64,000 nucleotides of DNA from Paracoccaceae bacterium (GTDB lineage Bacteria > Pseudomonadota > Alphaproteobacteria > Rhodobacterales > Rhodobacteraceae): contig REBU01000075.1 in NCBI GenBank assembly GCA_007692585.1, positions 1 through 64,000 on the forward strand, written 5' to 3'. Positions 1 through 64,000 of this stretch are shown here, piece after piece. How positions within the stretch are numbered: position 1 is the first letter of the stretch; each line of letters begins with the position of its first letter. Below the pieces are notes generated by a model that worked only from the letters and a program-made list of their open reading frames with translations, made no database searches and had not been told where the DNA came from. The translations under genes were made by a program, and so were the position numbers.

Positions 1-55
1 GAGCAGCGGAATCATAATCCGCGTGTCGGGGGTTCAAGTCCCTCCTCCGCTACCA
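1..55 (+). tRNA. tRNA-Met (CAU), 3' part only
   Basis: The window opens inside a tRNA gene. The anticodon arm is visible as stem GCGGA, loop ATCATAA and stem TCCGC, which places CAT in the anticodon. The T arm (GGGGGTTCAAGTCCC type) and an encoded CCA at 53-55 follow. The D arm and 5' acceptor strand lie before the window. The arm sequences fit elongator tRNA-Met of alphaproteobacteria better than initiator tRNA or tRNA-Ile2, but identity rests on partial sequence. Confidence 0.85.
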
Positions 56-430
56 TGAAAATATGAGACCTTTCATCCCCGCGCGATCCGGCACTACATT
101 CCGGCGGTGATTTATCCTGACACTGGAAGCGCGTGTCGCAGGCAAGCGTCACTGCGCGACAAATTGGCCGGGCTGCCTGTCGTCGAGGTGCCCTATCTTC
201 TATCTGGCTCAGGCGTGAAGGCGTGATCGCAGCGGCGAGGCCCCGCAGCGTCGCGTGTGCTGGTCTGTATGACGTCCGTTCAGTCAAGTATCGCTCCGCT
301 CGGCGCAACAGCTTAAGCGGGCGCGCGGGCTTTTGGTGCATCTGCAGGCGCTAGACTTCAGAGTCAGGCCGATCATGATAACTCCGATTCATCCGATATC
401 GGGAATGGATCGCTCGCGATTCTCTCTCAC
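56..430. other. Intergenic stretch after the tRNA, no convincing gene
   Basis: About 375 bases lie between the tRNA and the first transporter. Open frames of 73 and 109 codons exist on both strands, but the longer one runs antisense into the tRNA, no ribosome binding site precedes either, and neither product resembles a family I know. The stretch could be decayed DNA next to a tRNA integration site. I find no integrase motif and no copy of the tRNA 3' end elsewhere in the window. Confidence 0.4.
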
Positions 431-1408
431 TCAGGGTGGGTCTGGCTTGACGAAATGCGGCGCAGAATTGCGCCTGATCGTGTAGAGTGTCGCCCCGACG
501 ACGATCATCGCACCGAGCATGGTCCGCCAGTTGGGTATCTCACCAAAAAAGGCAAATCCCGTAACCACAGCGACAAGAAGTCGGGTGAAGTCGAGCGGGG
601 CGAGGGCAGAGGCCTGCCCGATCTGATAGGCCCGGGTCACCAGGAACTGAGCGGCTGTTCCCGTCACCCCGATCACGACCAGTAACCCCCATTGCTCGAG
701 CGTTGGCGGTGTCCACCACATCACTGTGGGAATGACAAGGGCGGTGAATAACACAAGCGCCTGATACAACAGGATGGTTTCGGTGCGTTCAGAACTCGAC
801 AGCATCCGGATGGTCACATTGATCCCGGCACCGAACAGCGCTCCGAGCACCGCGAGCAGGTAATAGACCGATATTGGCTCTGCCCCGCCGGGCGCCAGAA
901 TGATCAGCACCCCCAAAAATCCGCAGAAGGTCGCCAGCCAACGCCTTGGTCCGACCTTTTCTTTCAGAATCCAGACCGCTGCAATCGTGACGAACAGCAC
1001 CTTCGAGAAACCGAGTGCGGTCGCATCTGCGAGCGGAATGTAGATGATGGCAGTAAAGCCGCAGAGCATTGCCATCAACGACAAGAGCCCGCGGGTGATC
1101 TGCAGGCCGAGATGTTTGGTGTGCAGGGTTGTTCGCAGATTTGGCAAGAACAGCGGCAGAAGCATCAAAGTGATGAAGACCTGACGTATGACGATAATTT
1201 GCGGCAGTGGCAGGCTGCTGCCGATTTCCTTGATACATGCAATCATCAGACCGAAAATGAGGATCGCCCCCCCCATAAGGACAGAGCCACGCATGTTTCC
1301 CGATGCAGCGGCCCACCATAGGCGCATGCGCAGCCGACGGGTAAGCGGGGCATCCGACACTCCGGCCGGAAAAGGATATTCATGGGGAGGGGTCTGCTGA
1401 CTGTTCAT
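431..1408 (-). CDS. EamA/DMT-family transporter
   Basis: Inner-membrane permease of the drug/metabolite transporter superfamily, 325 residues, with about ten hydrophobic segments in two EamA repeats (roughly residues 35-165 and 180-310). Family members export or import small metabolites; the substrate cannot be read from sequence. The start at 1408 is chosen because GAAGGA lies seven bases upstream and the product then begins just before the first membrane segment; the frame stays open for another 88 codons upstream without family features. It is divergent from a second EamA gene, and two copies of a TTGTATACAA-like palindrome lie between the two genes, so both may belong to the GntR regulon of this region. 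Confidence 0.85.
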   Translation of the reverse strand: MNSQQTPPHEYPFPAGVSDAPLTRRLRMRLWWAAASGNMRGSVLMGGAILIFGLMIACIKEIGSSLPLPQIIVIRQVFITLMLLPLFLPNLRTTLHTKHLGLQITRGLLSLMAMLCGFTAIIYIPLADATALGFSKVLFVTIAAVWILKEKVGPRRWLATFCGFLGVLIILAPGGAEPISVYYLLAVLGALFGAGINVTIRMLSSSERTETILLYQALVLFTALVIPTVMWWTPPTLEQWGLLVVIGVTGTAAQFLVTRAYQIGQASALAPLDFTRLLVAVVTGFAFFGEIPNWRTMLGAMIVVGATLYTIRRNSAPHFVKPDPP

Positions 1409-1600
1409 GGTTTTCCTTCGATTGCGCTGACGCGGCGGCAGCAGGAAGAATGCGAGAAGCCCTGACATGGTGCCTGGCCCTGTCGGGCTCGACAGAGGAT
1501 GACTGCACGGCAGATGGGTCGCTGTAAGAAAGGCAGGGAGCGGCACAGGGCAGGCAGGCTCTTGCAATGGTTGCACAGAGTGTATCGAGGCGCAAGTATA

Positions 1601-1610
1601 TTGGATACAA
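1601..1610. promoter_or_regulatory. Putative GntR operator, TTGGATACAA
   Basis: One mismatch to the palindrome TTGTATACAA that recurs in the intergenic regions of the first 15 kb. It lies in the divergent region between the two EamA-type transporter genes. The form TNGT-N-ACNA is typical of FadR/FCD-type GntR regulators. Assignment to the GntR gene starting at 4224 is inference. Confidence 0.5.
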
Positions 1611-1789
1611 AACAGAGACAGGATCGGAAAGATTGTGAAGTCTTGCCGAAGCGGCAAGATCTGGGTCAGCACCTCATAACCGTAAGTATATGAAAGAAAG
1701 TGACTAAATTTTCACCGGGATCAGATGCGTGGCCGCGCGTGGCCGCTGATCTGTCTGGATTGGCTCAAATAATCAGCATGTCTCCAAAA

Positions 1790-1799
1790 TTGTATACTA
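1790..1799. promoter_or_regulatory. Putative GntR operator, TTGTATACTA
   Basis: One mismatch to TTGTATACAA, about 140 bases before the rightward EamA gene. It forms a pair with the site at 1601 in the 520-base divergent region. No other feature was recognised in that region. Confidence 0.5.
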
Positions 1800-1928
1800 T
1801 TTTTCCAAAAACGGCGTTGTCTGCTTGACCTTTCCGGCGTGATCGTATGCATCAGGAATAGGCATGAACACTGATCTTTCTGCCAGTTGGGCGCTGCAAT
1901 GCACGTTTGCACAGGCTGGCGCCAGGAG

Positions 1929-2876
1929 ATGGTGAATGAAACCGAAGCGATTAATGGCGCCCGTGACCATGGCATGCACATGGCGCTGATTCAGGCAGAA
2001 TACGGCCCCGCCGACCCAAGGAAAGGGGTGCTGCTCATGCTTTTGGGGATCGGACTTTTCTCGATACTCAACGGTGTGGTCAAGGGCATGACCGATGTCT
2101 TTCCGGTCGTGCAGATCTCGTTTTTCCGAAACGCCTGTGCCAGCATTGCCATCATCATGCTCATGCTCGTCTCTGGCCTGCGTCCATCGCATCTGCGCAG
2201 CCGCGCTGCTGGCGTGCATTTCGCGCTCGCAGCTCTGTTCACCCTGTCGCTGGTGATGGTTTTCGAGGCCTATGCGCGGATGCCCCTGGCAGATGTGACG
2301 GCTATTTCGTTCGCTCAGCCGCTGATCGTCATCGCGCTCGCTGCAATGATCGGCCGGGAAAAGCCGCTGCGTGCCGAATGGGTGGCAGTGGCTTTCGGAC
2401 TTTGCGGGGTGCTGCTCATGGTGCAGCCAAGCGGCAATAGCACTGCGACGGGGGCCATGCTCGCCTTCGGAGGCGCGATCTTTTCAGCGCTGTGCATGCT
2501 GCTGCAACGCAGGCTTTCGGCGACTGACGGCACCCATGCCATCGCGTTTTACACGCTTTCGATTTCGGCTTTGCTTCTGCTGCCGCTGCTGCCTGCGGTC
2601 TGGGTCGCACCAACCGCCCCGCAATGGGCCGGGCTGATCGCAATGGGGCTGGCTTCCGGCCTGTGTCAGTATCTGACGGTGCGCGCTTTCTTTCATGCGC
2701 CTGCGTCCACGATCGCGCCCGTGACTTATACCAAGATGTTCTGGGCCTTGCTGATTGGTCTGGTCTGGTTCGGCGACTGGCCCGGTCCGATGGTGCTGAT
2801 CGGCACGGTCATCGTGTTGGCAGCCTCTGGGATCGCGTTTCGAGCGGCGCGGCAGCGGCCCATTCAATTTCCCTGA
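1929..2876 (+). CDS. EamA/DMT-family transporter
   Basis: Second drug/metabolite transporter, about 315 residues, with ten predicted membrane helices in two EamA repeats; the first helix begins shortly after the PRKG segment. The start is uncertain. A TTG at 1887, ATGs at 1899, 1929, 1974 and 1980 and a GTG at 1932 are all in frame, and the only purine-rich stretch (AGGAG at 1924-1928) sits unusually close to 1929/1932. The next gene follows after 26 bases, so the two are probably co-transcribed. Neighbouring amide-hydrolysing genes and shared operator-like palindromes suggest it moves a substrate or product of that pathway, which is inference. Confidence 0.8.
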   Translation: MVNETEAINGARDHGMHMALIQAEYGPADPRKGVLLMLLGIGLFSILNGVVKGMTDVFPVVQISFFRNACASIAIIMLMLVSGLRPSHLRSRAAGVHFALAALFTLSLVMVFEAYARMPLADVTAISFAQPLIVIALAAMIGREKPLRAEWVAVAFGLCGVLLMVQPSGNSTATGAMLAFGGAIFSALCMLLQRRLSATDGTHAIAFYTLSISALLLLPLLPAVWVAPTAPQWAGLIAMGLASGLCQYLTVRAFFHAPASTIAPVTYTKMFWALLIGLVWFGDWPGPMVLIGTVIVLAASGIAFRAARQRPIQFP

Positions 2877-2902
2877 ATCCTGAAACACACGGAAGCTTAT
2901 CC

Positions 2903-4021
2903 ATGACCCTACTTCGCAGACTGCCACATCTCCCGCCCCGGAAATTCTGGCTATTCTGGATGACGATGGGGTTGGCATGGATGGGGGGATGGCTGTTTGT
3001 GCAAGCTGGCCTCCCACTACCTTGGATGCTGGGCGCTATGACGATCGTGACCATCGCGACAGTTTTGCAGCTGCCGGTCTTTGCGCCTGCGAAGCTGCGC
3101 TCACCGATGACTGCTACAATCGGGGTGATGCTTGGTGCGGGGTTTCATCCCGGATTGCTCCAATCCTTGCCGGGCTGGCTGCCCAGTATTGCGGGTCTTC
3201 TGGTATTCTCGATCGGCTCGGGGCTGGCGTGCGCTGTTTTTCTGCACCGCTATGCCGGGCTGGATCGCACAACGTCCTTTTTTGCAGGAATGCCAGGCGG
3301 GTTGGTCGAAATGGTCGAAGTGGGGCGCCAGCATGGCGGCGATGAACGCACCATCGCGCTGATCCATTCCTCGCGTATCCTGTTCATCGTGTTTTCGCTG
3401 CCTTTTCTGGTCCAGCTTCTGGAAAACGGCAGCGCCCTTGGTGCCAGTTCGGCAATTGGCGTGCCGATCATGGAGTCTCATTGGCTCGACTTCGTCATCC
3501 TCCTTGGGGTCGGTTATCTTGGCTCCGTGGTCGGGCAACGCATCAAGCTGCCCGCGCCGCATCTGGTCGGGCCGATGCTCTTGTCCGGCGGGCTGCATCT
3601 CGCCGGGGTCATCGTGTTCATCCCTCCGCAGGAGCTGGTGCAGATCGCACAGCTTGTCCTGGGGGCGGTTCTGGGATGCCGATTTGTCGGGATGTCCGCC
3701 ACGAGCATCCTGCAAATCCTGATGATCGGCTTTCTGATGACACTGGTGCTGCTCTCCTCCGTCATTCTCTGCGCGTTCGGGGTGATGATGATCACTGACT
3801 TGCCGTTCTCCTCGCTGGCACTGGCCTATTCGCCTGGCGGTCTGGCTGAAATGAGCATCGTTGCGATAGCGATTCAGGCTGATGCCGCATTTGTTGTGGC
3901 CCATCATCTGATCCGGGTGCTGCTGGTCATGTTGGGAGCCGCGCCATTCTTCAGCTTGCTATGTCTGATCCTTGACCGGAAGGGCACGGCCCATGACGGA
4001 ACCCCGCCCAATCGCAACTGA
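2903..4021 (+). CDS. AbrB-family inner-membrane protein
   Basis: A 372-residue membrane protein with a duplicated architecture: two halves of about five hydrophobic segments each, with the conserved PLPWMLGAM and PGGLVEMVEVG segments in the first half (residues about 30-130) and HLVGPMLLSG and YSPGGLAEMSIVA in the second. This is the family labelled AbrB or ammonia monooxygenase-like, a historical misnomer. The members are thought to be transporters, with no settled substrate. It follows the EamA gene by 26 bases and probably shares its transcript. The start follows the family N-terminus; the frame extends upstream only as overlap with the EamA gene. Confidence 0.85.
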   Translation: MTLLRRLPHLPPRKFWLFWMTMGLAWMGGWLFVQAGLPLPWMLGAMTIVTIATVLQLPVFAPAKLRSPMTATIGVMLGAGFHPGLLQSLPGWLPSIAGLLVFSIGSGLACAVFLHRYAGLDRTTSFFAGMPGGLVEMVEVGRQHGGDERTIALIHSSRILFIVFSLPFLVQLLENGSALGASSAIGVPIMESHWLDFVILLGVGYLGSVVGQRIKLPAPHLVGPMLLSGGLHLAGVIVFIPPQELVQIAQLVLGAVLGCRFVGMSATSILQILMIGFLMTLVLLSSVILCAFGVMMITDLPFSSLALAYSPGGLAEMSIVAIAIQADAAFVVAHHLIRVLLVMLGAAPFFSLLCLILDRKGTAHDGTPPNRN

Positions 4022-4065
4022 CTTTAACCATGTCGGTCGGGAGTTCTTCGGAGGGTATATGTATT

Positions 4066-4075
4066 CTGTATACAA
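4066..4075. promoter_or_regulatory. Putative GntR operator, CTGTATACAA
   Basis: One mismatch to TTGTATACAA, containing the perfect 8-bp palindrome TGTATACA, about 150 bases before the GntR gene. This position would suit autoregulation. Confidence 0.5.
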
Positions 4076-4223
4076 CCTGATCAGTCTTCAGAAATCGCAT
4101 ACTTGACGACACATCGGATTTTTCAGTATATTGGCCAACCAGGGGTGTACAGTCATGCATTTCTGTAAAGGTGAGGGTGGCAAAGGGATGCCACGCGTAA
4201 TCTGGCTGTGCTGAAGAGGTTAT

Positions 4224-4940
4224 ATGTCGACACGTGGGTTGGAAGTGGTACGCGCGCTGCGCAACAGAATCGCTACGGGTGCTTACGCGCCGGGCAGTCG
4301 ATTGAATGAAAATGAATTGGCCGTCGCCTTGAAAGTGTCTCGGACGCCGGTGCGCAGCGCCTTGTCGACGCTCGCAGCAGAAGGGCTGTTGGTTTATCGC
4401 CCCAATAGTGGGTATTCTGTCCGGCAATTTTCTTCCCGCGATATTGAGGAAATTTATGCAGTCCGTGCAGAACTTGACGGGATGGCCGCCCGTCTGGCCG
4501 CATTTAACGGGTTTAGTGATCAGCAACGCGGCGCGCATCACAGATTGTTGCGGGAAACCGAAGACATCATCGCGGAGGATGTCTGGAACGAGGATGTGTG
4601 TCGGCGCTGGAGTGATCTGAATTCAGCATTTCATGCCGTCATTCACGAAGCCGCAGGCAACAGCTATCTGGTTCGGTCAATTCATCAAACCAATGAAATT
4701 CCCTTCTTTGCGCTGATCAGGTTCAATTGGTTTGACAGGGATATGCTACGGCGATCGCATGAAGAGCATCTCGAGATTTCTGATGCCATTCTGAACAATC
4801 AGCCGTCGCGGGCGCAGAGCCTGGAAGCTGAGCATGTATACAGGTCCGGAAGACGGCTTGTAGAAAACTGGCGCCGAATCGAAGAGAAGACCCGAAAGGG
4901 GAAATGCTTTGCAACCGCAGTGATCAATGATGCGGCGTGA
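4224..4940 (+). CDS. GntR-family regulator, FCD (FadR) subfamily
   Basis: A 238-residue transcription factor. Residues 1-70 form the GntR winged helix with the hallmark GSRLNENELAVALKVSRTPV segment (residues about 24-43). The rest is an all-helical FCD ligand domain with an E-I-YAVRAELDGMAARLAA segment near 75-95, two later histidines suited to metal binding (near FHAVIHEAAG) and HEEHLEI near the end. Ribosome binding site GAAGAGG lies upstream of the ATG. It is flanked by hydrolase and transporter genes and is the only regulator in the first 18 kb. It is therefore the best candidate to bind the recurring TTGTATACAA-like palindromes. FCD regulators usually repress until an organic acid or related ligand binds. 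Confidence 0.9.
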   Translation: MSTRGLEVVRALRNRIATGAYAPGSRLNENELAVALKVSRTPVRSALSTLAAEGLLVYRPNSGYSVRQFSSRDIEEIYAVRAELDGMAARLAAFNGFSDQQRGAHHRLLRETEDIIAEDVWNEDVCRRWSDLNSAFHAVIHEAAGNSYLVRSIHQTNEIPFFALIRFNWFDRDMLRRSHEEHLEISDAILNNQPSRAQSLEAEHVYRSGRRLVENWRRIEEKTRKGKCFATAVINDAA

Positions 4941-5007
4941 CAGGGCGTACCCGCGCAACGCGCTAAAGTTGGTTAATTTCATCTAAATCTCTGAGTTAAG
5001 ATAAGAA

Positions 5008-5037
5008 AGCTCCGCAAACCTTTGCGGAGCTTTTTTC
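5008..5037 (+). terminator. Rho-independent terminator after the GntR gene
   Basis: Perfect inverted repeat AGCTCCGCAAA / TTTGCGGAGCT (5008-5018 and 5021-5031) followed by a run of T. The innermost pairs must open to form a loop. It ends the GntR transcript 68 bases after the stop codon. Confidence 0.9.
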
Positions 5038-5157
5038 GTGCTGCGCACGCCTCTGAACGCGCAGGTGCGCAAATCTATCCCAAGGCAGGATTCCAAACTG
5101 CTACCAAAATGCGCATCTCTCTGAAAATTAGGGCTGTCGGAGCATCGCAAGACACAA

Positions 5158-5167
5158 TTGTGTACGA
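5158..5167. promoter_or_regulatory. Weak GntR-operator-like site, TTGTGTACGA
   Basis: Two mismatches to TTGTATACAA. It is the most distal of three such sites before the isochorismatase-like gene, about 50 bases before the site at 5208. Alone it would not be noteworthy; its value lies in the cluster. Confidence 0.3.
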
Positions 5168-5207
5168 TAGGGAAATTTACTGATTGCTGCAGTGCCGTCC
5201 ATCGTGA

Positions 5208-5217
5208 TTGTATCCAA
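5208..5217. promoter_or_regulatory. Putative GntR operator, TTGTATCCAA
   Basis: One mismatch to TTGTATACAA, and the exact reverse complement of the site at 1601. It lies in the 393-base gap between the GntR gene and the isochorismatase-like gene; apart from the terminator and these sites I see nothing else in that gap. Confidence 0.5.
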
Positions 5218-5269
5218 GAGAAGAAAAGAACGATCCAAATATTGGGATTTTCTTCATAACGGCACAGCT

Positions 5270-5279
5270 TTGAATACAA
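5270..5279. promoter_or_regulatory. Putative GntR operator, TTGAATACAA
   Basis: One mismatch to TTGTATACAA, 55 bases before the ATG of the isochorismatase-like gene, where a repressor would overlap or flank the promoter. Its centre is 62 bases from the centre of the site at 5208. Confidence 0.5.
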
Positions 5280-5333
5280 TACGGAGATTGGTGGCTGGAT
5301 GCACCTCCTCCGCATGAGCATGGAGAAACGCGC

Positions 5334-6059
5334 ATGAGCTTTGACTATGGATGGAACAAATTCCTGAGCGAACGCGACAAGCAGCATGACAAGCTCTGGG
5401 GCAAGACGGGACTGGCTGGCTTCGGTTCCAAACCCGCGCTGGTGCTTATCGACATGTATTACAGCGTCGTCGGTTTTGAACGGTTACCGATTTTCGAGTC
5501 CATGAAGACCTGGCCGGGTTCCATGGGACTGGAAGGTTGGGCGGCGATTGACCAGACTGTGCCATTGTTGGCTGCGGCCCGCGCTTGTGGCGTTCCTGTC
5601 ATCCATGTCAAGGGGTTGGAAACCGATGTCAAACCCTGGAGTCACGGCAAACGGGCGACCCTGAAGCTTTCGTCAGAAATGAAACGGAAGGGTGCCCAGA
5701 TCGTCGATGAGGTTAAGCCCATCGACGGGGAGCTGGTCATCGAGAAGGCGGCCGCGTCTGCTTTTCAGGGCACACCCCTGGCATTCCACCTCAACGGGCT
5801 GGGCGTTGATACGGTGATCTGCTGCGGTGAATCCACCAGTGGCTGCGTCCGCGCGTCCGTCGTGGACGGCGCGACGCATCGCTACCGCATGGGTGTCGTT
5901 GCCGAATGTGTCTATGACCGGACAGAGGCATCCCACTTCATCAATCTCTACGACATGCATCAGAAATACGCAGATGTCGTACCGAAACAGATGGTGATCG
6001 ATTACTTCCACAGCATTTCGGGCACCGCCGAGGAAGCTCCGGCACGAAAAACCGCATGA
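5334..6059 (+). CDS. Isochorismatase-fold amidohydrolase (N-carbamoylsarcosine amidase-like)
   Basis: Cytoplasmic cysteine hydrolase of the isochorismatase superfamily, 241 residues. The triad is visible as D40 (ALVLIDMYYS), K138 (VIEKAAASAF) and C171 (GESTSGCVRASV). The K-to-C spacing of 33 matches N-carbamoylsarcosine amidase. Such enzymes split C-N bonds in ureido or amide compounds such as carbamoylsarcosine, biuret or ureidoacrylate. GGAG lies nine bases before the ATG. It begins the transcription unit that continues into a dipeptide-type importer, and three operator-like palindromes precede it. This supports a role in breaking down an imported amide or ureide. The exact substrate is unknown. 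Confidence 0.8.
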   Translation: MSFDYGWNKFLSERDKQHDKLWGKTGLAGFGSKPALVLIDMYYSVVGFERLPIFESMKTWPGSMGLEGWAAIDQTVPLLAAARACGVPVIHVKGLETDVKPWSHGKRATLKLSSEMKRKGAQIVDEVKPIDGELVIEKAAASAFQGTPLAFHLNGLGVDTVICCGESTSGCVRASVVDGATHRYRMGVVAECVYDRTEASHFINLYDMHQKYADVVPKQMVIDYFHSISGTAEEAPARKTA

Positions 6060-6154
6060 TTTGCTGCTCCTAAGCGGGGCTGCAGTGATGCCTCACGCCA
6101 AGGCCGCAAAGGGCCGATATCCAATCCAATGACGCCAATTAAAGGAAGATCGCA

Positions 6155-7708
6155 ATGAAACGATCAGGTAAGCTGAGGTCCATGATTCTGCTGAGCGCGA
6201 GTTCGCTTGCGCTTGCCGTGCCGGTTGTCGTTCTGCCCGCAGGTGATGCGATGGCTTCGGGACCGGGCAAGACGCTGAACATCCGCTTCTATGATGATCC
6301 GGCGGGCTTCGATCCGACGAATATTTTCCGGATCGAGAACGAGAATATCGCATTCAATATCTTCAGTGGGCTGACCAGCTATGACAGCCACACCGCCGAA
6401 CTCATCCCGGATCTGGCAGAAACGTGGCATACTGACGATAACACGGTCTGGACCTTCAACCTGCGTCACGGCGTGCAGTGGCATCATGGCTATGGTGAAT
6501 TCACGTCTGCGGATGTGGTCTACACATTCGCCCGCAACATGGATCCTGAAACCGCCTCGCCCTACGCCTCGCGGCTGTCTAATGTCGTGAGTGTCGAGGC
6601 CCCGGACGATTATACTGTCGTGATCACACTGGACGGACCGGATGGGAACTTCATCCATAACACGGCGAATTATCATGTCGGGATGATTGTCAACCAGCAG
6701 GCTGTCGAGGATGCCGGGCAGGACGTTCGCTGGCGCCCCGTCGGTACCGGCCCATTCTATCTCGCTGATCTTGATGTGAATTCTCATATCATCCTGAAGC
6801 GACATGAGGAGTATTTCCACGGCCCTGCTCCGATCGAGACACTGAATTTCAGGATTATCAAGGATGAGCAGGCCTCGACCATCGCGTTGCGCAATGGCGA
6901 GGTGGATGTGGTCATGCGGTCAAACCGCCAGCAGAATATCGACGTGCTGCGCGAAGCCGGGTTCAAACTCAACCGGACGGACGATCTGTTTCCCAGTGTG
7001 CGCATTTTCAACATGGAGCACCCGGCCCTGTCAGATGTGCGCGTTCGCCAGGCTTTCGCCTATGCGATTGATTATCCCACGATCCTGCAAGCGGTCACGC
7101 CGGATGTGTTCGGGGTTGCGGAAAGTATCCTGATGCCCTGGATGGATGTCTATTGCGACGATATCCCAAGATACTCCTATGATCCGGACAAGGCCCGCGC
7201 GCTTCTGGAAGAAGCGGGCTATGGCGACGGACTGACCATTCGCCAACTCTCTACGGCCTCGGGCGGGGTGCCGCCAGATGTGCAGTTTGAAATGGATTTT
7301 CTCGCGCAAGTCGGCATCGATCTACAGCTGGAGCTGGTGGATGCGCCGACATTCAACCAGCGACGCAATTCCGGTGAATTTGAAGTCGCCGGTCGCGGGA
7401 TTCCGGCGATCAACCCCGACATGGTGTTGTTCGCGTATCTGCACCCTGACAACAAGGCGCCGGCAGGGCTGAACGGGGCGCGGTATGACAATCCCGAACT
7501 CACCGCATTGCTGGAAGGGGCCAGAGCCGAGATCGATCCCGAAAAGCGGATGGAGATGTATTGCGACGTGCAGCGCATCGCAATGACGGATCTGCCTTAT
7601 CAACCGGTGCGGACGTGGAACGCGTTCTGGCCGAGTGCGCCGAACGTGACTGGCGTGACAGTCAACATGCTGTCGCAGGTCAACTACTTCGAAGTCGATA
7701 TCGAATAA
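6155..7708 (+). CDS. ABC transporter periplasmic binding protein, family 5 (peptide/nickel type)
   Basis: A 517-residue extracytoplasmic receptor of the DppA/OppA class. A Sec signal peptide occupies about residues 1-35 (positive KRSGKLR, hydrophobic core, cleavage near DAMA-SG). The family-5 segments follow: LAETWHTDDNTVWTFNLRHG near 85-110, the PVGTGPFYL signature near 195 and VRQAFAYAID near 300. The family binds short peptides, glutathione, opines, nickel or other bulky polar ligands. AAGGAAG precedes the ATG. The permease genes follow directly, so this protein defines the substrate of the importer; next to the amidases, an amide-containing compound is likely. Confidence 0.9.
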   Translation: MKRSGKLRSMILLSASSLALAVPVVVLPAGDAMASGPGKTLNIRFYDDPAGFDPTNIFRIENENIAFNIFSGLTSYDSHTAELIPDLAETWHTDDNTVWTFNLRHGVQWHHGYGEFTSADVVYTFARNMDPETASPYASRLSNVVSVEAPDDYTVVITLDGPDGNFIHNTANYHVGMIVNQQAVEDAGQDVRWRPVGTGPFYLADLDVNSHIILKRHEEYFHGPAPIETLNFRIIKDEQASTIALRNGEVDVVMRSNRQQNIDVLREAGFKLNRTDDLFPSVRIFNMEHPALSDVRVRQAFAYAIDYPTILQAVTPDVFGVAESILMPWMDVYCDDIPRYSYDPDKARALLEEAGYGDGLTIRQLSTASGGVPPDVQFEMDFLAQVGIDLQLELVDAPTFNQRRNSGEFEVAGRGIPAINPDMVLFAYLHPDNKAPAGLNGARYDNPELTALLEGARAEIDPEKRMEMYCDVQRIAMTDLPYQPVRTWNAFWPSAPNVTGVTVNMLSQVNYFEVDIE

Positions 7709-7722
7709 GGGAGGCCCCGGCC

Positions 7723-8670
7723 ATGCTGGCATATAGCCTGAAGAAGCTGCTGCAACTGGTGGTGACAACGATCGGTGTCGTCATGCTGGTGTTTTTCGCG
7801 ATGCGATTGATCCCCGGCGATGCCGCTGCTGCCATGGCCGGGGATACACTTTCCGGGGCCGCGCTTGAACGACTGCGCGATCAGATGGGCCTCAATGATC
7901 CGCTGCTTGTCCAGTTCTGGAACTTCGTGCGCGGTTTGCTTGTGCTCGATTTCGGTCGGACATTAACTACAAATCTGCCGGTCAGCGATTTGATCAGGAG
8001 TGCGGCACCGATAACATTGCTGATCGCAATCGCCACCATCATTCTGGCTATTGCCATCGCGATCCCGCTTGGAACCGTTGCGGCCTTCATGGCGCATAAG
8101 GGACATAAAACGCTGGATAACCTGATTACGGGTCTGGCGATGATCATCGATCTCATGCCGTCTTTCTGGACGGCTCTGGTATTCTTGCTGATCTTCTCGC
8201 TCACGCTTGGCTGGTTTCCGGCCAGCGGGCCGATTTCCTGGGATGATCCCTACAGTATCGTGATGCGCCTTGCCTTGCCGATACTGGTTCTGTCGCTCAG
8301 CCAGGTCGCGATCCTTGCGCGCATGACACGGACGGCCGTGCTCGAAGTGCTGAGTGAGGATTACGTCCGCACGGCGCGGGCGATGGGGTGGTCCGAATTG
8401 CGCGTGCTCTTTCGTCACGCCTTGAAGAATGCGGCGTTGCCGATTGTGACAGTGGTCGGCCTGAGTTTTGGAAATCTGCTGAACGGGACCATCATTGTTG
8501 AGGCAATCTTCACGATTCCTGGGGTCGGGACTGTCCTGATCAATGGAATCAACAGTCGCGACTATCAATTGGTGCAGGTGCTGATGATCTTCTACGCGCT
8601 GCTGTTCGTGTTCATCAACTTCGCCACTGATATCCTTTACCGGGCGCTCGATCCCCGGGTCAAATTCTGA
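7723..8670 (+). CDS. ABC permease, DppB type
   Basis: Inner-membrane permease of 315 residues with about six hydrophobic segments and the usual DppB N-terminus (LKKLLQLVVTTIGVVMLVFF, residues 6-25). The EAA loop is near ARMTRTAVLEVLSEDYVRTA (residues about 200-219), where it contacts the ATPases. AAGGGAGG precedes the ATG at 7723, only 14 bases after the binding-protein gene; the frame reading back into that gene is overlap only. It forms the heterodimeric channel with the next gene. Confidence 0.9.
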   Translation: MLAYSLKKLLQLVVTTIGVVMLVFFAMRLIPGDAAAAMAGDTLSGAALERLRDQMGLNDPLLVQFWNFVRGLLVLDFGRTLTTNLPVSDLIRSAAPITLLIAIATIILAIAIAIPLGTVAAFMAHKGHKTLDNLITGLAMIIDLMPSFWTALVFLLIFSLTLGWFPASGPISWDDPYSIVMRLALPILVLSLSQVAILARMTRTAVLEVLSEDYVRTARAMGWSELRVLFRHALKNAALPIVTVVGLSFGNLLNGTIIVEAIFTIPGVGTVLINGINSRDYQLVQVLMIFYALLFVFINFATDILYRALDPRVKF

Positions 8671-8684
8671 AGGGAATCTGCGCC

Positions 8685-9584
8685 ATGAGCAATACTGCAA
8701 TCACCCCCCCGGAGCGCGCTGACATCACTCGGTTTTTCCCGGTCAAGACTGTCATGGCCTTGCGCCGGAACAGATTTTTGTCGAATTCCAAGATGATCGG
8801 CGCGCTGCTTATCCTGGCCCCTCTTGGTCTGCTGATCTTGTGCGCGCCGTTGCTGCCGCTGCAAGCCCCGCTGCAGACAAACCTGATGGCAATGATGCAA
8901 CCGCCGTCCCTGGAACATCCCTTCGGGACGGACCGCATGGGGCGCGACATCTTCAGCCGCACGCTCGAAGGGGTGAAAATCTCGCTGCAAGTGGGCCTGA
9001 GCGTCGCGGCACTGGCGCTTGTCGTCGGCATGTTGCTGGGCACCCTTGCGGGGTTCTTCGGTGGCCTGATTGACCGCGCCATCATGGTCATTGTTGACAT
9101 CTTCATGGCATTTCCGTCGCTCTTGCTGGCCATTGGTCTGATCGCGGTCATGGGGACAGGGCTTGTGCCTGTGGTGATGGCCATCGCAATCGCCGACATC
9201 CCGCGCTTCATCCGGCTGCAACGGTCGCTTGTTCTGGGTCTGAGAACGCGCGCCTATATCGACGCCGCGCGGACGGTGCATGCGTCTCAATTCTGGCTGA
9301 TGTCGCGCCACATCGTTCCCAACTCGCTTGCGCCGATGCTGGTCGCGGCGAGCATTTCGGCGGCCAATGCCATTCTGGTTGAAGCCAGCCTCAGCTTTCT
9401 CGGCCTTGGCATCATGCCGCCGGCACCTTCGCTCGGCAATCTGATCCGTGAGGGTCAGCTTTATATGGAACAGGCCTGGTGGATTTCGACCTTGCCGGGC
9501 GTGGTGATCCTGCTGATCGCCATCAGCTTTCATTTCCTGTCTGACGGAATGCGTCAGGCGCTTGATCCCAGATCGCGGAAGTAA
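8685..9584 (+). CDS. ABC permease, DppC type
   Basis: Second channel subunit, 299 residues. The N-terminal extension with RRNRFLSNSKMIGALLIL, the periplasmic segment HPFGTDRMGRDIFSR near residue 75 and the EAA motif near RTRAYIDAARTVHASQFWLM (about 187-206) are all typical of DppC/OppC. It follows the DppB gene by 14 bases with AAGGGA upstream, in the same operon. Confidence 0.9.
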   Translation: MSNTAITPPERADITRFFPVKTVMALRRNRFLSNSKMIGALLILAPLGLLILCAPLLPLQAPLQTNLMAMMQPPSLEHPFGTDRMGRDIFSRTLEGVKISLQVGLSVAALALVVGMLLGTLAGFFGGLIDRAIMVIVDIFMAFPSLLLAIGLIAVMGTGLVPVVMAIAIADIPRFIRLQRSLVLGLRTRAYIDAARTVHASQFWLMSRHIVPNSLAPMLVAASISAANAILVEASLSFLGLGIMPPAPSLGNLIREGQLYMEQAWWISTLPGVVILLIAISFHFLSDGMRQALDPRSRK

Positions 9585-9613
9585 GCCGCGCCCTCATGTG
9601 AAGCGAGAACAAG

Positions 9614-11590
9614 ATGATACACCAAGGTGAAATTACCGCGCCCTTGCTGGATGTACGCAACCTGCGCACCGAATTTGCGACCGATGGGGGCACTGTGCGC
9701 GCCGTTGATGATGCCAGCTTCTCGATCATGCCGGGCGAGCGGATTGCCGTGGTCGGGGAAAGTGGGTCCGGAAAAAGCGCCATGGCCATGTCGATCCTGC
9801 GACTTCTGGTCTATCCCGGTCGGGTGGTGGCGGGCGATGTTCTGTTGGAGGGTACGAATATCGCGCAGCTGAGCGAGCGACAGCTCAACCAGTTGCGGGG
9901 GCGTTCGGTCGGCACTGTGTTTCAAGACCCGATGTCCTCGCTTGATCCGGTCATGCGCATCAGCAAGCAGATGACGGCCCCGATCATGCGCAATCTCGGG
10001 ATGAATTACAAAGAGGCCCATGCCGAGGCGGTCGAGTGGTTGCGCAAGGTCGGCATCCCTGACCCGGAGCGGCGGATCACGGCGTTTCCCTTTGAGATGA
10101 GCGGCGGGATGCGACAGCGTGTGATGATCGCGATGGCGTTGTCGTGTCGTCCGAAACTGCTGATCGCGGATGAGCCCACGACAGCCCTTGATGTCACGAT
10201 TCAGGCCCAGATCGTGGAGATCCTGAAGAAGCTGACCAGCGAAGCCAATACGGCGATGATGTTCATCACGCATGATCTGGGTCTTGTTGCGCGTCTGGCT
10301 GACAAGGTGGCCGTCATGTATGCGGGCCGGATCGTGGAATTCGCCACGGTTGAGGAGATTTTCGCCGCACCGTGCCACCCGTATACGCAAAGCCTGTTGC
10401 GCACCATACCCAGCCCGACTGCGCTCAATACCTCGCGGCTGCCGCAAATTCCCGGCTTGCCGCCAGACATGAAGAAAGCCATCCAAGGCTGCGCTTTCCG
10501 TGAGCGCTGTCGTGCTGCGACCGACATCTGCGCGCGCGAGGCACCAGCGTTGACTGACCGCGGCGCAAGCCATGTTGCGGCTTGTTGGCAGCCCGAAGGT
10601 CTGGGATCAAGCCCCATTGACGCGCAGCCCGACCGCGCCTTGCGCCGAAACGACGGCCCCTTCCGCGACAGGGTGATTGTCGAGATCAACAATCTCAACA
10701 AACATTTCGTGTCCTCGAGCTTCCTGTCGCGCACCAAGCGCAATGTCATCAGGGCCGTCAATGGTGTCAGCCTGCGCGTGCGTCAGGGCGAAACGCTTGG
10801 GATTGTGGGCGAAAGCGGCTGCGGCAAGAGCACGCTTGCGCGGCTGTTATTGGGGCTGGAGAAGCCCAGCTCGGGCGAGATATTCACCGAGGGCCTGACG
10901 CAGATGGTGTTTCAGGATCCGGCCTCTTCTTTTAACCCCAAGATGAGAATACGCAGCATCATCGAGGAGCCGCTGCTGGTGAAACGCAAAGGCGACTGGC
11001 GGACGCGGCAGGCGCGTGTCGAGGAGCTTGTCAAACTCGTCGGTCTGGACGAGGCGCATCTGGACCGGTTTCCGGGGCAGCTGTCAGGCGGGCAGCTGCA
11101 ACGTATCGCCGTGGCGCGTGCGCTGGCTCTGGAACCTTCGGTCGTGGTCGCCGATGAACCGACTTCGGCGCTCGATGTTTCGGTGCGCGCCCAGATCATC
11201 AATCTGCTCGCCGATCTCAAGCAGGAACTCGGCGTTGCGTTTGTCTTCATTTCCCACGATCTGCTGACGGTGCAATATATCTCGGACCGGATTGCCGTCA
11301 TGTATCTTGGCGAGGTCGTCGAATATGGACCCGCCGATCTTGTCTTCAACAGCCCGTCGCATCCTTATACAAAGGCGCTGATCGACGCGGTTCCCATTCC
11401 TGATCCGGCGCGCGAAGCCAAACGCGCGAGCGCAGTCCTGAAGGGAGAATTGCCAAGCCCGCTGAGCGAGATTTCCGGGTGCACTTTCGCGACGCGCTGT
11501 CCGCTGGCGACAGAGCAATGTCGCACCGAGAAACCCAAGCTCAGACAACATCGCAAATCCCGTGAGGCCGCTTGTCACTATGCCAAATGA
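9614..11590 (+). CDS. Fused ABC ATPase (DppD-DppF type, two nucleotide-binding domains)
   Basis: A 658-residue protein with two complete ATPase domains that energise the importer. The first has Walker A GESGSGKS at 48-55, signature MSGGMRQRV near 162 and Walker [13 protein letters not shown] near 180. It ends with an oligopeptide-ABC C-terminal Cys-rich segment ([15 protein letters not shown] near 294). The second has Walker A GESGCGKS near 399-406, [14 protein letters not shown] near 492 and [12 protein letters not shown] near 510, again with a [15 protein letters not shown] segment near 620. In most Dpp/Opp systems these are two proteins; the fusion resembles GsiA. The last 11 bases overlap the next gene. 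Confidence 0.92.
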
Positions 11591-12833
11591 AAAATTCCAG
11601 AGTTTCGGCATCGTCGGCGGCGGTATCTTCTTCACGATCGTAGGACTGGCAAATCCGTTTTTTCCGCTTTTTGCTGCTGAACTCGGCGCATCAACCCTTG
11701 CCATCGGCATTATGGTGACGCTCAAGGCCCTGTTCCCGGTCTTCATTGCGCTGCCGTCGGGCCAGTTGATCGATACGGTCGGCCCGGTGCGGATGCTTCA
11801 GATCGGAAGCCTGAGCCTGTTTGGCTCGATGCTGGCCACGGTCTTTGCGTCCGGTCTTTTCCTGCTGGCGCTGTCGCAGATCCTGCTTGGCGCGGCGATT
11901 GTCATCATGGCGTCGTCCTTGCAGGTCCTGGTATCGAAAGGCGAGAAGGCAGCGCGCAACGACAGCATCAAGAAATACGCCATGTGGATGTCGGCAGGGG
12001 GGCTGATCGGGCCGCTCGTCGGGGGCGCGATCGTCTCAGCCTTCACGGCGCCGCTCGTCGGCTACCGCGCGGCCTTCATTGCGGCCTCGCTTGCGACATC
12101 GTTGTTCATGCTCGCACTGCTCTGGGTTGCGTCGATCTACCAGCATCCGGTCCGCGATGCGGGCTCGCCACGGGTCAAGGATGTGCTCAGCCCGCGCGGG
12201 GTTTTCGGCAGCTACCGCAACGGGTTTGATCTGACCAGCCACCGGGCGGTACAGTTCGGGCTGACCGCCACGTTCCTGATCATGTATGTGCAGGCGCTCT
12301 ATATCACCTTCATGCCGCTCTATCTGGCGCAGAATGCCTATCCGACGATGCTGATCTCGGTCGTCATTGCGATGAAGGGCTTCGCGGGCATGCTGTCGCG
12401 CTTCGTTCTGACCTTTCTGATGCGGCACGCGCCGCTGGAACGTATCCTGACGACTGCAGGTATCGTCGCGGCCGCCTGCGTCGGTTTGACACCCGTCGCA
12501 GTCGAGACGCCCGCGCTGATGATCGCACTTGCGATCCTCATGGGCGCGTCCGTAGGGATCAACATGCCGGTCAGCATCATGATCATGGTCGATGTCATCG
12601 GCGAGGAGAAACGTGGCAGCCTGATGGGTCTGCGGCTACTGACCAATCGGTTTGCGCAAATCATCAGCCCCTTGATGTTCGGGATCATCGGGCAGGTCTT
12701 CGGCCTGAAGCTGGCGTTTCTTTCCGGGGGTGCAATGCTGTTTGCGGTTCTTGGGGGCTTTGCATTCTTCGCGCGCCGGAAATGGAACCTGACCACATGG
12801 GCCGGTAGCCCCCCGCGCGAGCCTGCGGAATGA
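11580..12833 (+). CDS. Major facilitator superfamily transporter
   Basis: Twelve-helix MFS permease of 417 residues. The first helix starts near SFGIVGGGIFFTIVGLANPF; the region PSGQLIDTVGPVRM near 65 is the loop 2-3 motif, and the second half begins near residue 225. The ATG at 11580 overlaps the 3' end of the ATPase gene, so translation is coupled and the gene is the last of the import operon. A GTG six codons upstream is the alternative start. An MFS protein at the end of an ABC import operon may export a breakdown product or act as a second importer; the substrate is unknown. Confidence 0.85.
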   Translation: MPNEKFQSFGIVGGGIFFTIVGLANPFFPLFAAELGASTLAIGIMVTLKALFPVFIALPSGQLIDTVGPVRMLQIGSLSLFGSMLATVFASGLFLLALSQILLGAAIVIMASSLQVLVSKGEKAARNDSIKKYAMWMSAGGLIGPLVGGAIVSAFTAPLVGYRAAFIAASLATSLFMLALLWVASIYQHPVRDAGSPRVKDVLSPRGVFGSYRNGFDLTSHRAVQFGLTATFLIMYVQALYITFMPLYLAQNAYPTMLISVVIAMKGFAGMLSRFVLTFLMRHAPLERILTTAGIVAAACVGLTPVAVETPALMIALAILMGASVGINMPVSIMIMVDVIGEEKRGSLMGLRLLTNRFAQIISPLMFGIIGQVFGLKLAFLSGGAMLFAVLGGFAFFARRKWNLTTWAGSPPREPAE

Positions 12834-12862
12834 CGCACCTGCGATCCTAAAGGTCAGGTGCG
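12834..12862. terminator. Inverted repeat between convergent genes
   Basis: CGCACCTG at 12834-12841 pairs with CAGGTGCG at 12855-12862 around a 13-base loop, directly after the MFS stop and before the convergent small gene. No T run follows on either strand; instead a run of 11 C follows at 12863-12873. It is a plausible bidirectional stop for transcription, but weak by the usual criteria. Confidence 0.4.
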
Positions 12863-12876
12863 CCCCCCCCCCCGTT

Positions 12877-13071
12877 TCACCCCAGCGGAAAGAACAGGCC
12901 CGGCGCGGGTTCACTATCCTTGTGTGCCATGCGCGTAACAGCGGCAGAGGCCGCCGATACGCGATTGGCCATCGCGTGCAATTGCTCAAGCGCCTCTGGC
13001 TCCAGCTCCAGCCCCTGGCATTTTGCGTGATGTCGGATGTCGTCGAGGGTCCAGTCACGGATAGTTTGCAT
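12877..13071 (-). CDS. AtzG/GatC-like small amidase partner (DUF4089-like)
   Basis: A 64-residue protein directly downstream of an amidase gene on the same strand (30-base gap), with AAGGA eight bases before its ATG. It is helical, with the pattern LEPEALEQLHAMANRVSAAS, and ends in EPAPGLFFPL. The tail resembles the end of the second small protein of this window (EPAHVFTPL) and of AtzG, the GatC-like subunit that binds and stabilises the amidase AtzE. I infer that it forms a heteromer with the amidase at 13102-14517. Residue identity between the two small proteins is otherwise low, so the family call rests on size, tail motif and context. Confidence 0.65.
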   Translation of the reverse strand: MQTIRDWTLDDIRHHAKCQGLELEPEALEQLHAMANRVSAASAAVTRMAHKDSEPAPGLFFPLG

Positions 13072-13101
13072 GGTTCATGTCCTTCTTTTGTCGAATCTGG
13101 G

Positions 13102-14517
13102 TTAGAGAAGCGGGCGTTGGCGTTCGGGAAGACCCTGCTCAACGGCCTGCGCGACGCGGTAGACTGAAGCTTCGTCAAAGTATTTGCCGACGACCTGCAG
13201 GCTCGTGGGCAACCCGCTATCGTCAAAACCGGTCGCCACGGCCATGGCCGGGTGACCTGTTATGCTGAAGGGAGAACATACCGAGCCTGCAGTGAAGCCC
13301 GACAACAGGGCCTGGTCACCAAAGGGCGGTGCTGTGGTAAGCGTCGTCAAGGTGATCACAGCGTCAAACTTGGTGATGACCGCATCTGTGGCGCATGCAA
13401 GCGCGCGGCGCTCGCGCTGGGCGGCCAGATAATCCGCCGCGCGCACCATGAAACCAGCCATCATCTTGCCACGCAGCGAACGCCCCATCAGGTGATGACG
13501 TTCCAGAAAGTCCTTTTCATGGATCGAGTAGGATTCAGACCAGTTGATCACGCTCAGGGCGCTGCGATAGGCGCTGACCGGTTTTGGCAATGCGGCCTCC
13601 AGAAGCACCACGCCCTGATCGCGCAAGATGTCCAATGCCGCTTCAAAGCGCGCCACAACCTCAGCCTGAGGAGCGGGTGCCTCTGGTCCGAAATCGCGGA
13701 TGACACCGATCCGCATACCCGCAACGCCCATGCGCAGCGCGCCGAGCATGTCGGGCACAGGTCTATTCGCAGATTGTGGGTCTGACGGGTCGAACCCGGC
13801 CATTGCACCGAGCACCAGCGCATTGTCCTGCACGGTCCATGTCAATGGCCCGGCGATGTCGCAGGTCCAGCAATTGGGCAGAATGCCCGCGCGACTGACG
13901 CGCCCGAATGTCGCCTTCATGCCCTGCACGCCGGTTGCGGCGGCGGGCAATCTGACGGAGCCTCCTGTATCCGAACCAAGCGCAAAGAGCGCCGCGCCCG
14001 AAGCAACCGCGACACCCGCCCCGGTCGAGCTGCCGCCACTGAAGCGTGTCACATCATAGGGATTGCGCGCGAGGGGGTAGGGCAGGTCGTCATGGACCTC
14101 GCCGTTTCCGGTGCCGTATTCCCAGGTATTCAGCTTGCCCAGCAGGATCGCGCCTGCGTCCTGCACTCGGGCAACAGTTGTCGCTGTGCGGTCGGCCACA
14201 TATCCTTCCATAAGCCGCGAGCCACCTGTCGTCGGGATGCCCGCGACGTGGTAGTTATCCTTCACGGCGAATGGGATTCCGTGCAACGTGCTGCGCAGTT
14301 TGCCATCCATAATCTCTTGCTCGGCATGGCGCGCCCTGTCCAGCGCGGCCTCGGCCAGTATGGTGATATAGGCGTTTAGCCGTGGCTGGACGTCGGAAAT
14401 CCGGGACAGGACGGCTTCGGTCAGTTCCACGGGCGAAATTTCTCGCGTTGCGATCAGTTGCGCGGCCTCGCTGATGTTAAGGCCAGTCAGGCTGGTGGGA
14501 AGCTGGGATATGTTCAT
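13102..14517 (-). CDS. Amidase signature enzyme (AtzE/GatA-like)
   Basis: A 471-residue hydrolase of the amidase signature family. The Ser-cisSer-Lys triad is visible as K86 (GIPFAVKDNY), S163 (FSGGSSTGAG) and S187 (GSDTGGSVRLP), with the usual 24-residue spacing between the serines. It hydrolyses an amide or a ureide-type C-N bond in the cytoplasm. The start at 14517 has AAGGATCC upstream and gives the family length. It is co-transcribed with the small AtzG-like gene and divergent from the second small-protein/amidase pair. The divergent region carries three TTGTATACAA-like sites. The AtzG-type partner suggests relatives of 1-carboxybiuret hydrolase, but the substrate is not determined by sequence. 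Confidence 0.88.
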   Translation of the reverse strand: MNISQLPTSLTGLNISEAAQLIATREISPVELTEAVLSRISDVQPRLNAYITILAEAALDRARHAEQEIMDGKLRSTLHGIPFAVKDNYHVAGIPTTGGSRLMEGYVADRTATTVARVQDAGAILLGKLNTWEYGTGNGEVHDDLPYPLARNPYDVTRFSGGSSTGAGVAVASGAALFALGSDTGGSVRLPAAATGVQGMKATFGRVSRAGILPNCWTCDIAGPLTWTVQDNALVLGAMAGFDPSDPQSANRPVPDMLGALRMGVAGMRIGVIRDFGPEAPAPQAEVVARFEAALDILRDQGVVLLEAALPKPVSAYRSALSVINWSESYSIHEKDFLERHHLMGRSLRGKMMAGFMVRAADYLAAQRERRALACATDAVITKFDAVITLTTLTTAPPFGDQALLSGFTAGSVCSPFSITGHPAMAVATGFDDSGLPTSLQVVGKYFDEASVYRVAQAVEQGLPERQRPLL

Positions 14518-14619
14518 AGGCTGGATCCTTTGTGGAAAGGGTTCGCATCGGAATTGGGTGTCTGATGGCTGACAAAGCATTGCAGAGCTATCGTCTCCAA
14601 GTCTACGCAAGTCTGCAGA

Positions 14620-14629
14620 TTGGATGCAA
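14620..14629. promoter_or_regulatory. Weak GntR-operator-like site, TTGGATGCAA
   Basis: Two mismatches to TTGTATACAA, one to the 1601 variant, centred 30 bases from the site at 14650. It is about 100 bases before the leftward amidase start. Confidence 0.3.
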
Positions 14630-14649
14630 TCTGGTTTTATAATCAGACA

Positions 14650-14659
14650 TTGTAGACAA
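14650..14659. promoter_or_regulatory. Putative GntR operator, TTGTAGACAA
   Basis: One mismatch to TTGTATACAA, upstream of the leftward amidase/small-protein pair. The 486-base divergent region is AT-rich around 14780-14810; apart from these sites no gene or RNA was recognised in it. Confidence 0.5.
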
Positions 14660-14932
14660 AACATTTTTCCTAATCTGCCCCGGAGATGGCATCCTTGCCT
14701 AAAAAAACTGCGGGCAGAAAAGGGGCTTGCTGCAAGGGGCCTGCGTCAGGGCATGTGCGTTGCTGGGCCGGAAAGCCATATAATAAATAAATAACAGATA
14801 TTTATGGATCGCGGAGGATCGCCCTCAAGGCGGTAGGCTGCGCCAGCTATGCAGATTGGACTGAAACCGGCAATTTCCGGATCTGTTGCCTTCGGCCTTG
14901 ACGAATCGAATATCTGACCGCAGCAATCCTAA

Positions 14933-14942
14933 TTGTACACAA
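14933..14942. promoter_or_regulatory. Putative GntR operator, TTGTACACAA
   Basis: One mismatch to TTGTATACAA, about 62 bases before the rightward small AtzG-like gene and its two amidases. Confidence 0.5.
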
Positions 14943-15003
14943 AATGGAGCGCGGCATTTTCGTTGCGCTCGACCAAAATCAACTTCCAGAAAGGAAGCTG
15001 CTC

Positions 15004-15198
15004 ATGTCTGACTCAGCACCGAGTGATCTTGTTCGCGTGACTGCGCTGCTCGAGGTCGCCGAATTCAGCCCGACTCCTGAACAAAAAGCGGAAATCCTCG
15101 ATGCCTATCCGCATGTGCGCGAGATGCTCGCGCGCCTGAAGCGTGACTATGGGTTCAGCGATGAGCCTGCGCATGTATTCACCCCGCTCAAATTCTGA
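15004..15198 (+). CDS. AtzG/GatC-like small amidase partner (DUF4089-like)
   Basis: A 64-residue protein whose ATG at 15004 is preceded by AAGGAAG at a good distance; the frame is open for 20 more codons upstream without a ribosome binding site. The sequence is two predicted helices (LVRVTALLEVAEF and VREMLARLKRDYGF) plus a tail EPAHVFTPLKF, as in AtzG-type partners. It lies 18 bases before an amidase gene with a near-identical ribosome binding site, so the two are probably made in equal amounts. The order is small gene then amidase, as in atzG-atzE, whereas the other pair in this cluster has the reverse order. Confidence 0.72.
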   Translation: MSDSAPSDLVRVTALLEVAEFSPTPEQKAEILDAYPHVREMLARLKRDYGFSDEPAHVFTPLKF

Positions 15199-15216
15199 TC
15201 GCGAAAGGAAGCCCTG

Positions 15217-16629
15217 ATGCCTGAATCCAACTTCATGACTGCCGCAGAACTCGCCAGTGCCTATCGCGCCCGCACGATTTCTCCTGTCGAGGTGACACGC
15301 GCCTTGTTGGATCATGTCGAGGCGCGCGACCGGTTCATCGACAGTTTTCTGACAGTCACCCGCGAGCGGGCCATGGCAGATGCCCGCACCGCAGAGCAGC
15401 AGTTCATGCGCGGCGAGGATCGTGGTCCGATGCAGGGCATCCCTTATGGACTGAAGGACATCATCGAGACGGCGGGCATTCGCACGACCGGGCAATCCAG
15501 AAGTCTTGCCAATCATGTCCCGGCGCAGGATGCCGCAGTCGCTGCGAAGCTTGCCAAAGCCGGGGGGGTCTTGATTGGCAAGAACACGACATGGGAATTC
15601 GCGCATGGTGGCGCGGCCTGGGATGTTGTCGGGCCACCTGCGCATAATCCATGGAACCCCGATCACCACCCTGCCGGGTCGTCCTCAGGGACGGGAGCGG
15701 CCATTGCGGCGGGCTTTATCACCACAGGGATCGGCACGGATACAGGCGGGTCCGTGCGGATGCCTGCGGCAGCCTGCGGGATTGCGGGCCTGAAGCCGAC
15801 CTATGGCCGGGTCAGCCGTCGCGGCATTTTCCCGAATTCCTTCTCGCATGATCATGCCGGGCCGATGGCGCGCAACAGTCGGGACGTGGCGATGATGTTG
15901 CAGGTCATAGCCGGATATGACGCGGCTGATCCAGGCAGCGCAGATGTGCCGGTGCCCGATTACATGGCCGGGTTGAGCGGCGATTTGAAGGGGATGCGTG
16001 TAGGTGTGCCCTGGGACTGGCTGGAACAGGCCCAGTGTTCGGACGGCACGATGGCGGCATTCAAACGCGCGCTAGAGATCCTTGAAAGCCTTGGGGCCAG
16101 CATCGTCGCGGTCGAGCTGCCATCACTCGAGGCGTTTTCGGACAGCAAGAAGACCATCGCAATGAGTGAGTTGTTCAGTATCCACAACAAGACCCTGCGC
16201 GAAACACCAGACCTGCTGGGTGCCAGCTTGCGCTATCGTATACAATGCGGCGCGCTGATCCGTGCCGAGGATTACCTTCGGGCCATGCGCTTGCGCACGC
16301 GTCTCGCGAGTGCGATGCAGGCCGTGTTCAAGACGGTTGACCTGATCGCCTGTCCGTGCGCCGAGCCTGCTGGCAAGTTGGAAAAGCCGCAGGCGGATGG
16401 GTTGTTCAATAAAAAATCCCTGACGACACCTTTCAATTCCACCGGAAACCCCGCGATCAGCATCAACATGGGCTTTTCTCCCCAGGGCTTGCCCTATTCG
16501 CTGCAGATCGCCGGTCGGCTGTTTGAAGAGGCATCTGTCCTGCGCGCCGCCGACGCCTATGAATGTGCCGCAGGATGGCTGAGCCATCATCCTGATTTGT
16601 TCAAGGAACCTGTTCTCGACACCGTATGA
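15217..16629 (+). CDS. Amidase signature enzyme (AtzE/GatA-like)
   Basis: A 470-residue amidase with K80 (GIPYGLKDII), S155 (PAGSSSGTGA) and S179 (GTDTGGSVRMP), again with 24 residues between the serines, followed by the conserved GLKPTYGRVSRRGIFPNSFS stretch. AAGGAAG precedes the ATG. It is translated just after its small AtzG-like partner and before a third amidase after a 151-base gap in which I see no gene. It probably hydrolyses an intermediate of the same pathway as the amidase at 13102-14517. The two amidases are clearly different proteins rather than a recent duplication. Confidence 0.88.
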   Translation: MPESNFMTAAELASAYRARTISPVEVTRALLDHVEARDRFIDSFLTVTRERAMADARTAEQQFMRGEDRGPMQGIPYGLKDIIETAGIRTTGQSRSLANHVPAQDAAVAAKLAKAGGVLIGKNTTWEFAHGGAAWDVVGPPAHNPWNPDHHPAGSSSGTGAAIAAGFITTGIGTDTGGSVRMPAAACGIAGLKPTYGRVSRRGIFPNSFSHDHAGPMARNSRDVAMMLQVIAGYDAADPGSADVPVPDYMAGLSGDLKGMRVGVPWDWLEQAQCSDGTMAAFKRALEILESLGASIVAVELPSLEAFSDSKKTIAMSELFSIHNKTLRETPDLLGASLRYRIQCGALIRAEDYLRAMRLRTRLASAMQAVFKTVDLIACPCAEPAGKLEKPQADGLFNKKSLTTPFNSTGNPAISINMGFSPQGLPYSLQIAGRLFEEASVLRAADAYECAAGWLSHHPDLFKEPVLDTV

Positions 16630-16780
16630 GCGGCGCGCGCCGACACCCGGTGCAAAACGATCTGCGCCGCTGCCGTTCAAAGGGGGGGCCGGTCGGCAAG
16701 CCGCGCTCGTCTGACTGCCAAAGCCACGACCAAAGGCACCACGTCTTTCCGCAAAGCTTTCAAAAACCAAGGAGAAGAAG

Positions 16781-18115
16781 ATGTACGATATCCCCTCGCA
16801 GCCCTATGAAATGACGGCAGCAGAAGCCGCGTTATTGATCGCTGAGCGCAAGCTGGCAGCGTCTGAACTCACCGCGTCCTGTCTCGAGCGCATCGCGCAT
16901 CGGGACGCCACGGTGAAAGCCTGGATTTACCTTGACCCCGACATGGCCATGCGCAAGGCGCGCGAGTTGGACAAGGTCCTGATCCACGAGGGCTCGCGCG
17001 GGCCGTTGCACGGGCTCCCTTTCGGCGTGAAGGACATGATCGATACCGCCGATATGCCGACAACCAACAATTCGCCGATCTATGATGGGTTTCAGCCGGG
17101 GCAGAATGCCCAGATCGTGCGCAATATCATTGGCACAGGCGGTTTCGTCATGGGAAAGACGGATACTGTCGAATTCGCGGCAGGCGGCCGCAAGGCGCTG
17201 ACACGGCATCCGATGGATAAAAGCCGCACCCCGGGCGGGTCTTCGTCCGGTTCAGGCGCGGCTGTCGGGGATATGCAGGTTCCGCTGGCGATCGGCACCC
17301 AGACTGGTGGTTCGCATATCCGGCCTGCCAGCTTCAACGGCATTTATGCGATCAAGCCCACGCATAACAGCGTTTCATGGTCGGGATCGCGGCAGTATTC
17401 ACCGACATTGGACACGCTAGGTTGGTATGGCCGTTCGCCGGATGATCTTGTGCTCGTGGCCCGCGCCTTTCGGATGTGGCACATGGAGAACCTGCCCGCG
17501 ATCCGACTCAAGGATCTCAAGATCGGGATTGCGCGCACGTCGAATTGGGAAAAATGCGCCCCCGAGACTGTCGCCGCGATAGAGCGGGCTGCGACTTTGC
17601 TGGCCGATCAGGGCGTGACGATCTTCGATCTGGACATGCCAGAGGGATGTGAACACATGTGCGATGCGCAGAAAACCATCTCTGCGGCAGAGGGCATCGT
17701 ACAATTCCTGCCTGAATATCTGGAGAATTATCACCTGTTGCATGCGGATTTCCGCAATCGGGTTGAGAATTCGAAGAATGTGACACCGGAAAGCTATCTG
17801 GAGGCTGTCAATCTGGCGGCCATGTGCCGGATGCGCTTCGATGCGCTTTTCGGCACGGAGCTTGACGCAGTCCTGACGCCCTCTGCACTTGGCGAGGCGC
17901 CGCAAAACCCCGATAGCACCACTGGCGATGCCATCATGAACAGCATGTGGACGTTGCTTCAGGTGCCTTGCATCAATATCCCCGGCGCGAAAGGGCCCAA
18001 TGATCTGCCGGTCGGCGTCACCCTTGCCGGGCCGCGGCTTGGCGATGCCCGTCTTCTGGCGATTTCAAAGGTCATCGCACCTGTTCTGGACCCCGGTTTG
18101 AGAGTGGCGGGCTAA
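16781..18115 (+). CDS. Amidase signature enzyme without small partner
   Basis: A third amidase, 444 residues, with K84 (GLPFGVKDMI), S154 (PGGSSSGSGA) and S178 (GTQTGGSHIRP). The usual Arg directly after the nucleophile motif (GGSVR) is displaced by one residue here (GGSHIR), and the downstream region KPTHNSVSWSGS differs from the canonical KPTYGRVS. This points to a distinct subgroup with a different substrate pocket. A strong AAGGAGAAGAAG precedes the ATG. It is the last gene of the rightward amidase unit. Confidence 0.85.
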   Translation: MYDIPSQPYEMTAAEAALLIAERKLAASELTASCLERIAHRDATVKAWIYLDPDMAMRKARELDKVLIHEGSRGPLHGLPFGVKDMIDTADMPTTNNSPIYDGFQPGQNAQIVRNIIGTGGFVMGKTDTVEFAAGGRKALTRHPMDKSRTPGGSSSGSGAAVGDMQVPLAIGTQTGGSHIRPASFNGIYAIKPTHNSVSWSGSRQYSPTLDTLGWYGRSPDDLVLVARAFRMWHMENLPAIRLKDLKIGIARTSNWEKCAPETVAAIERAATLLADQGVTIFDLDMPEGCEHMCDAQKTISAAEGIVQFLPEYLENYHLLHADFRNRVENSKNVTPESYLEAVNLAAMCRMRFDALFGTELDAVLTPSALGEAPQNPDSTTGDAIMNSMWTLLQVPCINIPGAKGPNDLPVGVTLAGPRLGDARLLAISKVIAPVLDPGLRVAG

Positions 18116-18169
18116 CACGGCCAAGGACATAACGGTGCGACAGACTGACGATGCATCGATTAACGCAAA

Positions 18170-18193
18170 GGTCTCCGCCTGCAGGCGGAGACC
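18170..18193 (-). terminator. Perfect hairpin, probable terminator
   Basis: GGTCTCCGCC at 18170-18179 pairs with GGCGGAGACC at 18184-18193 around TGCA. Read on the minus strand it is followed by TTTGCG, so it can end the leftward BKACE operon. It lies between convergent units and may also stop the amidase transcript. Confidence 0.6.
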
Positions 18194-18282
18194 CAATGCT
18201 TACAAGGATGGGTGCAAAGAAAGCGCGGCGGGAGATGTGCTGATCACAGCCAGCGCCTGATGCTCCGCGCCGCAGGATCTTG

Positions 18283-19143
18283 TCATGCGGCCTGGCCTTG
18301 TTGACTATTGCCCTGCAGCCTGAGGATTGCGCGCGCCTGCTGCCATGTGGCCACCGGGCGTTCCTGGCGGTCGCATATCTCGACCACGCGGCGCACCAGC
18401 GCGGCATTGGACGGTGCCAGACGGTCACGATCCAGCCGCACATTGTCTTCTAGCCCTGTGCGTGCATGACCACCAGCAGCCACGGCCCATTGGTTCAGCG
18501 TGGCCTGCTGTGCGCCGATCCCGGCCGCACACCAGGGCGCATCCGCCCCGAACAGGCGTTGCACAGTGCGGATGTAGAAATCGAACACCTCACGATCGAC
18601 AGGCATGGCGTTCTTCACTCCCATGACGAATTGCACATAAGGGGTTTGTGCAATCTGGCCCGCCTGCCACATCTGATGGGCTTTGAGGATATGCGAAAGA
18701 TCAAATGCCTCGATCTCCGGTTTCACATCATGGGCCAGCATTTCCGCTGCCAGCCAATCGACCAGATCGGGAGGGTTGTCATAGACGCGGGTCGGGAAGT
18801 TGTTCGAGCCGACCGAGAGCGAGGCCATATCGGGCTGTAGCCGCAGCATCGCGCCGCGCGCCTGCCCTGCGCCAGAGCGGCCACCGGTCGAGAACTGGAT
18901 GATCATGCCGGGGCAGTGCTTTTCCAGCCCGTTCTTCAGCGCGGCGAATTTCTCGGGATCGGATGATGGCGTCTGATCGTCATTGCGCACATGGGCATGG
19001 ACGATGCTCGCGCCTGCCTCGAACGCCTCATGCGTGGACTCAATCTGTTCCGACACTGTGATCGGCACGGCGGGATTGTTGGCCTTGGTGGGCAACGACC
19101 CGGTGATCGCCACGCAGATGATACAAGGATTTGTCATGCTCAT
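18283..19143 (-). CDS. BKACE-family beta-keto acid cleavage enzyme (DUF849)
   Basis: A 286-residue TIM-barrel zinc enzyme. Metal ligands are visible as H49 and H51 (SIVHAHVRND) and E232 (GGHARTGLEDN); the conserved NPAVPITVSEQ segment is at 23-33. Family members condense a beta-keto acid with acetyl-CoA to give acetoacetate and a new acyl-CoA. The usual Glu of the N-terminal ICGAE motif is replaced by a TGSLPTK stretch, a common subgroup variant. The ATG overlaps the stop of the hydrolase gene by ATGA. Beside a catechol pathway, 3-oxoadipate is a reasonable substrate, giving succinyl-CoA and acetoacetate; this is inference. Confidence 0.88.
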   Translation of the reverse strand: MSMTNPCIICVAITGSLPTKANNPAVPITVSEQIESTHEAFEAGASIVHAHVRNDDQTPSSDPEKFAALKNGLEKHCPGMIIQFSTGGRSGAGQARGAMLRLQPDMASLSVGSNNFPTRVYDNPPDLVDWLAAEMLAHDVKPEIEAFDLSHILKAHQMWQAGQIAQTPYVQFVMGVKNAMPVDREVFDFYIRTVQRLFGADAPWCAAGIGAQQATLNQWAVAAGGHARTGLEDNVRLDRDRLAPSNAALVRRVVEICDRQERPVATWQQARAILRLQGNSQQGQAA

Positions 19144-19997
19144 GCCGCTTTGCTTTTGCGCGCGGGCATCTGCGCCAGCGCGTCGAGGAAGAAAGGCCGG
19201 AAGCCTTCAGGATGCTCGCTCATCGGGAAATGGCCCAACTCGTCCATGACCGTCAGCGTCGCACCGTGAATGGCATCGGCGGTGCGCTTTGCGTCCTCGG
19301 GGGTGCAGGTCAGATCGTAAGCGCCCACGATCAGATGCACCGGCGTTTGGCCCGTGTCGATCTGGCCAAGACGGCCGATCAGGCTGTCATCGCGGGTGTA
19401 AAAGCTCAGATCGCCGCGAAACACGCCCGGCCCGGTTTGCATGAACATCCAGAGGGTGTTCCAGCGCTCGGCTTCGGGCGCGAAGGGCGAAATATTGGCC
19501 GAAACGAGCGCCGCGCCCATCTCTCCGCCATGTGCATCGGGGCGGTGGAACCAGTCGATATCATACCAGGCAGGCTGGAAATCAGATGCTTCAATCGCGA
19601 TGAAGCCGCTGAAACGCGCGCCATGCAAAGCCGCGAGTTGCAGTGCAATACGCCCGCCCATGGAACAGCCTGCCAGAACCGGGCGGTCGAGGCCCAGCGC
19701 ATCGACCACGGCCAGTACAGTCTCGATATAGGAGCCGGTCGTCAGCAGGTATTCTTCGGTCTGGAAGCCTTCAGGCGGTAGGGATTTCCCGTGCCAGGGC
19801 ATGTCGAACGCAATCAAACGGTTCTGCGCCGTGATCTCGGCATCATTCATCAGGTGCCGCCATTGCCGTGTATCCGCGCCTGCGGTGTGCAGGCACAGGA
19901 TCGGGCGGCCCTGACCTGCGCTCTCAAAATAAATCCGCCGGGGCGCACCTGCGACCGTGACGGTTACATATTGCCCGATGATCGGCTCGATGCTCAT
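19140..19997 (-). CDS. Alpha/beta hydrolase, possible 3-oxoadipate enol-lactonase
   Basis: A 285-residue alpha/beta-hydrolase-fold protein. The oxyanion region is LCLHTAGAD (34-42), the nucleophile elbow GCSMGG puts Ser at 112, the acid is probably the Asp in VGAYDLT (near 234) and the base His lies in DELGHFP (near 262). It is the middle gene of a three-gene operon with ATGA-type overlaps at both ends, between the SCP2-like protein and BKACE. Since a lactone must be opened between muconate and 3-oxoadipate, a PcaD-like role is the simplest idea. The sequence does not match PcaD closely enough to be sure, and C-C bond or ester hydrolases share these motifs. Confidence 0.75.
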   Translation of the reverse strand: MSIEPIIGQYVTVTVAGAPRRIYFESAGQGRPILCLHTAGADTRQWRHLMNDAEITAQNRLIAFDMPWHGKSLPPEGFQTEEYLLTTGSYIETVLAVVDALGLDRPVLAGCSMGGRIALQLAALHGARFSGFIAIEASDFQPAWYDIDWFHRPDAHGGEMGAALVSANISPFAPEAERWNTLWMFMQTGPGVFRGDLSFYTRDDSLIGRLGQIDTGQTPVHLIVGAYDLTCTPEDAKRTADAIHGATLTVMDELGHFPMSEHPEGFRPFFLDALAQMPARKSKAA

Positions 19998-20386
19998 GCT
20001 GCCCCCCCTTCTGCGCGTGCCAGCGCCATCACTTCCTTGAAAAACCGCAGGTTCTTGACGAGGCAAAGGATGTCACCGTCAATCCGCCCGTGCCCGATCT
20101 TCACCAGTCCGAAAATGTCGTGAAAGCCGGGGGCAGGGCGCGACTGCCAGAACTGGCGCAGCGCGTCGGCATCCGTGCGCAGCGCAAAGCGCCAAGGCGT
20201 CTTGCGGCTGGGGCCTTCGGCAATCGCGACCAGATGGCCCTTGTCAAAGGTCAGATAGACCTCTTGACCCTCAACCTCGATCAGCACGGTTTCGGAGAAC
20301 AGCCGCCCCAGTCGCAGCAGATGCGGGCGGTCCTCCAGTTGCGATTGCAGCGCGCGGAATGTCTCGATCACGGTTAACCCTCCCAT
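19994..20386 (-). CDS. Small SCP2-like protein of unknown function
   Basis: A 130-residue protein; the start at 20386 is chosen because upstream frame residues are basic and unlike any family and because the product then ends in an ATGA overlap with the hydrolase gene. The pattern of a beta-rich first half (ETVLIEVEGQEVYLTFDKG) and a RFALRTDADALRQFWQSRPA segment, then GHGRIDGDILCLVKNLRFFKEVM, resembles sterol-carrier-protein-2-like domains that bind hydrophobic ligands. No catalytic motif is evident. As the first gene of the BKACE operon it may bind a pathway intermediate or act with the hydrolase. It is not a CatC muconolactone isomerase by sequence. Confidence 0.6.
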   Translation of the reverse strand: MGGLTVIETFRALQSQLEDRPHLLRLGRLFSETVLIEVEGQEVYLTFDKGHLVAIAEGPSRKTPWRFALRTDADALRQFWQSRPAPGFHDIFGLVKIGHGRIDGDILCLVKNLRFFKEVMALARAEGGAA

Positions 20387-20440
20387 GAATACTCTTGCGC
20401 CTTGGTGGCATGAACGAACGGCGCTGCGCCATGCCTGCGC

Positions 20441-20458
20441 GGGTATGGAGCGATACCC
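20441..20458. promoter_or_regulatory. Putative LysR operator, GGGTAT-N6-ATACCC
   Basis: Perfect dyad with 6-base arms and a 6-base spacer, 55 bases before the SCP2-like gene and about 150 before the dioxygenase gene. The same layout recurs at 20486-20503 and before catB at 32132-32149. The LysR gene at 21574 is the natural candidate regulator. Confidence 0.55.
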
Positions 20459-20485
20459 GGAGCGCCCGCGCCTTGCGCGCGTCCC

Positions 20486-20503
20486 AGGTATCACCCGATA
20501 CCG
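20486..20503. promoter_or_regulatory. Putative LysR operator, AGGTAT-N6-ATACCG
   Basis: Second copy of the GGTAT-N6-ATACC dyad (5-base perfect arms), 45 bases centre to centre from the first and about 104 bases before the dioxygenase ATG. Two sites in one divergent promoter region fit LysR-type recognition and activation sites. Confidence 0.5.
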
Positions 20504-20606
20504 CCGCAGGCATTGGTTTGGGGGCCAGCGTAAAGGACAACAGCACAGCGCCGGATGAGCAGGCTTGTCCGGACCGACACACACCCACAACCTTGAGGAG
20601 GAGATC

Positions 20607-21482
20607 ATGGGAACTGTCACTCTGGAGAACATCACCGATGTGGTGGTCGCGAGCCTTGGCAAGCATGGACAGACCACAGACCGCCAGCGCGAGATCATGA
20701 CCTCGCTGGTCAAGCATCTGCACGGTTTCTGCAAGGATGTGAAATTGCAGCATGGCGAGTTTCTGGCTGGTTGCGATTACCTGAAGCGCGCAGGCCAGAC
20801 CTGCGACGAGAACCGCCAGGAATTCATCCTGCTGGGCGATATCCTGGGCGTGGAAGTGCTGGTCGATATGCTGACCAATGTCGTCGATGGGAACGAGAGC
20901 GAATCGACGGTGCTGGGGCCGTTCTACCGTGAAAACCCGCCTGTGCTGCCCAAAGGCGCATCCACGATCCTCAAGCATTACGACAATGAGGAAACGGTTT
21001 ATTATGAGGGCTGTATCCGCGACGCATCGGGCCGTGGTCTGGCCGGTGTCACGCTCGATGTCTGGGAAGATGCGCCTAACGGGGTCTACGAGAACCTCGA
21101 CCCCGACCAGCCCGAATACAACCTGCGCGGCCGGTTCGAAACGGATGAAAACGGCCATTACGCTTTTGTCGCGGTGCGCCCTGTGCCCTATCCGATCCCT
21201 GATAACGAGACAGCGGGCGAGTTGTTGCGCTTCATGGGCCACCACCCGAACCGTCCCGGCCACATGCATTTCATCATCTCGAAGGCCGGGTATCGTCCGC
21301 TGATCAGCCAGATCTATGATGCCGATAGCGACTGGCTGCATGATGACAGCGTGTTTGCCGTCAAGGACAGCCTGATCGGCAAGTTCCATCCGGCCCCGGA
21401 AGGCATGGGCACGGATCTGCACTTCACATTCGATTTCACGCTGAAAGCCGAGGCCGCTGAAAAGGCCGTCGCCGCCGAGTGA
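20607..21482 (+). CDS. Intradiol ring-cleavage dioxygenase (catechol/hydroxyquinol 1,2-dioxygenase)
   Basis: A 291-residue non-haem Fe(III) enzyme. Probable iron ligands are Y161 (APNGVYENL), Y195 (PVPYPIP), H219 and H221 (RPGHMHF), with spacing close to catechol 1,2-dioxygenase of Acinetobacter. The N-terminal helical domain (1-100) forms the dimer linker. The conserved C-terminal segment HDDSVFAVKDSLI is closer to the hydroxyquinol/chlorocatechol branch, but the adjacent benABCD and catB point to catechol as substrate, giving cis,cis-muconate. A strong GAGGAGGAGATC precedes the ATG at 20607. It is divergent from the BKACE operon and shares its operator region; a terminator follows. Confidence 0.9.
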   Translation: MGTVTLENITDVVVASLGKHGQTTDRQREIMTSLVKHLHGFCKDVKLQHGEFLAGCDYLKRAGQTCDENRQEFILLGDILGVEVLVDMLTNVVDGNESESTVLGPFYRENPPVLPKGASTILKHYDNEETVYYEGCIRDASGRGLAGVTLDVWEDAPNGVYENLDPDQPEYNLRGRFETDENGHYAFVAVRPVPYPIPDNETAGELLRFMGHHPNRPGHMHFIISKAGYRPLISQIYDADSDWLHDDSVFAVKDSLIGKFHPAPEGMGTDLHFTFDFTLKAEAAEKAVAAE

Positions 21483-21507
21483 CACCTCCCTCGCTCGTCG
21501 ACTGTGA

Positions 21508-21533
21508 AGCCCCCGTTCGCGGGGGCTTTTTTT
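21508..21533 (+). terminator. Rho-independent terminator after the dioxygenase gene
   Basis: AGCCCCCG (21508-21515), loop TTCG, CGGGGGCT (21520-21527) and a run of seven T including the last stem base. It separates the dioxygenase transcript from the LysR gene 41 bases further on. Confidence 0.93.
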
Positions 21534-21573
21534 GTGCTCAGGAACCGCTAAGCTGAGCCCGTGGGGGAGTGAC

Positions 21574-22464
21574 ATGAATTTCAGGCAGTTGACCTATTTC
21601 ATCGCGGTCGCCGAAGAGCTGCATTTCGGGCGGGCCGCCGAGCGTCTGGACATGGCGCAGCCGCCCCTCAGCCGTCAGATCAAGCAGTTGGAGGATGAGC
21701 TGGGCGCGGTGCTGTTCAACCGGGGCCGGAGTGCGATCACGCTGACACAGGCGGGCCAGCGTCTGCTGGAGCGCGGGCGGTCGATCCTGCGGCAGATGGA
21801 GGATGCGAAACTCGAAGTGCGCAGGCTGGGACAAGGGGCCGAAGGGCGGCTGCGCGTCGGCTTCGTGGGGTCTGCCACTTTCGGCATTCTGCCTAATATC
21901 GTGAAGTCCTTCCGCGCGCATTACCCCGAGGTCAATCTAAGTCTGATGCCGATGAACAATGCCCAGCTTCACCGTGCGCTGGTCGCGCGTGAGATTGATG
22001 TGGCCTTTGCCCGGCCAGCCCTGCAGGACAGCGAATTTCTGACCCGCGAATTGCTGGAAGAAAAGCTGATCCTTGCGCTGCCCGATGGGATCGACACGGG
22101 ATCGCGCACTGTGGCCAAGCTGGAACGCTTGCAGACGCATCACCTGATCCTCTATCCCGAATTTCCCCGCCCCAGCTATGCCGATATGGTGCTCAAAGCC
22201 TGCGAGGATGCGGGCTTCACAGTGCCCTTGCGGATCTGGTGCATGGATTTGCAGACTGCAATCAGCCTCGTGTCGATCGGCGAAGGGGTCTGTATTGTTC
22301 CGGAATCGGTGGCGACCGCCAAGCGCAACGGGGTCAAGTTCCTGAAGATCGAGCCAGAAATCGCGCGCACGTCCCTATCGGTCAACACACGGCTGGATGA
22401 TCAGTCGGTGCATGTGAGCAATTTCATCCGAATTGCCCAGCAGGTTGCAAAAAAGCGGTTCTGA
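21574..22464 (+). CDS. LysR-family regulator (CatR/BenM-like)
   Basis: A 296-residue LysR-type transcription factor. Residues 1-60 form the winged helix with the EELHFGRAAERLDMAQPPLSRQIKQLE pattern split over residues 15-41. Residues 90-296 are the effector domain, which usually senses an aromatic or its ring-cleavage product such as muconate. The opening MNFRQLTYFIAVAEELHFGR is typical of the CatR/BenM/CatM group. GGGGGAG precedes the ATG. The gene lies between the dioxygenase gene and the end of the ben operon and probably controls both through the GGGTAT-N6-ATACCC dyads. Confidence 0.9.
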   Translation: MNFRQLTYFIAVAEELHFGRAAERLDMAQPPLSRQIKQLEDELGAVLFNRGRSAITLTQAGQRLLERGRSILRQMEDAKLEVRRLGQGAEGRLRVGFVGSATFGILPNIVKSFRAHYPEVNLSLMPMNNAQLHRALVAREIDVAFARPALQDSEFLTRELLEEKLILALPDGIDTGSRTVAKLERLQTHHLILYPEFPRPSYADMVLKACEDAGFTVPLRIWCMDLQTAISLVSIGEGVCIVPESVATAKRNGVKFLKIEPEIARTSLSVNTRLDDQSVHVSNFIRIAQQVAKKRF

Positions 22465-22494
22465 GGGCGCGCAGATGACCTGCCCGCCCCGCGA

Positions 22495-23196
22495 TCACAC
22501 ACCCAGCCAACGATGCTGCGCATCTTCATCCGCGCGAATGTCCTGCGCAGAGCCCGTCCAGACGATCTGCCCTTTCGAGACAATCACCACGTCATCAGCC
22601 AGTGATGTGGCAAAGCCGAAATTCTGCTCGACGATGATCATGGGCAATCCTGCGTTGCGCAACTCCTGCAGCTTGGCATGGATCAGCTTGACGATGATCG
22701 GCGCGAGCCCCTCGGTCGGTTCATCCAGGATCAGAAGGCGCGGGTTCATCACCAGCGCGCGGGCAATGGCCAGCATCTGCTGTTCACCGCCCGACAGCTC
22801 CATCCCGCCATTGTCCATCCGCTCGCCCAGACGCGGGAAGAGATCAAGCACTCGTTCCATGGTCCAGCCCCCATCGGCGCAGGGGAACCGCCACGCGGCC
22901 AGTTCAAGGTTTTCGCGCACGGTCAGTGAGGGGAAAATATCGCGCGTCTCTGGCACATAGGCGATACCCGCGCGGGCGATGTCATAGGGTTTGGCACCGG
23001 CGATCGGGCGGCCGTCAATGCGGATTTCACCCGATTGCGCGGGCAGCAGCCCCATGATGGTTTTCAGCGTCGTGGATTTACCCGCCCCGTTGCGCCCCAG
23101 AATGGCCAGCACGCGGCCCGGTTTCGCGCTGACCGACAGGCCATAAAGCACCTGCGTTTCGCCGTAACCGGCGTTTAGTCCTGTTACATCAAGCAT
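22495..23196 (-). CDS. Branched-chain-type ABC importer ATPase, LivF
   Basis: A 233-residue ATPase, shorter than its partner as is usual for LivF. Walker A GRNGAGKST at 34-42, signature LSGGEQQMLAIARAL near 135 and Walker B LLILDEPTEGLAP near 155. The ATG at 23196 overlaps the livG stop by eight bases. It is the last gene of the ben transcription unit. Importers of this class next to ben genes have been linked to uptake of benzoate-type aromatic acids; that function here is inference. Confidence 0.93.
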   Translation of the reverse strand: MLDVTGLNAGYGETQVLYGLSVSAKPGRVLAILGRNGAGKSTTLKTIMGLLPAQSGEIRIDGRPIAGAKPYDIARAGIAYVPETRDIFPSLTVRENLELAAWRFPCADGGWTMERVLDLFPRLGERMDNGGMELSGGEQQMLAIARALVMNPRLLILDEPTEGLAPIIVKLIHAKLQELRNAGLPMIIVEQNFGFATSLADDVVIVSKGQIVWTGSAQDIRADEDAQHRWLGV

Positions 23197-23932
23197 CTTC
23201 CCAAGCCCCCAGATAAATATCGCGCAAGAGTTTCGATCCACGGGCTTCTTCGGGCAGTCCGTCAAAGACGACCTCGCCATAATTCAGCACCGTGATCGTG
23301 TCGGCCACGGCGAAGGCCAGATCCATGTCATGCTCGATGATCAAGAGCGTCAGATCGCGCGGCAGACCGGCCAGCAGATCATGAAACCCCTTTGCCATTT
23401 CCGGACCTACCCCCGATGTGGGTTCGTCCATCAGCAGCACCAGCGGCTTGGTTGCCAGCGCCACACCAACTTCCAACTGACGCCGCACACCATAGCTGAT
23501 TTCAGAGACCTTGGCGTGAATATGCGGCATCAGGTTCACCTGTTCGGCGACCTCTTCCACGATCGCGCGCACCTTCGGTGATTGCAGCGCATCGCGCCAG
23601 AGTGTCATCGCCACGCCTGCATGGACCGAGGCGGCGAGTTCGAGGTTTTCCTCGACAGTCAGCCCGTCAAAGAGCGTGTTCTTCTGATAGCTGCGCGACA
23701 GACCACGCCGGGCGCGTCGTGCAACAGGCAGGTTGGTCACATCCTCGCCCGCAAGCAGGATCTGGCCCTTGTCAGGGGTGATCTCGCCCACAAGCTGGTT
23801 GAAAAGCGTGGTCTTTCCTGCGCCATTCGGCCCCAGGATCACCCGCCGCTCGCCCCGCTCCAGTTTGAGCGAGACATTGCGTGTGACATGGACGGCCCCG
23901 AAACTCTTGTCGAGATTGCGTGTCTCAAGCAT
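23189..23932 (-). CDS. Branched-chain-type ABC importer ATPase, LivG
   Basis: A 247-residue ATPase with Walker A GPNGAGKTT at 34-42, the LivG-type ARRGLSRSYQKNTLFDGLTV stretch near 75-94, the signature region SYGVRRQLEVGVALAT near 150, and Walker B LVLLMDEPTSGVGP near 168. The canonical LSGG signature is changed to ISYGVRRQ, a known variant in this subfamily. Start and stop overlap the neighbouring genes by eight bases each, so subunits are translationally coupled. Confidence 0.92.
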   Translation of the reverse strand: MLETRNLDKSFGAVHVTRNVSLKLERGERRVILGPNGAGKTTLFNQLVGEITPDKGQILLAGEDVTNLPVARRARRGLSRSYQKNTLFDGLTVEENLELAASVHAGVAMTLWRDALQSPKVRAIVEEVAEQVNLMPHIHAKVSEISYGVRRQLEVGVALATKPLVLLMDEPTSGVGPEMAKGFHDLLAGLPRDLTLLIIEHDMDLAFAVADTITVLNYGEVVFDGLPEEARGSKLLRDIYLGAWEDA

Positions 23933-24929
23933 CTTTCACAGCCTCCTTGGCATCATCACGAGTCTGGATGGATTGGATCAAACGGTCGGTGCGCGGACCA
24001 AAGCGGGCCTCGATGAAGCCGAAAATGCCATTGGCGCGGCTCATCACGACAGCGATCAGGACCAGCCCGACGATCAGGTGCCAATAGGTCGTGACATGGC
24101 TCAACTCATGCTTGAGCACGACAAAGGCAACTGCGCCGATCAGGGGCCCGACCAGCGTTCCAAGCCCGCCCAGGATCACGACCACGAGCGCCTCGCCGGA
24201 AACAGTCCAATGCAGCAGATTGGGCGAGATGAAAAGGATATGCTGGGCGGCCAGAACACCTGCCAGTCCCGCCATAGCGCCGGAAATGCCGAACACATCG
24301 GCCTTGACCCGCCAGACGGTCAGCCCCAATGCGCGCATCCGTTTCTCGTTATGCATGACGCCGGTCAGCGAACGGCCCAGACCCGAGCGCAGGGTCGCGA
24401 CCGCGATCAGATAGACCAGCCCCAGAAGTGCAAGGCAGAACAGCGCGAAGCTGCGGCCATCGTTCAGATCGACCCCGATGAAGGACAGATCGAAGCGGCC
24501 CGGCCCCACCATGCCGTCATCACCGCCAAAAAACGGGCGCTCGAAGAAATAGGAATAGCCCATCTGGCCGAAAGCGAGTGTGGCCATGATGAAGTAAATG
24601 CCATGACTGCGCGCACAGATCGCGCCGATCACCCAGCCAGTGCCTGCGGTGATGGCAATTGCGGCAGCAGCTGCCACCAGAGGGTCAAGACCCCCCTTGG
24701 TCGCCAGCGCCACAAAGGCATAGGCCCCCAGCCCCATCAGCGCGCCATGCGCGAGCGAGACCATGCCGCCAAAGCCTGCGACCAGATCGAGCGCCAGCAC
24801 AAGGATGGCAAGGATCAGGATTTCGGTCAGGATCTCCATGCCGAAATACCCGGCCGTGAAGGCGGTGAAAACCGCGCCCGAGAACAGGATGATCAGCGCA
24901 GCATAACGAAGCGGTGTATGTCGAAACAT
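23925..24929 (-). CDS. Branched-chain-type ABC permease, LivM
   Basis: A 334-residue permease with about nine to ten hydrophobic segments and the LivM hallmarks GGMVSLAHGALMGLGAYAF near residues 54-72, the EKRMRALGLTVWRVK loop near 195-210 and GGLGTLVGPLIGA near 270. It forms the channel with LivH. It follows livH by a five-base gap. Confidence 0.92.
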   Translation of the reverse strand: MFRHTPLRYAALIILFSGAVFTAFTAGYFGMEILTEILILAILVLALDLVAGFGGMVSLAHGALMGLGAYAFVALATKGGLDPLVAAAAAIAITAGTGWVIGAICARSHGIYFIMATLAFGQMGYSYFFERPFFGGDDGMVGPGRFDLSFIGVDLNDGRSFALFCLALLGLVYLIAVATLRSGLGRSLTGVMHNEKRMRALGLTVWRVKADVFGISGAMAGLAGVLAAQHILFISPNLLHWTVSGEALVVVILGGLGTLVGPLIGAVAFVVLKHELSHVTTYWHLIVGLVLIAVVMSRANGIFGFIEARFGPRTDRLIQSIQTRDDAKEAVKDA

Positions 24930-24934
24930 CGGAA

Positions 24935-25804
24935 TTATCCTTTCGCGGGAAACAGGCCCACGGGCTTCAAGAGCAGCACAGCAGCCAGAAGCGCGTAGAT
25001 CAGGATGGAGGCGATACCGGGCAGCAGGACGGCCCCGAAGGTCTGCACGAAGCCGTAGATGAGCGAGCCTGCAATCGCGCCCTTGAGCGAGCCAAGTCCA
25101 CCGATCACGATCACGATCAGCGTGGGGATCAGAATTTCCAGCCCCATGCCCGGGGTGACGCTCAGAAGCGGTGCGGCGACGGCTCCGGCAAGCCCTGCCA
25201 GCGCGCAGCCGACGCAGAAGACGATGAAGAACAGCCGTTCCACATTGATGCCCATGCAGGCGGCCATCGCGTCATTATCGACGCCTGCGCGGATCATCGC
25301 GCCGATTTGCGTGCGGCTCAGGATCAGGGCGAGTGCTGAGAAGATCGCTGCGCCAAGCGCGATGATGAACAGCCGGTAAGCGGGATAGCCTGTGCCGAAA
25401 ATCTCGACACGACCTGACAGGGCGGCGGGCGTGTTGATCGCCAGCGCCAGATCGCCCCAGATGATGCGCGTCAGATCCAGGAGCACGAAAATCAGCCCGA
25501 ACGTGACCAGCACCTGCGCCATCGGCCCGGATTTGCGCATGCGGCTGATCAGCCCACCATAGAGCGCCATGCCGACGATAGCGACGCCCAGAGGCGCGAC
25601 CAGAAGCGCGACCCAGAAACCTGCGGTGCTGGCGATGGTCGCCGCGAAATAGGCCCCCAGCGCATAAAGCGCGCCATGGGCGAGGTTCACGAAATGCATC
25701 AGGCCGAAGATGACAGTCAGTCCGATGGACAGAAGAAACAGAAGCATCGACAGTTGCAGCGCGTTGAGGGTCTGCAATGTCCAGAAGCCTAGGTCAGGTG
25801 TCAT
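24935..25804 (-). CDS. Branched-chain-type ABC permease, LivH
   Basis: A 289-residue permease with eight or so hydrophobic segments; FGLMHFVNLAHGALYALGAY (residues about 34-53) and GGLGSLKGAIAGSLIYG near 230-250 are typical of LivH. It is 60 bases downstream of the binding-protein gene on the minus strand. Confidence 0.92.
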   Translation of the reverse strand: MTPDLGFWTLQTLNALQLSMLLFLLSIGLTVIFGLMHFVNLAHGALYALGAYFAATIASTAGFWVALLVAPLGVAIVGMALYGGLISRMRKSGPMAQVLVTFGLIFVLLDLTRIIWGDLALAINTPAALSGRVEIFGTGYPAYRLFIIALGAAIFSALALILSRTQIGAMIRAGVDNDAMAACMGINVERLFFIVFCVGCALAGLAGAVAAPLLSVTPGMGLEILIPTLIVIVIGGLGSLKGAIAGSLIYGFVQTFGAVLLPGIASILIYALLAAVLLLKPVGLFPAKG

Positions 25805-25864
25805 TGGGCTCTCCTCCCCTGATGACCGGATGGGATGGGGCCGCAGGTCGCGGCCCCGATGGGT

Positions 25865-27049
25865 TCAGTTGGTGGCGGGGGCGGGCATGGCGCAGCCATT
25901 CACCGGGTCGGCCTCGGCAGGCAGCGTGGCGAGGATGTTTTGCGTCATTGCGCCAGTCTCGCCCGTGACCGTTTCATAGACAAAGATTGGCTGGACGATG
26001 TTGTTGGTCGCCGGGTCGATCGAGGTTGCGCCACGCGGCCCGTCGAAGCTGGTCATGCGCAGTGCATTGGCAAGGCTCGCGCGGTCCCTTGCTCCGGCGC
26101 GGATCGCATCGGTCAGCGCGCGAGCAGCATCATAGCCATGCACCCCATATTCCGACGGCAGGCGGCCAATACTGGCCTCGAATGCTTCGATGAAAGCCAC
26201 GTTTTCGGGGTTATCGGCTGTCGGCACATAATGCAGCGCCGTGATCACGCCGTTCGCGCTTTCGCCTTGAGCGTTGATATAAAGCTGCGAGGTCAGGAAG
26301 CCCGAGCCATAGAGCGGCATCGTCTCGGCCATGCCGAAACTGTCATACTGGTTGACGAAGGCAATCGCCTCACCACCCGCATAAAAGACATAGATCGCCT
26401 CTGCGCCCGAGGCGCGCGCCTGTGCCAGATAGGGACCGAAATCCTGCGTCTGCTGGAAGGGCGTCCAGCCTTGCCCCACGATCTCGCCCCCTGCGGCGGT
26501 GAAGGTCTCGGTGAAGCCACCGATCATCTGACGGCCAGCGGCATAATCCGCGCCCAAGGTATAGACGCGCGTGATCCCCTGCTCGGCCATCCAGCGCCCC
26601 ATGGGACGGTTGACCTGCCCGCTGGAGAAGGACAGCCGCGTGATATAGGGGCTGCAGCGCTCGCCTGTGGCTTCGTCATTGCCGGCATTGGCGACGATCA
26701 ACGGCACCTGTGCGCCATGGACGAAATCACGGATCGCACCCAGCACGCCCGAAGACACGATGCCGACCAGCACATCAGCGCGGTCCTGCATTACCAGCTT
26801 GCGCGCGCGGGCCAGCCCATTGGCGGGGTTCACTTCGGTATCTTCGCGGATGATGTTCAGATCAACGCCCAGATCATCGCCGAAATGCTCCAGCCCCAGT
26901 CGGAAACCGGCCTCGATTTCAGTGCCGAGCGCCGCATAGACGCCCGAGAACGGCAGAAGCAGGCCGATATTCAGCTTGTCCGCCAGCGCCGATTGCGCGC
27001 CAAGGATCGTGGCAAGCCCGGTCAGGGCCGCCGTCAGGGTCTTTTTCAT
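25865..27049 (-). CDS. ABC binding protein, branched-chain/aromatic acid type (LivK-like)
   Basis: A 394-residue periplasmic receptor. Signal peptide residues 1-23 (MKKTLTAALTGLATILGAQS, then ALA-DK). The mature N-terminus KLNIGLLLPFSGVYAALG is the standard type-I periplasmic receptor start. GGAGGAGGAAACCC precedes the ATG at 27049. Relatives bind amino acids, amides or aromatic acids. Its position right behind benD suggests it captures benzoate or a related aromatic acid. Confidence 0.9.
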   Translation of the reverse strand: MKKTLTAALTGLATILGAQSALADKLNIGLLLPFSGVYAALGTEIEAGFRLGLEHFGDDLGVDLNIIREDTEVNPANGLARARKLVMQDRADVLVGIVSSGVLGAIRDFVHGAQVPLIVANAGNDEATGERCSPYITRLSFSSGQVNRPMGRWMAEQGITRVYTLGADYAAGRQMIGGFTETFTAAGGEIVGQGWTPFQQTQDFGPYLAQARASGAEAIYVFYAGGEAIAFVNQYDSFGMAETMPLYGSGFLTSQLYINAQGESANGVITALHYVPTADNPENVAFIEAFEASIGRLPSEYGVHGYDAARALTDAIRAGARDRASLANALRMTSFDGPRGATSIDPATNNIVQPIFVYETVTGETGAMTQNILATLPAEADPVNGCAMPAPATN

Positions 27050-27092
27050 GGGGTTTCCTCCTCCAAGGGTTGGGTTGGCCGCCCGGTCCGGG

Positions 27093-27872
27093 TCAGCCTT
27101 GATCGCCGCCACCAACCGGCAGAACCGAGCCGGTGATGTAGGATGCGTCATCGGACGCCAGAAACAGAATCGGTCGGGCCTGTTCTTCCAGCGTGCCATA
27201 GCGCTTCATGTGGCTGGACTGGATCGTCTGGGTGACGATCGTCTGATACCAGTCCTCGCGCTGTTCTTCCGCCGCATTAGGGTTGCGCGGCACCTTGCGG
27301 GGCGGGGCTTCGGTCCCGCCCGGCGCTGTGGCGACCACACGGATGCCACGTTCAGCCACTTCCCAGGCCAGGCTTGCCGTGAGTGCGTTCACACCACCCT
27401 TGGCGGCCGCATAGGGCGCACGGTTCAAGCCCCGCGTGGCGATGGAAGACACATTCACGATCACACCCTTTTGCGCCGGGAGCATGTGATCGAGCGCTGC
27501 GCGGCAGCAATAGAGCGTGGGCATCAGCGAGCGGCGGATTTCCGCGTCGATCTGTGGGGCGTCGTAATGTTCAAACGGTTTGGCCCAGATCGTGCCGCCG
27601 ACATTGTTCACCAGAATGTCGATCTGGCCCCATATCTCGACAGCCTTCGCCATCGCCTTCGCGCAGCCCGCCCAGGTTTCCAGATTGACCGAAATCGCAT
27701 GAGCCGCGCCGCCCGCTTTGTTGATGGCGCGGGCAACTTCCGCGCGGTGGGGCGAGCGGTCCACGATCAGAACGCGCGCCCCTTCGGCTGCCGCCCCTTC
27801 GGCGACCGCGCGGCCAATTCCTTGCGCGGCCCCGGTCACGACCATGACCTTGCCTGCGAACCGCGCGCTCAT
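27093..27872 (-). CDS. benD: Benzoate dihydrodiol dehydrogenase (BenD)
   Basis: A 259-residue short-chain dehydrogenase that oxidises and decarboxylates 1,6-dihydroxycyclohexa-2,4-diene-1-carboxylate to catechol with NAD+. NAD-binding TGAAQGIG at 13-20, catalytic S143, Y154 and K158 (RAPYAAAKGG). The stretch NVGGTIWAKPFEHY (90-103) followed by EIRRSLMPTLYCCRAAL is diagnostic of BenD/XylL rather than of general SDR enzymes. Its start overlaps the benC stop by ATGA. Confidence 0.95.
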   Translation of the reverse strand: MSARFAGKVMVVTGAAQGIGRAVAEGAAAEGARVLIVDRSPHRAEVARAINKAGGAAHAISVNLETWAGCAKAMAKAVEIWGQIDILVNNVGGTIWAKPFEHYDAPQIDAEIRRSLMPTLYCCRAALDHMLPAQKGVIVNVSSIATRGLNRAPYAAAKGGVNALTASLAWEVAERGIRVVATAPGGTEAPPRKVPRNPNAAEEQREDWYQTIVTQTIQSSHMKRYGTLEEQARPILFLASDDASYITGSVLPVGGGDQG

Positions 27873-28888
27873 GCGGCAGCGGCCTTCTCTTCGGTCGGGT
27901 TGAATTTCTCGAAATGGAAGCTGGCTGGGGTGACCCCAAGCTTTGCCATATGCGCACGCACTGCATCCACCATGGGGGGCGGGCCGCAGAGATAGACATC
28001 GGCCTGTCCGTTGCAGAGATCATCGATCCGCAGGTGATCCGTGACGAAGCCCTTGCGCGGGTGATCGTCCTCTGGCGCGGCCAGAATGGTGATCACGCGC
28101 AGCGTTGCGATGCGTTCTGCCAGGGCTTGCACGCGGTCCAGTTCCACCAGATCGGCCGCGCGGGTGACCGCATAATAGAGCGTGATCGGCTGATCCGTGC
28201 CCTGTTCCACCATTTGCTCCAGCATCGACAGGAAGGGCGCGAGCCCGGTGCCGCCAGCGAGCCAGACTTGCGGGCGGGTGATCGGGCGCAGGTAGAATGC
28301 CCCCATCGGCCCGGTCAGCGTGACCTGCTCGCCTGCCTGCGCCTCGGCCAAGTAGCTGCTCATCACGCCACCGGGCAGGTTGCGGATCAGGAAGCTGGCC
28401 TCCGTCGCACCGGGAGCCGAAGAAAAGGAGTAGGAGCGACGCTTGCCCGTGCCGGGGACCGAGACATTGACATATTGCCCCGGCAAGAACTGCATGGGCC
28501 GATCCAGCATCAGCCGCAGCGAGAACGAGGTTTCCGACAGCCGGTCTACCCCGGCCACGGTCGCGCTGATTTCCTCGGGCGCGGTCTTGCAGGCCGCAGA
28601 GGATGCCGGGATGCGGATCACGCAATCGCTTTGCGGCATCATCTGGCAAGTCAGGACGTAGCCCTCGGCGGCCTCATCCTCGGTCATGGCTTCGTCGAGG
28701 TAGAATTCCAGCTCGTATTCGCCTTTCTCGGCGAAGCATTTGCAGGTGCCACAGACCCCGTCGCGGCAATCCATGGGGATATTGATCTTCTGGCGAAAGG
28801 CGGCTTCCGTCACCTTCTCGTCATCGTCGCATTGAATGACGCGGGTCACGCCATCCTCGAAATTTAGGGCAACGCTATAGGTCGTCAT
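27869..28888 (-). CDS. benC: Benzoate 1,2-dioxygenase reductase (BenC)
   Basis: A 339-residue electron-transfer flavoprotein passing electrons from NADH to BenAB. Residues 1-90 are a plant-type [2Fe-2S] ferredoxin domain with C41, C46, C49 and C81. An FAD domain follows (PGQYVNVSVPGTGKRRSYSF near 137-156), then an NAD domain (WLAGGTGLAPFLSMLEQ near 210-226). Domain order and length are those of BenC. It lies between benB and benD. Confidence 0.95.
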   Translation of the reverse strand: MTTYSVALNFEDGVTRVIQCDDDEKVTEAAFRQKINIPMDCRDGVCGTCKCFAEKGEYELEFYLDEAMTEDEAAEGYVLTCQMMPQSDCVIRIPASSAACKTAPEEISATVAGVDRLSETSFSLRLMLDRPMQFLPGQYVNVSVPGTGKRRSYSFSSAPGATEASFLIRNLPGGVMSSYLAEAQAGEQVTLTGPMGAFYLRPITRPQVWLAGGTGLAPFLSMLEQMVEQGTDQPITLYYAVTRAADLVELDRVQALAERIATLRVITILAAPEDDHPRKGFVTDHLRIDDLCNGQADVYLCGPPPMVDAVRAHMAKLGVTPASFHFEKFNPTEEKAAAA

Positions 28889-28957
28889 GGCAAACTCCTC
28901 CCTTGCGCGCGCCCTCCTCCGGGCGTGCGGGCTGGTATCCGTTCAGATGTGGCGGGT

Positions 28958-29479
28958 TCAGATGTGGTAGACGTCGATCACATGGTGGATCTGATCATTC
29001 TTCAGGATCACCTTTTTCGAGGCGATCAGCGGTTTCTCCCCCCGCAGATCCAGTGTGTAGAAGGACGTGCCCCAATGCTGGTCCGTTGTCCCATAGCGAT
29101 AGGTCATCGTGACCCAGTTGAAGCGCAGTTCCACGACCCCGCCCTGCTGGCTCAGCACTTCGATATTCGACAGGTTGTGATTGGTGCGCGGCTCGGGCAG
29201 CGAGGTCGCCGAGGACCGATCCGTCTTGATACGGAACACGCGATCTTCGATCCCCGAACGGTCGGGGTAGTAGATCAGTGACATCTCGTTCAGCGGGTCT
29301 TCGGTCAGGCGATCCTCGTCATCCCAGGTGGGCATCCAGAAGGGGCAATCCTTGGCGTAGAAACCCAGCCATGTGTCCCAGTCGCGGTCATCCAGCGCGC
29401 GGGCCTCAGAATAGAGAAAGGCCGCGATCTCGGCATGGGTCAGGGTTTTGGCGGGGCGGTCAAGCGTGGTTGTGCTCAT
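28958..29479 (-). CDS. benB: Benzoate 1,2-dioxygenase small subunit (BenB)
   Basis: A 173-residue beta subunit of a ring-hydroxylating oxygenase with the SnoaL-like cone fold. Recognised by HAEIAAFLYSEARALDDRDW (near 15-34), the FYAKDCPFWMPTWDDED stretch and SIRTK-like FRIKTDRSS near 82. It has a structural role in the alpha3-beta3 complex. It is 12 bases after benA and 69 bases before benC. Confidence 0.94.
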   Translation of the reverse strand: MSTTTLDRPAKTLTHAEIAAFLYSEARALDDRDWDTWLGFYAKDCPFWMPTWDDEDRLTEDPLNEMSLIYYPDRSGIEDRVFRIKTDRSSATSLPEPRTNHNLSNIEVLSQQGGVVELRFNWVTMTYRYGTTDQHWGTSFYTLDLRGEKPLIASKKVILKNDQIHHVIDVYHI

Positions 29480-29491
29480 GTGTCTCGCTCC

Positions 29492-30880
29492 TTATTCAGC
29501 GGCGACTTGCGCATCAGGCGCGGTTTCGCGTTCCTTGGCGATGGCTTGGGCCATGCGCTCGGTCCATTGCTTGTGCTGGATCACGAACAGCCCTTCATCC
29601 TCGGTCCGTGCACCCGACAGGATCGGGTTGATCCCCAGCGCCTTCGCGTCCTCGTCCGGGCCTTCGATCCACTGGGTCGCCCCTCGGCAGATGTCATTCC
29701 AAGGCGCATGGGCCGCGCCGGCATAGCCGCGCTGGGTCGCGCGGAATTCTTCGGTGTCGTCGGGTGTGGCCATGCCCGAGGCGTTGAAGAAATCCTCATA
29801 CTGGCGGATGCGGCGGGTGCGGGCTTCCTGGGCTTCACCCTTGGGCGCGATGCAGTAGATCGTGACCTCGGTCTTATCCACGCTGACAGGCCGGAACACC
29901 CTGATCTGGCTGGAAAACTGGTCCATCAGGAACACGTTGGGATAGAGGCAGAGATTGCGCAGCACGCCCACCATCCATTCGGCCTTGGTCTGGCCATAAC
30001 GCTCGGTCCATTCGGCAAGGCGCGGATAGTTGGGGCGGTTGGTCGGATCAGACCACGCGGTCCAGAGCAGAAGATGACCATTCACATAGGAATGAAAGCC
30101 GCCGCGCTGCTTGGCCCATTTGGACGCATCGGTGGCCTTGATGTTGTCCTCTTTTCCGTCAGCCGTGCGATGTGCTGTCGTGGCCACATAGTTCCAATGC
30201 ACCGCCGAGACATGGTAGCCATCCGCGCCATTTTCGGCCTGCAGCTTCCAATTGCCGTCGAACGTATAGGTGGACGACCCGCGCAGCACTTCCATGCCTT
30301 CATCGGACTGGTCTACGATGATGTCGATCATCTTGCGCGCTTCGCCCAAGTAATCTTCCAGCGGCTGCACATCGGCATTGAGCGAGCCGAACAGGAAGCC
30401 GCGATAATTCTCGAACCGCGCCACGCGCCTCAGGTCGTGACTGCCATCCGTGTTGAACTGTTCAGGATAGCCCGCGCCATTGGGGTCTTTCACCTTCAAG
30501 AGCTTGCCCGTATTCGAAAAGGTCCAGCCGTGGAACGGGCAGGTAAAGGTTTTCTGGTTGCGCCGCTTGAACCGACACAGCATCGCGCCCCGGTGCGAGC
30601 AGGCATTGACCAGGGCGTGAAGCTGCTCTTCCTTGTCGCGGGTGATCACGACGGGTGTGCGGCCCATATGCAGGGTGAAATAATCGCCGGGGTTCGGGAT
30701 CTGGCTTTCATGGGCCATGTAGATCCAGTTGCCCTCGAAGATATGCTTCATCTCCAGCTCGAACAGCTCCTCGTCCGTGAACATGTCACGGCGCGCTCGG
30801 TAGATACCGTTTTCCGGGTCGTCCTGCACAATGCCGTCCAGTCGGCGTTCCAGCTCGTCAAGATTGGATTGGGTGAACAT
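29492..30880 (-). CDS. benA: Benzoate 1,2-dioxygenase large subunit (BenA)
   Basis: The 462-residue catalytic subunit. Rieske [2Fe-2S] ligands are C94, H96, C114 and H117 (NACSHRG and TCPFHGW). Mononuclear iron ligands are H223 and H228 ([12 protein letters not shown]), with D220 as the usual electron bridge. The product converts benzoate plus O2 and NADH to the cis-dihydrodiol. The ATG at 30880 is the family start; it follows catB by 28 bases, preceded by AGGAGGAAAGCC. Close relatives oxidise anthranilate or toluate, so benzoate is the likely rather than proven substrate. Confidence 0.95.
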
Positions 30881-30908
30881 GGCTTTCCTCCTCCTCAGGA
30901 TGTGAGAC

Positions 30909-32069
30909 TTATGCACCCGCGACAGCACGCAGGCTGCGGGTCTTGTCGCGGCGGTAGAAGTCGGTCTTGTCAGGGTCGAGCGCGACCCCAAGTCCTACGC
31001 CGTCAGGCACCACCACGCGAAAATCGCGATAGGTCAAAGGCGTGGTCAGAATGTCATCGGTCAGCAGAAGCGGGCCGAAGAATTCGGTCCCCCAGGCCAG
31101 ATGCTCGACCGTCGAGAACAGCTGAAGTGCCGCCGCCGTGCCGACAGCGCTTTCCAGCATCGTGCCCCCATAAAGCGCAATCCCGGCGGCCTGCCCGATC
31201 GAGATTACTTCCCGCCCCCGCATCAACCCGCCCGATTGCGCGATCTTCACCGCAAACACATCGGCGGCTTTTTTGCTGGCCACAGCCAGCGCATCTTCCG
31301 GCCCGCCAAGGGCTTCATCGGCCATGACGGCGATCTCATAGCTGCGGGTGAGTTCCGCCATCGCATTTAGGTAGCGCGCCTGCACAGGCTGCTCGACCAG
31401 CTCGCAGCCGACATCCTGCAAGCCCTTCAGGCCCCAGCGGGCGTCAGCCAGCGTCCATGCTTGATTGACGTCCACACGGATGCTGGCCTTGTCGCCCAAG
31501 GCCGCCTTGATCCGGCCAACATGGGCCACGTCCTCGCGCACGGCGCGCTTGCCGATCTTCAGCTTGAAGATGTTGTGACGGTGCGATGCGATCATCGCCT
31601 GCGCTTCGGCAATATCCGTGTCGGAATTGCCCGAAGCCAGCGTCCAGGCCACAGGCATATCCTGCGCGATCTGGCCGCCGAAAAGCTGCGCGACCGACGC
31701 ACCAAGGCGCTTGCCAAGGGCATCCCAGAGCGCCATTTCAACAGCGGATTTCGCAATCCGGTTGCCGCGCGCATGGCGGTCCATCAAGGCGATGGCAGTG
31801 GTGATCTGGTCGGCTTCCTGCCCGATCAAGGCAGGTGCCAGATAGGTCTCGATGGCCGAGACGATGCTCTCCGGGCTTTCCGGGCAATAGCTCAGGCCGC
31901 CGATGGTCGTGCCCTCGCCAATCCCCTCGGACCCGTCCGAGCAGCGCAAGCGGACGATCACAGGCGATTGCGTGCGCATCGTCGTCATCGACAGGACATG
32001 CCCGCGAATGGTGGGGATATCCAGAATGAAGGCGTCTATCTGGTCGATCTTGGGCACGTCTGTCACCAT
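30909..32069 (-). CDS. catB: Muconate cycloisomerase (CatB)
   Basis: A 386-residue enolase-superfamily enzyme that lactonises cis,cis-muconate to muconolactone. Catalytic K169 and K171 (FKLKIGK), metal ligands D200 (VDVNQAW), E226 (ELVEQPV) and D251 (MADEAL), and K275 all fall at a constant offset from the Pseudomonas enzyme. The start at 32069 has only a weak AAGAAAAA before it. It is the first gene of the ben transcription unit, so catechol breakdown and benzoate oxidation are co-expressed. No catC is present in the window. Confidence 0.93.
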
Positions 32070-32131
32070 TTTTCTTGGGGTTCTTGCGGTGCAGAATGTC
32101 CCGCGACAGGGCTGTGTGTCGATGCGCGCGC

Positions 32132-32149
32132 GGGTCTTGGGTGATACCC
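32132..32149. promoter_or_regulatory. Putative LysR operator, GGGTCT-N6-ATACCC
   Basis: Same arm length, spacer and right arm as the site at 20441 with one left-arm mismatch. It is 63 bases before the catB ATG, the start of the ben operon. Confidence 0.5.
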
Positions 32150-32182
32150 TGCGCGCATTCCCCGACGGCCAAAAAGATGCGC

Positions 32183-32218
32183 AGAAAACAAAACGGCCCT
32201 GCAAGAGCTGCAGGGCCG
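32183..32218 (-). terminator. Rho-independent terminator of the dadA-like gene
   Basis: CGGCCCTGCA (32194-32203) pairs with TGCAGGGCCG (32209-32218) around five bases. Read on the minus strand it is followed by TTTTGTTTT. It lies 22 bases after the dadA-like stop and insulates the ben operon. Confidence 0.9.
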
Positions 32219-32239
32219 CCGGATGTGTCGAGAGGGCGC

Positions 32240-33469
32240 TCAGGCCGCGGCCGGCAAGTCATGCTCGACACGCTCAGCGAGCAATTCCGCCGTGACTGCT
32301 GAAAGCGTCCAGCCCAGATGGCCGTGGCCTGTGTTGTAGAACACGCGCGGGCAGCGGCCCTGTTCGACCTTGGGCATCATATTGGGCATCATCGGACGCA
32401 ACCCTGCCCAGGGAATCGCGTGTTCTGTGCTGACACCGGGAAAGAATCGCTCGCACCATGTCACCAGGGGACGAATACGGTCGTCACGGATATCCAGATT
32501 GTAACCGTTGAACTCTGCCGTGCCCGCAATGCGGAAACGATCCTTGCCCAGGCGGCTTGTCACGATCTTCGCCTCGTCATCGAGCAGGCTGATCCAGGGC
32601 GCGGCGCGCTGGCTGTCCTCGTCATCCAGCCGGACGGTGATTGAATACCCCTTGACCGGGTAGACATTCACCCGGTCGCCCAAACCTGCCGCAATGCGGC
32701 GGCTGTCGACACCGGCACAGACCACGATCGCGTCGAAACGCTCCGTCTGGCTTTCGCTGCCAAACGCCCATGTGACCCGCACCTCCTGCGCGCTGGCTTG
32801 GATCGACTGGACATCGGCCCCGAAACGCAAGCTCGCGCCCTGCGATTGGATCGCTTGCGCAAGCCCCATCGTGTAGCGGTGAATGTCGCCGGTGAAATCG
32901 CTCTCCGTATAATATCCGCCATAGAACTGCCCGCTCAGGGCAGGTTCAATCTGGCGAATTTCTTCGGCCGCAACGGCGCGGCGCTCCAGCCCTGCTTCGT
33001 CCAGCAGCTTGTTGACGCGCGTGGCGTGATCGAATTCGGCCTTCTCCGTATAGATATGCAGGATGCCGCGGTCTTCGCAGTTGAAGTCGAAGCCGAAGCG
33101 CTCGGCCTTTTCCTTCAGCAATCCGCGCGCGGCGATAGCCATGCGCGTAGTCGCAACAGTGTTCTGACGATATTGGGGGATTGCCGCGATGAACTCGGCC
33201 ATCCAGCTGTATTTGTGCCAACTGGGCTTGGGATTGACCAACAGCGGCGCCCCGCGCGTCATCATCCATTTCATGCCCTTGAACACAGTCGCCCAGCGAT
33301 TCCATGTCTCGGCATTCGACGCCGATAACTGGCCGCCATTGGCAAAAGAAGTCTGCATCGCGGCATAGCGATTGCGGTCGAACAAGGTCACGTCATAGCC
33401 CCGATCCGTCAGGGCAGATGCAGTCGTGACGCCGGTGATACCGGCGCCGATCACGGCAATTCTGGTCAT
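32240..33469 (-). CDS. D-amino-acid dehydrogenase, DadA-like flavoprotein
   Basis: A 409-residue FAD-dependent oxidoreductase of the DAO/DadA family. Dinucleotide-binding VIGAGITGVTTASALTDRG spans 6-24 (GAGITG at 8-13), followed by the DadA-type SFANGGQLSASNAETWN stretch near 41-57, and the substrate domain ends with GLRPMMPNMMPK and NTGHGHLGWTLS near 380-392. DadA oxidises D-amino acids to 2-oxo acids and passes electrons to the respiratory chain. GGAGAAAGCC precedes the ATG at 33469. A glycine riboswitch lies in its leader, so its real substrate may be glycine or a glycine-linked compound, with glyoxylate as product. Confidence 0.88.
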   Translation of the reverse strand: MTRIAVIGAGITGVTTASALTDRGYDVTLFDRNRYAAMQTSFANGGQLSASNAETWNRWATVFKGMKWMMTRGAPLLVNPKPSWHKYSWMAEFIAAIPQYRQNTVATTRMAIAARGLLKEKAERFGFDFNCEDRGILHIYTEKAEFDHATRVNKLLDEAGLERRAVAAEEIRQIEPALSGQFYGGYYTESDFTGDIHRYTMGLAQAIQSQGASLRFGADVQSIQASAQEVRVTWAFGSESQTERFDAIVVCAGVDSRRIAAGLGDRVNVYPVKGYSITVRLDDEDSQRAAPWISLLDDEAKIVTSRLGKDRFRIAGTAEFNGYNLDIRDDRIRPLVTWCERFFPGVSTEHAIPWAGLRPMMPNMMPKVEQGRCPRVFYNTGHGHLGWTLSAVTAELLAERVEHDLPAAA

Positions 33470-33576
33470 GGCTTTCTCCGCCAAAAAAGGTGTCACCCCG
33501 CCTGATGGCGAGTCTGATCCCCTCTGTCGCGGGTTGGTGGCGGGTCACGCCGGGCCGCTTCAGATTGCCATGTCAA

Positions 33577-33648
33577 CCGCAATCCTTTTGCCTGAGAGGT
33601 TCCGGGGGGTTGCTCCTTCGGCGCTGCAGTGCACAGCCTCTCTTGCGG
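33577..33648 (-). promoter_or_regulatory. Glycine riboswitch, single aptamer
   Basis: On the minus strand the leader of the dadA-like gene carries the canonical gcvT aptamer: P1 strand CCGCAA (33648-33643), GAGAGG, the core CGCCGAAGGAGCAA, then CCTCTCAGGCAAAAGGA and the closing TTGCGG (33582-33577). Only one aptamer is present; no second copy is seen upstream or downstream in the 250-base gap. The ATG is 107 bases beyond the aptamer. I could not settle the expression platform, so activation or repression by glycine is open. Confidence 0.93.
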
Positions 33649-33719
33649 GTGCTTTATCGGCCTTTAGTGGCTAGTGGAAATATTGTTGCATGTCAATATA
33701 GTATTTCAATGAGAATATA

Positions 33720-34190
33720 TTACTCCTGTGCCAGAAGCTCCTGGTATTCGGCAGAGCCGACCCACTTTCCCAGCCGCCACAGCAACTGGTTCAGCGTTTC
33801 AAGTTCGGTGTCCGACAAGGGGCGCGTCAGAACGCCCTCCAGCCTGTCCGACAATGCCCGTCCGACCCGGCGCGTTTCGCGGCCCTTTTCGGTGGTCGAA
33901 AGCTGGAAGACACGCGCATCAGTCGCGGAGTTCTCTCGCAGGATCAGGCCCGCAGCAATCAGGTTCTGAATGATGCGTGACGTCAGGCTGCGCTCAAAGC
34001 CGGTGATTCTGGCGATTTCTGCAAAACTTGTTCCGGGCGAATCATCAATCAGGCGCAAGACGCGCAATTCACGGATGTTGCAACCTGTCTCGCGCACGAA
34101 GATCGCTTCATTCGCGCTGATGGCCTGATCGGCGATCACGTTCAACCGATAGGTCAAGCGATCGTTTTTGAATGGCTTTTCAAGGGTCAT
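33720..34190 (-). CDS. MarR-family regulator
   Basis: A 156-residue winged-helix repressor. The DNA-binding part is SFAEIARITGFERSLTSRII (about 54-73), and the wing is NSATDARVFQLSTTEKG. MarR proteins commonly sense aromatic acids. The start at 34190 follows GAGAGA; the frame continues far upstream without meaning. It is divergent from the M20 amidohydrolase gene with a 122-base gap holding a GAGAT/ATCTC dyad, the usual layout for a MarR protein that controls itself and its neighbour. Confidence 0.88.
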   Translation of the reverse strand: MTLEKPFKNDRLTYRLNVIADQAISANEAIFVRETGCNIRELRVLRLIDDSPGTSFAEIARITGFERSLTSRIIQNLIAAGLILRENSATDARVFQLSTTEKGRETRRVGRALSDRLEGVLTRPLSDTELETLNQLLWRLGKWVGSAEYQELLAQE

Positions 34191-34273
34191 GGCATGTCTC
34201 TCGCGGGTTCTGGGCAAGCATAGGGGATTAGGATCGGTCTCGCAACAAGATGATTGACTTAAAAGATATTTGC

Positions 34274-34289
34274 GAGATAATATAATCTC
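34274..34289. promoter_or_regulatory. Putative MarR operator, GAGAT-N6-ATCTC
   Basis: AT-rich dyad with 5-base arms in the divergent gap between the MarR gene and the M20 amidohydrolase gene, 24 bases before the latter's ATG. Size and base content fit a MarR site. Arms are short, so this is a suggestion only. Confidence 0.4.
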
Positions 34290-34312
34290 AAGTTGCAACA
34301 AAAGGTGTTCGC

Positions 34313-35506
34313 ATGTTCCAGTCATGGTATTCCGGCCAGAAGGCGCAGACCCTCGCGCTGCTGTCCGATCTGCACCGGCACCCCGAAACAGGGTTCGAGG
34401 AGCGGCGCACCGCAGGCATCGTCGTGGCCCATCTGCGCAGGTTGGGGCTGGAGGTTGCCGAATGCATTGGTGGCACAGGTGTTGTCGGGCGGCTGGTTGG
34501 ACAAGGTCAGCCCAACGGCACACCGCGCCGCATAGCCATTCGCGCCGAACTTGATGCGCTGCCCATGCAGGAAGCTTCCGGGCTGGACTATAGCTCAACC
34601 ATAGACGGGCGCTTTCACGGTTGCGGGCATGATGGCCATACCGTCACCGCATTGACAGCGGCCAGTTATCTGGCCGCCCATCCCGATTTCGCGGGCGAGG
34701 CCATCTTCATCTTCCAGCCTGCCGAGGAATTGTTACGCGGCGCGCGTGCCATGCTGGCAGATGGTCTGTTTGACCGCTTCCCCTGCGACGAGGTGTATGC
34801 GCTTCACAATCTGCCGGGACTACAGCCGGGGCATGTGGGCGTGCCGGACGGGGCGGCGCTGGCCTCCAGCGACGATCTTGATGTCACGATCAGCGGCGCG
34901 GGCACGCATGGATCGGCCCCGCATACAGGTGCGGACACGGTTCTGGCCGCCGCCAGCTTCATGACGCAGCTGCAACAAGCCGCCACCCGCGTGACCGACG
35001 CGCGCGCGGCGGCGGTCATCTCGTTTGGCAAGATCACTGGCGGCACGGCGCGCAATATATTGCCTGGATCAGTGCGGCTGGAAGGGACGATGCGCTGTGG
35101 CGATCAGGTTGCGCGTGCGCGTCTGGGCAAGCTGATGCAGGATGCGGCCCGCGCAGTTGAATTGGTGCATTGCGTGCGCGTGGAAATGCAGATCACACCA
35201 GTGGCGCCTGTTGCCGTGAACGCCTCCCTCTGTCGCGACGCAATTCTGGCCTCTGCAATGAAACTGCTGGGCGCAGAGAAAGTGGTGCCACATGCGCAGC
35301 ATCTGATGGCGTCCGAGGACTTCGCCGAATTTCAGACGCGTATTCCGGGCGGCTATTTCTTTGTCGGACAAGATGGCCCCTATCCGCACCACCCAAACTA
35401 CCGCTTTGACCCCGATATCATCCCCATCGGCGCAGAAATTTTCGTCGATCTGGTCAGGACACGAACAGCCCATCCCCACCGATTCAACAATCAAAAGGCG
35501 CAATGA
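34313..35506 (+). CDS. M20-family amidohydrolase (hippurate hydrolase/aminoacylase-like)
   Basis: A 397-residue zinc amidohydrolase of the M20D group. Metal-binding H102, C104 and H106 (FHGCGHDGHT), catalytic and ligand E138-E139 (QPAEE) and the dimerisation domain from about 185 to 295 (GTHGSAPHTGAD) are all present. The family cleaves N-acyl amino acids such as hippurate (benzoylglycine), N-acetyl amino acids or indole-3-acetyl conjugates. AAGGTG precedes the ATG. It is divergent from marR, one base before the TRAP receptor gene, and beside benzoate and glycine-linked genes, which favours hippurate or a similar aromatic conjugate. The substrate is inferred. Confidence 0.88.
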   Translation: MFQSWYSGQKAQTLALLSDLHRHPETGFEERRTAGIVVAHLRRLGLEVAECIGGTGVVGRLVGQGQPNGTPRRIAIRAELDALPMQEASGLDYSSTIDGRFHGCGHDGHTVTALTAASYLAAHPDFAGEAIFIFQPAEELLRGARAMLADGLFDRFPCDEVYALHNLPGLQPGHVGVPDGAALASSDDLDVTISGAGTHGSAPHTGADTVLAAASFMTQLQQAATRVTDARAAAVISFGKITGGTARNILPGSVRLEGTMRCGDQVARARLGKLMQDAARAVELVHCVRVEMQITPVAPVAVNASLCRDAILASAMKLLGAEKVVPHAQHLMASEDFAEFQTRIPGGYFFVGQDGPYPHHPNYRFDPDIIPIGAEIFVDLVRTRTAHPHRFNNQKAQ

Positions 35507-35507
35507 C

Positions 35508-36542
35508 ATGACGAAAGCCGCGTTTTCCCTCTTTCCCTCAGGCGTGTTTGCTGTTGCAGCAACGCTGATCGGAGCACAGGCGCAGGCCCAAAGCCTGAAT
35601 CTCTCATCCTGGGTGCCGCCCACGCATTTCATCCACACGGATTTTCTGGTGCCGTTTGCCGAGCGCGTTGCAGAAGTGACCGGAGGGCGCGTAACGCTGA
35701 ACATTCTTCCTGCTCCGCTTGGTGGCCCGGCGCAGCATTGGGAACTCGTACGTAACGGGATCGCGGATATCACATGGGGCAATTTCACCTATGAACCTGA
35801 ACGCTTCATTCCCATGTGGTTCGCAGAATTCCCCAATGCAGGCACCAATGCCGAAGCCCAGAGCGTGGCCCTGTGGCGCGCGTATGAGGAATATCTGTCC
35901 GATAACCCGGCTTTTGCCGGTGTGAAAATGCTTGGGCTTGGTCTGTTTGGTGGCGGACAGTTGCATCATGGCGCGCGCGCGATCACGACCCCCGCCGATA
36001 TCTCCAATCAGAAATTCCGCATGGGCGGGCCGATTCAGGAACGCATGCTCACGGCGCTTGGAGCAGTTCCGGTCGCAGCACCCGCAACCCGCGCCTATGA
36101 AATGCTGGAAAGCGGCGTGATCGATGGCTCGCTGCATCCTGTCGAATCGGTCATGAATTTCCGGCTGGAAGGCGTGCTGACCCATCACACGATCTTCCCG
36201 AACGGTTTCTATGACGCCACATTCTTCGTCGCCATGAACGAGGCGCGTTGGAACCGTCTGTCAGAGGCGGATCGCGACGCGATTGCAGGCATCACGGGCG
36301 AGATGCTCTCGGCCGCATGGGGCCGCAATTTTGATCAGCAGCACCCCGTTGCGGTCGAGAAGCTGACCACTGCCGGAAACAGCTTCACGGAAGCATCGGA
36401 AGAATTGATCGGTGCTGTGAACGCCATTTATGATGAGATGGTCGCCGATTGGATTGTTGCCGCAAAAGGCGCTGGCGTTGCTGACCCGGAAGCCCTTCTT
36501 GCCTTCTATCAGGCAAGCTATGCAGACTTTGTAGGCGAATAA
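35508..36542 (+). CDS. TRAP transporter receptor (DctP type)
   Basis: A 344-residue periplasmic receptor with a signal peptide over residues 1-27 (cleavage after AQAQA). TRAP receptors bind carboxylates through a conserved Arg; here the RMGGPIQERMLTALGAVPV and YEMLESGVIDG stretches (near 165-205) are the family's ligand region. It starts two bases after the amidohydrolase stop, so hydrolase and transporter are one operon and the hydrolase substrate is probably the transported ligand. Confidence 0.9.
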   Translation: MTKAAFSLFPSGVFAVAATLIGAQAQAQSLNLSSWVPPTHFIHTDFLVPFAERVAEVTGGRVTLNILPAPLGGPAQHWELVRNGIADITWGNFTYEPERFIPMWFAEFPNAGTNAEAQSVALWRAYEEYLSDNPAFAGVKMLGLGLFGGGQLHHGARAITTPADISNQKFRMGGPIQERMLTALGAVPVAAPATRAYEMLESGVIDGSLHPVESVMNFRLEGVLTHHTIFPNGFYDATFFVAMNEARWNRLSEADRDAIAGITGEMLSAAWGRNFDQQHPVAVEKLTTAGNSFTEASEELIGAVNAIYDEMVADWIVAAKGAGVADPEALLAFYQASYADFVGE

Positions 36543-36610
36543 GTCCTGCAACGCCGGGTCGCCTCTGGCCCGGCGCAGCCTCACCAGCGTGTCGGAACAG
36601 GAGAGGGTTC

Positions 36611-37108
36611 ATGCATATTATTGTGATGCGGCTACGGCGCGGAATTGAAACACTGATTGCCCTCGTTCTGTTCAGTATGGTCGCGCTGACCTTTGCAGAT
36701 GTGATCGGGCGGCGGATTATCGGTCGGCCCATCTACGGCGCCCATGACATCACCGAGCATCTGATGGCGCTGGCGGTCTTTGCGGGTCTGCCGCTGGTCA
36801 CTGCAGCTTGCCTGCATCTGACGGTCGATCTGTTTGATCGCGTGCTGATGAAATCCTGGATGCGTTGGTGGCGGGTGCTGGCTGGCTTGATCGTCGCCAC
36901 GATCTTCGCGCTTCTCGCGTGGCTCTTCTTTCGGCAGGGCATGACTGCAGGCCAGATTTCCGAAGTCAGCCAGGCATTACGCATCCCTCGCGGCCCGGTC
37001 TATTTCTACATGTCAGCCAGTTGCGCCCTCTCGGCGCTGGCCGCTGCGCTGACGGCCTTCACTGGCCCTGTTCCCACGGATCTCGACACTGCAGAGGACG
37101 CAACATGA
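36611..37108 (+). CDS. TRAP transporter small membrane subunit (DctQ type)
   Basis: A 165-residue protein with four hydrophobic segments, the standard size and topology of DctQ. YGAHDITEHLMALAVFAGLPL near 45-65 carries the conserved E after the first helix pair. AGGAGAGGG precedes the ATG. Its stop overlaps the large-subunit start by ATGA. Confidence 0.88.
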   Translation: MHIIVMRLRRGIETLIALVLFSMVALTFADVIGRRIIGRPIYGAHDITEHLMALAVFAGLPLVTAACLHLTVDLFDRVLMKSWMRWWRVLAGLIVATIFALLAWLFFRQGMTAGQISEVSQALRIPRGPVYFYMSASCALSALAAALTAFTGPVPTDLDTAEDAT

Positions 37109-38397
37109 TCATCGGTCTGACGGCCATGGCCGCCGCAATTGTGCTGGCCTTTCTGCGCGTCCCGCTTGCCTTCGCGCTCCTGGGCGTTTCCATCGTGGGT
37201 ATCGGCCTGACATTGAACTGGAATGTCGCCTTCATGCTCTTGCCGATGACGATCTCAGAGGCTGTGCTGTCCTATGAGCTGGCGGTCGTGCCGATGTTCA
37301 TTCTGATGGGCAATGTGATCTCGAAAACCGGTATCGCGCAGGATCTGTTTCGCGCGGCCTATGCGTTTTTCGGCCATGTGCGCGGTGGGCTGGCATTGTC
37401 GACCATGACAGCCTGTTCGGGCTTCTCGGCCGTCTGCGGGTCGAGCTATGCCACAGCCGCGACCATGGCCAAGGTCGCCTATCCCAGCATGAAACGCTAT
37501 GGCTATGCGGATTCGCTGGCTGCGGGCACGATTGCCGCCGGGGGGACACTGGGGATCCTGATCCCGCCCTCGATCATCATGGTGGTTTACGGCATCCTGA
37601 CCCAGACCAATATCCGTGACATGTTCATCGCGGGCATCGTGCCGGGGCTTCTGGGCGTGGCGATGTATCTGGTCGTCATTCGCCTGATCGCCGCGCGCCG
37701 TCCAGAGGACGCCCCGGCAGGCGAGCGCAGCACATGGTCCGAGCGGTTTCGCGCCCTCTCCGGGGTCTGGCCGTTCGTGCTGCTATTCATCCTGATCATC
37801 GGGGGGCTTTACGGTCGGCTCTTCACGCCCACCGAGGCTGCGGGCATGGGCGCAGGGCTTGCCATGTTGGTCGCCATGCTGCAAAGGCGGATGAGCTTGC
37901 AGCTTCTGCGACAGATCATCATTGACACCGCCTATACCTCGGTCTCGCTTTATGCTGTGTTGTTTGGCGCGCTCATGCTGTCGCGTCTGTTAACACTCTC
38001 CGGACTGTCGTCAGGTATCCTTGCGCTTGTAACAGGCTTCGGTCTGGACGGGATCCTGCTCATTCTCGCGATCCTGCTCGTGTTTCTTGTGCTGGGCTGT
38101 GTGATGGATTCCATGGCCATCATCCTGATTTTTGCGCCGCTTTTTGCACCGATTGTCGTTTCGCAGGGCTTCGATCTGGTCTGGTTCGGAATCCTGATCA
38201 TCGTTGCCACCGAGATCGCCCTGATCACGCCGCCGATCGGGATGAATGTCTATGTTCTGAAGGCGGTTCTGCCATCTGTCCCGATGGTCCGCGTCTTCAA
38301 GGGCCTTGTTCCATTTGTTGCCGCAGATCTGGTTCGACTGGCCCTGTTGATCGCCTTTCCTGCGCTGGTATTGTGGCTGGGCACGACAATACGCTGA
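37105..38397 (+). CDS. TRAP transporter large membrane subunit (DctM type)
   Basis: A 430-residue permease with about twelve hydrophobic segments. FILMGNVISKTGIAQDLFRA near 68-87, the GGTLGILIPPSIIMVVYGIL stretch near 145-164 and ATEIALITPPIGMNVYVLK near 372-390 are hallmark DctM segments. It provides the Na+-coupled channel. The frame extends upstream only inside the small-subunit gene; the ATG at 37105 is coupled to that gene's stop. Confidence 0.93.
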   Translation: MIIGLTAMAAAIVLAFLRVPLAFALLGVSIVGIGLTLNWNVAFMLLPMTISEAVLSYELAVVPMFILMGNVISKTGIAQDLFRAAYAFFGHVRGGLALSTMTACSGFSAVCGSSYATAATMAKVAYPSMKRYGYADSLAAGTIAAGGTLGILIPPSIIMVVYGILTQTNIRDMFIAGIVPGLLGVAMYLVVIRLIAARRPEDAPAGERSTWSERFRALSGVWPFVLLFILIIGGLYGRLFTPTEAAGMGAGLAMLVAMLQRRMSLQLLRQIIIDTAYTSVSLYAVLFGALMLSRLLTLSGLSSGILALVTGFGLDGILLILAILLVFLVLGCVMDSMAIILIFAPLFAPIVVSQGFDLVWFGILIIVATEIALITPPIGMNVYVLKAVLPSVPMVRVFKGLVPFVAADLVRLALLIAFPALVLWLGTTIR

Positions 38398-38622
38398 GCA
38401 ACACGCACCACAGGTGAACAACGAAGGCGCGGATCACTTTGGGGTGAGCGCGGCAGCACGGCGAACAGGCAGGGCGTTTTAGGGGCTCAGCTTTCAGATT
38501 GGTGGCCTGCGCCTGTGCCTTTCTCAGGCAGGGATGATCGCGCTGGTGGCCGTTTGGCCAAAGAGCGTGTTTGTCGCGGCGCGTGACAAGAAACTGTTAC
38601 ATCGCGCTGCTAGGCGGCGCTT

Positions 38623-39696
38623 ATGAAAGATATCAGTTCAGAGATTGACCCGACCGCCTTGCGCGCTGCGCAAATCGCCAAGTCCTTTGGTGACACGCAG
38701 GTCTTGCGCAATATCGACCTTTCGCTTGCCCCAGGCGAGGTTGTCGCGCTGCTTGGCCCCTCGGGCTGCGGGAAAACCACGCTTCTGCGCATCGCGGCAG
38801 GGCTGCTTTGCGCAAGTTCGGGCCAGATGCAGATTGCCGGAAAGCGCGTGGTTGATGGCCGTGGGTTCAATGCCCCGCCAGAGGCGCGCGGCATCGGCAT
38901 GGTGTTTCAGGATTACGCCATCTGGCCGCATCTGAGCGTGATTGACAACGTGGCTTTCCCGCTGCGCATGCGCAAGCTGGGGCGCAGCGAACGCGAAACA
39001 CGCGCGCGGCGTGCGCTCGACCGGGTGGGGCTGGGGCATCTGGCAGAGCGTTTCCCGGGCACGCTCTCGGGCGGGCAACAACAGCGCGTCGCTCTTGCGC
39101 GGGCGATTGTGGCTGAACCGCCATTGGTGCTGTTTGACGAACCACTGTCCAATCTGGACCGGGAATTGCGTGAAGGGCTGGCGCTGGAGATCGGCACGCT
39201 TTTGCGCGAGCTGGGCCTGTCGGCAGTCTATGTCACCCATGATCAGGCCGAGGCCTTCACCATAGCGGACCGCGTGGCAGTGATGCTGAAGGGCGAGATT
39301 GCGCAGATCGACACGCCTGAAGCGCTGTTTTCCGCGCCCGAACAGGTCGAGGTGGCGCAGTTTCTGAATATCGGTGCGCTGGTCGAAGGCAGGCTTTGCG
39401 CGTCAGACGGCTTTACCTGCACGACATCCCATCTGACGCTGCCCTTTCTGGCAGGCAAGGCACAGGAAGGCCCGGCGCGTATCCTGATCCCGCGAACGGC
39501 CATCCGGCCAGACCCACAGGGCGCGCTGAAGGCGCAAGTTCTGCGCTGCCAGTTTCAGGGCGACCGGTATCTTCTGCATCTGGGGCTGGATGGCCAGACG
39601 ATCAGCCTCGTTTGTCCCGCCGACCGGCCGGCCGCCGTGAATAGCCAGATCCCGCTGGCGATCGATACTGATCGCCTGCGCGTTTTCCCGCACTGA
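38623..39696 (+). CDS. ABC importer ATPase (Fe3+/phosphonate/polyamine type)
   Basis: A 357-residue ATPase. Walker A GPSGCGKT at 45-52, signature LSGGQQQRVALARAI near 148-162, Walker B LVLFDEPLSNLD near 168, and a C-terminal TOBE-like regulatory domain from about 245. This architecture is shared by importers of ferric ion, 2-aminoethylphosphonate and putrescine. It is the first gene of a four-gene run after a 225-base gap without other genes. AGGCGG precedes the ATG. Confidence 0.88.
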   Translation: MKDISSEIDPTALRAAQIAKSFGDTQVLRNIDLSLAPGEVVALLGPSGCGKTTLLRIAAGLLCASSGQMQIAGKRVVDGRGFNAPPEARGIGMVFQDYAIWPHLSVIDNVAFPLRMRKLGRSERETRARRALDRVGLGHLAERFPGTLSGGQQQRVALARAIVAEPPLVLFDEPLSNLDRELREGLALEIGTLLRELGLSAVYVTHDQAEAFTIADRVAVMLKGEIAQIDTPEALFSAPEQVEVAQFLNIGALVEGRLCASDGFTCTTSHLTLPFLAGKAQEGPARILIPRTAIRPDPQGALKAQVLRCQFQGDRYLLHLGLDGQTISLVCPADRPAAVNSQIPLAIDTDRLRVFPH

Positions 39697-39717
39697 TCCA
39701 AACCTAAGGAAACCGAT

Positions 39718-40677
39718 ATGCTGCGCATAACTGCCTTTGCTGCATCGATGGGCCTGATGGGCACAGTTGCCCATGCTGACACACTGACATTCTACACGGC
39801 CGGCCCCGGCGGGCTGGCCGATGCGCTGGCCGAGGCCTTTCAGGCCGAGACCGGCATCACTGTAAACGTGTTTCAGGGCACCACCGGGCAGGTGATGGCG
39901 CGGCTCGAAGCCGAAGAGGCCAATCCGCAGGCCGATGTCGTGGTCTCGGCCAGCTGGGGCTCGGCTGTGGATCTGCATGAGCGCGGCCTCTTGATGGAAT
40001 ACCTCTCGCCCAATGCCGAAACTGTGCCGGATTTCCTGAAGCACAGCCATTATGTGGCGCAAGGCATCTCGGCGCTGGCGATTGCGTGGAACACCCAGAG
40101 CGACACTCCGCGCCCAGCCGAATGGACGGATCTGGCAAGCGAGGGCTACCGCGACCTCGTGACCATGCCCGACCCGGCACAGTCCGGGTCTGCCTTTGAC
40201 CTGATTGCCGGGCTTGAAACCGCGATGGGGGATACAGCATGGGAGCTTCTGGGCGCGCTGGCCGATAATGGCATGATCGTACCGGGGCCGAATGCTGCTG
40301 CGCTGAACCCGGTTCTGCAGGGCGCGGCAGCGGCTGTCTTCGGGGCGGTGGACTATATCGCCTATTCCAGAGCTGCAGCAGGCGAGAGCGTCGAGGTGAT
40401 CGTGCCTGAAAGCGGCACTGTGATCGCCCCGCGCCCGATGTTCATTCTCGAAGCCACCTCGAATGCGGATGCGGCCAAGGCATTCGTCGATTTCGTCCTG
40501 TCAGAGGCCGGTCAGGCTCTGGTCGCCGAGACCTGGATGATGCCCGCCCGCACTGATGTGGAAGGGCTGCGCCCCGGCATCACCGATCTGAATGTGATCG
40601 CGGTCGATGAGGACGCGGTCTTGGCCCGCCGTGATGAGATCATCGCGCGCTTTAATGAAACTGTGACCAACCGCTGA
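39718..40677 (+). CDS. ABC importer periplasmic binding protein, family 1
   Basis: A 319-residue receptor with a 20-residue signal peptide (cleavage after VAHA). The mature protein starts DTLTFYTAGPGGLADALAEA, typical of the Fe3+ and 2-aminoethylphosphonate receptor group. The tyrosine pair used for ferric ion binding is not obvious, although DYIAYSRA is present near 212-219. The ligand is therefore open: an iron complex, a phosphonate or a phosphodiester. Confidence 0.85.
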   Translation: MLRITAFAASMGLMGTVAHADTLTFYTAGPGGLADALAEAFQAETGITVNVFQGTTGQVMARLEAEEANPQADVVVSASWGSAVDLHERGLLMEYLSPNAETVPDFLKHSHYVAQGISALAIAWNTQSDTPRPAEWTDLASEGYRDLVTMPDPAQSGSAFDLIAGLETAMGDTAWELLGALADNGMIVPGPNAAALNPVLQGAAAAVFGAVDYIAYSRAAAGESVEVIVPESGTVIAPRPMFILEATSNADAAKAFVDFVLSEAGQALVAETWMMPARTDVEGLRPGITDLNVIAVDEDAVLARRDEIIARFNETVTNR

Positions 40678-40725
40678 TCTTCATTGTAAAGTAACTGACC
40701 AGATGGCCCCGGATCTTTCGGGACC

Positions 40726-42423
40726 ATGACCCTTGTTGAAAGCCCCGCCATGCCACGCGCGCAATCCCTGCTGACCCCGCTGGCCGCCGCAGCGCTGATC
40801 ATGTTGGTCGGCCTGCCTGTGCTGTTCATCCTGCTCCAGGCGATCTTTCCCGACTTTGCGCGCGGCTCCTTCGAGGGGGCGTTCTCGAAGCTGGTCGTCC
40901 TGACAGAAAATGACCGTCTGATGACACAGGCGCGCAACACGCTGCTGCTGGCCTTTTCGGTGCTGATCGGCTGTCTGATCTTCGGTCTGCCCATCGGCAT
41001 CCTGCGCGGGCTGTTCAGTGTGCCGGGTGCGCGGGTCTGGGATGTGGTCTTTCTGATCCCCTTCCTGATCCCGCCCTTCATCGCCGCCATTGCCTGGATG
41101 ATGACCCTGCAGCCGCGCGGCTATCTGTTCCAGCTTGTCGGTTTCGACATGGGGCGGTTCTTGTTCAGCTTTACCGGCGTCGCCTTTGTGATGACGCTGA
41201 ACCTGTTCCCCCTGGTCTATTTCGCCGTGTCACGCGCGCTTGAAATGGTGGGCGGGCGCTTTGCCGCGGCCGCGCGCGTGCATGGGGCGCGCCCCTTGCA
41301 GGCCTTTTTCGTGATCACGCTGCCGCTTTCGATCCCTGCGATTGCGGCCAGCCTGCTGATCGTTTTCGCCATGTCGATCGAGGAACTCGGCACACCCACC
41401 GCCCTGGCCTCGCGCACAGGCTTCGAGGTGCTGGTCACCGGCATCTACACTCGCCTGTCGGACTGGCCGATTGACCTTTCAGGCGCGGCGCTGGGGTCTG
41501 TCATGCTGATGGCAATGGTGCTGGCCGCCTTCACGCTGCAGAACTGGATCGCCACGCGGCGGTCCTATATCAGCCAGACCGGCAAGCCCGCCGATCTGGA
41601 AAAAGCCGACCTGGGGCGCTGGCGCTGGCCGGTGCTGGGACTGTTCGCGCTGGTGGCGCTGATCGGCGTGATCATCCCGCTGGCGGCAATCGCGGTGACG
41701 TCCCTGATGAGCACCATCTCGGGCGGCTTGCGCTGGTCGAATTTCGACCTGCGCCACTATGAGCCGATCTTCCGCACTGGCAGCCGTGCCTGGCAGGCGC
41801 TGATCACATCCGGCTGGCTGGCCGTGCTGACGGCCTTCGCCACAGCGGCGATTGGTGGGCTGGTCGCCTATATCGTGGTGCGCGGCACCGGGCGCGGGCG
41901 GGCCGTGATGGACGGGTTATCGGTCCTGCCCAATGCCATTCCCGCCATCGTGCTGGCGGTGGGCATCATCCTGTTCTGGAATTCGCCCTATCAACCGCTT
42001 TCGCTTTACGGCACAGCCGCGATCCTGCTCATTGCCTATATCGGCATCCTGCTGCCCTATCCGATCCGCTATGCCGTCGCGCGGCTGCGCCAGATTTCTG
42101 GCTCGCTCGATGATGCTGCGCGGGTGGCGGGCGCGGGGCAGATGCAGGCGCTGCGCCATGTGACCCTGCCGCTGATGGCCCCGTCGCTGATCGCCGCGAT
42201 GATGCTGGTCTTTGCTATTGCCTCACGCGAGTTGGTAGCCTCGATCATGCTGGCACCGGCGGGCATGCGCACGGTCGGCACGTTTGTCTTTGCGCAATTC
42301 GAGCAGGGTTCGGTCCAGACAGGCATGGCGATGAGCATGGTCGCGATCACCATCACCTCCGGCATCCTGCTGGCGGTCAATCTGTGGTTGGCCCGTCAGG
42401 GCAGCAGCGCGTTTTCGGGCTGA
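40726..42423 (+). CDS. ABC importer permease, fused double domain
   Basis: A 565-residue inner-membrane protein with two permease domains in one chain, about twelve hydrophobic segments. Two EAA-type loops are visible: FAAAARVHGARPLQAFFVIT near 180-199 and LDDAARVAGAGQMQALRHVT near 462-481. The double-domain form is standard for the Fe3+/AEP importer class. It follows the receptor gene by 48 bases; a second ATG lies five codons into the protein. Confidence 0.9.
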   Translation: MTLVESPAMPRAQSLLTPLAAAALIMLVGLPVLFILLQAIFPDFARGSFEGAFSKLVVLTENDRLMTQARNTLLLAFSVLIGCLIFGLPIGILRGLFSVPGARVWDVVFLIPFLIPPFIAAIAWMMTLQPRGYLFQLVGFDMGRFLFSFTGVAFVMTLNLFPLVYFAVSRALEMVGGRFAAAARVHGARPLQAFFVITLPLSIPAIAASLLIVFAMSIEELGTPTALASRTGFEVLVTGIYTRLSDWPIDLSGAALGSVMLMAMVLAAFTLQNWIATRRSYISQTGKPADLEKADLGRWRWPVLGLFALVALIGVIIPLAAIAVTSLMSTISGGLRWSNFDLRHYEPIFRTGSRAWQALITSGWLAVLTAFATAAIGGLVAYIVVRGTGRGRAVMDGLSVLPNAIPAIVLAVGIILFWNSPYQPLSLYGTAAILLIAYIGILLPYPIRYAVARLRQISGSLDDAARVAGAGQMQALRHVTLPLMAPSLIAAMMLVFAIASRELVASIMLAPAGMRTVGTFVFAQFEQGSVQTGMAMSMVAITITSGILLAVNLWLARQGSSAFSG

Positions 42424-42427
42424 CACC

Positions 42428-43186
42428 ATGGCGCTGATCGCACAACTGACAGATCCGCATTTGCGCGACGATGGCGCCGACCCGTTCCATGATCCCGCGC
42501 AAGCCCTGCGTCACGCCTTCGCGCAGATTGCGGCGATGGATATCACGCCGGATGCGATTGTGCTGACGGGCGATATCATCGACCGCAGCGCAACTGGCTA
42601 TGCGCATGCGCTGCCGCTTTTACGCCAGGCGCCGGTCCCGCTATGGCCGATGCCCGGCAATCATGACGACCCTGCGGGGTTTCGCATCGCTCTGGAAGGC
42701 TGGGCCGATTTCGCCCCTGACCATCTGAGCTACACAGCCCCGATTGCAGATCTGCAACTGGTCGCACTCGACAGCACGCTGCCAGATTGCGGCGCTGGGC
42801 TGGACCGCGCGCGGCTGGACTGGCTGGCGGGTGTTCTGGGCAAGTCGCAAAAGCCGATCCTGCTGGCGCTCCACCACCCGCCATTCACGACGGGCGCACC
42901 CCATCTGGACAAACCCGGCTTTCAGAACGCGGACGCGCTTTTGCATCTGATTGAGCGCGGCGGAGTGCGCCGCATCATCGCCGGGCATAGTCATCGCAGC
43001 ATGCAGACAATCTGGGCCGGATGTCTGTCCAGCACAGCCCCGGCGATTGGTCATGGGCTGAGCCTGTCATTGTCGGGCGCGCAACGCCACAAGCCTGCTC
43101 GAATGGCTCCGGCCTTTGAACTTCATGCCATGAGTCCCAAGGGGTGTGTGAGCCATCAGATAGATCTGGAACAGGGCTCGGACTAA
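42428..43186 (+). CDS. Metallophosphoesterase (CpdA/GpdQ-like)
   Basis: A 252-residue cytoplasmic calcineurin-fold phosphodiesterase. All metal motifs are present: D9 and H11 (LTDPHLR), GDIIDR near 47, GNHDD near 76, HHPPF near 157 and GHSHR near 185. Relatives split cAMP, glycerophosphodiesters or other phosphodiesters using two metal ions, often iron. It starts four bases after the permease stop, so it belongs to the importer operon, and a transported phosphodiester or phosphonate ester is the natural suggestion. Confidence 0.88.
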   Translation: MALIAQLTDPHLRDDGADPFHDPAQALRHAFAQIAAMDITPDAIVLTGDIIDRSATGYAHALPLLRQAPVPLWPMPGNHDDPAGFRIALEGWADFAPDHLSYTAPIADLQLVALDSTLPDCGAGLDRARLDWLAGVLGKSQKPILLALHHPPFTTGAPHLDKPGFQNADALLHLIERGGVRRIIAGHSHRSMQTIWAGCLSSTAPAIGHGLSLSLSGAQRHKPARMAPAFELHAMSPKGCVSHQIDLEQGSD

Positions 43187-43505
43187 CCATTGCCGGACGC
43201 TCCACATGGCGCGTCCGGCACACGGCAGTTTCAAAAGCGTGAAAGCCGCTCGAGAGCATGCCTGCTTGGCTTTTTTCGCTGCTGCAGGCCTACAGGCAGT
43301 CTTGTGAGGAGCTGCAAAGGGGCAGGCATCGCGATTTGGCAGCTGAACTTTAAGCGGGGAAGTCGACCGGTTCGACGTCTTGGTCTGCGTGCCGAACTTG
43401 AAAAACCCTCTATTTCTCGCCGATGTAATTGCGCCAGCCCCGCATTTCCGGCCCGCGGGTGGTGGCAACCTTTTCATGCTGTTTCACACTGAAAGCGCAA
43501 GCTGA
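43187..43505. other. Intergenic region between convergent units with a perfect hairpin
   Basis: About 319 bases without a supported gene. TGCCGGACGC at 43191-43200 pairs exactly with GCGTCCGGCA at 43211-43220 around a ten-base loop, five bases after the metallophosphoesterase stop. No T run follows, so it may be a Rho-independent terminator of weak type or a transcript-stabilising hairpin. I see nothing else in the rest of the region. Confidence 0.5.
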
Positions 43506-45569
43506 TCAACGCTGATCAGCCTTTGCAATCACCCTCAGGCGACGCGCCAGATCATCGCGTGTGAATGGTTTCGACAGCAGTTCAACATCAGGGTCGAGTT
43601 GACCGTGATGCACAATCGCGTTTTCAGTGTAACCCGACATGAACAGCACCTTGATGCCCGGTGACAGGCTGCGGGCCTCTGCCGCCAAGCGCGCACCGTT
43701 GATGCCCCCGGGCAGCACCACATCGGTCAGCAGGATGTCAAAGCGCGTCGATCTGAGCAGCACGACCGCCTCTTCCCCGGACAGGGCCGTATCTACCGTG
43801 TAGCCCAGCACGCGCAGCGTCCGCTCGGCTTGGCGCAGGAGGGCGGGGTCGTCCTCGACCAGAAGGATATGACCCTGCGCGGAAGACCGGTGACCAAAGG
43901 CCGGGGCCATCAGATCAGTCTCGGTGTTGTCGTTGGTGAGTTCCCGCGGGAAATACATCTTGACCGCAGTCCCATGACTAAGTTCCGAGTAAATTTTGAC
44001 ATGGCCGCCCGATTGCTTCACGAAACCGAAGACCATGCTCAGACCCAGCCCGCTGCCCTGACCTACGCCCTTGGTGGTGAAAAAAGGGGTGAATGCCTCG
44101 CGGATGACATCAAGCGACATGCCTGTCCCTGTATCACTGACTGCAACCATGACGTATTGTCCGGGCCTCACCTCGGAATGCTGGGCGGCATATTCGGCGT
44201 CGAGGCGCGTGTTCGCGGTTTCTATGGTCAACCTGCCGCCGTTGGGCATGGCGTCGCGGGCATTGACGGTCAGGTTCAGCAGCGCCGTCTCGAACTGGCC
44301 TCGATCAAGTCGGGTCTTCCACAGACCGCCCGCGCCCACGATCTCTGTGTCGATCATGGCCCCCGTTGCGCGCCGCAACAGCGGTGCAAGATCCCGCAAA
44401 ACGGTGTTGAGCGACAGGATTTCGGGCCTGAGCGTCTGCTTGCGCGCGAAAGACAGCAAGCGCGACGTCAGGGTGGCACCCCGCAACGCCGCGTCGCGGA
44501 TGTCGCCGATCAGTTCGGCCAGAAGCGGCATGGTGTCAGGATCGGTGGCATGGTCCAAGGCCAGCTCGGCATTGCCCAACACCACCGCAAGAATATTGTT
44601 GAAATCATGCGCAATCCCGCCCGTCAGTTCGCCGATTGCTTGTAGTTTCTGCGAATGCCTCAGGTCGGCCTCGATACTGGCGCGGCTCATCAGACTGCTG
44701 AGCGTTTCGACAAGGATACTGGCCTCATCGCCGCTCTCGATGCCGCCTTCCAGCAAAAGGAATGCCTTGGGCAGCATGAGGATATGCAGCGGCCACACGG
44801 TCAGTCCGGTCAGGTCGCAGGTGTTGCGCGCGACTTTAAGCAACGCGCCGCGCAGAGCTTCTGCGCAGTCAGTTTCTGACAAGTCCAGCAAGTGCGTAAG
44901 TCCGCCGGGCACATCCAGCTGAGAGCCAGTCTCGAACAACGGGGCCAACGCGCCGCTGGTGGCCATGACAATCAGGCGCCCGGCTTCGACACCGATGATG
45001 AAAGCGCTGGGTCTCTGGCAGCCGATCCGCAGCGCGTCGAGGGCGTCTTGCAAATGAGCCGCATCCTTGGTGTCGATCTCGGACATCTGGCGCACGGCAA
45101 TCAGCATGCGTTGCAGTGTTGCGGCGTTCTGCGACAGTTGTTCCTGCGCTGCTCTGCGCTGCACGATCTCGCCGTCCAGTGCCGCTATCTTTTCGGCAAG
45201 CAAACGAAACCGCCGCGAAAGTTCCGTATTGCCCTTCAGGGCGATCAGTATCGAGGGGTCACCTTCAGCGCTAGTGACACGATGCCCTTTCATCGTCAGC
45301 ACAGCCCCGTCAGAACGCCGCCGGACTCGCGCGATCAACGGACTCGAAACTGTGGCCGCATCGCCAAGAAAACGGAGCAGGCGGCCGTCATCCGGGTCAA
45401 GCAGGTCGGTCAGCCGGATGGTGTTGTCGGCTTCGGCGGGCGCATCGAGCATGTCCCGTGCCCGCGCGCTCGCAAACTTCAGCTCATGCGACTGAACATC
45501 CAGAACGATGACGGCCTCATCGGTCAGGGCGATGACTTCAGGCAGCGACAAAGAGAGCGGATGCGTCAT
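43506..45569 (-). CDS. Hybrid sensor histidine kinase with C-terminal receiver
   Basis: A 687-residue soluble two-component protein without membrane segments. A PAS-like N-terminus (about 1-120) and a short coiled coil (near 118-155) are followed by a GAF-like sensory region (about 160-300). The HisKA domain has H321 in TGGIAHDFNNILAV, then HATPase_c (NLTVNARDAMPNGG, DTGTGMS, GQGSGLGLSM). A receiver near 565-687 has D616 in ILLTDVVLP. The ATG at 45569 lies ten bases after the stop of the MetOD1-domain gene, so signal input probably comes from that protein. The output partner is not in the window. Confidence 0.88.
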   Translation of the reverse strand: MTHPLSLSLPEVIALTDEAVIVLDVQSHELKFASARARDMLDAPAEADNTIRLTDLLDPDDGRLLRFLGDAATVSSPLIARVRRRSDGAVLTMKGHRVTSAEGDPSILIALKGNTELSRRFRLLAEKIAALDGEIVQRRAAQEQLSQNAATLQRMLIAVRQMSEIDTKDAAHLQDALDALRIGCQRPSAFIIGVEAGRLIVMATSGALAPLFETGSQLDVPGGLTHLLDLSETDCAEALRGALLKVARNTCDLTGLTVWPLHILMLPKAFLLLEGGIESGDEASILVETLSSLMSRASIEADLRHSQKLQAIGELTGGIAHDFNNILAVVLGNAELALDHATDPDTMPLLAELIGDIRDAALRGATLTSRLLSFARKQTLRPEILSLNTVLRDLAPLLRRATGAMIDTEIVGAGGLWKTRLDRGQFETALLNLTVNARDAMPNGGRLTIETANTRLDAEYAAQHSEVRPGQYVMVAVSDTGTGMSLDVIREAFTPFFTTKGVGQGSGLGLSMVFGFVKQSGGHVKIYSELSHGTAVKMYFPRELTNDNTETDLMAPAFGHRSSAQGHILLVEDDPALLRQAERTLRVLGYTVDTALSGEEAVVLLRSTRFDILLTDVVLPGGINGARLAAEARSLSPGIKVLFMSGYTENAIVHHGQLDPDVELLSKPFTRDDLARRLRVIAKADQR

Positions 45570-45579
45570 TTCGGGCGGC

Positions 45580-46110
45580 TCATGCCAGCGAGCCGAAGAA
45601 ATCCGTCTCGTCGGCTGCCGGTTCTGTCTGTAAGTGGCGAAATGAGACCGAGACCCGGCAGCGTGTGTCGCCACGCGCGAAAGCCTCCTTGATCCCGACG
45701 CGGGCATAACCCATGTTCTCGGCGGCGATATGGCCAAAGACATTCGCGGTCATCCGGCAAAGCGAGGGGCGGCCCACAACCTTGTCACCAAACGGGCAAG
45801 CCGAGTTGACCAGAATGATCATGTCGTCGTCTACCTGCTCGATCGAAAACCCGCCGTCGATCCTTTTCTTCAGATGTACCAGCGCCGACGCTATCTGCTC
45901 CTGGTCGAGCCGGTCTGTCGCGCAGGCTGCGCGGTAATCGCGGTTGAGGGCCCGCCCGATCAACAGCCCTACATGGTTCACATAGGCTGACGCTTCCTGA
46001 ACGCCGACTGTATCTTCGAGGATCCCAGCGAGTTCCCGGATCAAGGTACGCATGAATTCGTCCTTGTCGAACCCTGGGATGGGTTCAACCTTTTCCAAAT
46101 CAAGCTTCAT
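45580..46110 (-). CDS. MetOD1-domain (methanogen output domain 1) protein
   Basis: A 176-residue cytoplasmic protein. The segments VNHVGLLIGRALNRDYRAAC, NSACPFGDKVVGRPSLCRMT and VFGHIAAENMGYARVGIKEA match what I know of the methanogen output domain 1 family; conserved cysteines in CPFG and LCRMT could bind a metal, haem or a thiol-reactive ligand. AAAGG precedes the ATG at 46110. It lies directly upstream of a soluble hybrid kinase on the same strand, a pairing that suggests a sensor plus transducer. No biochemical role is established. Confidence 0.65.
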   Translation of the reverse strand: MKLDLEKVEPIPGFDKDEFMRTLIRELAGILEDTVGVQEASAYVNHVGLLIGRALNRDYRAACATDRLDQEQIASALVHLKKRIDGGFSIEQVDDDMIILVNSACPFGDKVVGRPSLCRMTANVFGHIAAENMGYARVGIKEAFARGDTRCRVSVSFRHLQTEPAADETDFFGSLA

Positions 46111-46205
46111 GCGGCGCCTTTCTTTTTTCAAGCCCGGACACAGGCGTTACGTCTGACGTTATCGGAAAACAATCGGACAGTCTTTGAGTAATTTCTCTTT
46201 GATAT

Positions 46206-46389
46206 TCAAAGCCAGAAGATGACAGTTGCTGCGAGCGCGACGGCGGATGGGACCACCTGCGGGCATCTGTGATAGCGGGTTGCGATGCGCTGCCAATTTT
46301 TGAGCCTTCCCAACATGATCTTGATGCGGTTGCGCCGTTTGTAGGGTCGTTTGTCGTATTTCACCAACGCCTTGCGCTGCTTCCGGCCA
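46206..46389 (-). pseudogene. IS5-family transposase, C-terminal remnant
   Basis: Read on the minus strand this stretch encodes about 60 residues ending at a TGA (46206-46208). It contains KQRKALVKYDKRPYKRRNRI, LGRLKNWQRIATRYHRCPQV and AVALAATVIFWL, which is the standard C-terminus of IS5-family (IS427-like) transposases. Homology stops abruptly at about 46390 and no start, DDE-Asp residues or complete inverted repeats remain, so the element is dead and truncated. Confidence 0.85.
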
Positions 46390-46437
46390 GGAGAAAACGT
46401 CTTTATGTATCTACGTTATTTTCTGACCTGATCGGCG

Positions 46438-47445
46438 TTATGCCCACGCCGCCGAACCGCCCCTGGAAAACCTGTAGCGCGTCTGTTGATGGTAGACTTC
46501 GCCTGGTCGCAGGATGGCGGAGGGGAAACCCGTCTGGTTCACCGCATCCGGCCAGACCTGCGCCTCCAATGCGATGCCGGCATGGCGACCGAAAGGCCGC
46601 CCCCCCGGCCCGCGCGCATCGGGTTTGGGCAGGTGATTGGCCGTGTAGACCTGCAGGCCCGGCTCGGTCGTCTGCATCTGCATCACCAGACCCGAGTGCG
46701 CCGAGCGCAGGCAAGCCCTATCGCGCAACGGCCCGCGCGCGTGCGACAGGCAGAAATTATGGTCCAGCGCGACACCCGACAGGCTGCGCTCTGCCCGGAA
46801 ATCGAAGGGAGTACCCGCAACCGGGGCGATCTCGCCGGTCGGGATCTGGTCGTCATCAACTGGCAGGTAGCTCTCAGCGGCGATCTGCAAGCTGTGATGC
46901 GCCAGCGATCCGCTGTCATCGAGCGTGAAAAATCCGTGATGCGAGAAATTGCACAGCGTGGGCTTGTCGGTCGTGGCGTGGATGTCGAAGGCCAGCGCCG
47001 TGCCCTGCAGCGCGATGCGCAGGCGCAGGGTCAGCGTGCCGGGAAAGCCCATCTCGCCATCGGGCAAGGTCAGTGCGAGCGTGACCTGGTCGGCCTCATG
47101 CGCTGTGACCGACCAGAGCTGCGCCGCACTGCCAAGCGCGCCGCCATGCAGGCAATGCCCGCCCGGCACGTTGCGCGCAAGCTGATAGCGCTGCCCGTCG
47201 AGCACCATCTGGCCGTTCGCGATGCGATTGGCACAGCGTCCGACCATCGCGCCGAAATACTGCATCGACCCCAGATAGGGCGCAAGATCCTCAGCCCCCA
47301 GAACCAGCGGATGCGCCACGCCCGCCAGCCGCAGATCCTGCACGATCGCGCCCAGCGTCAGCACATGCGCTGAAAGCCTGCCTGCTTGCAAGCGGACGCG
47401 CTCTACCGCGCGCCCGTCGGGGAGATATCCGAAAATTTCAGCCAT
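46438..47445 (-). CDS. galM: Aldose 1-epimerase (mutarotase), GalM type
   Basis: A 335-residue galactose-mutarotase-fold enzyme that interconverts alpha and beta anomers of free aldoses. The family stretches GAMVGRCANRIANGQ (near 66-80), GGHCLHGG with its catalytic-site His (near 95-102), CNFSHHGFFTLDD with the second His (near 163-176) and VYTANHLP (near 255) are present. It is the last gene of a leftward sugar oxidation operon and would supply the beta anomer to the SDR dehydrogenase. The truncated IS lies just downstream. Confidence 0.9.
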   Translation of the reverse strand: MAEIFGYLPDGRAVERVRLQAGRLSAHVLTLGAIVQDLRLAGVAHPLVLGAEDLAPYLGSMQYFGAMVGRCANRIANGQMVLDGQRYQLARNVPGGHCLHGGALGSAAQLWSVTAHEADQVTLALTLPDGEMGFPGTLTLRLRIALQGTALAFDIHATTDKPTLCNFSHHGFFTLDDSGSLAHHSLQIAAESYLPVDDDQIPTGEIAPVAGTPFDFRAERSLSGVALDHNFCLSHARGPLRDRACLRSAHSGLVMQMQTTEPGLQVYTANHLPKPDARGPGGRPFGRHAGIALEAQVWPDAVNQTGFPSAILRPGEVYHQQTRYRFSRGGSAAWA

Positions 47446-47466
47446 GACGCAGGGCCTTTTCGCCGC

Positions 47467-48945
47467 TCACACGCTCAGACAGATGTATTTCATTTCCAGA
47501 TAATCATCCGTGCCATGCCGGCTGCCTTCGCGCCCCAGCCCCGATTGCTTGACGCCGCCGAAGGGGGCGATCTCGGTCGAGATCAGGCCGGTATTGACGC
47601 CCACAAGCCCGTATTCCAGCGCTTCCTGCACGCGGGTGATGCGGCCGATATCGCGGGCGTAGAAATAGCAGGCCAGCCCGAAGATCGTGTCATTGGCCTG
47701 CGCGATGGCTTCTGCCTCCGTGTCAAACCGGAACAGCGGCGCGAGCGGGCCGAAGGTTTCCTCCTGCGCGACTTTCATCGCGGGCGTCACCCCGGTCATC
47801 ACGGTCGGCTCGAAATATTGCCCGCCATTGCCATGTCTGCGCCCGCCGGTCAGGATCTTGCCGCCCTTCGCCAGCACATCGGCGATGTGATCTTCGACCT
47901 TTTCCACGGCAGCTTCATTGATCAACGGGCCAAGATCGCTGCCCTCCGCCAGTCCGTCGCCGACGCGCAGTTTCTCGACTGCGGCTTTCAGCTTTTCAGC
48001 GAAGGCATCATAGACGCCTGACTGCACATAAATGCGATTGGCACAGACGCAGGTCTGGCCGTTATTGCGATATTTCGAGATCATCGCGCCTGCCACGGCG
48101 GCGTCCAGATCCGCATCGTCGAACACGATGAACGGCGCGTTGCCGCCCAGTTCCATCGAGCATTTCATGACCTGATCGGCGGCCTGACGCAGCAGGATGC
48201 GTCCGACTTCCGTGCTGCCAGTGAAGGATAATTTGCGCACGGCGGGGTTTTCGCAGAATTCCTTGCCGATCTCGGAAGATCGCGAGGATGGGACGACCGA
48301 AAGCACGCCCTTGGGGATCCCGGCGCGCTCGGCCAGCACGGCCATGGCCAGCGCCGAAAGCGGCGTTTCCGCCGCCGGGCGCGCGACAAAGCCGCAGCCC
48401 ACAGCCAGCGCAGGTGCGACCTTGCGCGCGATCATTGCATTGGGGAAGTTCCAGGGCGTGATCGAGGCCGCAACCCCGATCGGCTGGCGAATGACGCTCA
48501 GGCGCTTGTCGGGCTGGTGGCCGGGGATGATCTCGCCATAGATGCGCTTGGCTTCTTCGGCGAACCATTCGATGAAACTCGCCCCATAGGCCACTTCGCC
48601 GCGCGCTTCGGCCAGCGGTTTGCCCATTTCGGCGGTCAGGATCAGCGCGAGGTCTTCCTGATTTTCCATCATCAGCTCATACCACTTGCGCAATACGCCG
48701 GCGCGCTCCTTGCCTGTGCGCGCGGCCCAGTCGTGACGGGCGCCATCCGCTCGGGCAATCGCGCGGGCCACTTCCGCGCGGCCCAGATCGGCCACCTGCG
48801 CGATGACATCACCGCGCGCGGGGTTGATCACATCGAATGTCTTGCCATCGTCACCGGCGATCCAGTCGCCCGCGACATAGGCGCGGGTTTCCAGAAGCGC
48901 AGGGTCGGACAAGCGCGATTTCAGGTCAGTGGGTTGGTCAAGCAT
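47467..48945 (-). CDS. NAD(P)-dependent aldehyde dehydrogenase (succinate-semialdehyde/glycolaldehyde type)
   Basis: A 492-residue ALDH of the GabD/AldA group. Nucleophile C299 (NNGQTCVCANR), general base E265 (MELGGNAP), and the N167 of PWNFPN are present. The normally conserved Lys of the KPA..TP cofactor motif is Arg here (ARPAAETP, 188-195), which is odd and may affect NAD versus NADP choice. AGGACCGAAAC precedes the ATG at 48945. In this sugar cluster it probably oxidises glycolaldehyde or 2-oxoglutarate semialdehyde produced downstream of the dehydratase. Confidence 0.9.
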   Translation of the reverse strand: MLDQPTDLKSRLSDPALLETRAYVAGDWIAGDDGKTFDVINPARGDVIAQVADLGRAEVARAIARADGARHDWAARTGKERAGVLRKWYELMMENQEDLALILTAEMGKPLAEARGEVAYGASFIEWFAEEAKRIYGEIIPGHQPDKRLSVIRQPIGVAASITPWNFPNAMIARKVAPALAVGCGFVARPAAETPLSALAMAVLAERAGIPKGVLSVVPSSRSSEIGKEFCENPAVRKLSFTGSTEVGRILLRQAADQVMKCSMELGGNAPFIVFDDADLDAAVAGAMISKYRNNGQTCVCANRIYVQSGVYDAFAEKLKAAVEKLRVGDGLAEGSDLGPLINEAAVEKVEDHIADVLAKGGKILTGGRRHGNGGQYFEPTVMTGVTPAMKVAQEETFGPLAPLFRFDTEAEAIAQANDTIFGLACYFYARDIGRITRVQEALEYGLVGVNTGLISTEIAPFGGVKQSGLGREGSRHGTDDYLEMKYICLSV

Positions 48946-48974
48946 GTTTCGGTCCTGTCTGGCAGTGGGGGCGG

Positions 48975-49898
48975 TCACTTCTGCAAATGACGGGCGACAT
49001 TTTCCACGGTGATCCAGCTGATCCGCGTGTTCGATTCAACGGTGACACCTGCGATATGCGGCGTGGCGATCAGCCCCGGCACACCTTCGAGAACGCTGCC
49101 CCCCGGCAGCGGTTCCGCGTCGAACACATCGAGCGCGGCACCGGCCAGATGACCAGAGCTCAGCGCCTCGGCCAATGCGGCCTCATCGATGATCCCGCCG
49201 CGCGCGGTGTTGATCAGCACCGCGCCTTTTTTCATGCGCGACAATCGCGCGGTATCGAGCAGATTGCGCGTCTCAGCCGTCAGCGGCACATGCAGGCTGA
49301 CGGCATCGGCGGCGGCGAGCAGATCGTCGAGCGTCTCGCAGCGCTCGACGCCAGCCCATGCCGCATCATCTGTGGGCAGGAAAGGGTCATGCGCCATGAT
49401 CGCCATGCCCAGCGCCTGCGCGCGCATCGCCACCGCCTGCGCGATGGCCCCAAAACCGACAAGCCCCAGCGTGGCCCCCGAAACCTCCAGCCCCATCATG
49501 CGCTGGCGCGGCCATGTGCCCGCCAGCACCGCCTCGGTGCCCAGCCACGCGCCGCGGCGCAGCATCAGGACGGCGGTGATGACATATTCCGCGACCGAGA
49601 CCGTGTTGCCGCCCGTCGCCGGAAAGACGGCAACATCGCGCGCCTTGCAGGCATCGAGGTCGATATTGTCGAGCCCCACGCCCAGCCGCCCGACCGCGCG
49701 CAGCTCCGGGCAAGCCGTGATCAGCGCCTCGGTCACCTGCGTGCGGTTGCGCACGATCAGCCCGCGCGCGCCTGCGCAGGCGTCGTGCAGGCGGGCGGCA
49801 TCCTCGACCAGTGTCGGGTCATAGGTGACGTTGAAATCGCGGCGCAGCCAGTCAACGGCGGGCGCGTCCATGAATTCGGAAATCACGATATCGCTCAT
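48975..49898 (-). CDS. D-2-hydroxyacid dehydrogenase (glyoxylate/hydroxypyruvate reductase-like)
   Basis: A 307-residue NAD(P)-dependent reductase. The nucleotide site is LGLVGFGAIAQAVA near 140-153, with catalytic Arg in NTARGG (near 225), Glu near 254 and His in TPHIAG (near 277). The start at 49898 has AAGGGATAGAG before it. In the cluster it could reduce glyoxylate or a 2-oxo acid coming from sugar cleavage, balancing the aldehyde dehydrogenase. Confidence 0.88.
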   Translation of the reverse strand: MSDIVISEFMDAPAVDWLRRDFNVTYDPTLVEDAARLHDACAGARGLIVRNRTQVTEALITACPELRAVGRLGVGLDNIDLDACKARDVAVFPATGGNTVSVAEYVITAVLMLRRGAWLGTEAVLAGTWPRQRMMGLEVSGATLGLVGFGAIAQAVAMRAQALGMAIMAHDPFLPTDDAAWAGVERCETLDDLLAAADAVSLHVPLTAETRNLLDTARLSRMKKGAVLINTARGGIIDEAALAEALSSGHLAGAALDVFDAEPLPGGSVLEGVPGLIATPHIAGVTVESNTRISWITVENVARHLQK

Positions 49899-49909
49899 CT
49901 CTATCCCTT

Positions 49910-51031
49910 TCATGCAGCGGAAACGGCAGGTGTGCCGAAATCGCGCAGATCAATCACCTGATGGGTGCGGATCGACTGTTCGGCCGCCTCGCCAACCAGA
50001 ACGGACCAATAGCCATCCGCGAGGCTGACCTCTGGCTGGCCATGCCCTGTGCGGATCAGATCCAGAAACCGCGTATGCTGGAAATAGGTCGAGCCATGGT
50101 GATCGCCCGCGCCCAGGATCTGCGCATCCACCTCGACCACCTCGCGCGTTTCGCGTTTCAAGGCGCGGTCGGAGATGACAAATTCCGAATGGCGCTCCTG
50201 CCCGTCCGGCGCAAAGCGCGCGGGGCCGGGCACACAGGCATCGAGCCGCGCCTTGTCGCCTGTGACCGAGACGACTTCCTGCCAATGCGAGCCTTCGGCG
50301 AACATGCACAGCTCCAGCATGGCGCGCGTGCCACTTGCGAAATCGACCGTCACGAAGCCATGATCCACGATGTCGGGCGCTCGCCCGTTATAGCGTTCGT
50401 CGCGGTGATTCACATCCGCGCCGCCCGACGCATAGACGCGGATCGGATCCGAGCCCAGCAGCAGGCGCATCAGGTCGAAGAAATGACAGCATTTCTCGAC
50501 CATCGTGCCACCGGTGCGCGCATTGAAGCGGTTCCAGTCGCCGACTTTTTCCAGAAACGGAAAGCGATGCTCGCGGATCGAGACCATGCGCGGAGTGCCT
50601 GCGCGCCCCTCAGCCAGGGCCGCGCGCAGCCGCTCGACCGGGGGCATGTAGCGATATTCCATCGCCACCCAGACCGGGGCGCGCCGCCCGTCCGCCGCCT
50701 GCATCAGCGCGCGGCACTCGGCCGAGGTCGTGGCCAGCGGCTTTTCGCACAGGATCGGTTTGTCCGTGGCCAGGAGATCGCGCATCAGCCCGGCATGCAG
50801 GTCATTGGGCGCGGCCAGCACATAGGCGTCGCAGAGATCCGCGGCCAGCAAGCCGCGATGATCGCTGAACGCTTGCGTCCCTTGCCCTGCCAAAGCCTGC
50901 GCCTGACGGCGCATCCCTTCATCCGGGTCACAGACTGCCATGACGCGCGCGCCATCCAGCAGCGCGATGTTGCGCATATGCTCCTGCCCCATCATGCCGG
51001 AGCCGATGATACCGTAACGGATGGGTTCCAT
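49910..51031 (-). CDS. Gfo/Idh/MocA-family oxidoreductase
   Basis: A 373-residue NAD(P)-dependent dehydrogenase. Rossmann motif YGIIGSGMMGQEH at 6-18, conserved CEKPLA near 94-99 and the C-terminal alpha/beta domain with RTGGTMVEKCCHFFDLMR near 170-187, where the H is the usual catalytic residue region. Family members oxidise sugars, inositols or their derivatives. Which step it takes here, beside an SDR with a clearer role, is unknown; it might act on a second sugar. Confidence 0.88.
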   Translation of the reverse strand: MEPIRYGIIGSGMMGQEHMRNIALLDGARVMAVCDPDEGMRRQAQALAGQGTQAFSDHRGLLAADLCDAYVLAAPNDLHAGLMRDLLATDKPILCEKPLATTSAECRALMQAADGRRAPVWVAMEYRYMPPVERLRAALAEGRAGTPRMVSIREHRFPFLEKVGDWNRFNARTGGTMVEKCCHFFDLMRLLLGSDPIRVYASGGADVNHRDERYNGRAPDIVDHGFVTVDFASGTRAMLELCMFAEGSHWQEVVSVTGDKARLDACVPGPARFAPDGQERHSEFVISDRALKRETREVVEVDAQILGAGDHHGSTYFQHTRFLDLIRTGHGQPEVSLADGYWSVLVGEAAEQSIRTHQVIDLRDFGTPAVSAA

Positions 51032-51058
51032 CCTGATCGCTTCCTTTCCTTCGCCGGG

Positions 51059-51814
51059 TCAGTTCAGGGTCAACCCGGCATCGACTATGAAATCCTGCCC
51101 GGTACAGCCCTTGCTTGCATCGGAGGCGAGAAACAGCACCATGGGCGTGACATGTTCGGGTTCCAGCCGGAATTTCAGCGCCTGCAGCGCCAGAAATTCG
51201 GCATTCTTTTCGGGCGTCAGCCAGAGTTTCGCCTGACGCTCGGTCAGGATCGCGCCGGGCACGACCGAATTGACGCGAATGCCCTGCGGCCCCAGTTCCT
51301 GCGCAAGCGTGCGCGTCAGACCATGGATTGCGGCCTTGGCCGTGGTGTAGCCCAGCATGCCGGGCCGGCCGCGCATCCAGCTGATCGAGCCCATATTGAT
51401 AATGCTCCCGCCCCCGGCCCGCGCCATGCCCGGCAGCACGGCCTGCGCGGCAAAGACATGATGCGACAGGTTTGTGGCCATGCAGTCGCGCCAATAGTCC
51501 GGCGTCAGATCCGCGAAATCATGGCGATCATCGCGCGCGGCATTGTTCACCAGCACCGTGAACGGCCCTGTCACCTGCGCCAATTCCGCAATGACCTGTG
51601 GCAGCGCGTCCAGATCGCGCAAATCCGCGCGGCGGAACGCGGCACCCGTCTCGGCGGCGAGCGCTGCGCCAGCCTCGGCGTCGAGATCGAGCACGCCCAC
51701 CTGCGCACCCTGCGCCCGCATCGCGCGCACGACATCCGCGCCCAGCCCCGTTGCCCCGCCAGTGACCAGCACCGCAGCGCGCGCGAGCGAGGGGTAATGT
51801 GCGACCTCTGCCAT
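51059..51814 (-). CDS. SDR sugar dehydrogenase, Caulobacter XylB-like
   Basis: A 251-residue short-chain dehydrogenase with TGGATGLG at 18-25, S143, Y156 and K160. The stretches NNAARDDRHDFADLTPDYW, INMGSISWMRGR and GYTTAKAAIHGLTR resemble the NAD-dependent xylose dehydrogenase XylB of Caulobacter crescentus. That enzyme oxidises a pentose to its lactone as the first step of non-phosphorylating pentose use. It starts three bases after the lactonase stop, so lactone formation and opening are translated together. The true sugar (xylose, arabinose, fucose or galactose) is undecided. Confidence 0.85.
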   Translation of the reverse strand: MAEVAHYPSLARAAVLVTGGATGLGADVVRAMRAQGAQVGVLDLDAEAGAALAAETGAAFRRADLRDLDALPQVIAELAQVTGPFTVLVNNAARDDRHDFADLTPDYWRDCMATNLSHHVFAAQAVLPGMARAGGGSIINMGSISWMRGRPGMLGYTTAKAAIHGLTRTLAQELGPQGIRVNSVVPGAILTERQAKLWLTPEKNAEFLALQALKFRLEPEHVTPMVLFLASDASKGCTGQDFIVDAGLTLN

Positions 51815-51817
51815 CCG

Positions 51818-52684
51818 CTACCCTCCGAACCTTGGCTCGGGCAGGCCCGGCACATCGACGCGCATCGCGAACAGATTGCCCGAGGCAGGCCAGTCCGCCA
51901 ATTCCTCCGCCGGGCGGCCATGGCGCGCCGAGGTGACATAGAGCGTGCGCAGATCTGATCCGCCAAAGGCGCACATGGTCGGGCAGCGCGCAGGCACCGG
52001 GACTTCCGCAACGATTTCGCCCGCGGGCGAGATGCGCACCACGCGCCCGCCCTCATAGAGTGCCGACCAGTAGAAACCGTCCGCATCGACTGCCGCACCA
52101 TCAGGGCGACCATGGCCGAGAGGAAACTGATGAAACACCTCACGCGGGCCGGGGGTGCCACCTGCGTCCAGCGGGTAGCGATAGATCACATGGGCGGGCG
52201 TGTCGGAATGATACATCCACTTGCGATCCGGCGAGAAGGCCAGCCCGTTCGAGACTTTGATATCGTCTGCAACCCGCGTGCAGCTCAGATCAGCGTCGAC
52301 GCGGCAGAGCATCGCATCAGGGCGGTCGCGCGGCTCATGAATCGTGCCTGCCCAAAAGCGGCCCCAAGGATCCGCGCGCCCGTCATTGAACCGGCTGATC
52401 GTCGTGTCGCGCTGTGGGGCGGCGATCAGCTTTTCCTTGCGGCCCCGATCGTCGAGCAGCCACAGCCCCGATCGCAGCCCCGCGATAAATCCGCCGCCCG
52501 CGCGAAGCGCGATGCAGCCGACATTTTCATCCATCGGCAGCGTGGTGTTCGCGCCTGTCGCGGGATCGAAGCAATGGATCGCAGGCGCCTCGATATCGAG
52601 CCACCACAGGCGCTGCGATTGCCCGCACCAGAGCGGGCATTCACCGAGCGCGGCCTGCGCGGGATATGCCGTGTCAAAAGCCAT
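51818..52684 (-). CDS. SMP-30/gluconolactonase-family lactonase
   Basis: A 288-residue six-bladed propeller with one divalent metal. The metal Glu is E15 (LGECPLW); the Asn and Asp ligands lie in FNDGRADPWGRFWAGT (near 98-113), VSNGLAF and RPDGAAVDADG. It opens the sugar lactone made by the SDR enzyme to the aldonate. The ATG at 52684 comes one base after the aldolase stop; a GTG five codons upstream with GGAAG before it is a real alternative start. Confidence 0.9.
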   Translation of the reverse strand: MAFDTAYPAQAALGECPLWCGQSQRLWWLDIEAPAIHCFDPATGANTTLPMDENVGCIALRAGGGFIAGLRSGLWLLDDRGRKEKLIAAPQRDTTISRFNDGRADPWGRFWAGTIHEPRDRPDAMLCRVDADLSCTRVADDIKVSNGLAFSPDRKWMYHSDTPAHVIYRYPLDAGGTPGPREVFHQFPLGHGRPDGAAVDADGFYWSALYEGGRVVRISPAGEIVAEVPVPARCPTMCAFGGSDLRTLYVTSARHGRPAEELADWPASGNLFAMRVDVPGLPEPRFGG

Positions 52685-52685
52685 C

Positions 52686-53489
52686 TCAGTAAACGCCACC
52701 TGTTACTTCCGGCGCGCTTTGTCCGCGAATGTCGCGGATGGATGCCTTCGCCGCGCCCATCACCAAGCCCAGATCCGAGGCGATGGCGACATAGGAAAAG
52801 CCCATCTCGATATAGCTGCGCACGGTCGCGGCATCGGCCCCGACAATCCCGCAGGCAACCCCGGCCTTGCGTGCGGCCTGCGCGGCATCACGCAGCGCGG
52901 CCTGCACATCCTTGTGGGCGATCTGGCCCAGAAGTCCCATGCCGCCCGACAGATCACCGGGTCCGATGAAGATCGCATCCACACCGTCAAGGGCTCCAAT
53001 CTCGGGCATCAATGCCACGGCTTCAGGGGTCTCCAGTTGCAGGATCACTGCGACGTGATCATTGGCGCGGGCCAGATAGTCCGGCACCATCCCGAAACGG
53101 CTGGCGCGGTGCATCGCGGCCACGCCGCGCGTGCCTTGCGGGGGATAGCGTGTGGCGGCGACGGCGGCGCGGGCTTCCTCCAGTGACTGGATGAAGGGGA
53201 ACATGATCGAACGCGCGCCTGCATCCATCACCCGCTTGACCGTGACCGGGTCATTCCACGGCACGCGCAACACGACTTCGGCGGGCGTGCCCGACAGCGC
53301 TTGCAGGATCGCGGTTGCCTGCGCCAGATCGATCGGGGAGTGTTCCATATCGACCAGAACCCAGTCATAGCCCGCATGGCCCATGGCCTCGGCGATGATG
53401 GGGCTGGCGGACATGATCCATGTGCCCAGCGCAGGGGTGCCCTCGCGCGCGGCCATCCAGCCCTTGAAACGATTGGCGTCACCCGTCAT
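52686..53489 (-). CDS. HpcH/HpaI-family aldolase (2-keto-3-deoxy acid aldolase)
   Basis: A 267-residue class II aldolase. Recognised by VLVDMEHSP with H50, VLRVPWND with R75, LQLETPEAV (metal Glu, near 150) and IFIGPGDLSGGMG (metal Asp, near 176). The family splits 2-keto-3-deoxy sugar acids into pyruvate and an aldehyde. AAAGGACCGCAAG precedes the ATG. Following the dehydratase, it would cleave a 2-keto-3-deoxy-aldonate to pyruvate and, for a pentose, glycolaldehyde. Confidence 0.9.
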   Translation of the reverse strand: MTGDANRFKGWMAAREGTPALGTWIMSASPIIAEAMGHAGYDWVLVDMEHSPIDLAQATAILQALSGTPAEVVLRVPWNDPVTVKRVMDAGARSIMFPFIQSLEEARAAVAATRYPPQGTRGVAAMHRASRFGMVPDYLARANDHVAVILQLETPEAVALMPEIGALDGVDAIFIGPGDLSGGMGLLGQIAHKDVQAALRDAAQAARKAGVACGIVGADAATVRSYIEMGFSYVAIASDLGLVMGAAKASIRDIRGQSAPEVTGGVY

Positions 53490-53501
53490 CTTGCGGTCCT
53501 T

Positions 53502-55223
53502 TCAGAAGATTTCCGGCTCAGGCTCATCCGGCCCGCCTTGTAGAATTTCGAAATCGCAGCCCTTGTCGGCCTGTGTGACATGTTCGCAGAAAAGCGCCGT
53601 ATAGCCGCGCGTGCTGCGTGGGGCAGGGGGCGTCCAGGCGGCGCGGCGGGCGGCCAGTTCAGCCTCTGACACCAATAGTTCCAGCCGTTTTGCACCGACA
53701 TCCAGCACGATCTCATCGCCGTCGCGCACCAGCGCCAGCGGCCCGCCCACCGCACTTTCCGGGGCTACATGCAACACGCAGGTGCCGTAATGCGTGCCGC
53801 TCATGCGTGCATCAGAGATGCGCACCATATCGCGCACGCCCTGCGCCAGAAGGTGTTTCGGGATCGGCAGCGCGCCCCATTCCGGCATGCCCGGTGCGCC
53901 CTTGGGACCGGCATTGCGCAGCACCAGCACGGACGCTGCCGTGATGCCCAGCGCAGGGTCATCGATGCGCGCGACCAGATCGGCATGGGTGTCGAAGACC
54001 ACCGCGCGACCGCGATGCTGCATCAGATGCGGGCTGGCGGCACTGGGTTTGATCACGGCCCCATCGGGCGCGAGATTGCCGCGCAGCACGGCCAGCGCTG
54101 CGGCTTGCGACACGGGCCGGTCAAGCGGGCGGATCACCTCATCGTCGTAGCACGCGGCCCTGTCCAGCGCATCGGCCAGCGTGCCGGTGACTGTGCGCGC
54201 GGACAGGTCCAGATGATCGCGCAGCCGCGCAAGCAGCGCGGGCAGGCCGCCTGCGAAATGGAAATCCTCCATCAGCCGGTCGCCCGCCGGGAAGATATTG
54301 ACCAGCACCGGCACTTCGCCCGCCGCGCGGTCCAGATCAGCCAGACCGAAATCGATGCCTGCGCGCCGCGCCAGCGCCACCAGATGTACCGCGGCATTCG
54401 TGGACCCGCCCAGCGCCATGAACACCCGCGCACCATTCGCGAAAGACGCGGGGCTGAGCACGTCGGACGGGCGCAGATTGTCCCAGACCATTTCGACAAT
54501 GCGCGACCCGCAGGCCGAGGCCATGCGGCTATGGCCCGAGTCAGCCGCCGGGATCGAGGACGCGCCGGGCAGGCTGAGGCCCATCGCATCAACGATCGAG
54601 GTCATGGTCGAGGCCGTGCCCATCGTGTTGCAAGTGCCGAAGGACCGCGTCATGCGGCTTTCCAGATCAACCCAATCGGCGTCCGAGATCTCGCCCGAGC
54701 GCAGCTTGTCCCAATAGGCGCGGGTATGGGTGCCTGCACCCAGCGTCTTGCCCTTCCAGCGCCCGTTCAGCATCGGGCCTGCGGGGCAGAAGATCGCCGG
54801 GATATTCATCGAGATTGCGCCCATCAACAGCCCCGGCGTGGTCTTGTCACAGCCGCCCATCAGCACCGCGCCGTCGATGGGATGCGAGCGCAAGAGCTCC
54901 TCGCATTCCATCGCCAGAAAATTGCGGTAGAGCATGGTCGTGGGCTTGACCATCACCTCGCCCAGCGACAGCGCGGGCAGTTCCACCGGAAAGCCGCCTG
55001 CGGCCCAGACCGCGCGCTTCACGGCCTCGGCCCGGTCGCGCAGATGCGCATGGCAAGGGCTGAGATCCGACCATGTGTTGATGATCCCGATCACGGGCTT
55101 GCCCATGAATTCCTCGCGCCGCAGCCCCATCTGCTGCGTGCGCTGACGATGCGCGAAACCGCGCATATCCTGCGAAGCATACCACCGCTGGCTGCGAAGA
55201 TCTGCAAGGCTGCGTTTTGACAC
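53502..55223 (-). CDS. IlvD/EDD-family sugar acid dehydratase
   Basis: A 573-residue [2Fe-2S] dehydratase. Cluster ligands are C57 (LSPCHAH), C125 (GGCDKT) and C198 (GTCNTMG), with K127 as the usual carbamylated metal-binding Lys; the spacings equal those of L-arabinonate dehydratase of Rhizobium. It turns an aldonate into a 2-keto-3-deoxy acid. The GTG at 55223 is chosen as start because GGGAGGGAGTC directly precedes it; an ATG seven codons upstream and a longer frame lack such a site. It is the first gene of the leftward sugar operon. Confidence 0.9.
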   Translation of the reverse strand: MSKRSLADLRSQRWYASQDMRGFAHRQRTQQMGLRREEFMGKPVIGIINTWSDLSPCHAHLRDRAEAVKRAVWAAGGFPVELPALSLGEVMVKPTTMLYRNFLAMECEELLRSHPIDGAVLMGGCDKTTPGLLMGAISMNIPAIFCPAGPMLNGRWKGKTLGAGTHTRAYWDKLRSGEISDADWVDLESRMTRSFGTCNTMGTASTMTSIVDAMGLSLPGASSIPAADSGHSRMASACGSRIVEMVWDNLRPSDVLSPASFANGARVFMALGGSTNAAVHLVALARRAGIDFGLADLDRAAGEVPVLVNIFPAGDRLMEDFHFAGGLPALLARLRDHLDLSARTVTGTLADALDRAACYDDEVIRPLDRPVSQAAALAVLRGNLAPDGAVIKPSAASPHLMQHRGRAVVFDTHADLVARIDDPALGITAASVLVLRNAGPKGAPGMPEWGALPIPKHLLAQGVRDMVRISDARMSGTHYGTCVLHVAPESAVGGPLALVRDGDEIVLDVGAKRLELLVSEAELAARRAAWTPPAPRSTRGYTALFCEHVTQADKGCDFEILQGGPDEPEPEIF

Positions 55224-55364
55224 GACTCCCTCCCGATTTGGCATGCATGCGCCTGCCAGAACCCGTCCGCGACACTGTGTCAGCATTTTAAGATCGCTGC
55301 AAGATGAGAAATTTTGAGCATCTTTATTTTAGCGGCATGAGGGAGGGGCTTATCGTATAGCAAT

Positions 55365-55374
55365 GTTTTAAAAC
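55365..55374. promoter_or_regulatory. Putative LacI operator, GTTTTAAAAC
   Basis: Perfect 10-base palindrome with flanking AAT and GATT in the 264-base divergent region between the dehydratase and TRAP operons. It lacks the classic central CG of many LacI sites, so assignment to the LacI gene at 58654 is tentative. A second dyad, GACAC-T-GTGTC, lies at 55271-55281 near the dehydratase start. Confidence 0.35.
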
Positions 55375-55487
55375 GATTATATTTAATATTAACGAGATTG
55401 ACAGGTCGTATCGTGACATGCTAGCTTATTTCGTAGCGCTGCGATTTTTGGAGGAAAGACCGTTGCGCGATCAATGGGAGGGGCAGA

Positions 55488-56033
55488 ATGGACGCAGTTA
55501 TCCGCGTGCTGGATGTCGTGAACAGATGGCTGACGCGCATCGCCGGATATGCTGCAACAGCCCTGCTCTTCGGCATGCTCAGCATCGTCATCGTGCACGT
55601 CTTTTACCGCTATGTGCTGAATGACAGTTTCGGCTGGACCGAAGAGCTGTCGCGCACGATGATGGTCTGGATGGCGTTTCTCTATTTCCCGACCGCGCAT
55701 CGCTACGGGATGAATGTCAGCCTCGATGTCTTTGTCGCTGCGATCCAGCATCACCCCATCATGCGCTATGTTGGGCTCATGATTGAACTGTCGGTCTTTG
55801 TGCTCTTGTGTGGGGCGATCTGGTATAGCTGGGGACTGGTGTCGCGGGCCTCATCAAGTTTCACGCTCTCGCTGCGCCTGCCGCTCGCCTATGTCTATGC
55901 AATCATGCCCATCGGCTTCGGTCTGGTGGCACTTGTCTCGTTTGAGCGTCTGCTGCGTCTGCTCGGCAATCTGGTGCATCCGGGCCGCTATCAGGTGAAT
56001 GTTTTCGGATCCTCCACCGGCGCGGAGAGCTGA
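55488..56033 (+). CDS. TRAP transporter small membrane subunit (DctQ type)
   Basis: A 181-residue protein with four hydrophobic segments. The conserved VFYRYVLNDSFGWTEELSRT stretch (near 38-57) is typical of DctQ. GGGAGGGGCAGA precedes the ATG. It is the first gene of a rightward operon divergent from the sugar oxidation genes; the gene order small, large, receptor differs from the first TRAP set, where the receptor comes first. Confidence 0.92.
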   Translation: MDAVIRVLDVVNRWLTRIAGYAATALLFGMLSIVIVHVFYRYVLNDSFGWTEELSRTMMVWMAFLYFPTAHRYGMNVSLDVFVAAIQHHPIMRYVGLMIELSVFVLLCGAIWYSWGLVSRASSSFTLSLRLPLAYVYAIMPIGFGLVALVSFERLLRLLGNLVHPGRYQVNVFGSSTGAES

Positions 56034-56037
56034 GGTC

Positions 56038-57324
56038 ATGGCATTTCTGTACATCTGGATCTTCCTCGGGCTTCTGATCATTGGCACGCCGATTGTCTTT
56101 GTGATGCTGCTCGCGCCGGGCATGACGCTGATCATCGAAAACAATCCGCGGTTCCTCAATCTGCTCGTGCAGCGTCTGTTTGCGGGGATCGACAGCTTTC
56201 CGCTCATGGCGCTGCCCTTCTTCATCCTCGCGGGCGAGTTGATGACTGCGGGCGGGGTGACCAGCCGCATCGTGCGCTTCGCCGAAACCTTTGTCGCCCA
56301 TCGCAAGGCGGGCTTGGGGCAAGTGTCAGTGTCATCCTCGATCATGCTCGCGGGCGGGTCGGGGTCTGCGGTAGCCGATGCTTCGGCGTTGGGGGGCGTG
56401 ATGATCCCCGGCATGCATCAGGCGGGCTATACCAAGTCCTTTTCTGCCGCGATCACAGCCGCCTCGTCGGTGCTGGCGTCAATCATCCCGCCCTCGGGGC
56501 TGATGATCCTCTATGCCTTCATCATGAATGTCTCGGTCGCAGCGATGTTCGCGGCCAGCATCATTCCGGGCCTGATCATCGGTTTCGGGCTGATGGTCGT
56601 GGTGGCCATCGTGGCGCGGTTTCGCAGCTTCCCTGACCCTGCCCCGCGCGCCAGCTGGGCTGAGACATGGCAGACGGGCAAAGCCGCCTTCCTGCCGCTG
56701 CTGACCCCGATCATCCTGATAGGCGGCATCGTGGGCGGTGTTTTCACACCGACCGAGGGTGCGGCCGTCGCAGCTTTCTACGCGTTGGTCCTGGGCGTGT
56801 TCATCACCCGCGAAATCAGTTTCATGCAACTGATCGACGTGTTTTCGAAGGCCGCGCTGAAATCCGCGATCATCCTGCTTCTGGTCGGCGCTGCGGTGTC
56901 CTTCGCCTCGCTTGTAAGCCTGAAAGGCACGCCGCAACTGGTCTCGGGCTTCATCCTGAACATCACCAGCGATCCGCTGATGCTGTTTCTGGTCGTGGTG
57001 CTCTTCCTGCTGGCCATCGGCACGATCATGGATGCAGGCCCCGCGATCCTGATCCTTGCGCCGATCCTTGCCCCTGTGATGGTTGGCGTGGGCATTCATC
57101 CGATCCATTTCGCCGTCGTGATGTGCACCACGCTGATCATCGGGCTGATCACGCCACCTTTGGGACTGGTGCTCTTTGTGGTCTCGGGCATTTCGGGCGA
57201 ACGGATCGAACGAATTGCATGGGATCTCATCCCCTATTTCCTGTTTGAGGTCGCGGTTGTCGTGACGCTCGTGCTGTTTCCCGATCTGGTCATGTGGTTG
57301 CCACGCCAGCTTGGGTATGTCTGA
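56038..57324 (+). CDS. TRAP transporter large membrane subunit (DctM type)
   Basis: A 428-residue permease with about twelve hydrophobic segments. LPFFILAGELMTAGGVTSRI near 59-78, ASIIPPSGLMILYAFIMNVS near 148-167 and IGLITPPLGLVLFVVSGISG near 368-387 are DctM hallmarks. It follows the small subunit by four bases. Confidence 0.93.
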   Translation: MAFLYIWIFLGLLIIGTPIVFVMLLAPGMTLIIENNPRFLNLLVQRLFAGIDSFPLMALPFFILAGELMTAGGVTSRIVRFAETFVAHRKAGLGQVSVSSSIMLAGGSGSAVADASALGGVMIPGMHQAGYTKSFSAAITAASSVLASIIPPSGLMILYAFIMNVSVAAMFAASIIPGLIIGFGLMVVVAIVARFRSFPDPAPRASWAETWQTGKAAFLPLLTPIILIGGIVGGVFTPTEGAAVAAFYALVLGVFITREISFMQLIDVFSKAALKSAIILLLVGAAVSFASLVSLKGTPQLVSGFILNITSDPLMLFLVVVLFLLAIGTIMDAGPAILILAPILAPVMVGVGIHPIHFAVVMCTTLIIGLITPPLGLVLFVVSGISGERIERIAWDLIPYFLFEVAVVVTLVLFPDLVMWLPRQLGYV

Positions 57325-57355
57325 CGAAACTAATCCAAAAAGGGAGGAATCTGCT

Positions 57356-58438
57356 ATGTTGAACCTGAAAAACGCCCTTCGCGGCACGCGCGCCGCCCTG
57401 CTGGCGGGCGCGGTCGCGCTGACGGGCGGCCTTACGCCCCAGGCGCTGGAGGCAACCGAGCTGAACCTTGTGTTTCTGGCCAATGAAGATGACCAGGAAT
57501 ATGACGCAGCACTGGTGTTCAAGAATTTCGTCGAAGCCCGTACGGGGGGCGAGGTCAGCGTGAATATCTTTGTGGGCGCGCAGCTTTGCGGGTCGGCCAA
57601 TGAGTGCTTTGAATCCATGCGCGCGGGCGTTGTGAACATGTATACGGCCACCGCCGGCGGCGCTTCGGCGATTTTCCCGCCCGTGCAGGGGATGGACATC
57701 CCCTATGCGCTGACGTCCGACCGTGTGGCGCAACTTGTCCTGCAGGATCAGGATTTCACCAACTTCATGCGCGGCAAGATCCTCGAGTCGTCCAATAACG
57801 ACATCCTTCTTCTGGCCATGACCCAGACCGGCGGCTGGCGCAATATCGCGACCCGTGATCGCCCGGTCCGCACGCCAGAAGATGCCGCTGGAATCCGCTT
57901 CCGCACCATCGAATCCCAGCTTCAGCAGCAGCTCGTCCGTGCCATGGGCGGCTCACCGACGCCCGTGCCGTGGCTCGAAGTCTATACCGCGCTTCAGACC
58001 GGCGTGGTCGATGGTACCCTGAATTCAATCAGCGACATCGCCAACATGAACTTTCAGGAACAGCTGAAATATCTGACGCTGGATGGTAATGCCTACATGG
58101 CGTCGATGTGGTTCATCGACAATGCCACTTTCCAGTCGCTGACGCCGGAACAGCAAGCGGTGGTACTTGATGGCGGCGCGCTGATGTCCACGATCCAGTT
58201 CGGCATCCAGCCCCGTAAAGAGCTGGAAGCCTATCAGAAATGGCTGTCTGCCGGAAATGAGATCATCGCCCTGACGGACGAGGAGATGGACCAGTTCCGC
58301 GCGCTCTCGGAGCCGATCCGCGACTGGTATCTGAGCAGCTTCGGCGCTGCAGGCGAAGAATTCCTTGCAGAGTTTGAAGCCGCTGTCGGACGGGCCGAGG
58401 CACAGGTCGAAAGCGACCGCGCGTCGGCCATACGCTGA
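57356..58438 (+). CDS. TRAP transporter receptor (DctP type)
   Basis: A 360-residue periplasmic receptor with a signal peptide over about residues 1-33 (cleavage near ALEA-TE). The ligand region GIRFRTIESQLQQQLVRAMG near 180-199 carries the conserved Arg, and EVYTALQTGVVDGTLN near 208-223 is the family motif. AAAGGGAGGAATC precedes the ATG. By position it imports the acid or sugar acid (or uronate) oxidised by the divergent operon. Confidence 0.92.
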   Translation: MLNLKNALRGTRAALLAGAVALTGGLTPQALEATELNLVFLANEDDQEYDAALVFKNFVEARTGGEVSVNIFVGAQLCGSANECFESMRAGVVNMYTATAGGASAIFPPVQGMDIPYALTSDRVAQLVLQDQDFTNFMRGKILESSNNDILLLAMTQTGGWRNIATRDRPVRTPEDAAGIRFRTIESQLQQQLVRAMGGSPTPVPWLEVYTALQTGVVDGTLNSISDIANMNFQEQLKYLTLDGNAYMASMWFIDNATFQSLTPEQQAVVLDGGALMSTIQFGIQPRKELEAYQKWLSAGNEIIALTDEEMDQFRALSEPIRDWYLSSFGAAGEEFLAEFEAAVGRAEAQVESDRASAIR

Positions 58439-58653
58439 GGGGCGGATCGCCTGCGCCAAACACAAGAGGTGCGGACGGGTCAGCCCTGACCGCATCTTTT
58501 GCGCCGCGGGTGGACGTGGCCATGGACGCGCCCACCCGCTGCATCTTCCGCATGTCCCGCTGGCGCAAAAATCATGAGCGGCGCATCAGGCAGCTTGCTC
58601 ATGTCGCGCTGCGCGGGCATGAAGTCACAGATCGCCGCCACGGAGCCTGCCGC

Positions 58654-59736
58654 ATGCCCGAACACCGCCAGCGCCGCTCAACCCAGCGCACCACCATGAG
58701 CGATGTGGCCCGTATCGCGGAAGTCTCGCCCTCGACGGTCTCGTTGTTTCTGCGCGACCCTGACGCTGTCTCCGAACGGCGCAGGCTGCGCATCCAGCGC
58801 GCCATTGACACGCTACGCTACGTGCCCAACCGCATGGCCGGATCGCTGGCCGCGGCTTCGACGCGGGTGGTGGGCGTGATCGTGCCATCGCTGGTCAACA
58901 GCTTCTTTTCCGAAACCGTCAGCACGCTGCAAACGGCCCTGATGGCGCAGGGCTATCAGATCCTGATCGGCCACACCTCTTACGACCCGACCCGCGAGGA
59001 AGAATTGGTGCGCACCTTCCTGTCCTGGTCCCCCTCTGGCATCGTGCTGACCGGGCTTGGCCACAGCCGCGCGACGCGCCAGATGCTCGAAGGCTCCAGC
59101 GTGCCAGTGGTCGAGATGTGGGAGACCGGCCCCCAGCCGATTGATCTGATGGTGGGGTTTTCGCATGCCGATGTCGGACGACTGCAGGCTCGGCATCTGA
59201 TCGACCGCGGCTGCCGTGCGATTGCGTTTCTTGGGGCCGAACTGGGCCGCGACGCCCGCGCGAGCCAACGCGCGCAGGGCTATAGTGATGTGCTCAATTC
59301 CCATTCCGGTCAGGCGCCGCCCGAGATAGTCACCGCCGATGCGCAAAGCGCCTCGGCGGGTGCGCTGGCCTTTGCGGCGCTGCATGACCGACGCCCGGAA
59401 CTGGATGGCGTGGTGTTTTCCAACGATATCCTCGCCCTCGGAGCGCTGAGCGAAGCGCAGCGTCGCGGTATCGCGATCCCCGAACAGATGCGGATGATTG
59501 GCTTCGGCGGGCTGGATTATACGTCGCAACATGTGGCAGATCTCTCGACCATCGTGCCCCCGCAGCGCGAGATTGGCGACCATGCCGCCGCGCTGCTGCT
59601 CGCGCGTATCGAGGGCCGTCCATGCCCGACGCGCATCATCCTCGACCCTGTGCCGGTCTTTCGCCGCAGCACCGACCCGGCCGTTGCTACGCAGGACCAG
59701 CCTTCGCCCCGCACTCAGCCTGCGCGCGCCCCATGA
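58654..59736 (+). CDS. LacI-family regulator
   Basis: A 360-residue repressor. The helix-turn-helix is MSDVARIAEVSPSTVSLFLR (about 15-34), with the hinge helix near PNRMAGSLAA, and a periplasmic-binding-like ligand domain from about 70 on (VGVIVPSLVNSFFSETVSTL). The start at 58654 is chosen because GGAG lies nine bases upstream; the frame is open further without a site, and an ATG at 58696 would still keep the DNA-binding domain. It closes the TRAP operon region and probably responds to the sugar used by this cluster. Confidence 0.9.
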   Translation: MPEHRQRRSTQRTTMSDVARIAEVSPSTVSLFLRDPDAVSERRRLRIQRAIDTLRYVPNRMAGSLAAASTRVVGVIVPSLVNSFFSETVSTLQTALMAQGYQILIGHTSYDPTREEELVRTFLSWSPSGIVLTGLGHSRATRQMLEGSSVPVVEMWETGPQPIDLMVGFSHADVGRLQARHLIDRGCRAIAFLGAELGRDARASQRAQGYSDVLNSHSGQAPPEIVTADAQSASAGALAFAALHDRRPELDGVVFSNDILALGALSEAQRRGIAIPEQMRMIGFGGLDYTSQHVADLSTIVPPQREIGDHAAALLLARIEGRPCPTRIILDPVPVFRRSTDPAVATQDQPSPRTQPARAP

Positions 59737-59743
59737 ATCAAAT

Positions 59744-59765
59744 ACCGGGCGCAGGAGCGCCCGGT
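59744..59765. terminator. Bidirectional hairpin between convergent genes
   Basis: ACCGGGCGC (59744-59752) pairs with GCGCCCGGT (59757-59765) around AGGA, centred between the LacI stop and the stop of the convergent membrane-protein gene. Tails GTTTG on the plus and ATTTG on the minus strand are only weakly T-rich. Confidence 0.65.
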
Positions 59766-59789
59766 GTTTGAGGCGCATGGGGCCCCGTG

Positions 59790-61001
59790 TCACTCTGCCG
59801 GGACAGGCGCAGCCGTGCGGGGGGTGCCGAAATGGCGGCGGTTGAGCTTGAAGACCAGCCAGATCATTGCAACTTGCGACAGGAGCGCGATTGCTGTCAG
59901 CGCCCAGAAGGTCGGCCCGAATTTCGCGATCAGACCCGCATCGACCAGACCCTTGTTGACGAAGAAATGGACCATCACGGCAAAACCGACACCGGGACAG
60001 ACCAGTGCGTAAGACCCCGGCGAGGTTTCGCGCCCGAACAGGAAGCGCCCCGCGTAGCCCTGACGGATCAGGATAAGACCGGCGAACAGCAGAAACAGAA
60101 CCTGCACGGACAGGAATTTCGTCAATGTGGCCAGAGTTTCACCAGCCGTCGCGGCAGAACCGAAATGGGTCTCCAGCCCGTGGCTCTGACGCAGGCTCAG
60201 GATACCCAGCACGGCCAGCAGCGGCACGATGATCGACAGGGTAGGCGCGGTCTCCGCATTGGCGCCGTTTTCCATCATCGACCGCAATCCCAGCATCATC
60301 GCCACGACCGCGATCAGGCCGGAGGTCATCAGAAAGAACGTCGACAGCACCAGACCGGTCCCGGCAACAGCGGGCAGCGTGCTCATCGCCGCAGGGGCCG
60401 CAAGGCCAACGCCCACCATGGCGAACGCGAAAGCCGGGAGCACCTGACCGAAATTGTTATTGGCCGCACAGTTGAAGCCACCTTCGGTCAGAACCCGGCC
60501 CAGGAACGCGCCATAGAGTTTGAGCGCATAGGCCCCGATCGCCAGAAACCCGATCAGCGCGAACGGAAACAGATACTCGACGACGGACCACAACCCGGGC
60601 ACGAAGACCATCCCGAGAATGAACAGGACGTTGATCGACATGGCCAAGGCCAGCGGCATCGCCAGAACCTGGCTTTGCGCATTGGTCTTGGCAAATTTTG
60701 CGAAGCTTTCGGTTTTCGACCAGGCCGCATAGCGCCGCAGGTTCCAGACCAGAAGCTTGAGGTTCAGGACCGCAAACACGGCGATCCCGGTCACGGCCAC
60801 CACGATCATCCCTTGCGTCAGCGGGGTGCCTGCAGCGAAGGCGGCCATGATATCCTCGAAGACCGGGACCGTCTTGCCGGGATGCGGCAGCCAGTGCATC
60901 AGCCACATGAAGAACGTGACAGCCAGCCCGCCCGCGCCCAGCGAGGCAAGGAAATAAAGCGGGGAATAGGTGTCCGAGGGGCGTGAGGTTTCGGATTGCA
61001 T
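59790..61001 (-). CDS. Multi-pass inner-membrane protein of unknown function
   Basis: A 403-residue protein with about ten to eleven hydrophobic segments and the conserved-looking FNCAANNNFGQVLPAFAFAM stretch near 180-199. The ATG at 61001 is chosen because GAAGGAG lies seven bases upstream. Length and topology recall the TDT/SLAC1-type anion or tellurite-resistance channels. I also have an uncertain memory of similar proteins labelled TsoY-family (seleno)proteins; neither is proven here. It is a single-gene unit with an AT-rich dyad in its promoter region (61016-61039) and is convergent with the LacI gene. Confidence 0.6.
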   Translation of the reverse strand: MQSETSRPSDTYSPLYFLASLGAGGLAVTFFMWLMHWLPHPGKTVPVFEDIMAAFAAGTPLTQGMIVVAVTGIAVFAVLNLKLLVWNLRRYAAWSKTESFAKFAKTNAQSQVLAMPLALAMSINVLFILGMVFVPGLWSVVEYLFPFALIGFLAIGAYALKLYGAFLGRVLTEGGFNCAANNNFGQVLPAFAFAMVGVGLAAPAAMSTLPAVAGTGLVLSTFFLMTSGLIAVVAMMLGLRSMMENGANAETAPTLSIIVPLLAVLGILSLRQSHGLETHFGSAATAGETLATLTKFLSVQVLFLLFAGLILIRQGYAGRFLFGRETSPGSYALVCPGVGFAVMVHFFVNKGLVDAGLIAKFGPTFWALTAIALLSQVAMIWLVFKLNRRHFGTPRTAAPVPAE

Positions 61002-61015
61002 GGCAAGCTCCTTCA

Positions 61016-61039
61016 ATACATTTCATAATATGAATGTAT
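61016..61039. promoter_or_regulatory. AT-rich dyad before the membrane-protein gene
   Basis: ATACATTTCAT (61016-61026) and ATGAATGTAT (61030-61039) form an inverted repeat with one unpaired base, 15 bases upstream of the ATG at 61001. The shape (ATACATT-C ... G-AATGTAT) is typical of ArsR-family sites. The rest of the 61002-61208 gap shows no gene. Confidence 0.4.
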
Positions 61040-61208
61040 CTATATGTTATGCCGGATGCAAGTGAAATCATGTCGCAGTCTGCGCGCCACTCACTCCACA
61101 TCTAGCGGATAGCTGCCAAGCGCACACAAAATAAGGACCGCACCTCTTGACTCACTCCGCCACAGGCTTGACAGTGCTGCACATTGATATGGCCGAGCAA
61201 GGTCCACC

Positions 61209-64000
61209 GTGCAGTTCAACCGCCTTCGTCTGAATGGTTTCAAGAGCTTTACCGACCCGACGGATCTGGTGATCTATCCGGGGCTGACCGGCGTGGTGGG
61301 GCCCAATGGCTGCGGCAAGTCGAACCTGCTGGAAGCGCTGCGCTGGATCATGGGCGAAAACCGCCCTACAGCGATGCGCGGCGCAGGTATGGAAGATGTG
61401 ATCTTCGCGGGCACAGATACGCGAAATGCCCGCCATTTCGCCGAAGTCAGCCTGCAGATCGACAATAGCGCGCGCCTCGCCCCGGCGGGGTTCAACGATG
61501 CCGACACGCTCGATATCGTCCGCCGCATCACCCGCGACGCGGGCAGCGCCTACAAGATCAACGGCAAGGATGTCCGCGCGCGCGATGTGCAGATGCTCTT
61601 CGCCGATGCCTCGACCGGGGCGCATAGCCCCGCGCTGGTGCGGCAGGGCCAGATCTCGGAGCTGATCAATGCCAAGCCCAAGGCGCGACGCCGGATCCTG
61701 GAAGAAGCCGCCGGGATTTCCGGCCTCTATCAGCGCCGCCATGAGGCCGAATTGCGGCTGCGCGCCACGGAAACCAATCTCGAACGCATCAGCGATGTGA
61801 TCGACCAGCTGGCGGCGCAGCTCGCGACACTCGCCAGGCAAGCCCGGCAGGCGCAGCGCTACCGCGACATCGGCACGCGCCTGCGCCAGACCGAAGGCAT
61901 GCTGCTTTACCGGCGCTGGCGCGAGGCGGATCTGGCCTGCGCCGAGGCCGAGGCCCAGCTGCAAGCCAGCCTGCGCGACAGCAGCGCGGCAGAACGCGCT
62001 GCAATCGAGGCGCAGGCGCTGCGTGCCGAGTTTGAAGCCGCCTTGCCCCCCGCCCGCGAAGAAGATGCCGTGGCGGGTGCGATCCTGCAAAGGCTGGAAG
62101 TCAGCCGCGATACGCTGGCCAGCGAAGACGCCCGCGCCGCAGACACGCTGCGCGCGCTCGAAGCGCGGGTCGCGCAACTGACCAGTGACATCGCGCGCGA
62201 AACCGGGCTGAACACTGACGCTCAGGACATGATCACCCAGCTCAGCCGCGAAGCCGAGCAGATCGCGCAGGCCAGCGACGGGCAGGATGAGCGCGTCGCA
62301 GAAGCGCTGGCTTTGGCATCCGAAGCGGCCTCGGCGCTGCAGGAGCAGGAAGCAGCGCTGGGCGAGGCCACAGAGGATGTCGCTCGGCTGGCCGCCCGGC
62401 ACGGATCAGTGACACGTCAGATCGCAGAGGTGCAGGCAGCATTGTCCAAGGCCGATGCCGCCCGCGACAAGGCCCTGACCACAGGCACCGAGGCGCGCGA
62501 CGCGCTGGCGGAACTCGATGCGCAGCTGGCGCAGGCACAGGACGAGCTGGCCGCGACGCAGGACATGGCCGAAGATGCCGAAGCGGCGCTGGCCGAGTTG
62601 GAGGACACCCGCGCCGACGCGCAGGAACGCGAGGCCGAAGCCCGCGGCGCATTGGCCGAGGCCGAAGGCGCGGCCAGCACGCTGCGCGCGGAGTTTGCCG
62701 CGCTCTCGCGGCTTCTGGAGCGCGATCGCAGCGACGCGGCCCGCATCCTCGATCTGGTGCATGTGACACCGGGGCATGAAGCCGCACTGGGCGCGGCGCT
62801 GGCCGATGATCTGGGCGCACCGCTCGCCGATGGTGGCTCTGGCTGGATCACCCTTGCACAATACCCCGACGCGCAGGCTTTGCCTGCCGGCGTCACTGCC
62901 TTGGGCGCGCATGTCACCGGGCCGGACGCTCTGGCGCGGCGGCTGGCGCAGATCGGCGTTGTGGCGGCGCAAGACGGCCCACGCCTGCAACCTGCGTTGC
63001 GCCCTGGTCAGCGACTTGTGACGCTTGCGGGCGATCTGTGGCGCTGGGACGGGTTGCATCTGGCCGCAAGTGACGCGCCAAGCGCCACGGCCCTGCGCCT
63101 GCAGCAGATGAACCAACGCGCGGCACTGGAACGCGAGCTGACGGAGCGTGAAGCCGCGCTGGAGACGCTGCGCACCGCTTATGCCGCCTGCAAGGCGCGT
63201 CTCGACGATCTGGCCAATGCCGAGCGGCAGGCCCGCGAGGCACGGCGTGCGGCGGAACAGCGTCTGACGGACGCATCGCGGGCCGTGTCGAAGATGGACT
63301 CTGCGCGCGCAGGTGCAGAAAGCCGCGTCGCGGCGACAACCGCGCAGCTTGAACGCCTGACCGCCGAGCGGGGCGATCTGGAACATGCGCTGGGCGATCT
63401 GCGCAGGCAGGAAGGCGAGCTGCCCGCACTCGACGCGCAACGTGCCGAGCTTGACCATCTGCGCATGGCAGTGGAAGCGGCACGCATCGCGATGATGTCC
63501 CGCCGCGCGCAGGCTGATGAGGCGCGGCGCGAAGCTGCGGCGCGCAGCGCGCGGGCGCAGGAGATCACGAAGTCCCTCAGCGGCTGGCAGCACCGGCTGG
63601 ACAGCGCCGACAGCCGCATTGCCGATCTCGATGCGCGCAAAACCGCGACCGAGGCCGAACTGATCGCGGCCCGCCTTGCGCCCGAACAGATTGCCGCGCG
63701 CCGCGCAACGCTTGCTGACGAGATCGAGCGCGCCAGCACGCGTGCAAGCGCTGCGCGCGAGGCGCTCCATGCGGCGGAAACGGCGCTGCGAGCTGCGACG
63801 GACGCCGAACGCGCCGCGGAACGCGCCGCCTCAGAAGCGCGCGAGGGTCGCGCTGTGACCGAGGCCCGGCGCGATGCTGCGCGCGAAAGTGTTTCAGCCG
63901 CCGCCGCCCGCATCGTGGAAGATATGGATTGCGCCCCCGACGCGCTGCTGGCGCAGCTGGACGCCGACCCCGACACCATGCCCGATGCGCGCACAATGGA
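61209..64000 (+). CDS. smc: Chromosome segregation protein SMC, 5' part
   Basis: The first 930 codons of smc; the gene runs off the window. The N-terminal ATPase part has LNGFKSF at 8-14, Walker A GPNGCGKSN at 31-39 and the Q-loop/AAGISG region near 175. A long Ala/Glu/Arg-rich coiled coil follows (about 185-510), a hinge near 510-640 (VHVTPGHEAALGAALADDLG) and the returning coil. The GTG at 61209 follows AAGG by seven bases and matches the family N-terminus. SMC organises and compacts the chromosome with ScpA and ScpB. Coiled-coil composition gives long antisense open frames that are not genes. Confidence 0.95.
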   Translation, partial: MQFNRLRLNGFKSFTDPTDLVIYPGLTGVVGPNGCGKSNLLEALRWIMGENRPTAMRGAGMEDVIFAGTDTRNARHFAEVSLQIDNSARLAPAGFNDADTLDIVRRITRDAGSAYKINGKDVRARDVQMLFADASTGAHSPALVRQGQISELINAKPKARRRILEEAAGISGLYQRRHEAELRLRATETNLERISDVIDQLAAQLATLARQARQAQRYRDIGTRLRQTEGMLLYRRWREADLACAEAEAQLQASLRDSSAAERAAIEAQALRAEFEAALPPAREEDAVAGAILQRLEVSRDTLASEDARAADTLRALEARVAQLTSDIARETGLNTDAQDMITQLSREAEQIAQASDGQDERVAEALALASEAASALQEQEAALGEATEDVARLAARHGSVTRQIAEVQAALSKADAARDKALTTGTEARDALAELDAQLAQAQDELAATQDMAEDAEAALAELEDTRADAQEREAEARGALAEAEGAASTLRAEFAALSRLLERDRSDAARILDLVHVTPGHEAALGAALADDLGAPLADGGSGWITLAQYPDAQALPAGVTALGAHVTGPDALARRLAQIGVVAAQDGPRLQPALRPGQRLVTLAGDLWRWDGLHLAASDAPSATALRLQQMNQRAALERELTEREAALETLRTAYAACKARLDDLANAERQAREARRAAEQRLTDASRAVSKMDSARAGAESRVAATTAQLERLTAERGDLEHALGDLRRQEGELPALDAQRAELDHLRMAVEAARIAMMSRRAQADEARREAAARSARAQEITKSLSGWQHRLDSADSRIADLDARKTATEAELIAARLAPEQIAARRATLADEIERASTRASAAREALHAAETALRAATDAERAAERAASEAREGRAVTEARRDAARESVSAAAARIVEDMDCAPDALLAQLDADPDTMPDARTM

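What the first reader, a model, noticed from the sequence alone, without database searches (positions are those of the whole stretch)
18283..21482. Possible CoA-transferase-free ending of the beta-ketoadipate pathway using BKACE
A ring-cleavage dioxygenase is divergent from a tightly overlapping operon of an SCP2-like protein, an alpha/beta hydrolase and a BKACE enzyme, next to benABCD and catB. Normally 3-oxoadipate needs PcaIJ (succinyl-CoA transferase) and PcaF (thiolase). BKACE enzymes join a beta-keto acid and acetyl-CoA to give acetoacetate and an acyl-CoA, so 3-oxoadipate would give succinyl-CoA and acetoacetate in one step. Neither pcaIJ nor pcaF is in the window. The hydrolase would fit as enol-lactonase.
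Basis: inference. Interest (0 to 1): 0.76.

Follow-up and report, generated by a model that had tools for sequence, protein, structure and literature searches.

The report
Benzoate pathway with swapped middle genes
These marine-type bacteria probably finish benzoate breakdown with an already recognised shortcut enzyme, and an unstudied pair of genes sits where a textbook enzyme of the same pathway is missing.

Summary
The BKACE (18283-19143) passes the curated model for 3-oxoadipate:acetyl-CoA acetyltransferase (494.6 bits, cut-off 350). The draft genome has no PcaF over cut-off and one CoA-transferase pair, of ScoAB type. So a BKACE ending is likely, but not new: it was suggested for the catechol regulon of Ralstonia eutropha H16 in 2019 and for Methylobacterium in 2022 and 2025, and the enzyme passes its cut-off in 101 of 149 family genomes. 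Nor is it CoA-transferase-free: acetoacetate must be recovered, and scoA follows kce directly in 23 of 48 relatives.

The fresher point is upstream. No muconolactone isomerase (CatC) was found in the genome. Instead an SCP2-fold protein plus a non-PcaD alpha/beta hydrolase (19140-20371) lie beside a hydroxyquinol-type dioxygenase. The two are together in 80 of 80 related stretches, none with CatC, and share a conserved palindrome with catB. Sulfitobacter D7 carries this cluster and grows on benzoate; its authors found every catechol-branch gene except CatC. The pair is the best candidate for the missing step; this is unproven.

The parts
18283..19143 (-). BKACE (kce), 3-oxoadipate:acetyl-CoA acetyltransferase type
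   Evidence: NF053568 494.6 bits, cut-off 350; 3fa5 and 3chv are the closest solved relatives; residues in the HxH and GLEDN motifs and the STGG loop are kept against Kce 2y7d
19140..19997 (-). HYD: alpha/beta hydrolase, not a PcaD equivalog; candidate for the muconolactone/enol-lactone step
   Evidence: PF00561 62.6 bits; TIGR02427 only 72.2 bits, cut-off 255.85; 24-26% identical to the genome's own PcaD; Ser112, Asp228 and His256 invariant in 11 and in 29 aligned rows
19994..20371 (-). ORF3: small SCP2-fold protein, constant partner of HYD; GTG start at 20371
   Evidence: AlphaFold pLDDT 92.3; Foldseek 6h6p E 1.3e-5, 2cx7 TM 0.75; directly upstream of HYD in 80 of 80 loci
20442..20457 (.). 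palindrome GGTAT-N6-ATACC, likely LysR-type operator
   Evidence: GTAT-N6-ATAC in 67 of 68 divergent regions of relatives
20487..20502 (.). second palindrome GGTAT-N6-ATACC
20607..21482 (+). intradiol dioxygenase of hydroxyquinol 1,2-dioxygenase type, probably acting as catechol 1,2-dioxygenase
   Evidence: 199 bits to 8r2x and 197 to 3n9t against 116 to the best catechol dioxygenase; the only PF00775 match in the genome besides the two PcaGH subunits
21577..22464 (+). LysR-type regulator (AlsR, CatM and BenM models among the better matches)
   Evidence: none of the 25 models shown reaches its cut-off
22495..27049 (-). branched-chain-amino-acid-type ABC transporter genes, presumed aromatic acid uptake (upper limit approximate)
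   Evidence: for both ATPases and one permease (UrtB-like); the second permease and the binding protein are named from position and from relatives, since one search gave them no family at 1e-30
27093..27872 (-). benD
   Evidence: NF040811 431.8 bits, cut-off 380
27869..28888 (-). benC
   Evidence: NF040810 508.8 bits, cut-off 430
28958..29479 (-). benB
   Evidence: TIGR03232 251.8 bits, cut-off 225.55
29492..30841 (-). benA (start approximate)
   Evidence: TIGR03229 796.8 bits, cut-off 780.95
30909..32069 (-). catB, muconate cycloisomerase
   Evidence: TIGR02534 492 bits, cut-off 334.95; start read from the sequence printed
32133..32148 (.). third copy of the palindrome (one mismatch), about 64 bases upstream of catB
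   Evidence: at most one mismatch in 20 of 20 catB upstream regions of relatives against 1.05 expected

Best explanation
This is the lower half of a ben-cat benzoate pathway in a Roseinatronobacter/Natronohydrobacter-like bacterium. Shown by sequence: BenABCD, CatB, a BKACE of 3-oxoadipate type and a shared palindrome are present; CatC, PcaF and a canonical CatA were not found in the 98%-complete draft genome. Inferred steps: benzoate goes to catechol (BenABCD); the hydroxyquinol-type dioxygenase opens catechol to cis,cis-muconate; CatB makes muconolactone; the SCP2-fold protein ORF3 and the hydrolase HYD act together as an isomerase-lactonase that gives 3-oxoadipate in place of CatC, and probably of CatD; BKACE and acetyl-CoA turn 3-oxoadipate into succinyl-CoA and acetoacetate; ScoAB and a thiolase recover the acetoacetate. 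The net sum equals the PcaIJ/PcaF route: 3-oxoadipate + CoA gives succinate + acetyl-CoA. The confidence given is for the pathway frame with the BKACE ending. Step by step: BKACE acts on 3-oxoadipate 0.85; the dioxygenase serves as CatA 0.8; ORF3-HYD fills the CatC gap 0.5.
For: BKACE: NF053568 494.6 against 350. Genome: PcaF best 394 bits against 597, and that gene is BktB-type (PRK09051 640 against 565); one scoAB; no CatC at E 0.1; only three PF00775 matches, PcaG, PcaH and this dioxygenase. Among 80 named loci (stretches of up to 20 kb), ORF3 sits directly upstream of HYD in 80; dioxygenase in 76; CatB or Ben genes in 69; CatC in 0. Of 12 distinct CatB loci over cut-off in the family and class samples, 9 lie within 11 kb of ORF3-HYD with no CatC match nearby, and 3 lie beside CatC without ORF3. 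ORF3-linked CatBs form two clades, and the three CatC-linked CatBs group with only one of them. The palindrome GTAT-N6-ATAC is in 67 of 68 ORF3/dioxygenase divergent regions, 124 copies in 17.2 kb against 12 in 1.18 Mb elsewhere, and upstream of catB with at most one mismatch in 20 of 20. Sulfitobacter D7 has this cluster on a plasmid and grows on benzoate as sole carbon source; its authors found all catechol-branch genes except CatC (PMC9873259, passages).
Against: ORF3-HYD pairs are not confined to cat clusters: all 19 class-level stretches fetched (for 19 of the 26 matches outside this genome) have the pair without the dioxygenase and with at most one weak CatB-like hit (24%), and pairs occur in Rhodococcus and Peribacillus. 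So the pair is a general module and may be only a lactonase. SCP2 folds are known as binding proteins, not isomerases (recalled), and no CatC is among the 50 best PDB matches. One of two CatC-type clusters also has its own PcaD-like hydrolase, so HYD could simply be CatD. Two family genomes have a close ORF3 but no CatB over cut-off: G113, where kce and scoAB are fragments, and G005. BKACE follows HYD in only 49 of 75 loci with room for it. In Sulfitobacter D7 no kce or scoA lies in the 31-kb stretch, and its authors list PcaIJ and PcaF, so benzoate growth there says nothing for BKACE. No activity was measured.
Confidence: 0.6

Rival explanations
1. HYD is only a diverged enol-lactonase (CatD) with ORF3 as its partner subunit; muconolactone isomerisation is done by something else, for example a bifunctional CatB, an unrecognised isomerase elsewhere, or spontaneously.
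For: HYD has weak but real PcaD similarity (72 bits). The pair occurs in other contexts without CatB. The SCP2 fold suggests binding rather than catalysis.
Against: The genome already has a PcaD. The pair goes with absence of CatC next to two separate CatB clades, so a bifunctional CatB would have to exist in both.
Confidence: 0.35
2. The dioxygenase is a true hydroxyquinol 1,2-dioxygenase and the trio serves a hydroxyquinol pathway that merely lies beside ben-cat.
For: Closest solved relatives are hydroxyquinol dioxygenases, and one relative is annotated so.
Against: CatB or Ben genes in 69 of 80 loci; the palindrome is shared with catB; no other non-Pca intradiol dioxygenase in the genome; Sulfitobacter D7 grows on benzoate and carries this dioxygenase in its benzoate cluster. 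Maleylacetate reductase was not searched for.
Confidence: 0.12
3. The BKACE acts on another beta-keto acid and 3-oxoadipate is cleaved by ScoAB plus BktB in the PcaIJ/PcaF roles.
For: ScoAB and PcaIJ share one family model (TIGR02428/TIGR02429), and a BktB-type thiolase is present. BKACE enzymes are promiscuous (PMC4922564 passages).
Against: It is far above the 3-oxoadipate equivalog cut-off. Members lie in a pca operon, in window-type cat clusters and near CatC-type cat clusters, whose common product is 3-oxoadipate.
Confidence: 0.12

Closest known systems
BKACE ending of the beta-ketoadipate pathway (NF053568; COG3246 in the catechol regulon of Ralstonia eutropha H16, PMC6449761; kce of Methylobacterium, PMC8963497 and PMC12379598)
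   Same: Same enzyme family (here over the curated cut-off) and same proposed reaction; Ralstonia even shares the catechol branch
   Different: Here it is linked to a CatC-less cluster with ORF3-HYD and, in relatives, often to scoAB
Canonical catBCA-ben cluster of the same family (G023, G130; L125, L124)
   Same: BenA, BenD-type SDR, CatB, LysR-type regulator and a nearby kce
   Different: Those have CatC and a TIGR02439-type CatA (440.6 and 449 bits, cut-off 392); the window has neither and has ORF3-HYD
Benzoate cluster of Sulfitobacter sp. D7 plasmid p5SUD7 (PMC9873259)
   Same: CatB-BenABCD-ABC transporter-LysR-dioxygenase-ORF3-HYD in this order; growth on benzoate shown; absence of CatC noted by the authors
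   Different: No kce or scoA in the stretch; the passages read do not mention ORF3
PcaD/CatD 3-oxoadipate enol-lactonase
   Same: alpha/beta hydrolase fold family; plausible chemistry
   Different: HYD is far below the PcaD cut-off and came with ORF3 in every locus examined
SCP2 sterol-carrier fold (UbiJ-SCP2, Thermus SCP2)
   Same: Predicted fold
   Different: No Pfam match; constant neighbour of a hydrolase; no lipid role suggested by context

Membership tests
3-oxoadipate:acetyl-CoA acetyltransferase (NF053568) | score over the curated equivalog cut-off | tested here: met
   494.6 against 350 bits
3-oxoadipate:acetyl-CoA acetyltransferase (NF053568) | metal-site and active-site motifs of Kce (HxH, STGG, PExE, R.GxEDN; their roles are recalled) | tested here: met
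   aligned with 2y7d
3-oxoadipate:acetyl-CoA acetyltransferase (NF053568) | activity on 3-oxoadipate | not testable with these tools
   needs an enzyme assay
PcaIJ/PcaF ending | PcaF equivalog in the genome | tested here: not met
   best 394 bits, cut-off 597; draft genome, 98% complete; the same model also passes its cut-off in 0 of 14 control genomes
PcaIJ/PcaF ending | dedicated PcaIJ pair besides ScoAB | tested here: inconclusive
   one TIGR02429 match in the genome, with a TIGR02428 partner; the models do not separate PcaIJ from ScoAB, and TIGR02428 was not searched genome-wide
CatA catechol 1,2-dioxygenase (TIGR02439) | score over cut-off | tested here: not met
   144.5 against 392 bits
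hydroxyquinol 1,2-dioxygenase | closest solved relatives and substrate | tested here: inconclusive
   closest in PDB, but context points to catechol; substrate not testable
CatC muconolactone isomerase (PF02426) | a match anywhere in the genome | tested here: not met
   0 matches at E 0.1; the same model matches in 9 of 149 family genomes, over cut-off in 8
PcaD/CatD enol-lactonase (TIGR02427) | HYD over cut-off | tested here: not met
   72.2 against 255.85 bits; own PcaD at 272.6
SCP2 fold | predicted structure matches SCP2 structures | tested here: met
SCP2 fold | Pfam SCP2 family match | tested here: not met
   no family at E 10 for the three close members; two distant members gave only unrelated weak matches

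The most novel reading that the evidence does not exclude
ORF3 and HYD are a previously unrecognised two-subunit enzyme that converts muconolactone to 3-oxoadipate, an unrelated replacement for CatC (and CatD) in many Rhodobacterales and some neighbours, drawn from a wider unannotated family of SCP2-fold plus hydrolase pairs that reaches Actinomycetota and Bacillota. With the hydroxyquinol-type CatA and the BKACE ending, several textbook enzymes of the catechol branch are then replaced at once.
Probability: 0.45. Interest if true: 0.68.

Novelty: new variant of a known kind. Interest (0 to 1): 0.5.

Why it matters
The beta-ketoadipate pathway is a textbook route for lignin, algal and pollutant aromatics. 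The BKACE enzyme looks general in this family (101 of 149 genomes over cut-off) and is no oddity. A published gap, benzoate growth without CatC in Sulfitobacter D7, gets a concrete gene pair to test. If right, a pair that plasmid records list as 'hypothetical protein' plus 'alpha/beta hydrolase' gains a first function, and muconate biotechnology gains an alternative enzyme.

Tried and rejected
ORF3 as a diverged CatC: rejected as homology, since the predicted fold is SCP2 and no CatC appears among the 50 PDB matches listed. HYD structure: the model has pLDDT 66.5, too weak to interpret, so it was not searched. PDB profile search with ORF3: no match. Phage records: no match. A hydroxyquinol pathway: disfavoured, but maleylacetate reductase was not searched for. 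All own-genome absences rest on the genome search in a draft of 116 contigs; PcaJ was not searched genome-wide.

Literature: paper searches listed no paper that I recognised as linking ORF3-HYD to muconolactone. Several listings were capped (20 of 55, 20 of 95, 20 of 27, 10 of 416), the library holds only CC-licensed papers, and most listed papers were seen as title and start of abstract. PMC4922564, PMC6365646, PMC6449761, PMC8963497, PMC9873259, PMC12379598 and PMC12421898 were seen as found passages only. Bastard 2014 and Buchan 2004 are not held and are known to me through citations in other papers and recall.

Limits of counts: the 80 loci are the best 80 of 218 and are close relatives (HYD 81-94% identical), so co-occurrence there is partly shared descent; 'no CatC' there means no tblastn match (E 1e-4, four CatC queries) in stretches of up to 20 kb, not in whole genomes. 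The palindrome was first seen in the window and then tested on relatives, which are also related to each other. Exact copies upstream of catB occur in only 2 of 20; 20 of 20 allows one mismatch and was set against single-base shuffles. Of 30 loci with CatB, only the 20 with more than 60% identity and at least 200 bases upstream were used. Class-level CatB was counted only at E 1e-90 or better. The CatB tree is rooted at the midpoint and its outgroup rows have long branches. For folding, ORF3 used the window plus 46 of 77 usable rows and HYD the window plus 28.
Full report
What is there. The four genes are real and lie as described. BKACE, hydrolase (HYD) and the small protein (ORF3) overlap by four bases at both junctions on the minus strand; the dioxygenase is divergent. 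A LysR-type regulator follows the dioxygenase, then a branched-chain-type ABC transporter, benDCBA and catB. The nearest named relatives of HYD are Natronohydrobacter and Roseinatronobacter, so the window comes from that group of Rhodobacterales or close to it.

The BKACE ending. The protein scores 494.6 bits against a cut-off of 350 for NCBIfam's 3-oxoadipate:acetyl-CoA acetyltransferase, and residues at the Kce active-site motifs are kept (roles recalled). In the 98%-complete draft genome PcaF is not found over cut-off (best 394 against 597 bits; that gene is a BktB-type thiolase), and there is one ScoA-family gene, next to a ScoB-family gene.

It is known. A 2019 study of betaproteobacterial regulons suggested that the COG3246 protein in the catechol regulon of Ralstonia eutropha H16 might cleave beta-ketoadipate (PMC6449761, passages). 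The same was raised for Methylobacterium pca operons (PMC8963497, passages), and an engineered Methylobacterium extorquens grows on protocatechuate with transferred pcaHGB, pcaL and kce (PMC12379598, passages). In the window's own family 101 of 149 sampled genomes pass the BKACE cut-off, against 10 for CatB. The window's genome has a second copy, cut by two contig ends, between pcaG and a PcaB-type gene that is below its model cut-offs. The two CatC-type cat clusters fetched from the family also have a BKACE some kilobases away.

It is not CoA-transferase-free. BKACE yields acetoacetate; its recovery needs ScoAB (or a ligase) and a thiolase, and the net sum with ScoAB equals that of PcaIJ plus PcaF (arithmetic from known reactions). 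ScoA lies directly downstream of BKACE in 23 of the 48 BKACE loci with at least 400 bases of room. In the nearest relative, L133, kce-scoAB is contiguous and its scoAB is 89.8% identical in DNA to the window genome's only scoAB, which lies on another contig. Marinibacterium anthonyi has benA through to kce, scoAB and a YdcO gene in one stretch, with CatB outside the part shown.

The missing isomerase. CatC (PF02426) is not found in the genome at E 0.1. The dioxygenase is closer to hydroxyquinol than to catechol dioxygenases (199 against 116 bits) and fails the CatA models, but it is the only PF00775 match in the genome besides PcaGH. HYD fails the PcaD model (72 against 255.85 bits), while a true PcaD exists elsewhere. 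ORF3 has no Pfam family and a confident SCP2 fold.

Comparative evidence. In 80 named loci found with HYD, ORF3 is directly upstream in 80, the dioxygenase is present in 76, LysR in 77, CatB or Ben genes in 69, BKACE in 55, ScoA in 29, ScoB in 18 and CatC in 0 (thresholds in the scripts; many stretches are cut by contig ends). In 149 family genomes ORF3 matches in 14, 11 of them closely, CatC in 9 and CatB over cut-off in 10. Nine CatB loci lie within 11 kb of ORF3-HYD, and eight of those nine genomes have no CatC match; the ninth, G130, also has a separate catBC locus. Two CatB loci (G130, G023) are beside CatC with no ORF3 or HYD match in 18 kb. A class sample of 337 genomes added one more CatB, beside CatC and in a genome without an ORF3 match. 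The ORF3-linked CatBs fall into two clades of 11 and 22 rows, and the three CatC-linked CatBs join only the 22-row clade (support 99/96 for the 25; midpoint root). So the pair goes with the lack of CatC on two CatB backgrounds.

Regulation. The palindrome GGTAT-N6-ATACC occurs three times in the 64-kb window with at most one mismatch (0.37 expected; 1 of 100 shuffles had three or more): twice between ORF3 and the dioxygenase and once about 64 bases upstream of catB. GTAT-N6-ATAC is in 67 of 68 corresponding regions of relatives, 124 copies in 17.2 kb against 12 in 1.18 Mb elsewhere. Upstream of catB it is exact in 2 of 20 but present with at most one mismatch in 20 of 20 (1.05 expected). One LysR protein most likely controls both units; binding is inferred.

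Experimental anchor. Sulfitobacter D7 carries catB-benABCD-transporter-LysR-dioxygenase-ORF3-HYD in this order on a plasmid; ORF3 is 74% and HYD 83% identical to the window's. It grows on benzoate as sole carbon source, two Sulfitobacter strains lacking the genes do not, and its authors state that all catechol-branch genes were found except CatC (PMC9873259, passages). They also list PcaIJ and PcaF, and no kce or scoA lies in the 31-kb stretch, so for that strain the BKACE ending is not supported.

Against my reading. ORF3-HYD pairs occur outside cat clusters: in all 19 class-level stretches fetched, without the dioxygenase and with one weak CatB-like hit (24%), and in Agrobacterium, Martelella, Rhodococcus and Peribacillus. 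The pair is thus a general module, and in cat clusters HYD might be only an enol-lactonase. One of the two CatC-type clusters also has a PcaD-like hydrolase. Two family genomes have a close ORF3 and no CatB over cut-off (G005, G113); in G113 kce and scoAB are fragments. SCP2 proteins are not known as isomerases (recalled). I therefore give even odds that the pair fills the CatC step, and high odds only to the BKACE part, which is not new.

Verdict. Observation confirmed; interpretation partly supported; its central claim has already been proposed in print for other bacteria, and the enzyme is common in this family. The fresher result is a candidate, supported by genome comparison only, for the missing CatC step.

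Noticed in passing
G000 C86 end / C87 start (L011, L012, L013, L014): A second 3-oxoadipate-type BKACE, cut by two contig ends, lies between pcaG and a PcaB-type gene, with pcaD and pcaQ on C86 and a 4-hydroxybenzoate hydroxylase gene on C87.
   Followed up: yes
L001; L133 8503-9845: The genome's only scoAB lies on contig C98, apart from kce, while in the nearest relative (L133) a close copy directly follows kce; this suggests a recent rearrangement on one side.
   Followed up: partly
L244-L262, L121, L122, L264, L265: The ORF3-HYD pair is a widespread unannotated two-gene module, also in Actinomycetota and Bacillota; in Agrobacterium, Rhodococcus and Peribacillus it is followed by a succinate-semialdehyde dehydrogenase gene. 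Its general function is unknown.
   Followed up: partly
L118 (Phaeobacter inhibens P88 plasmid pP88_c): Two dioxygenase/ORF3/hydrolase sets lie close together on one plasmid, one dioxygenase annotated shorter, with a separate kce and no CatB annotated in the stretch.
   Followed up: no
window 13102-18115: Three amidase genes lie next to the BKACE cluster; the two that were compared have no match of 45% identity or more in the 80 relatives' stretches. The region 6155-12833 upstream of them was not scanned.
   Followed up: no
window 32240-33496: A D-amino acid dehydrogenase gene lies just upstream of catB on the same strand; of the 80 relatives' stretches only L171 showed it, but many stretches do not reach that far.
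   Followed up: no
L034 10703-11409 (G113): Fragments of kce, scoA and scoB remain downstream of an intact-looking ORF3-HYD pair, with no dioxygenase or CatB nearby: a cluster that seems to be decaying.
   Followed up: partly
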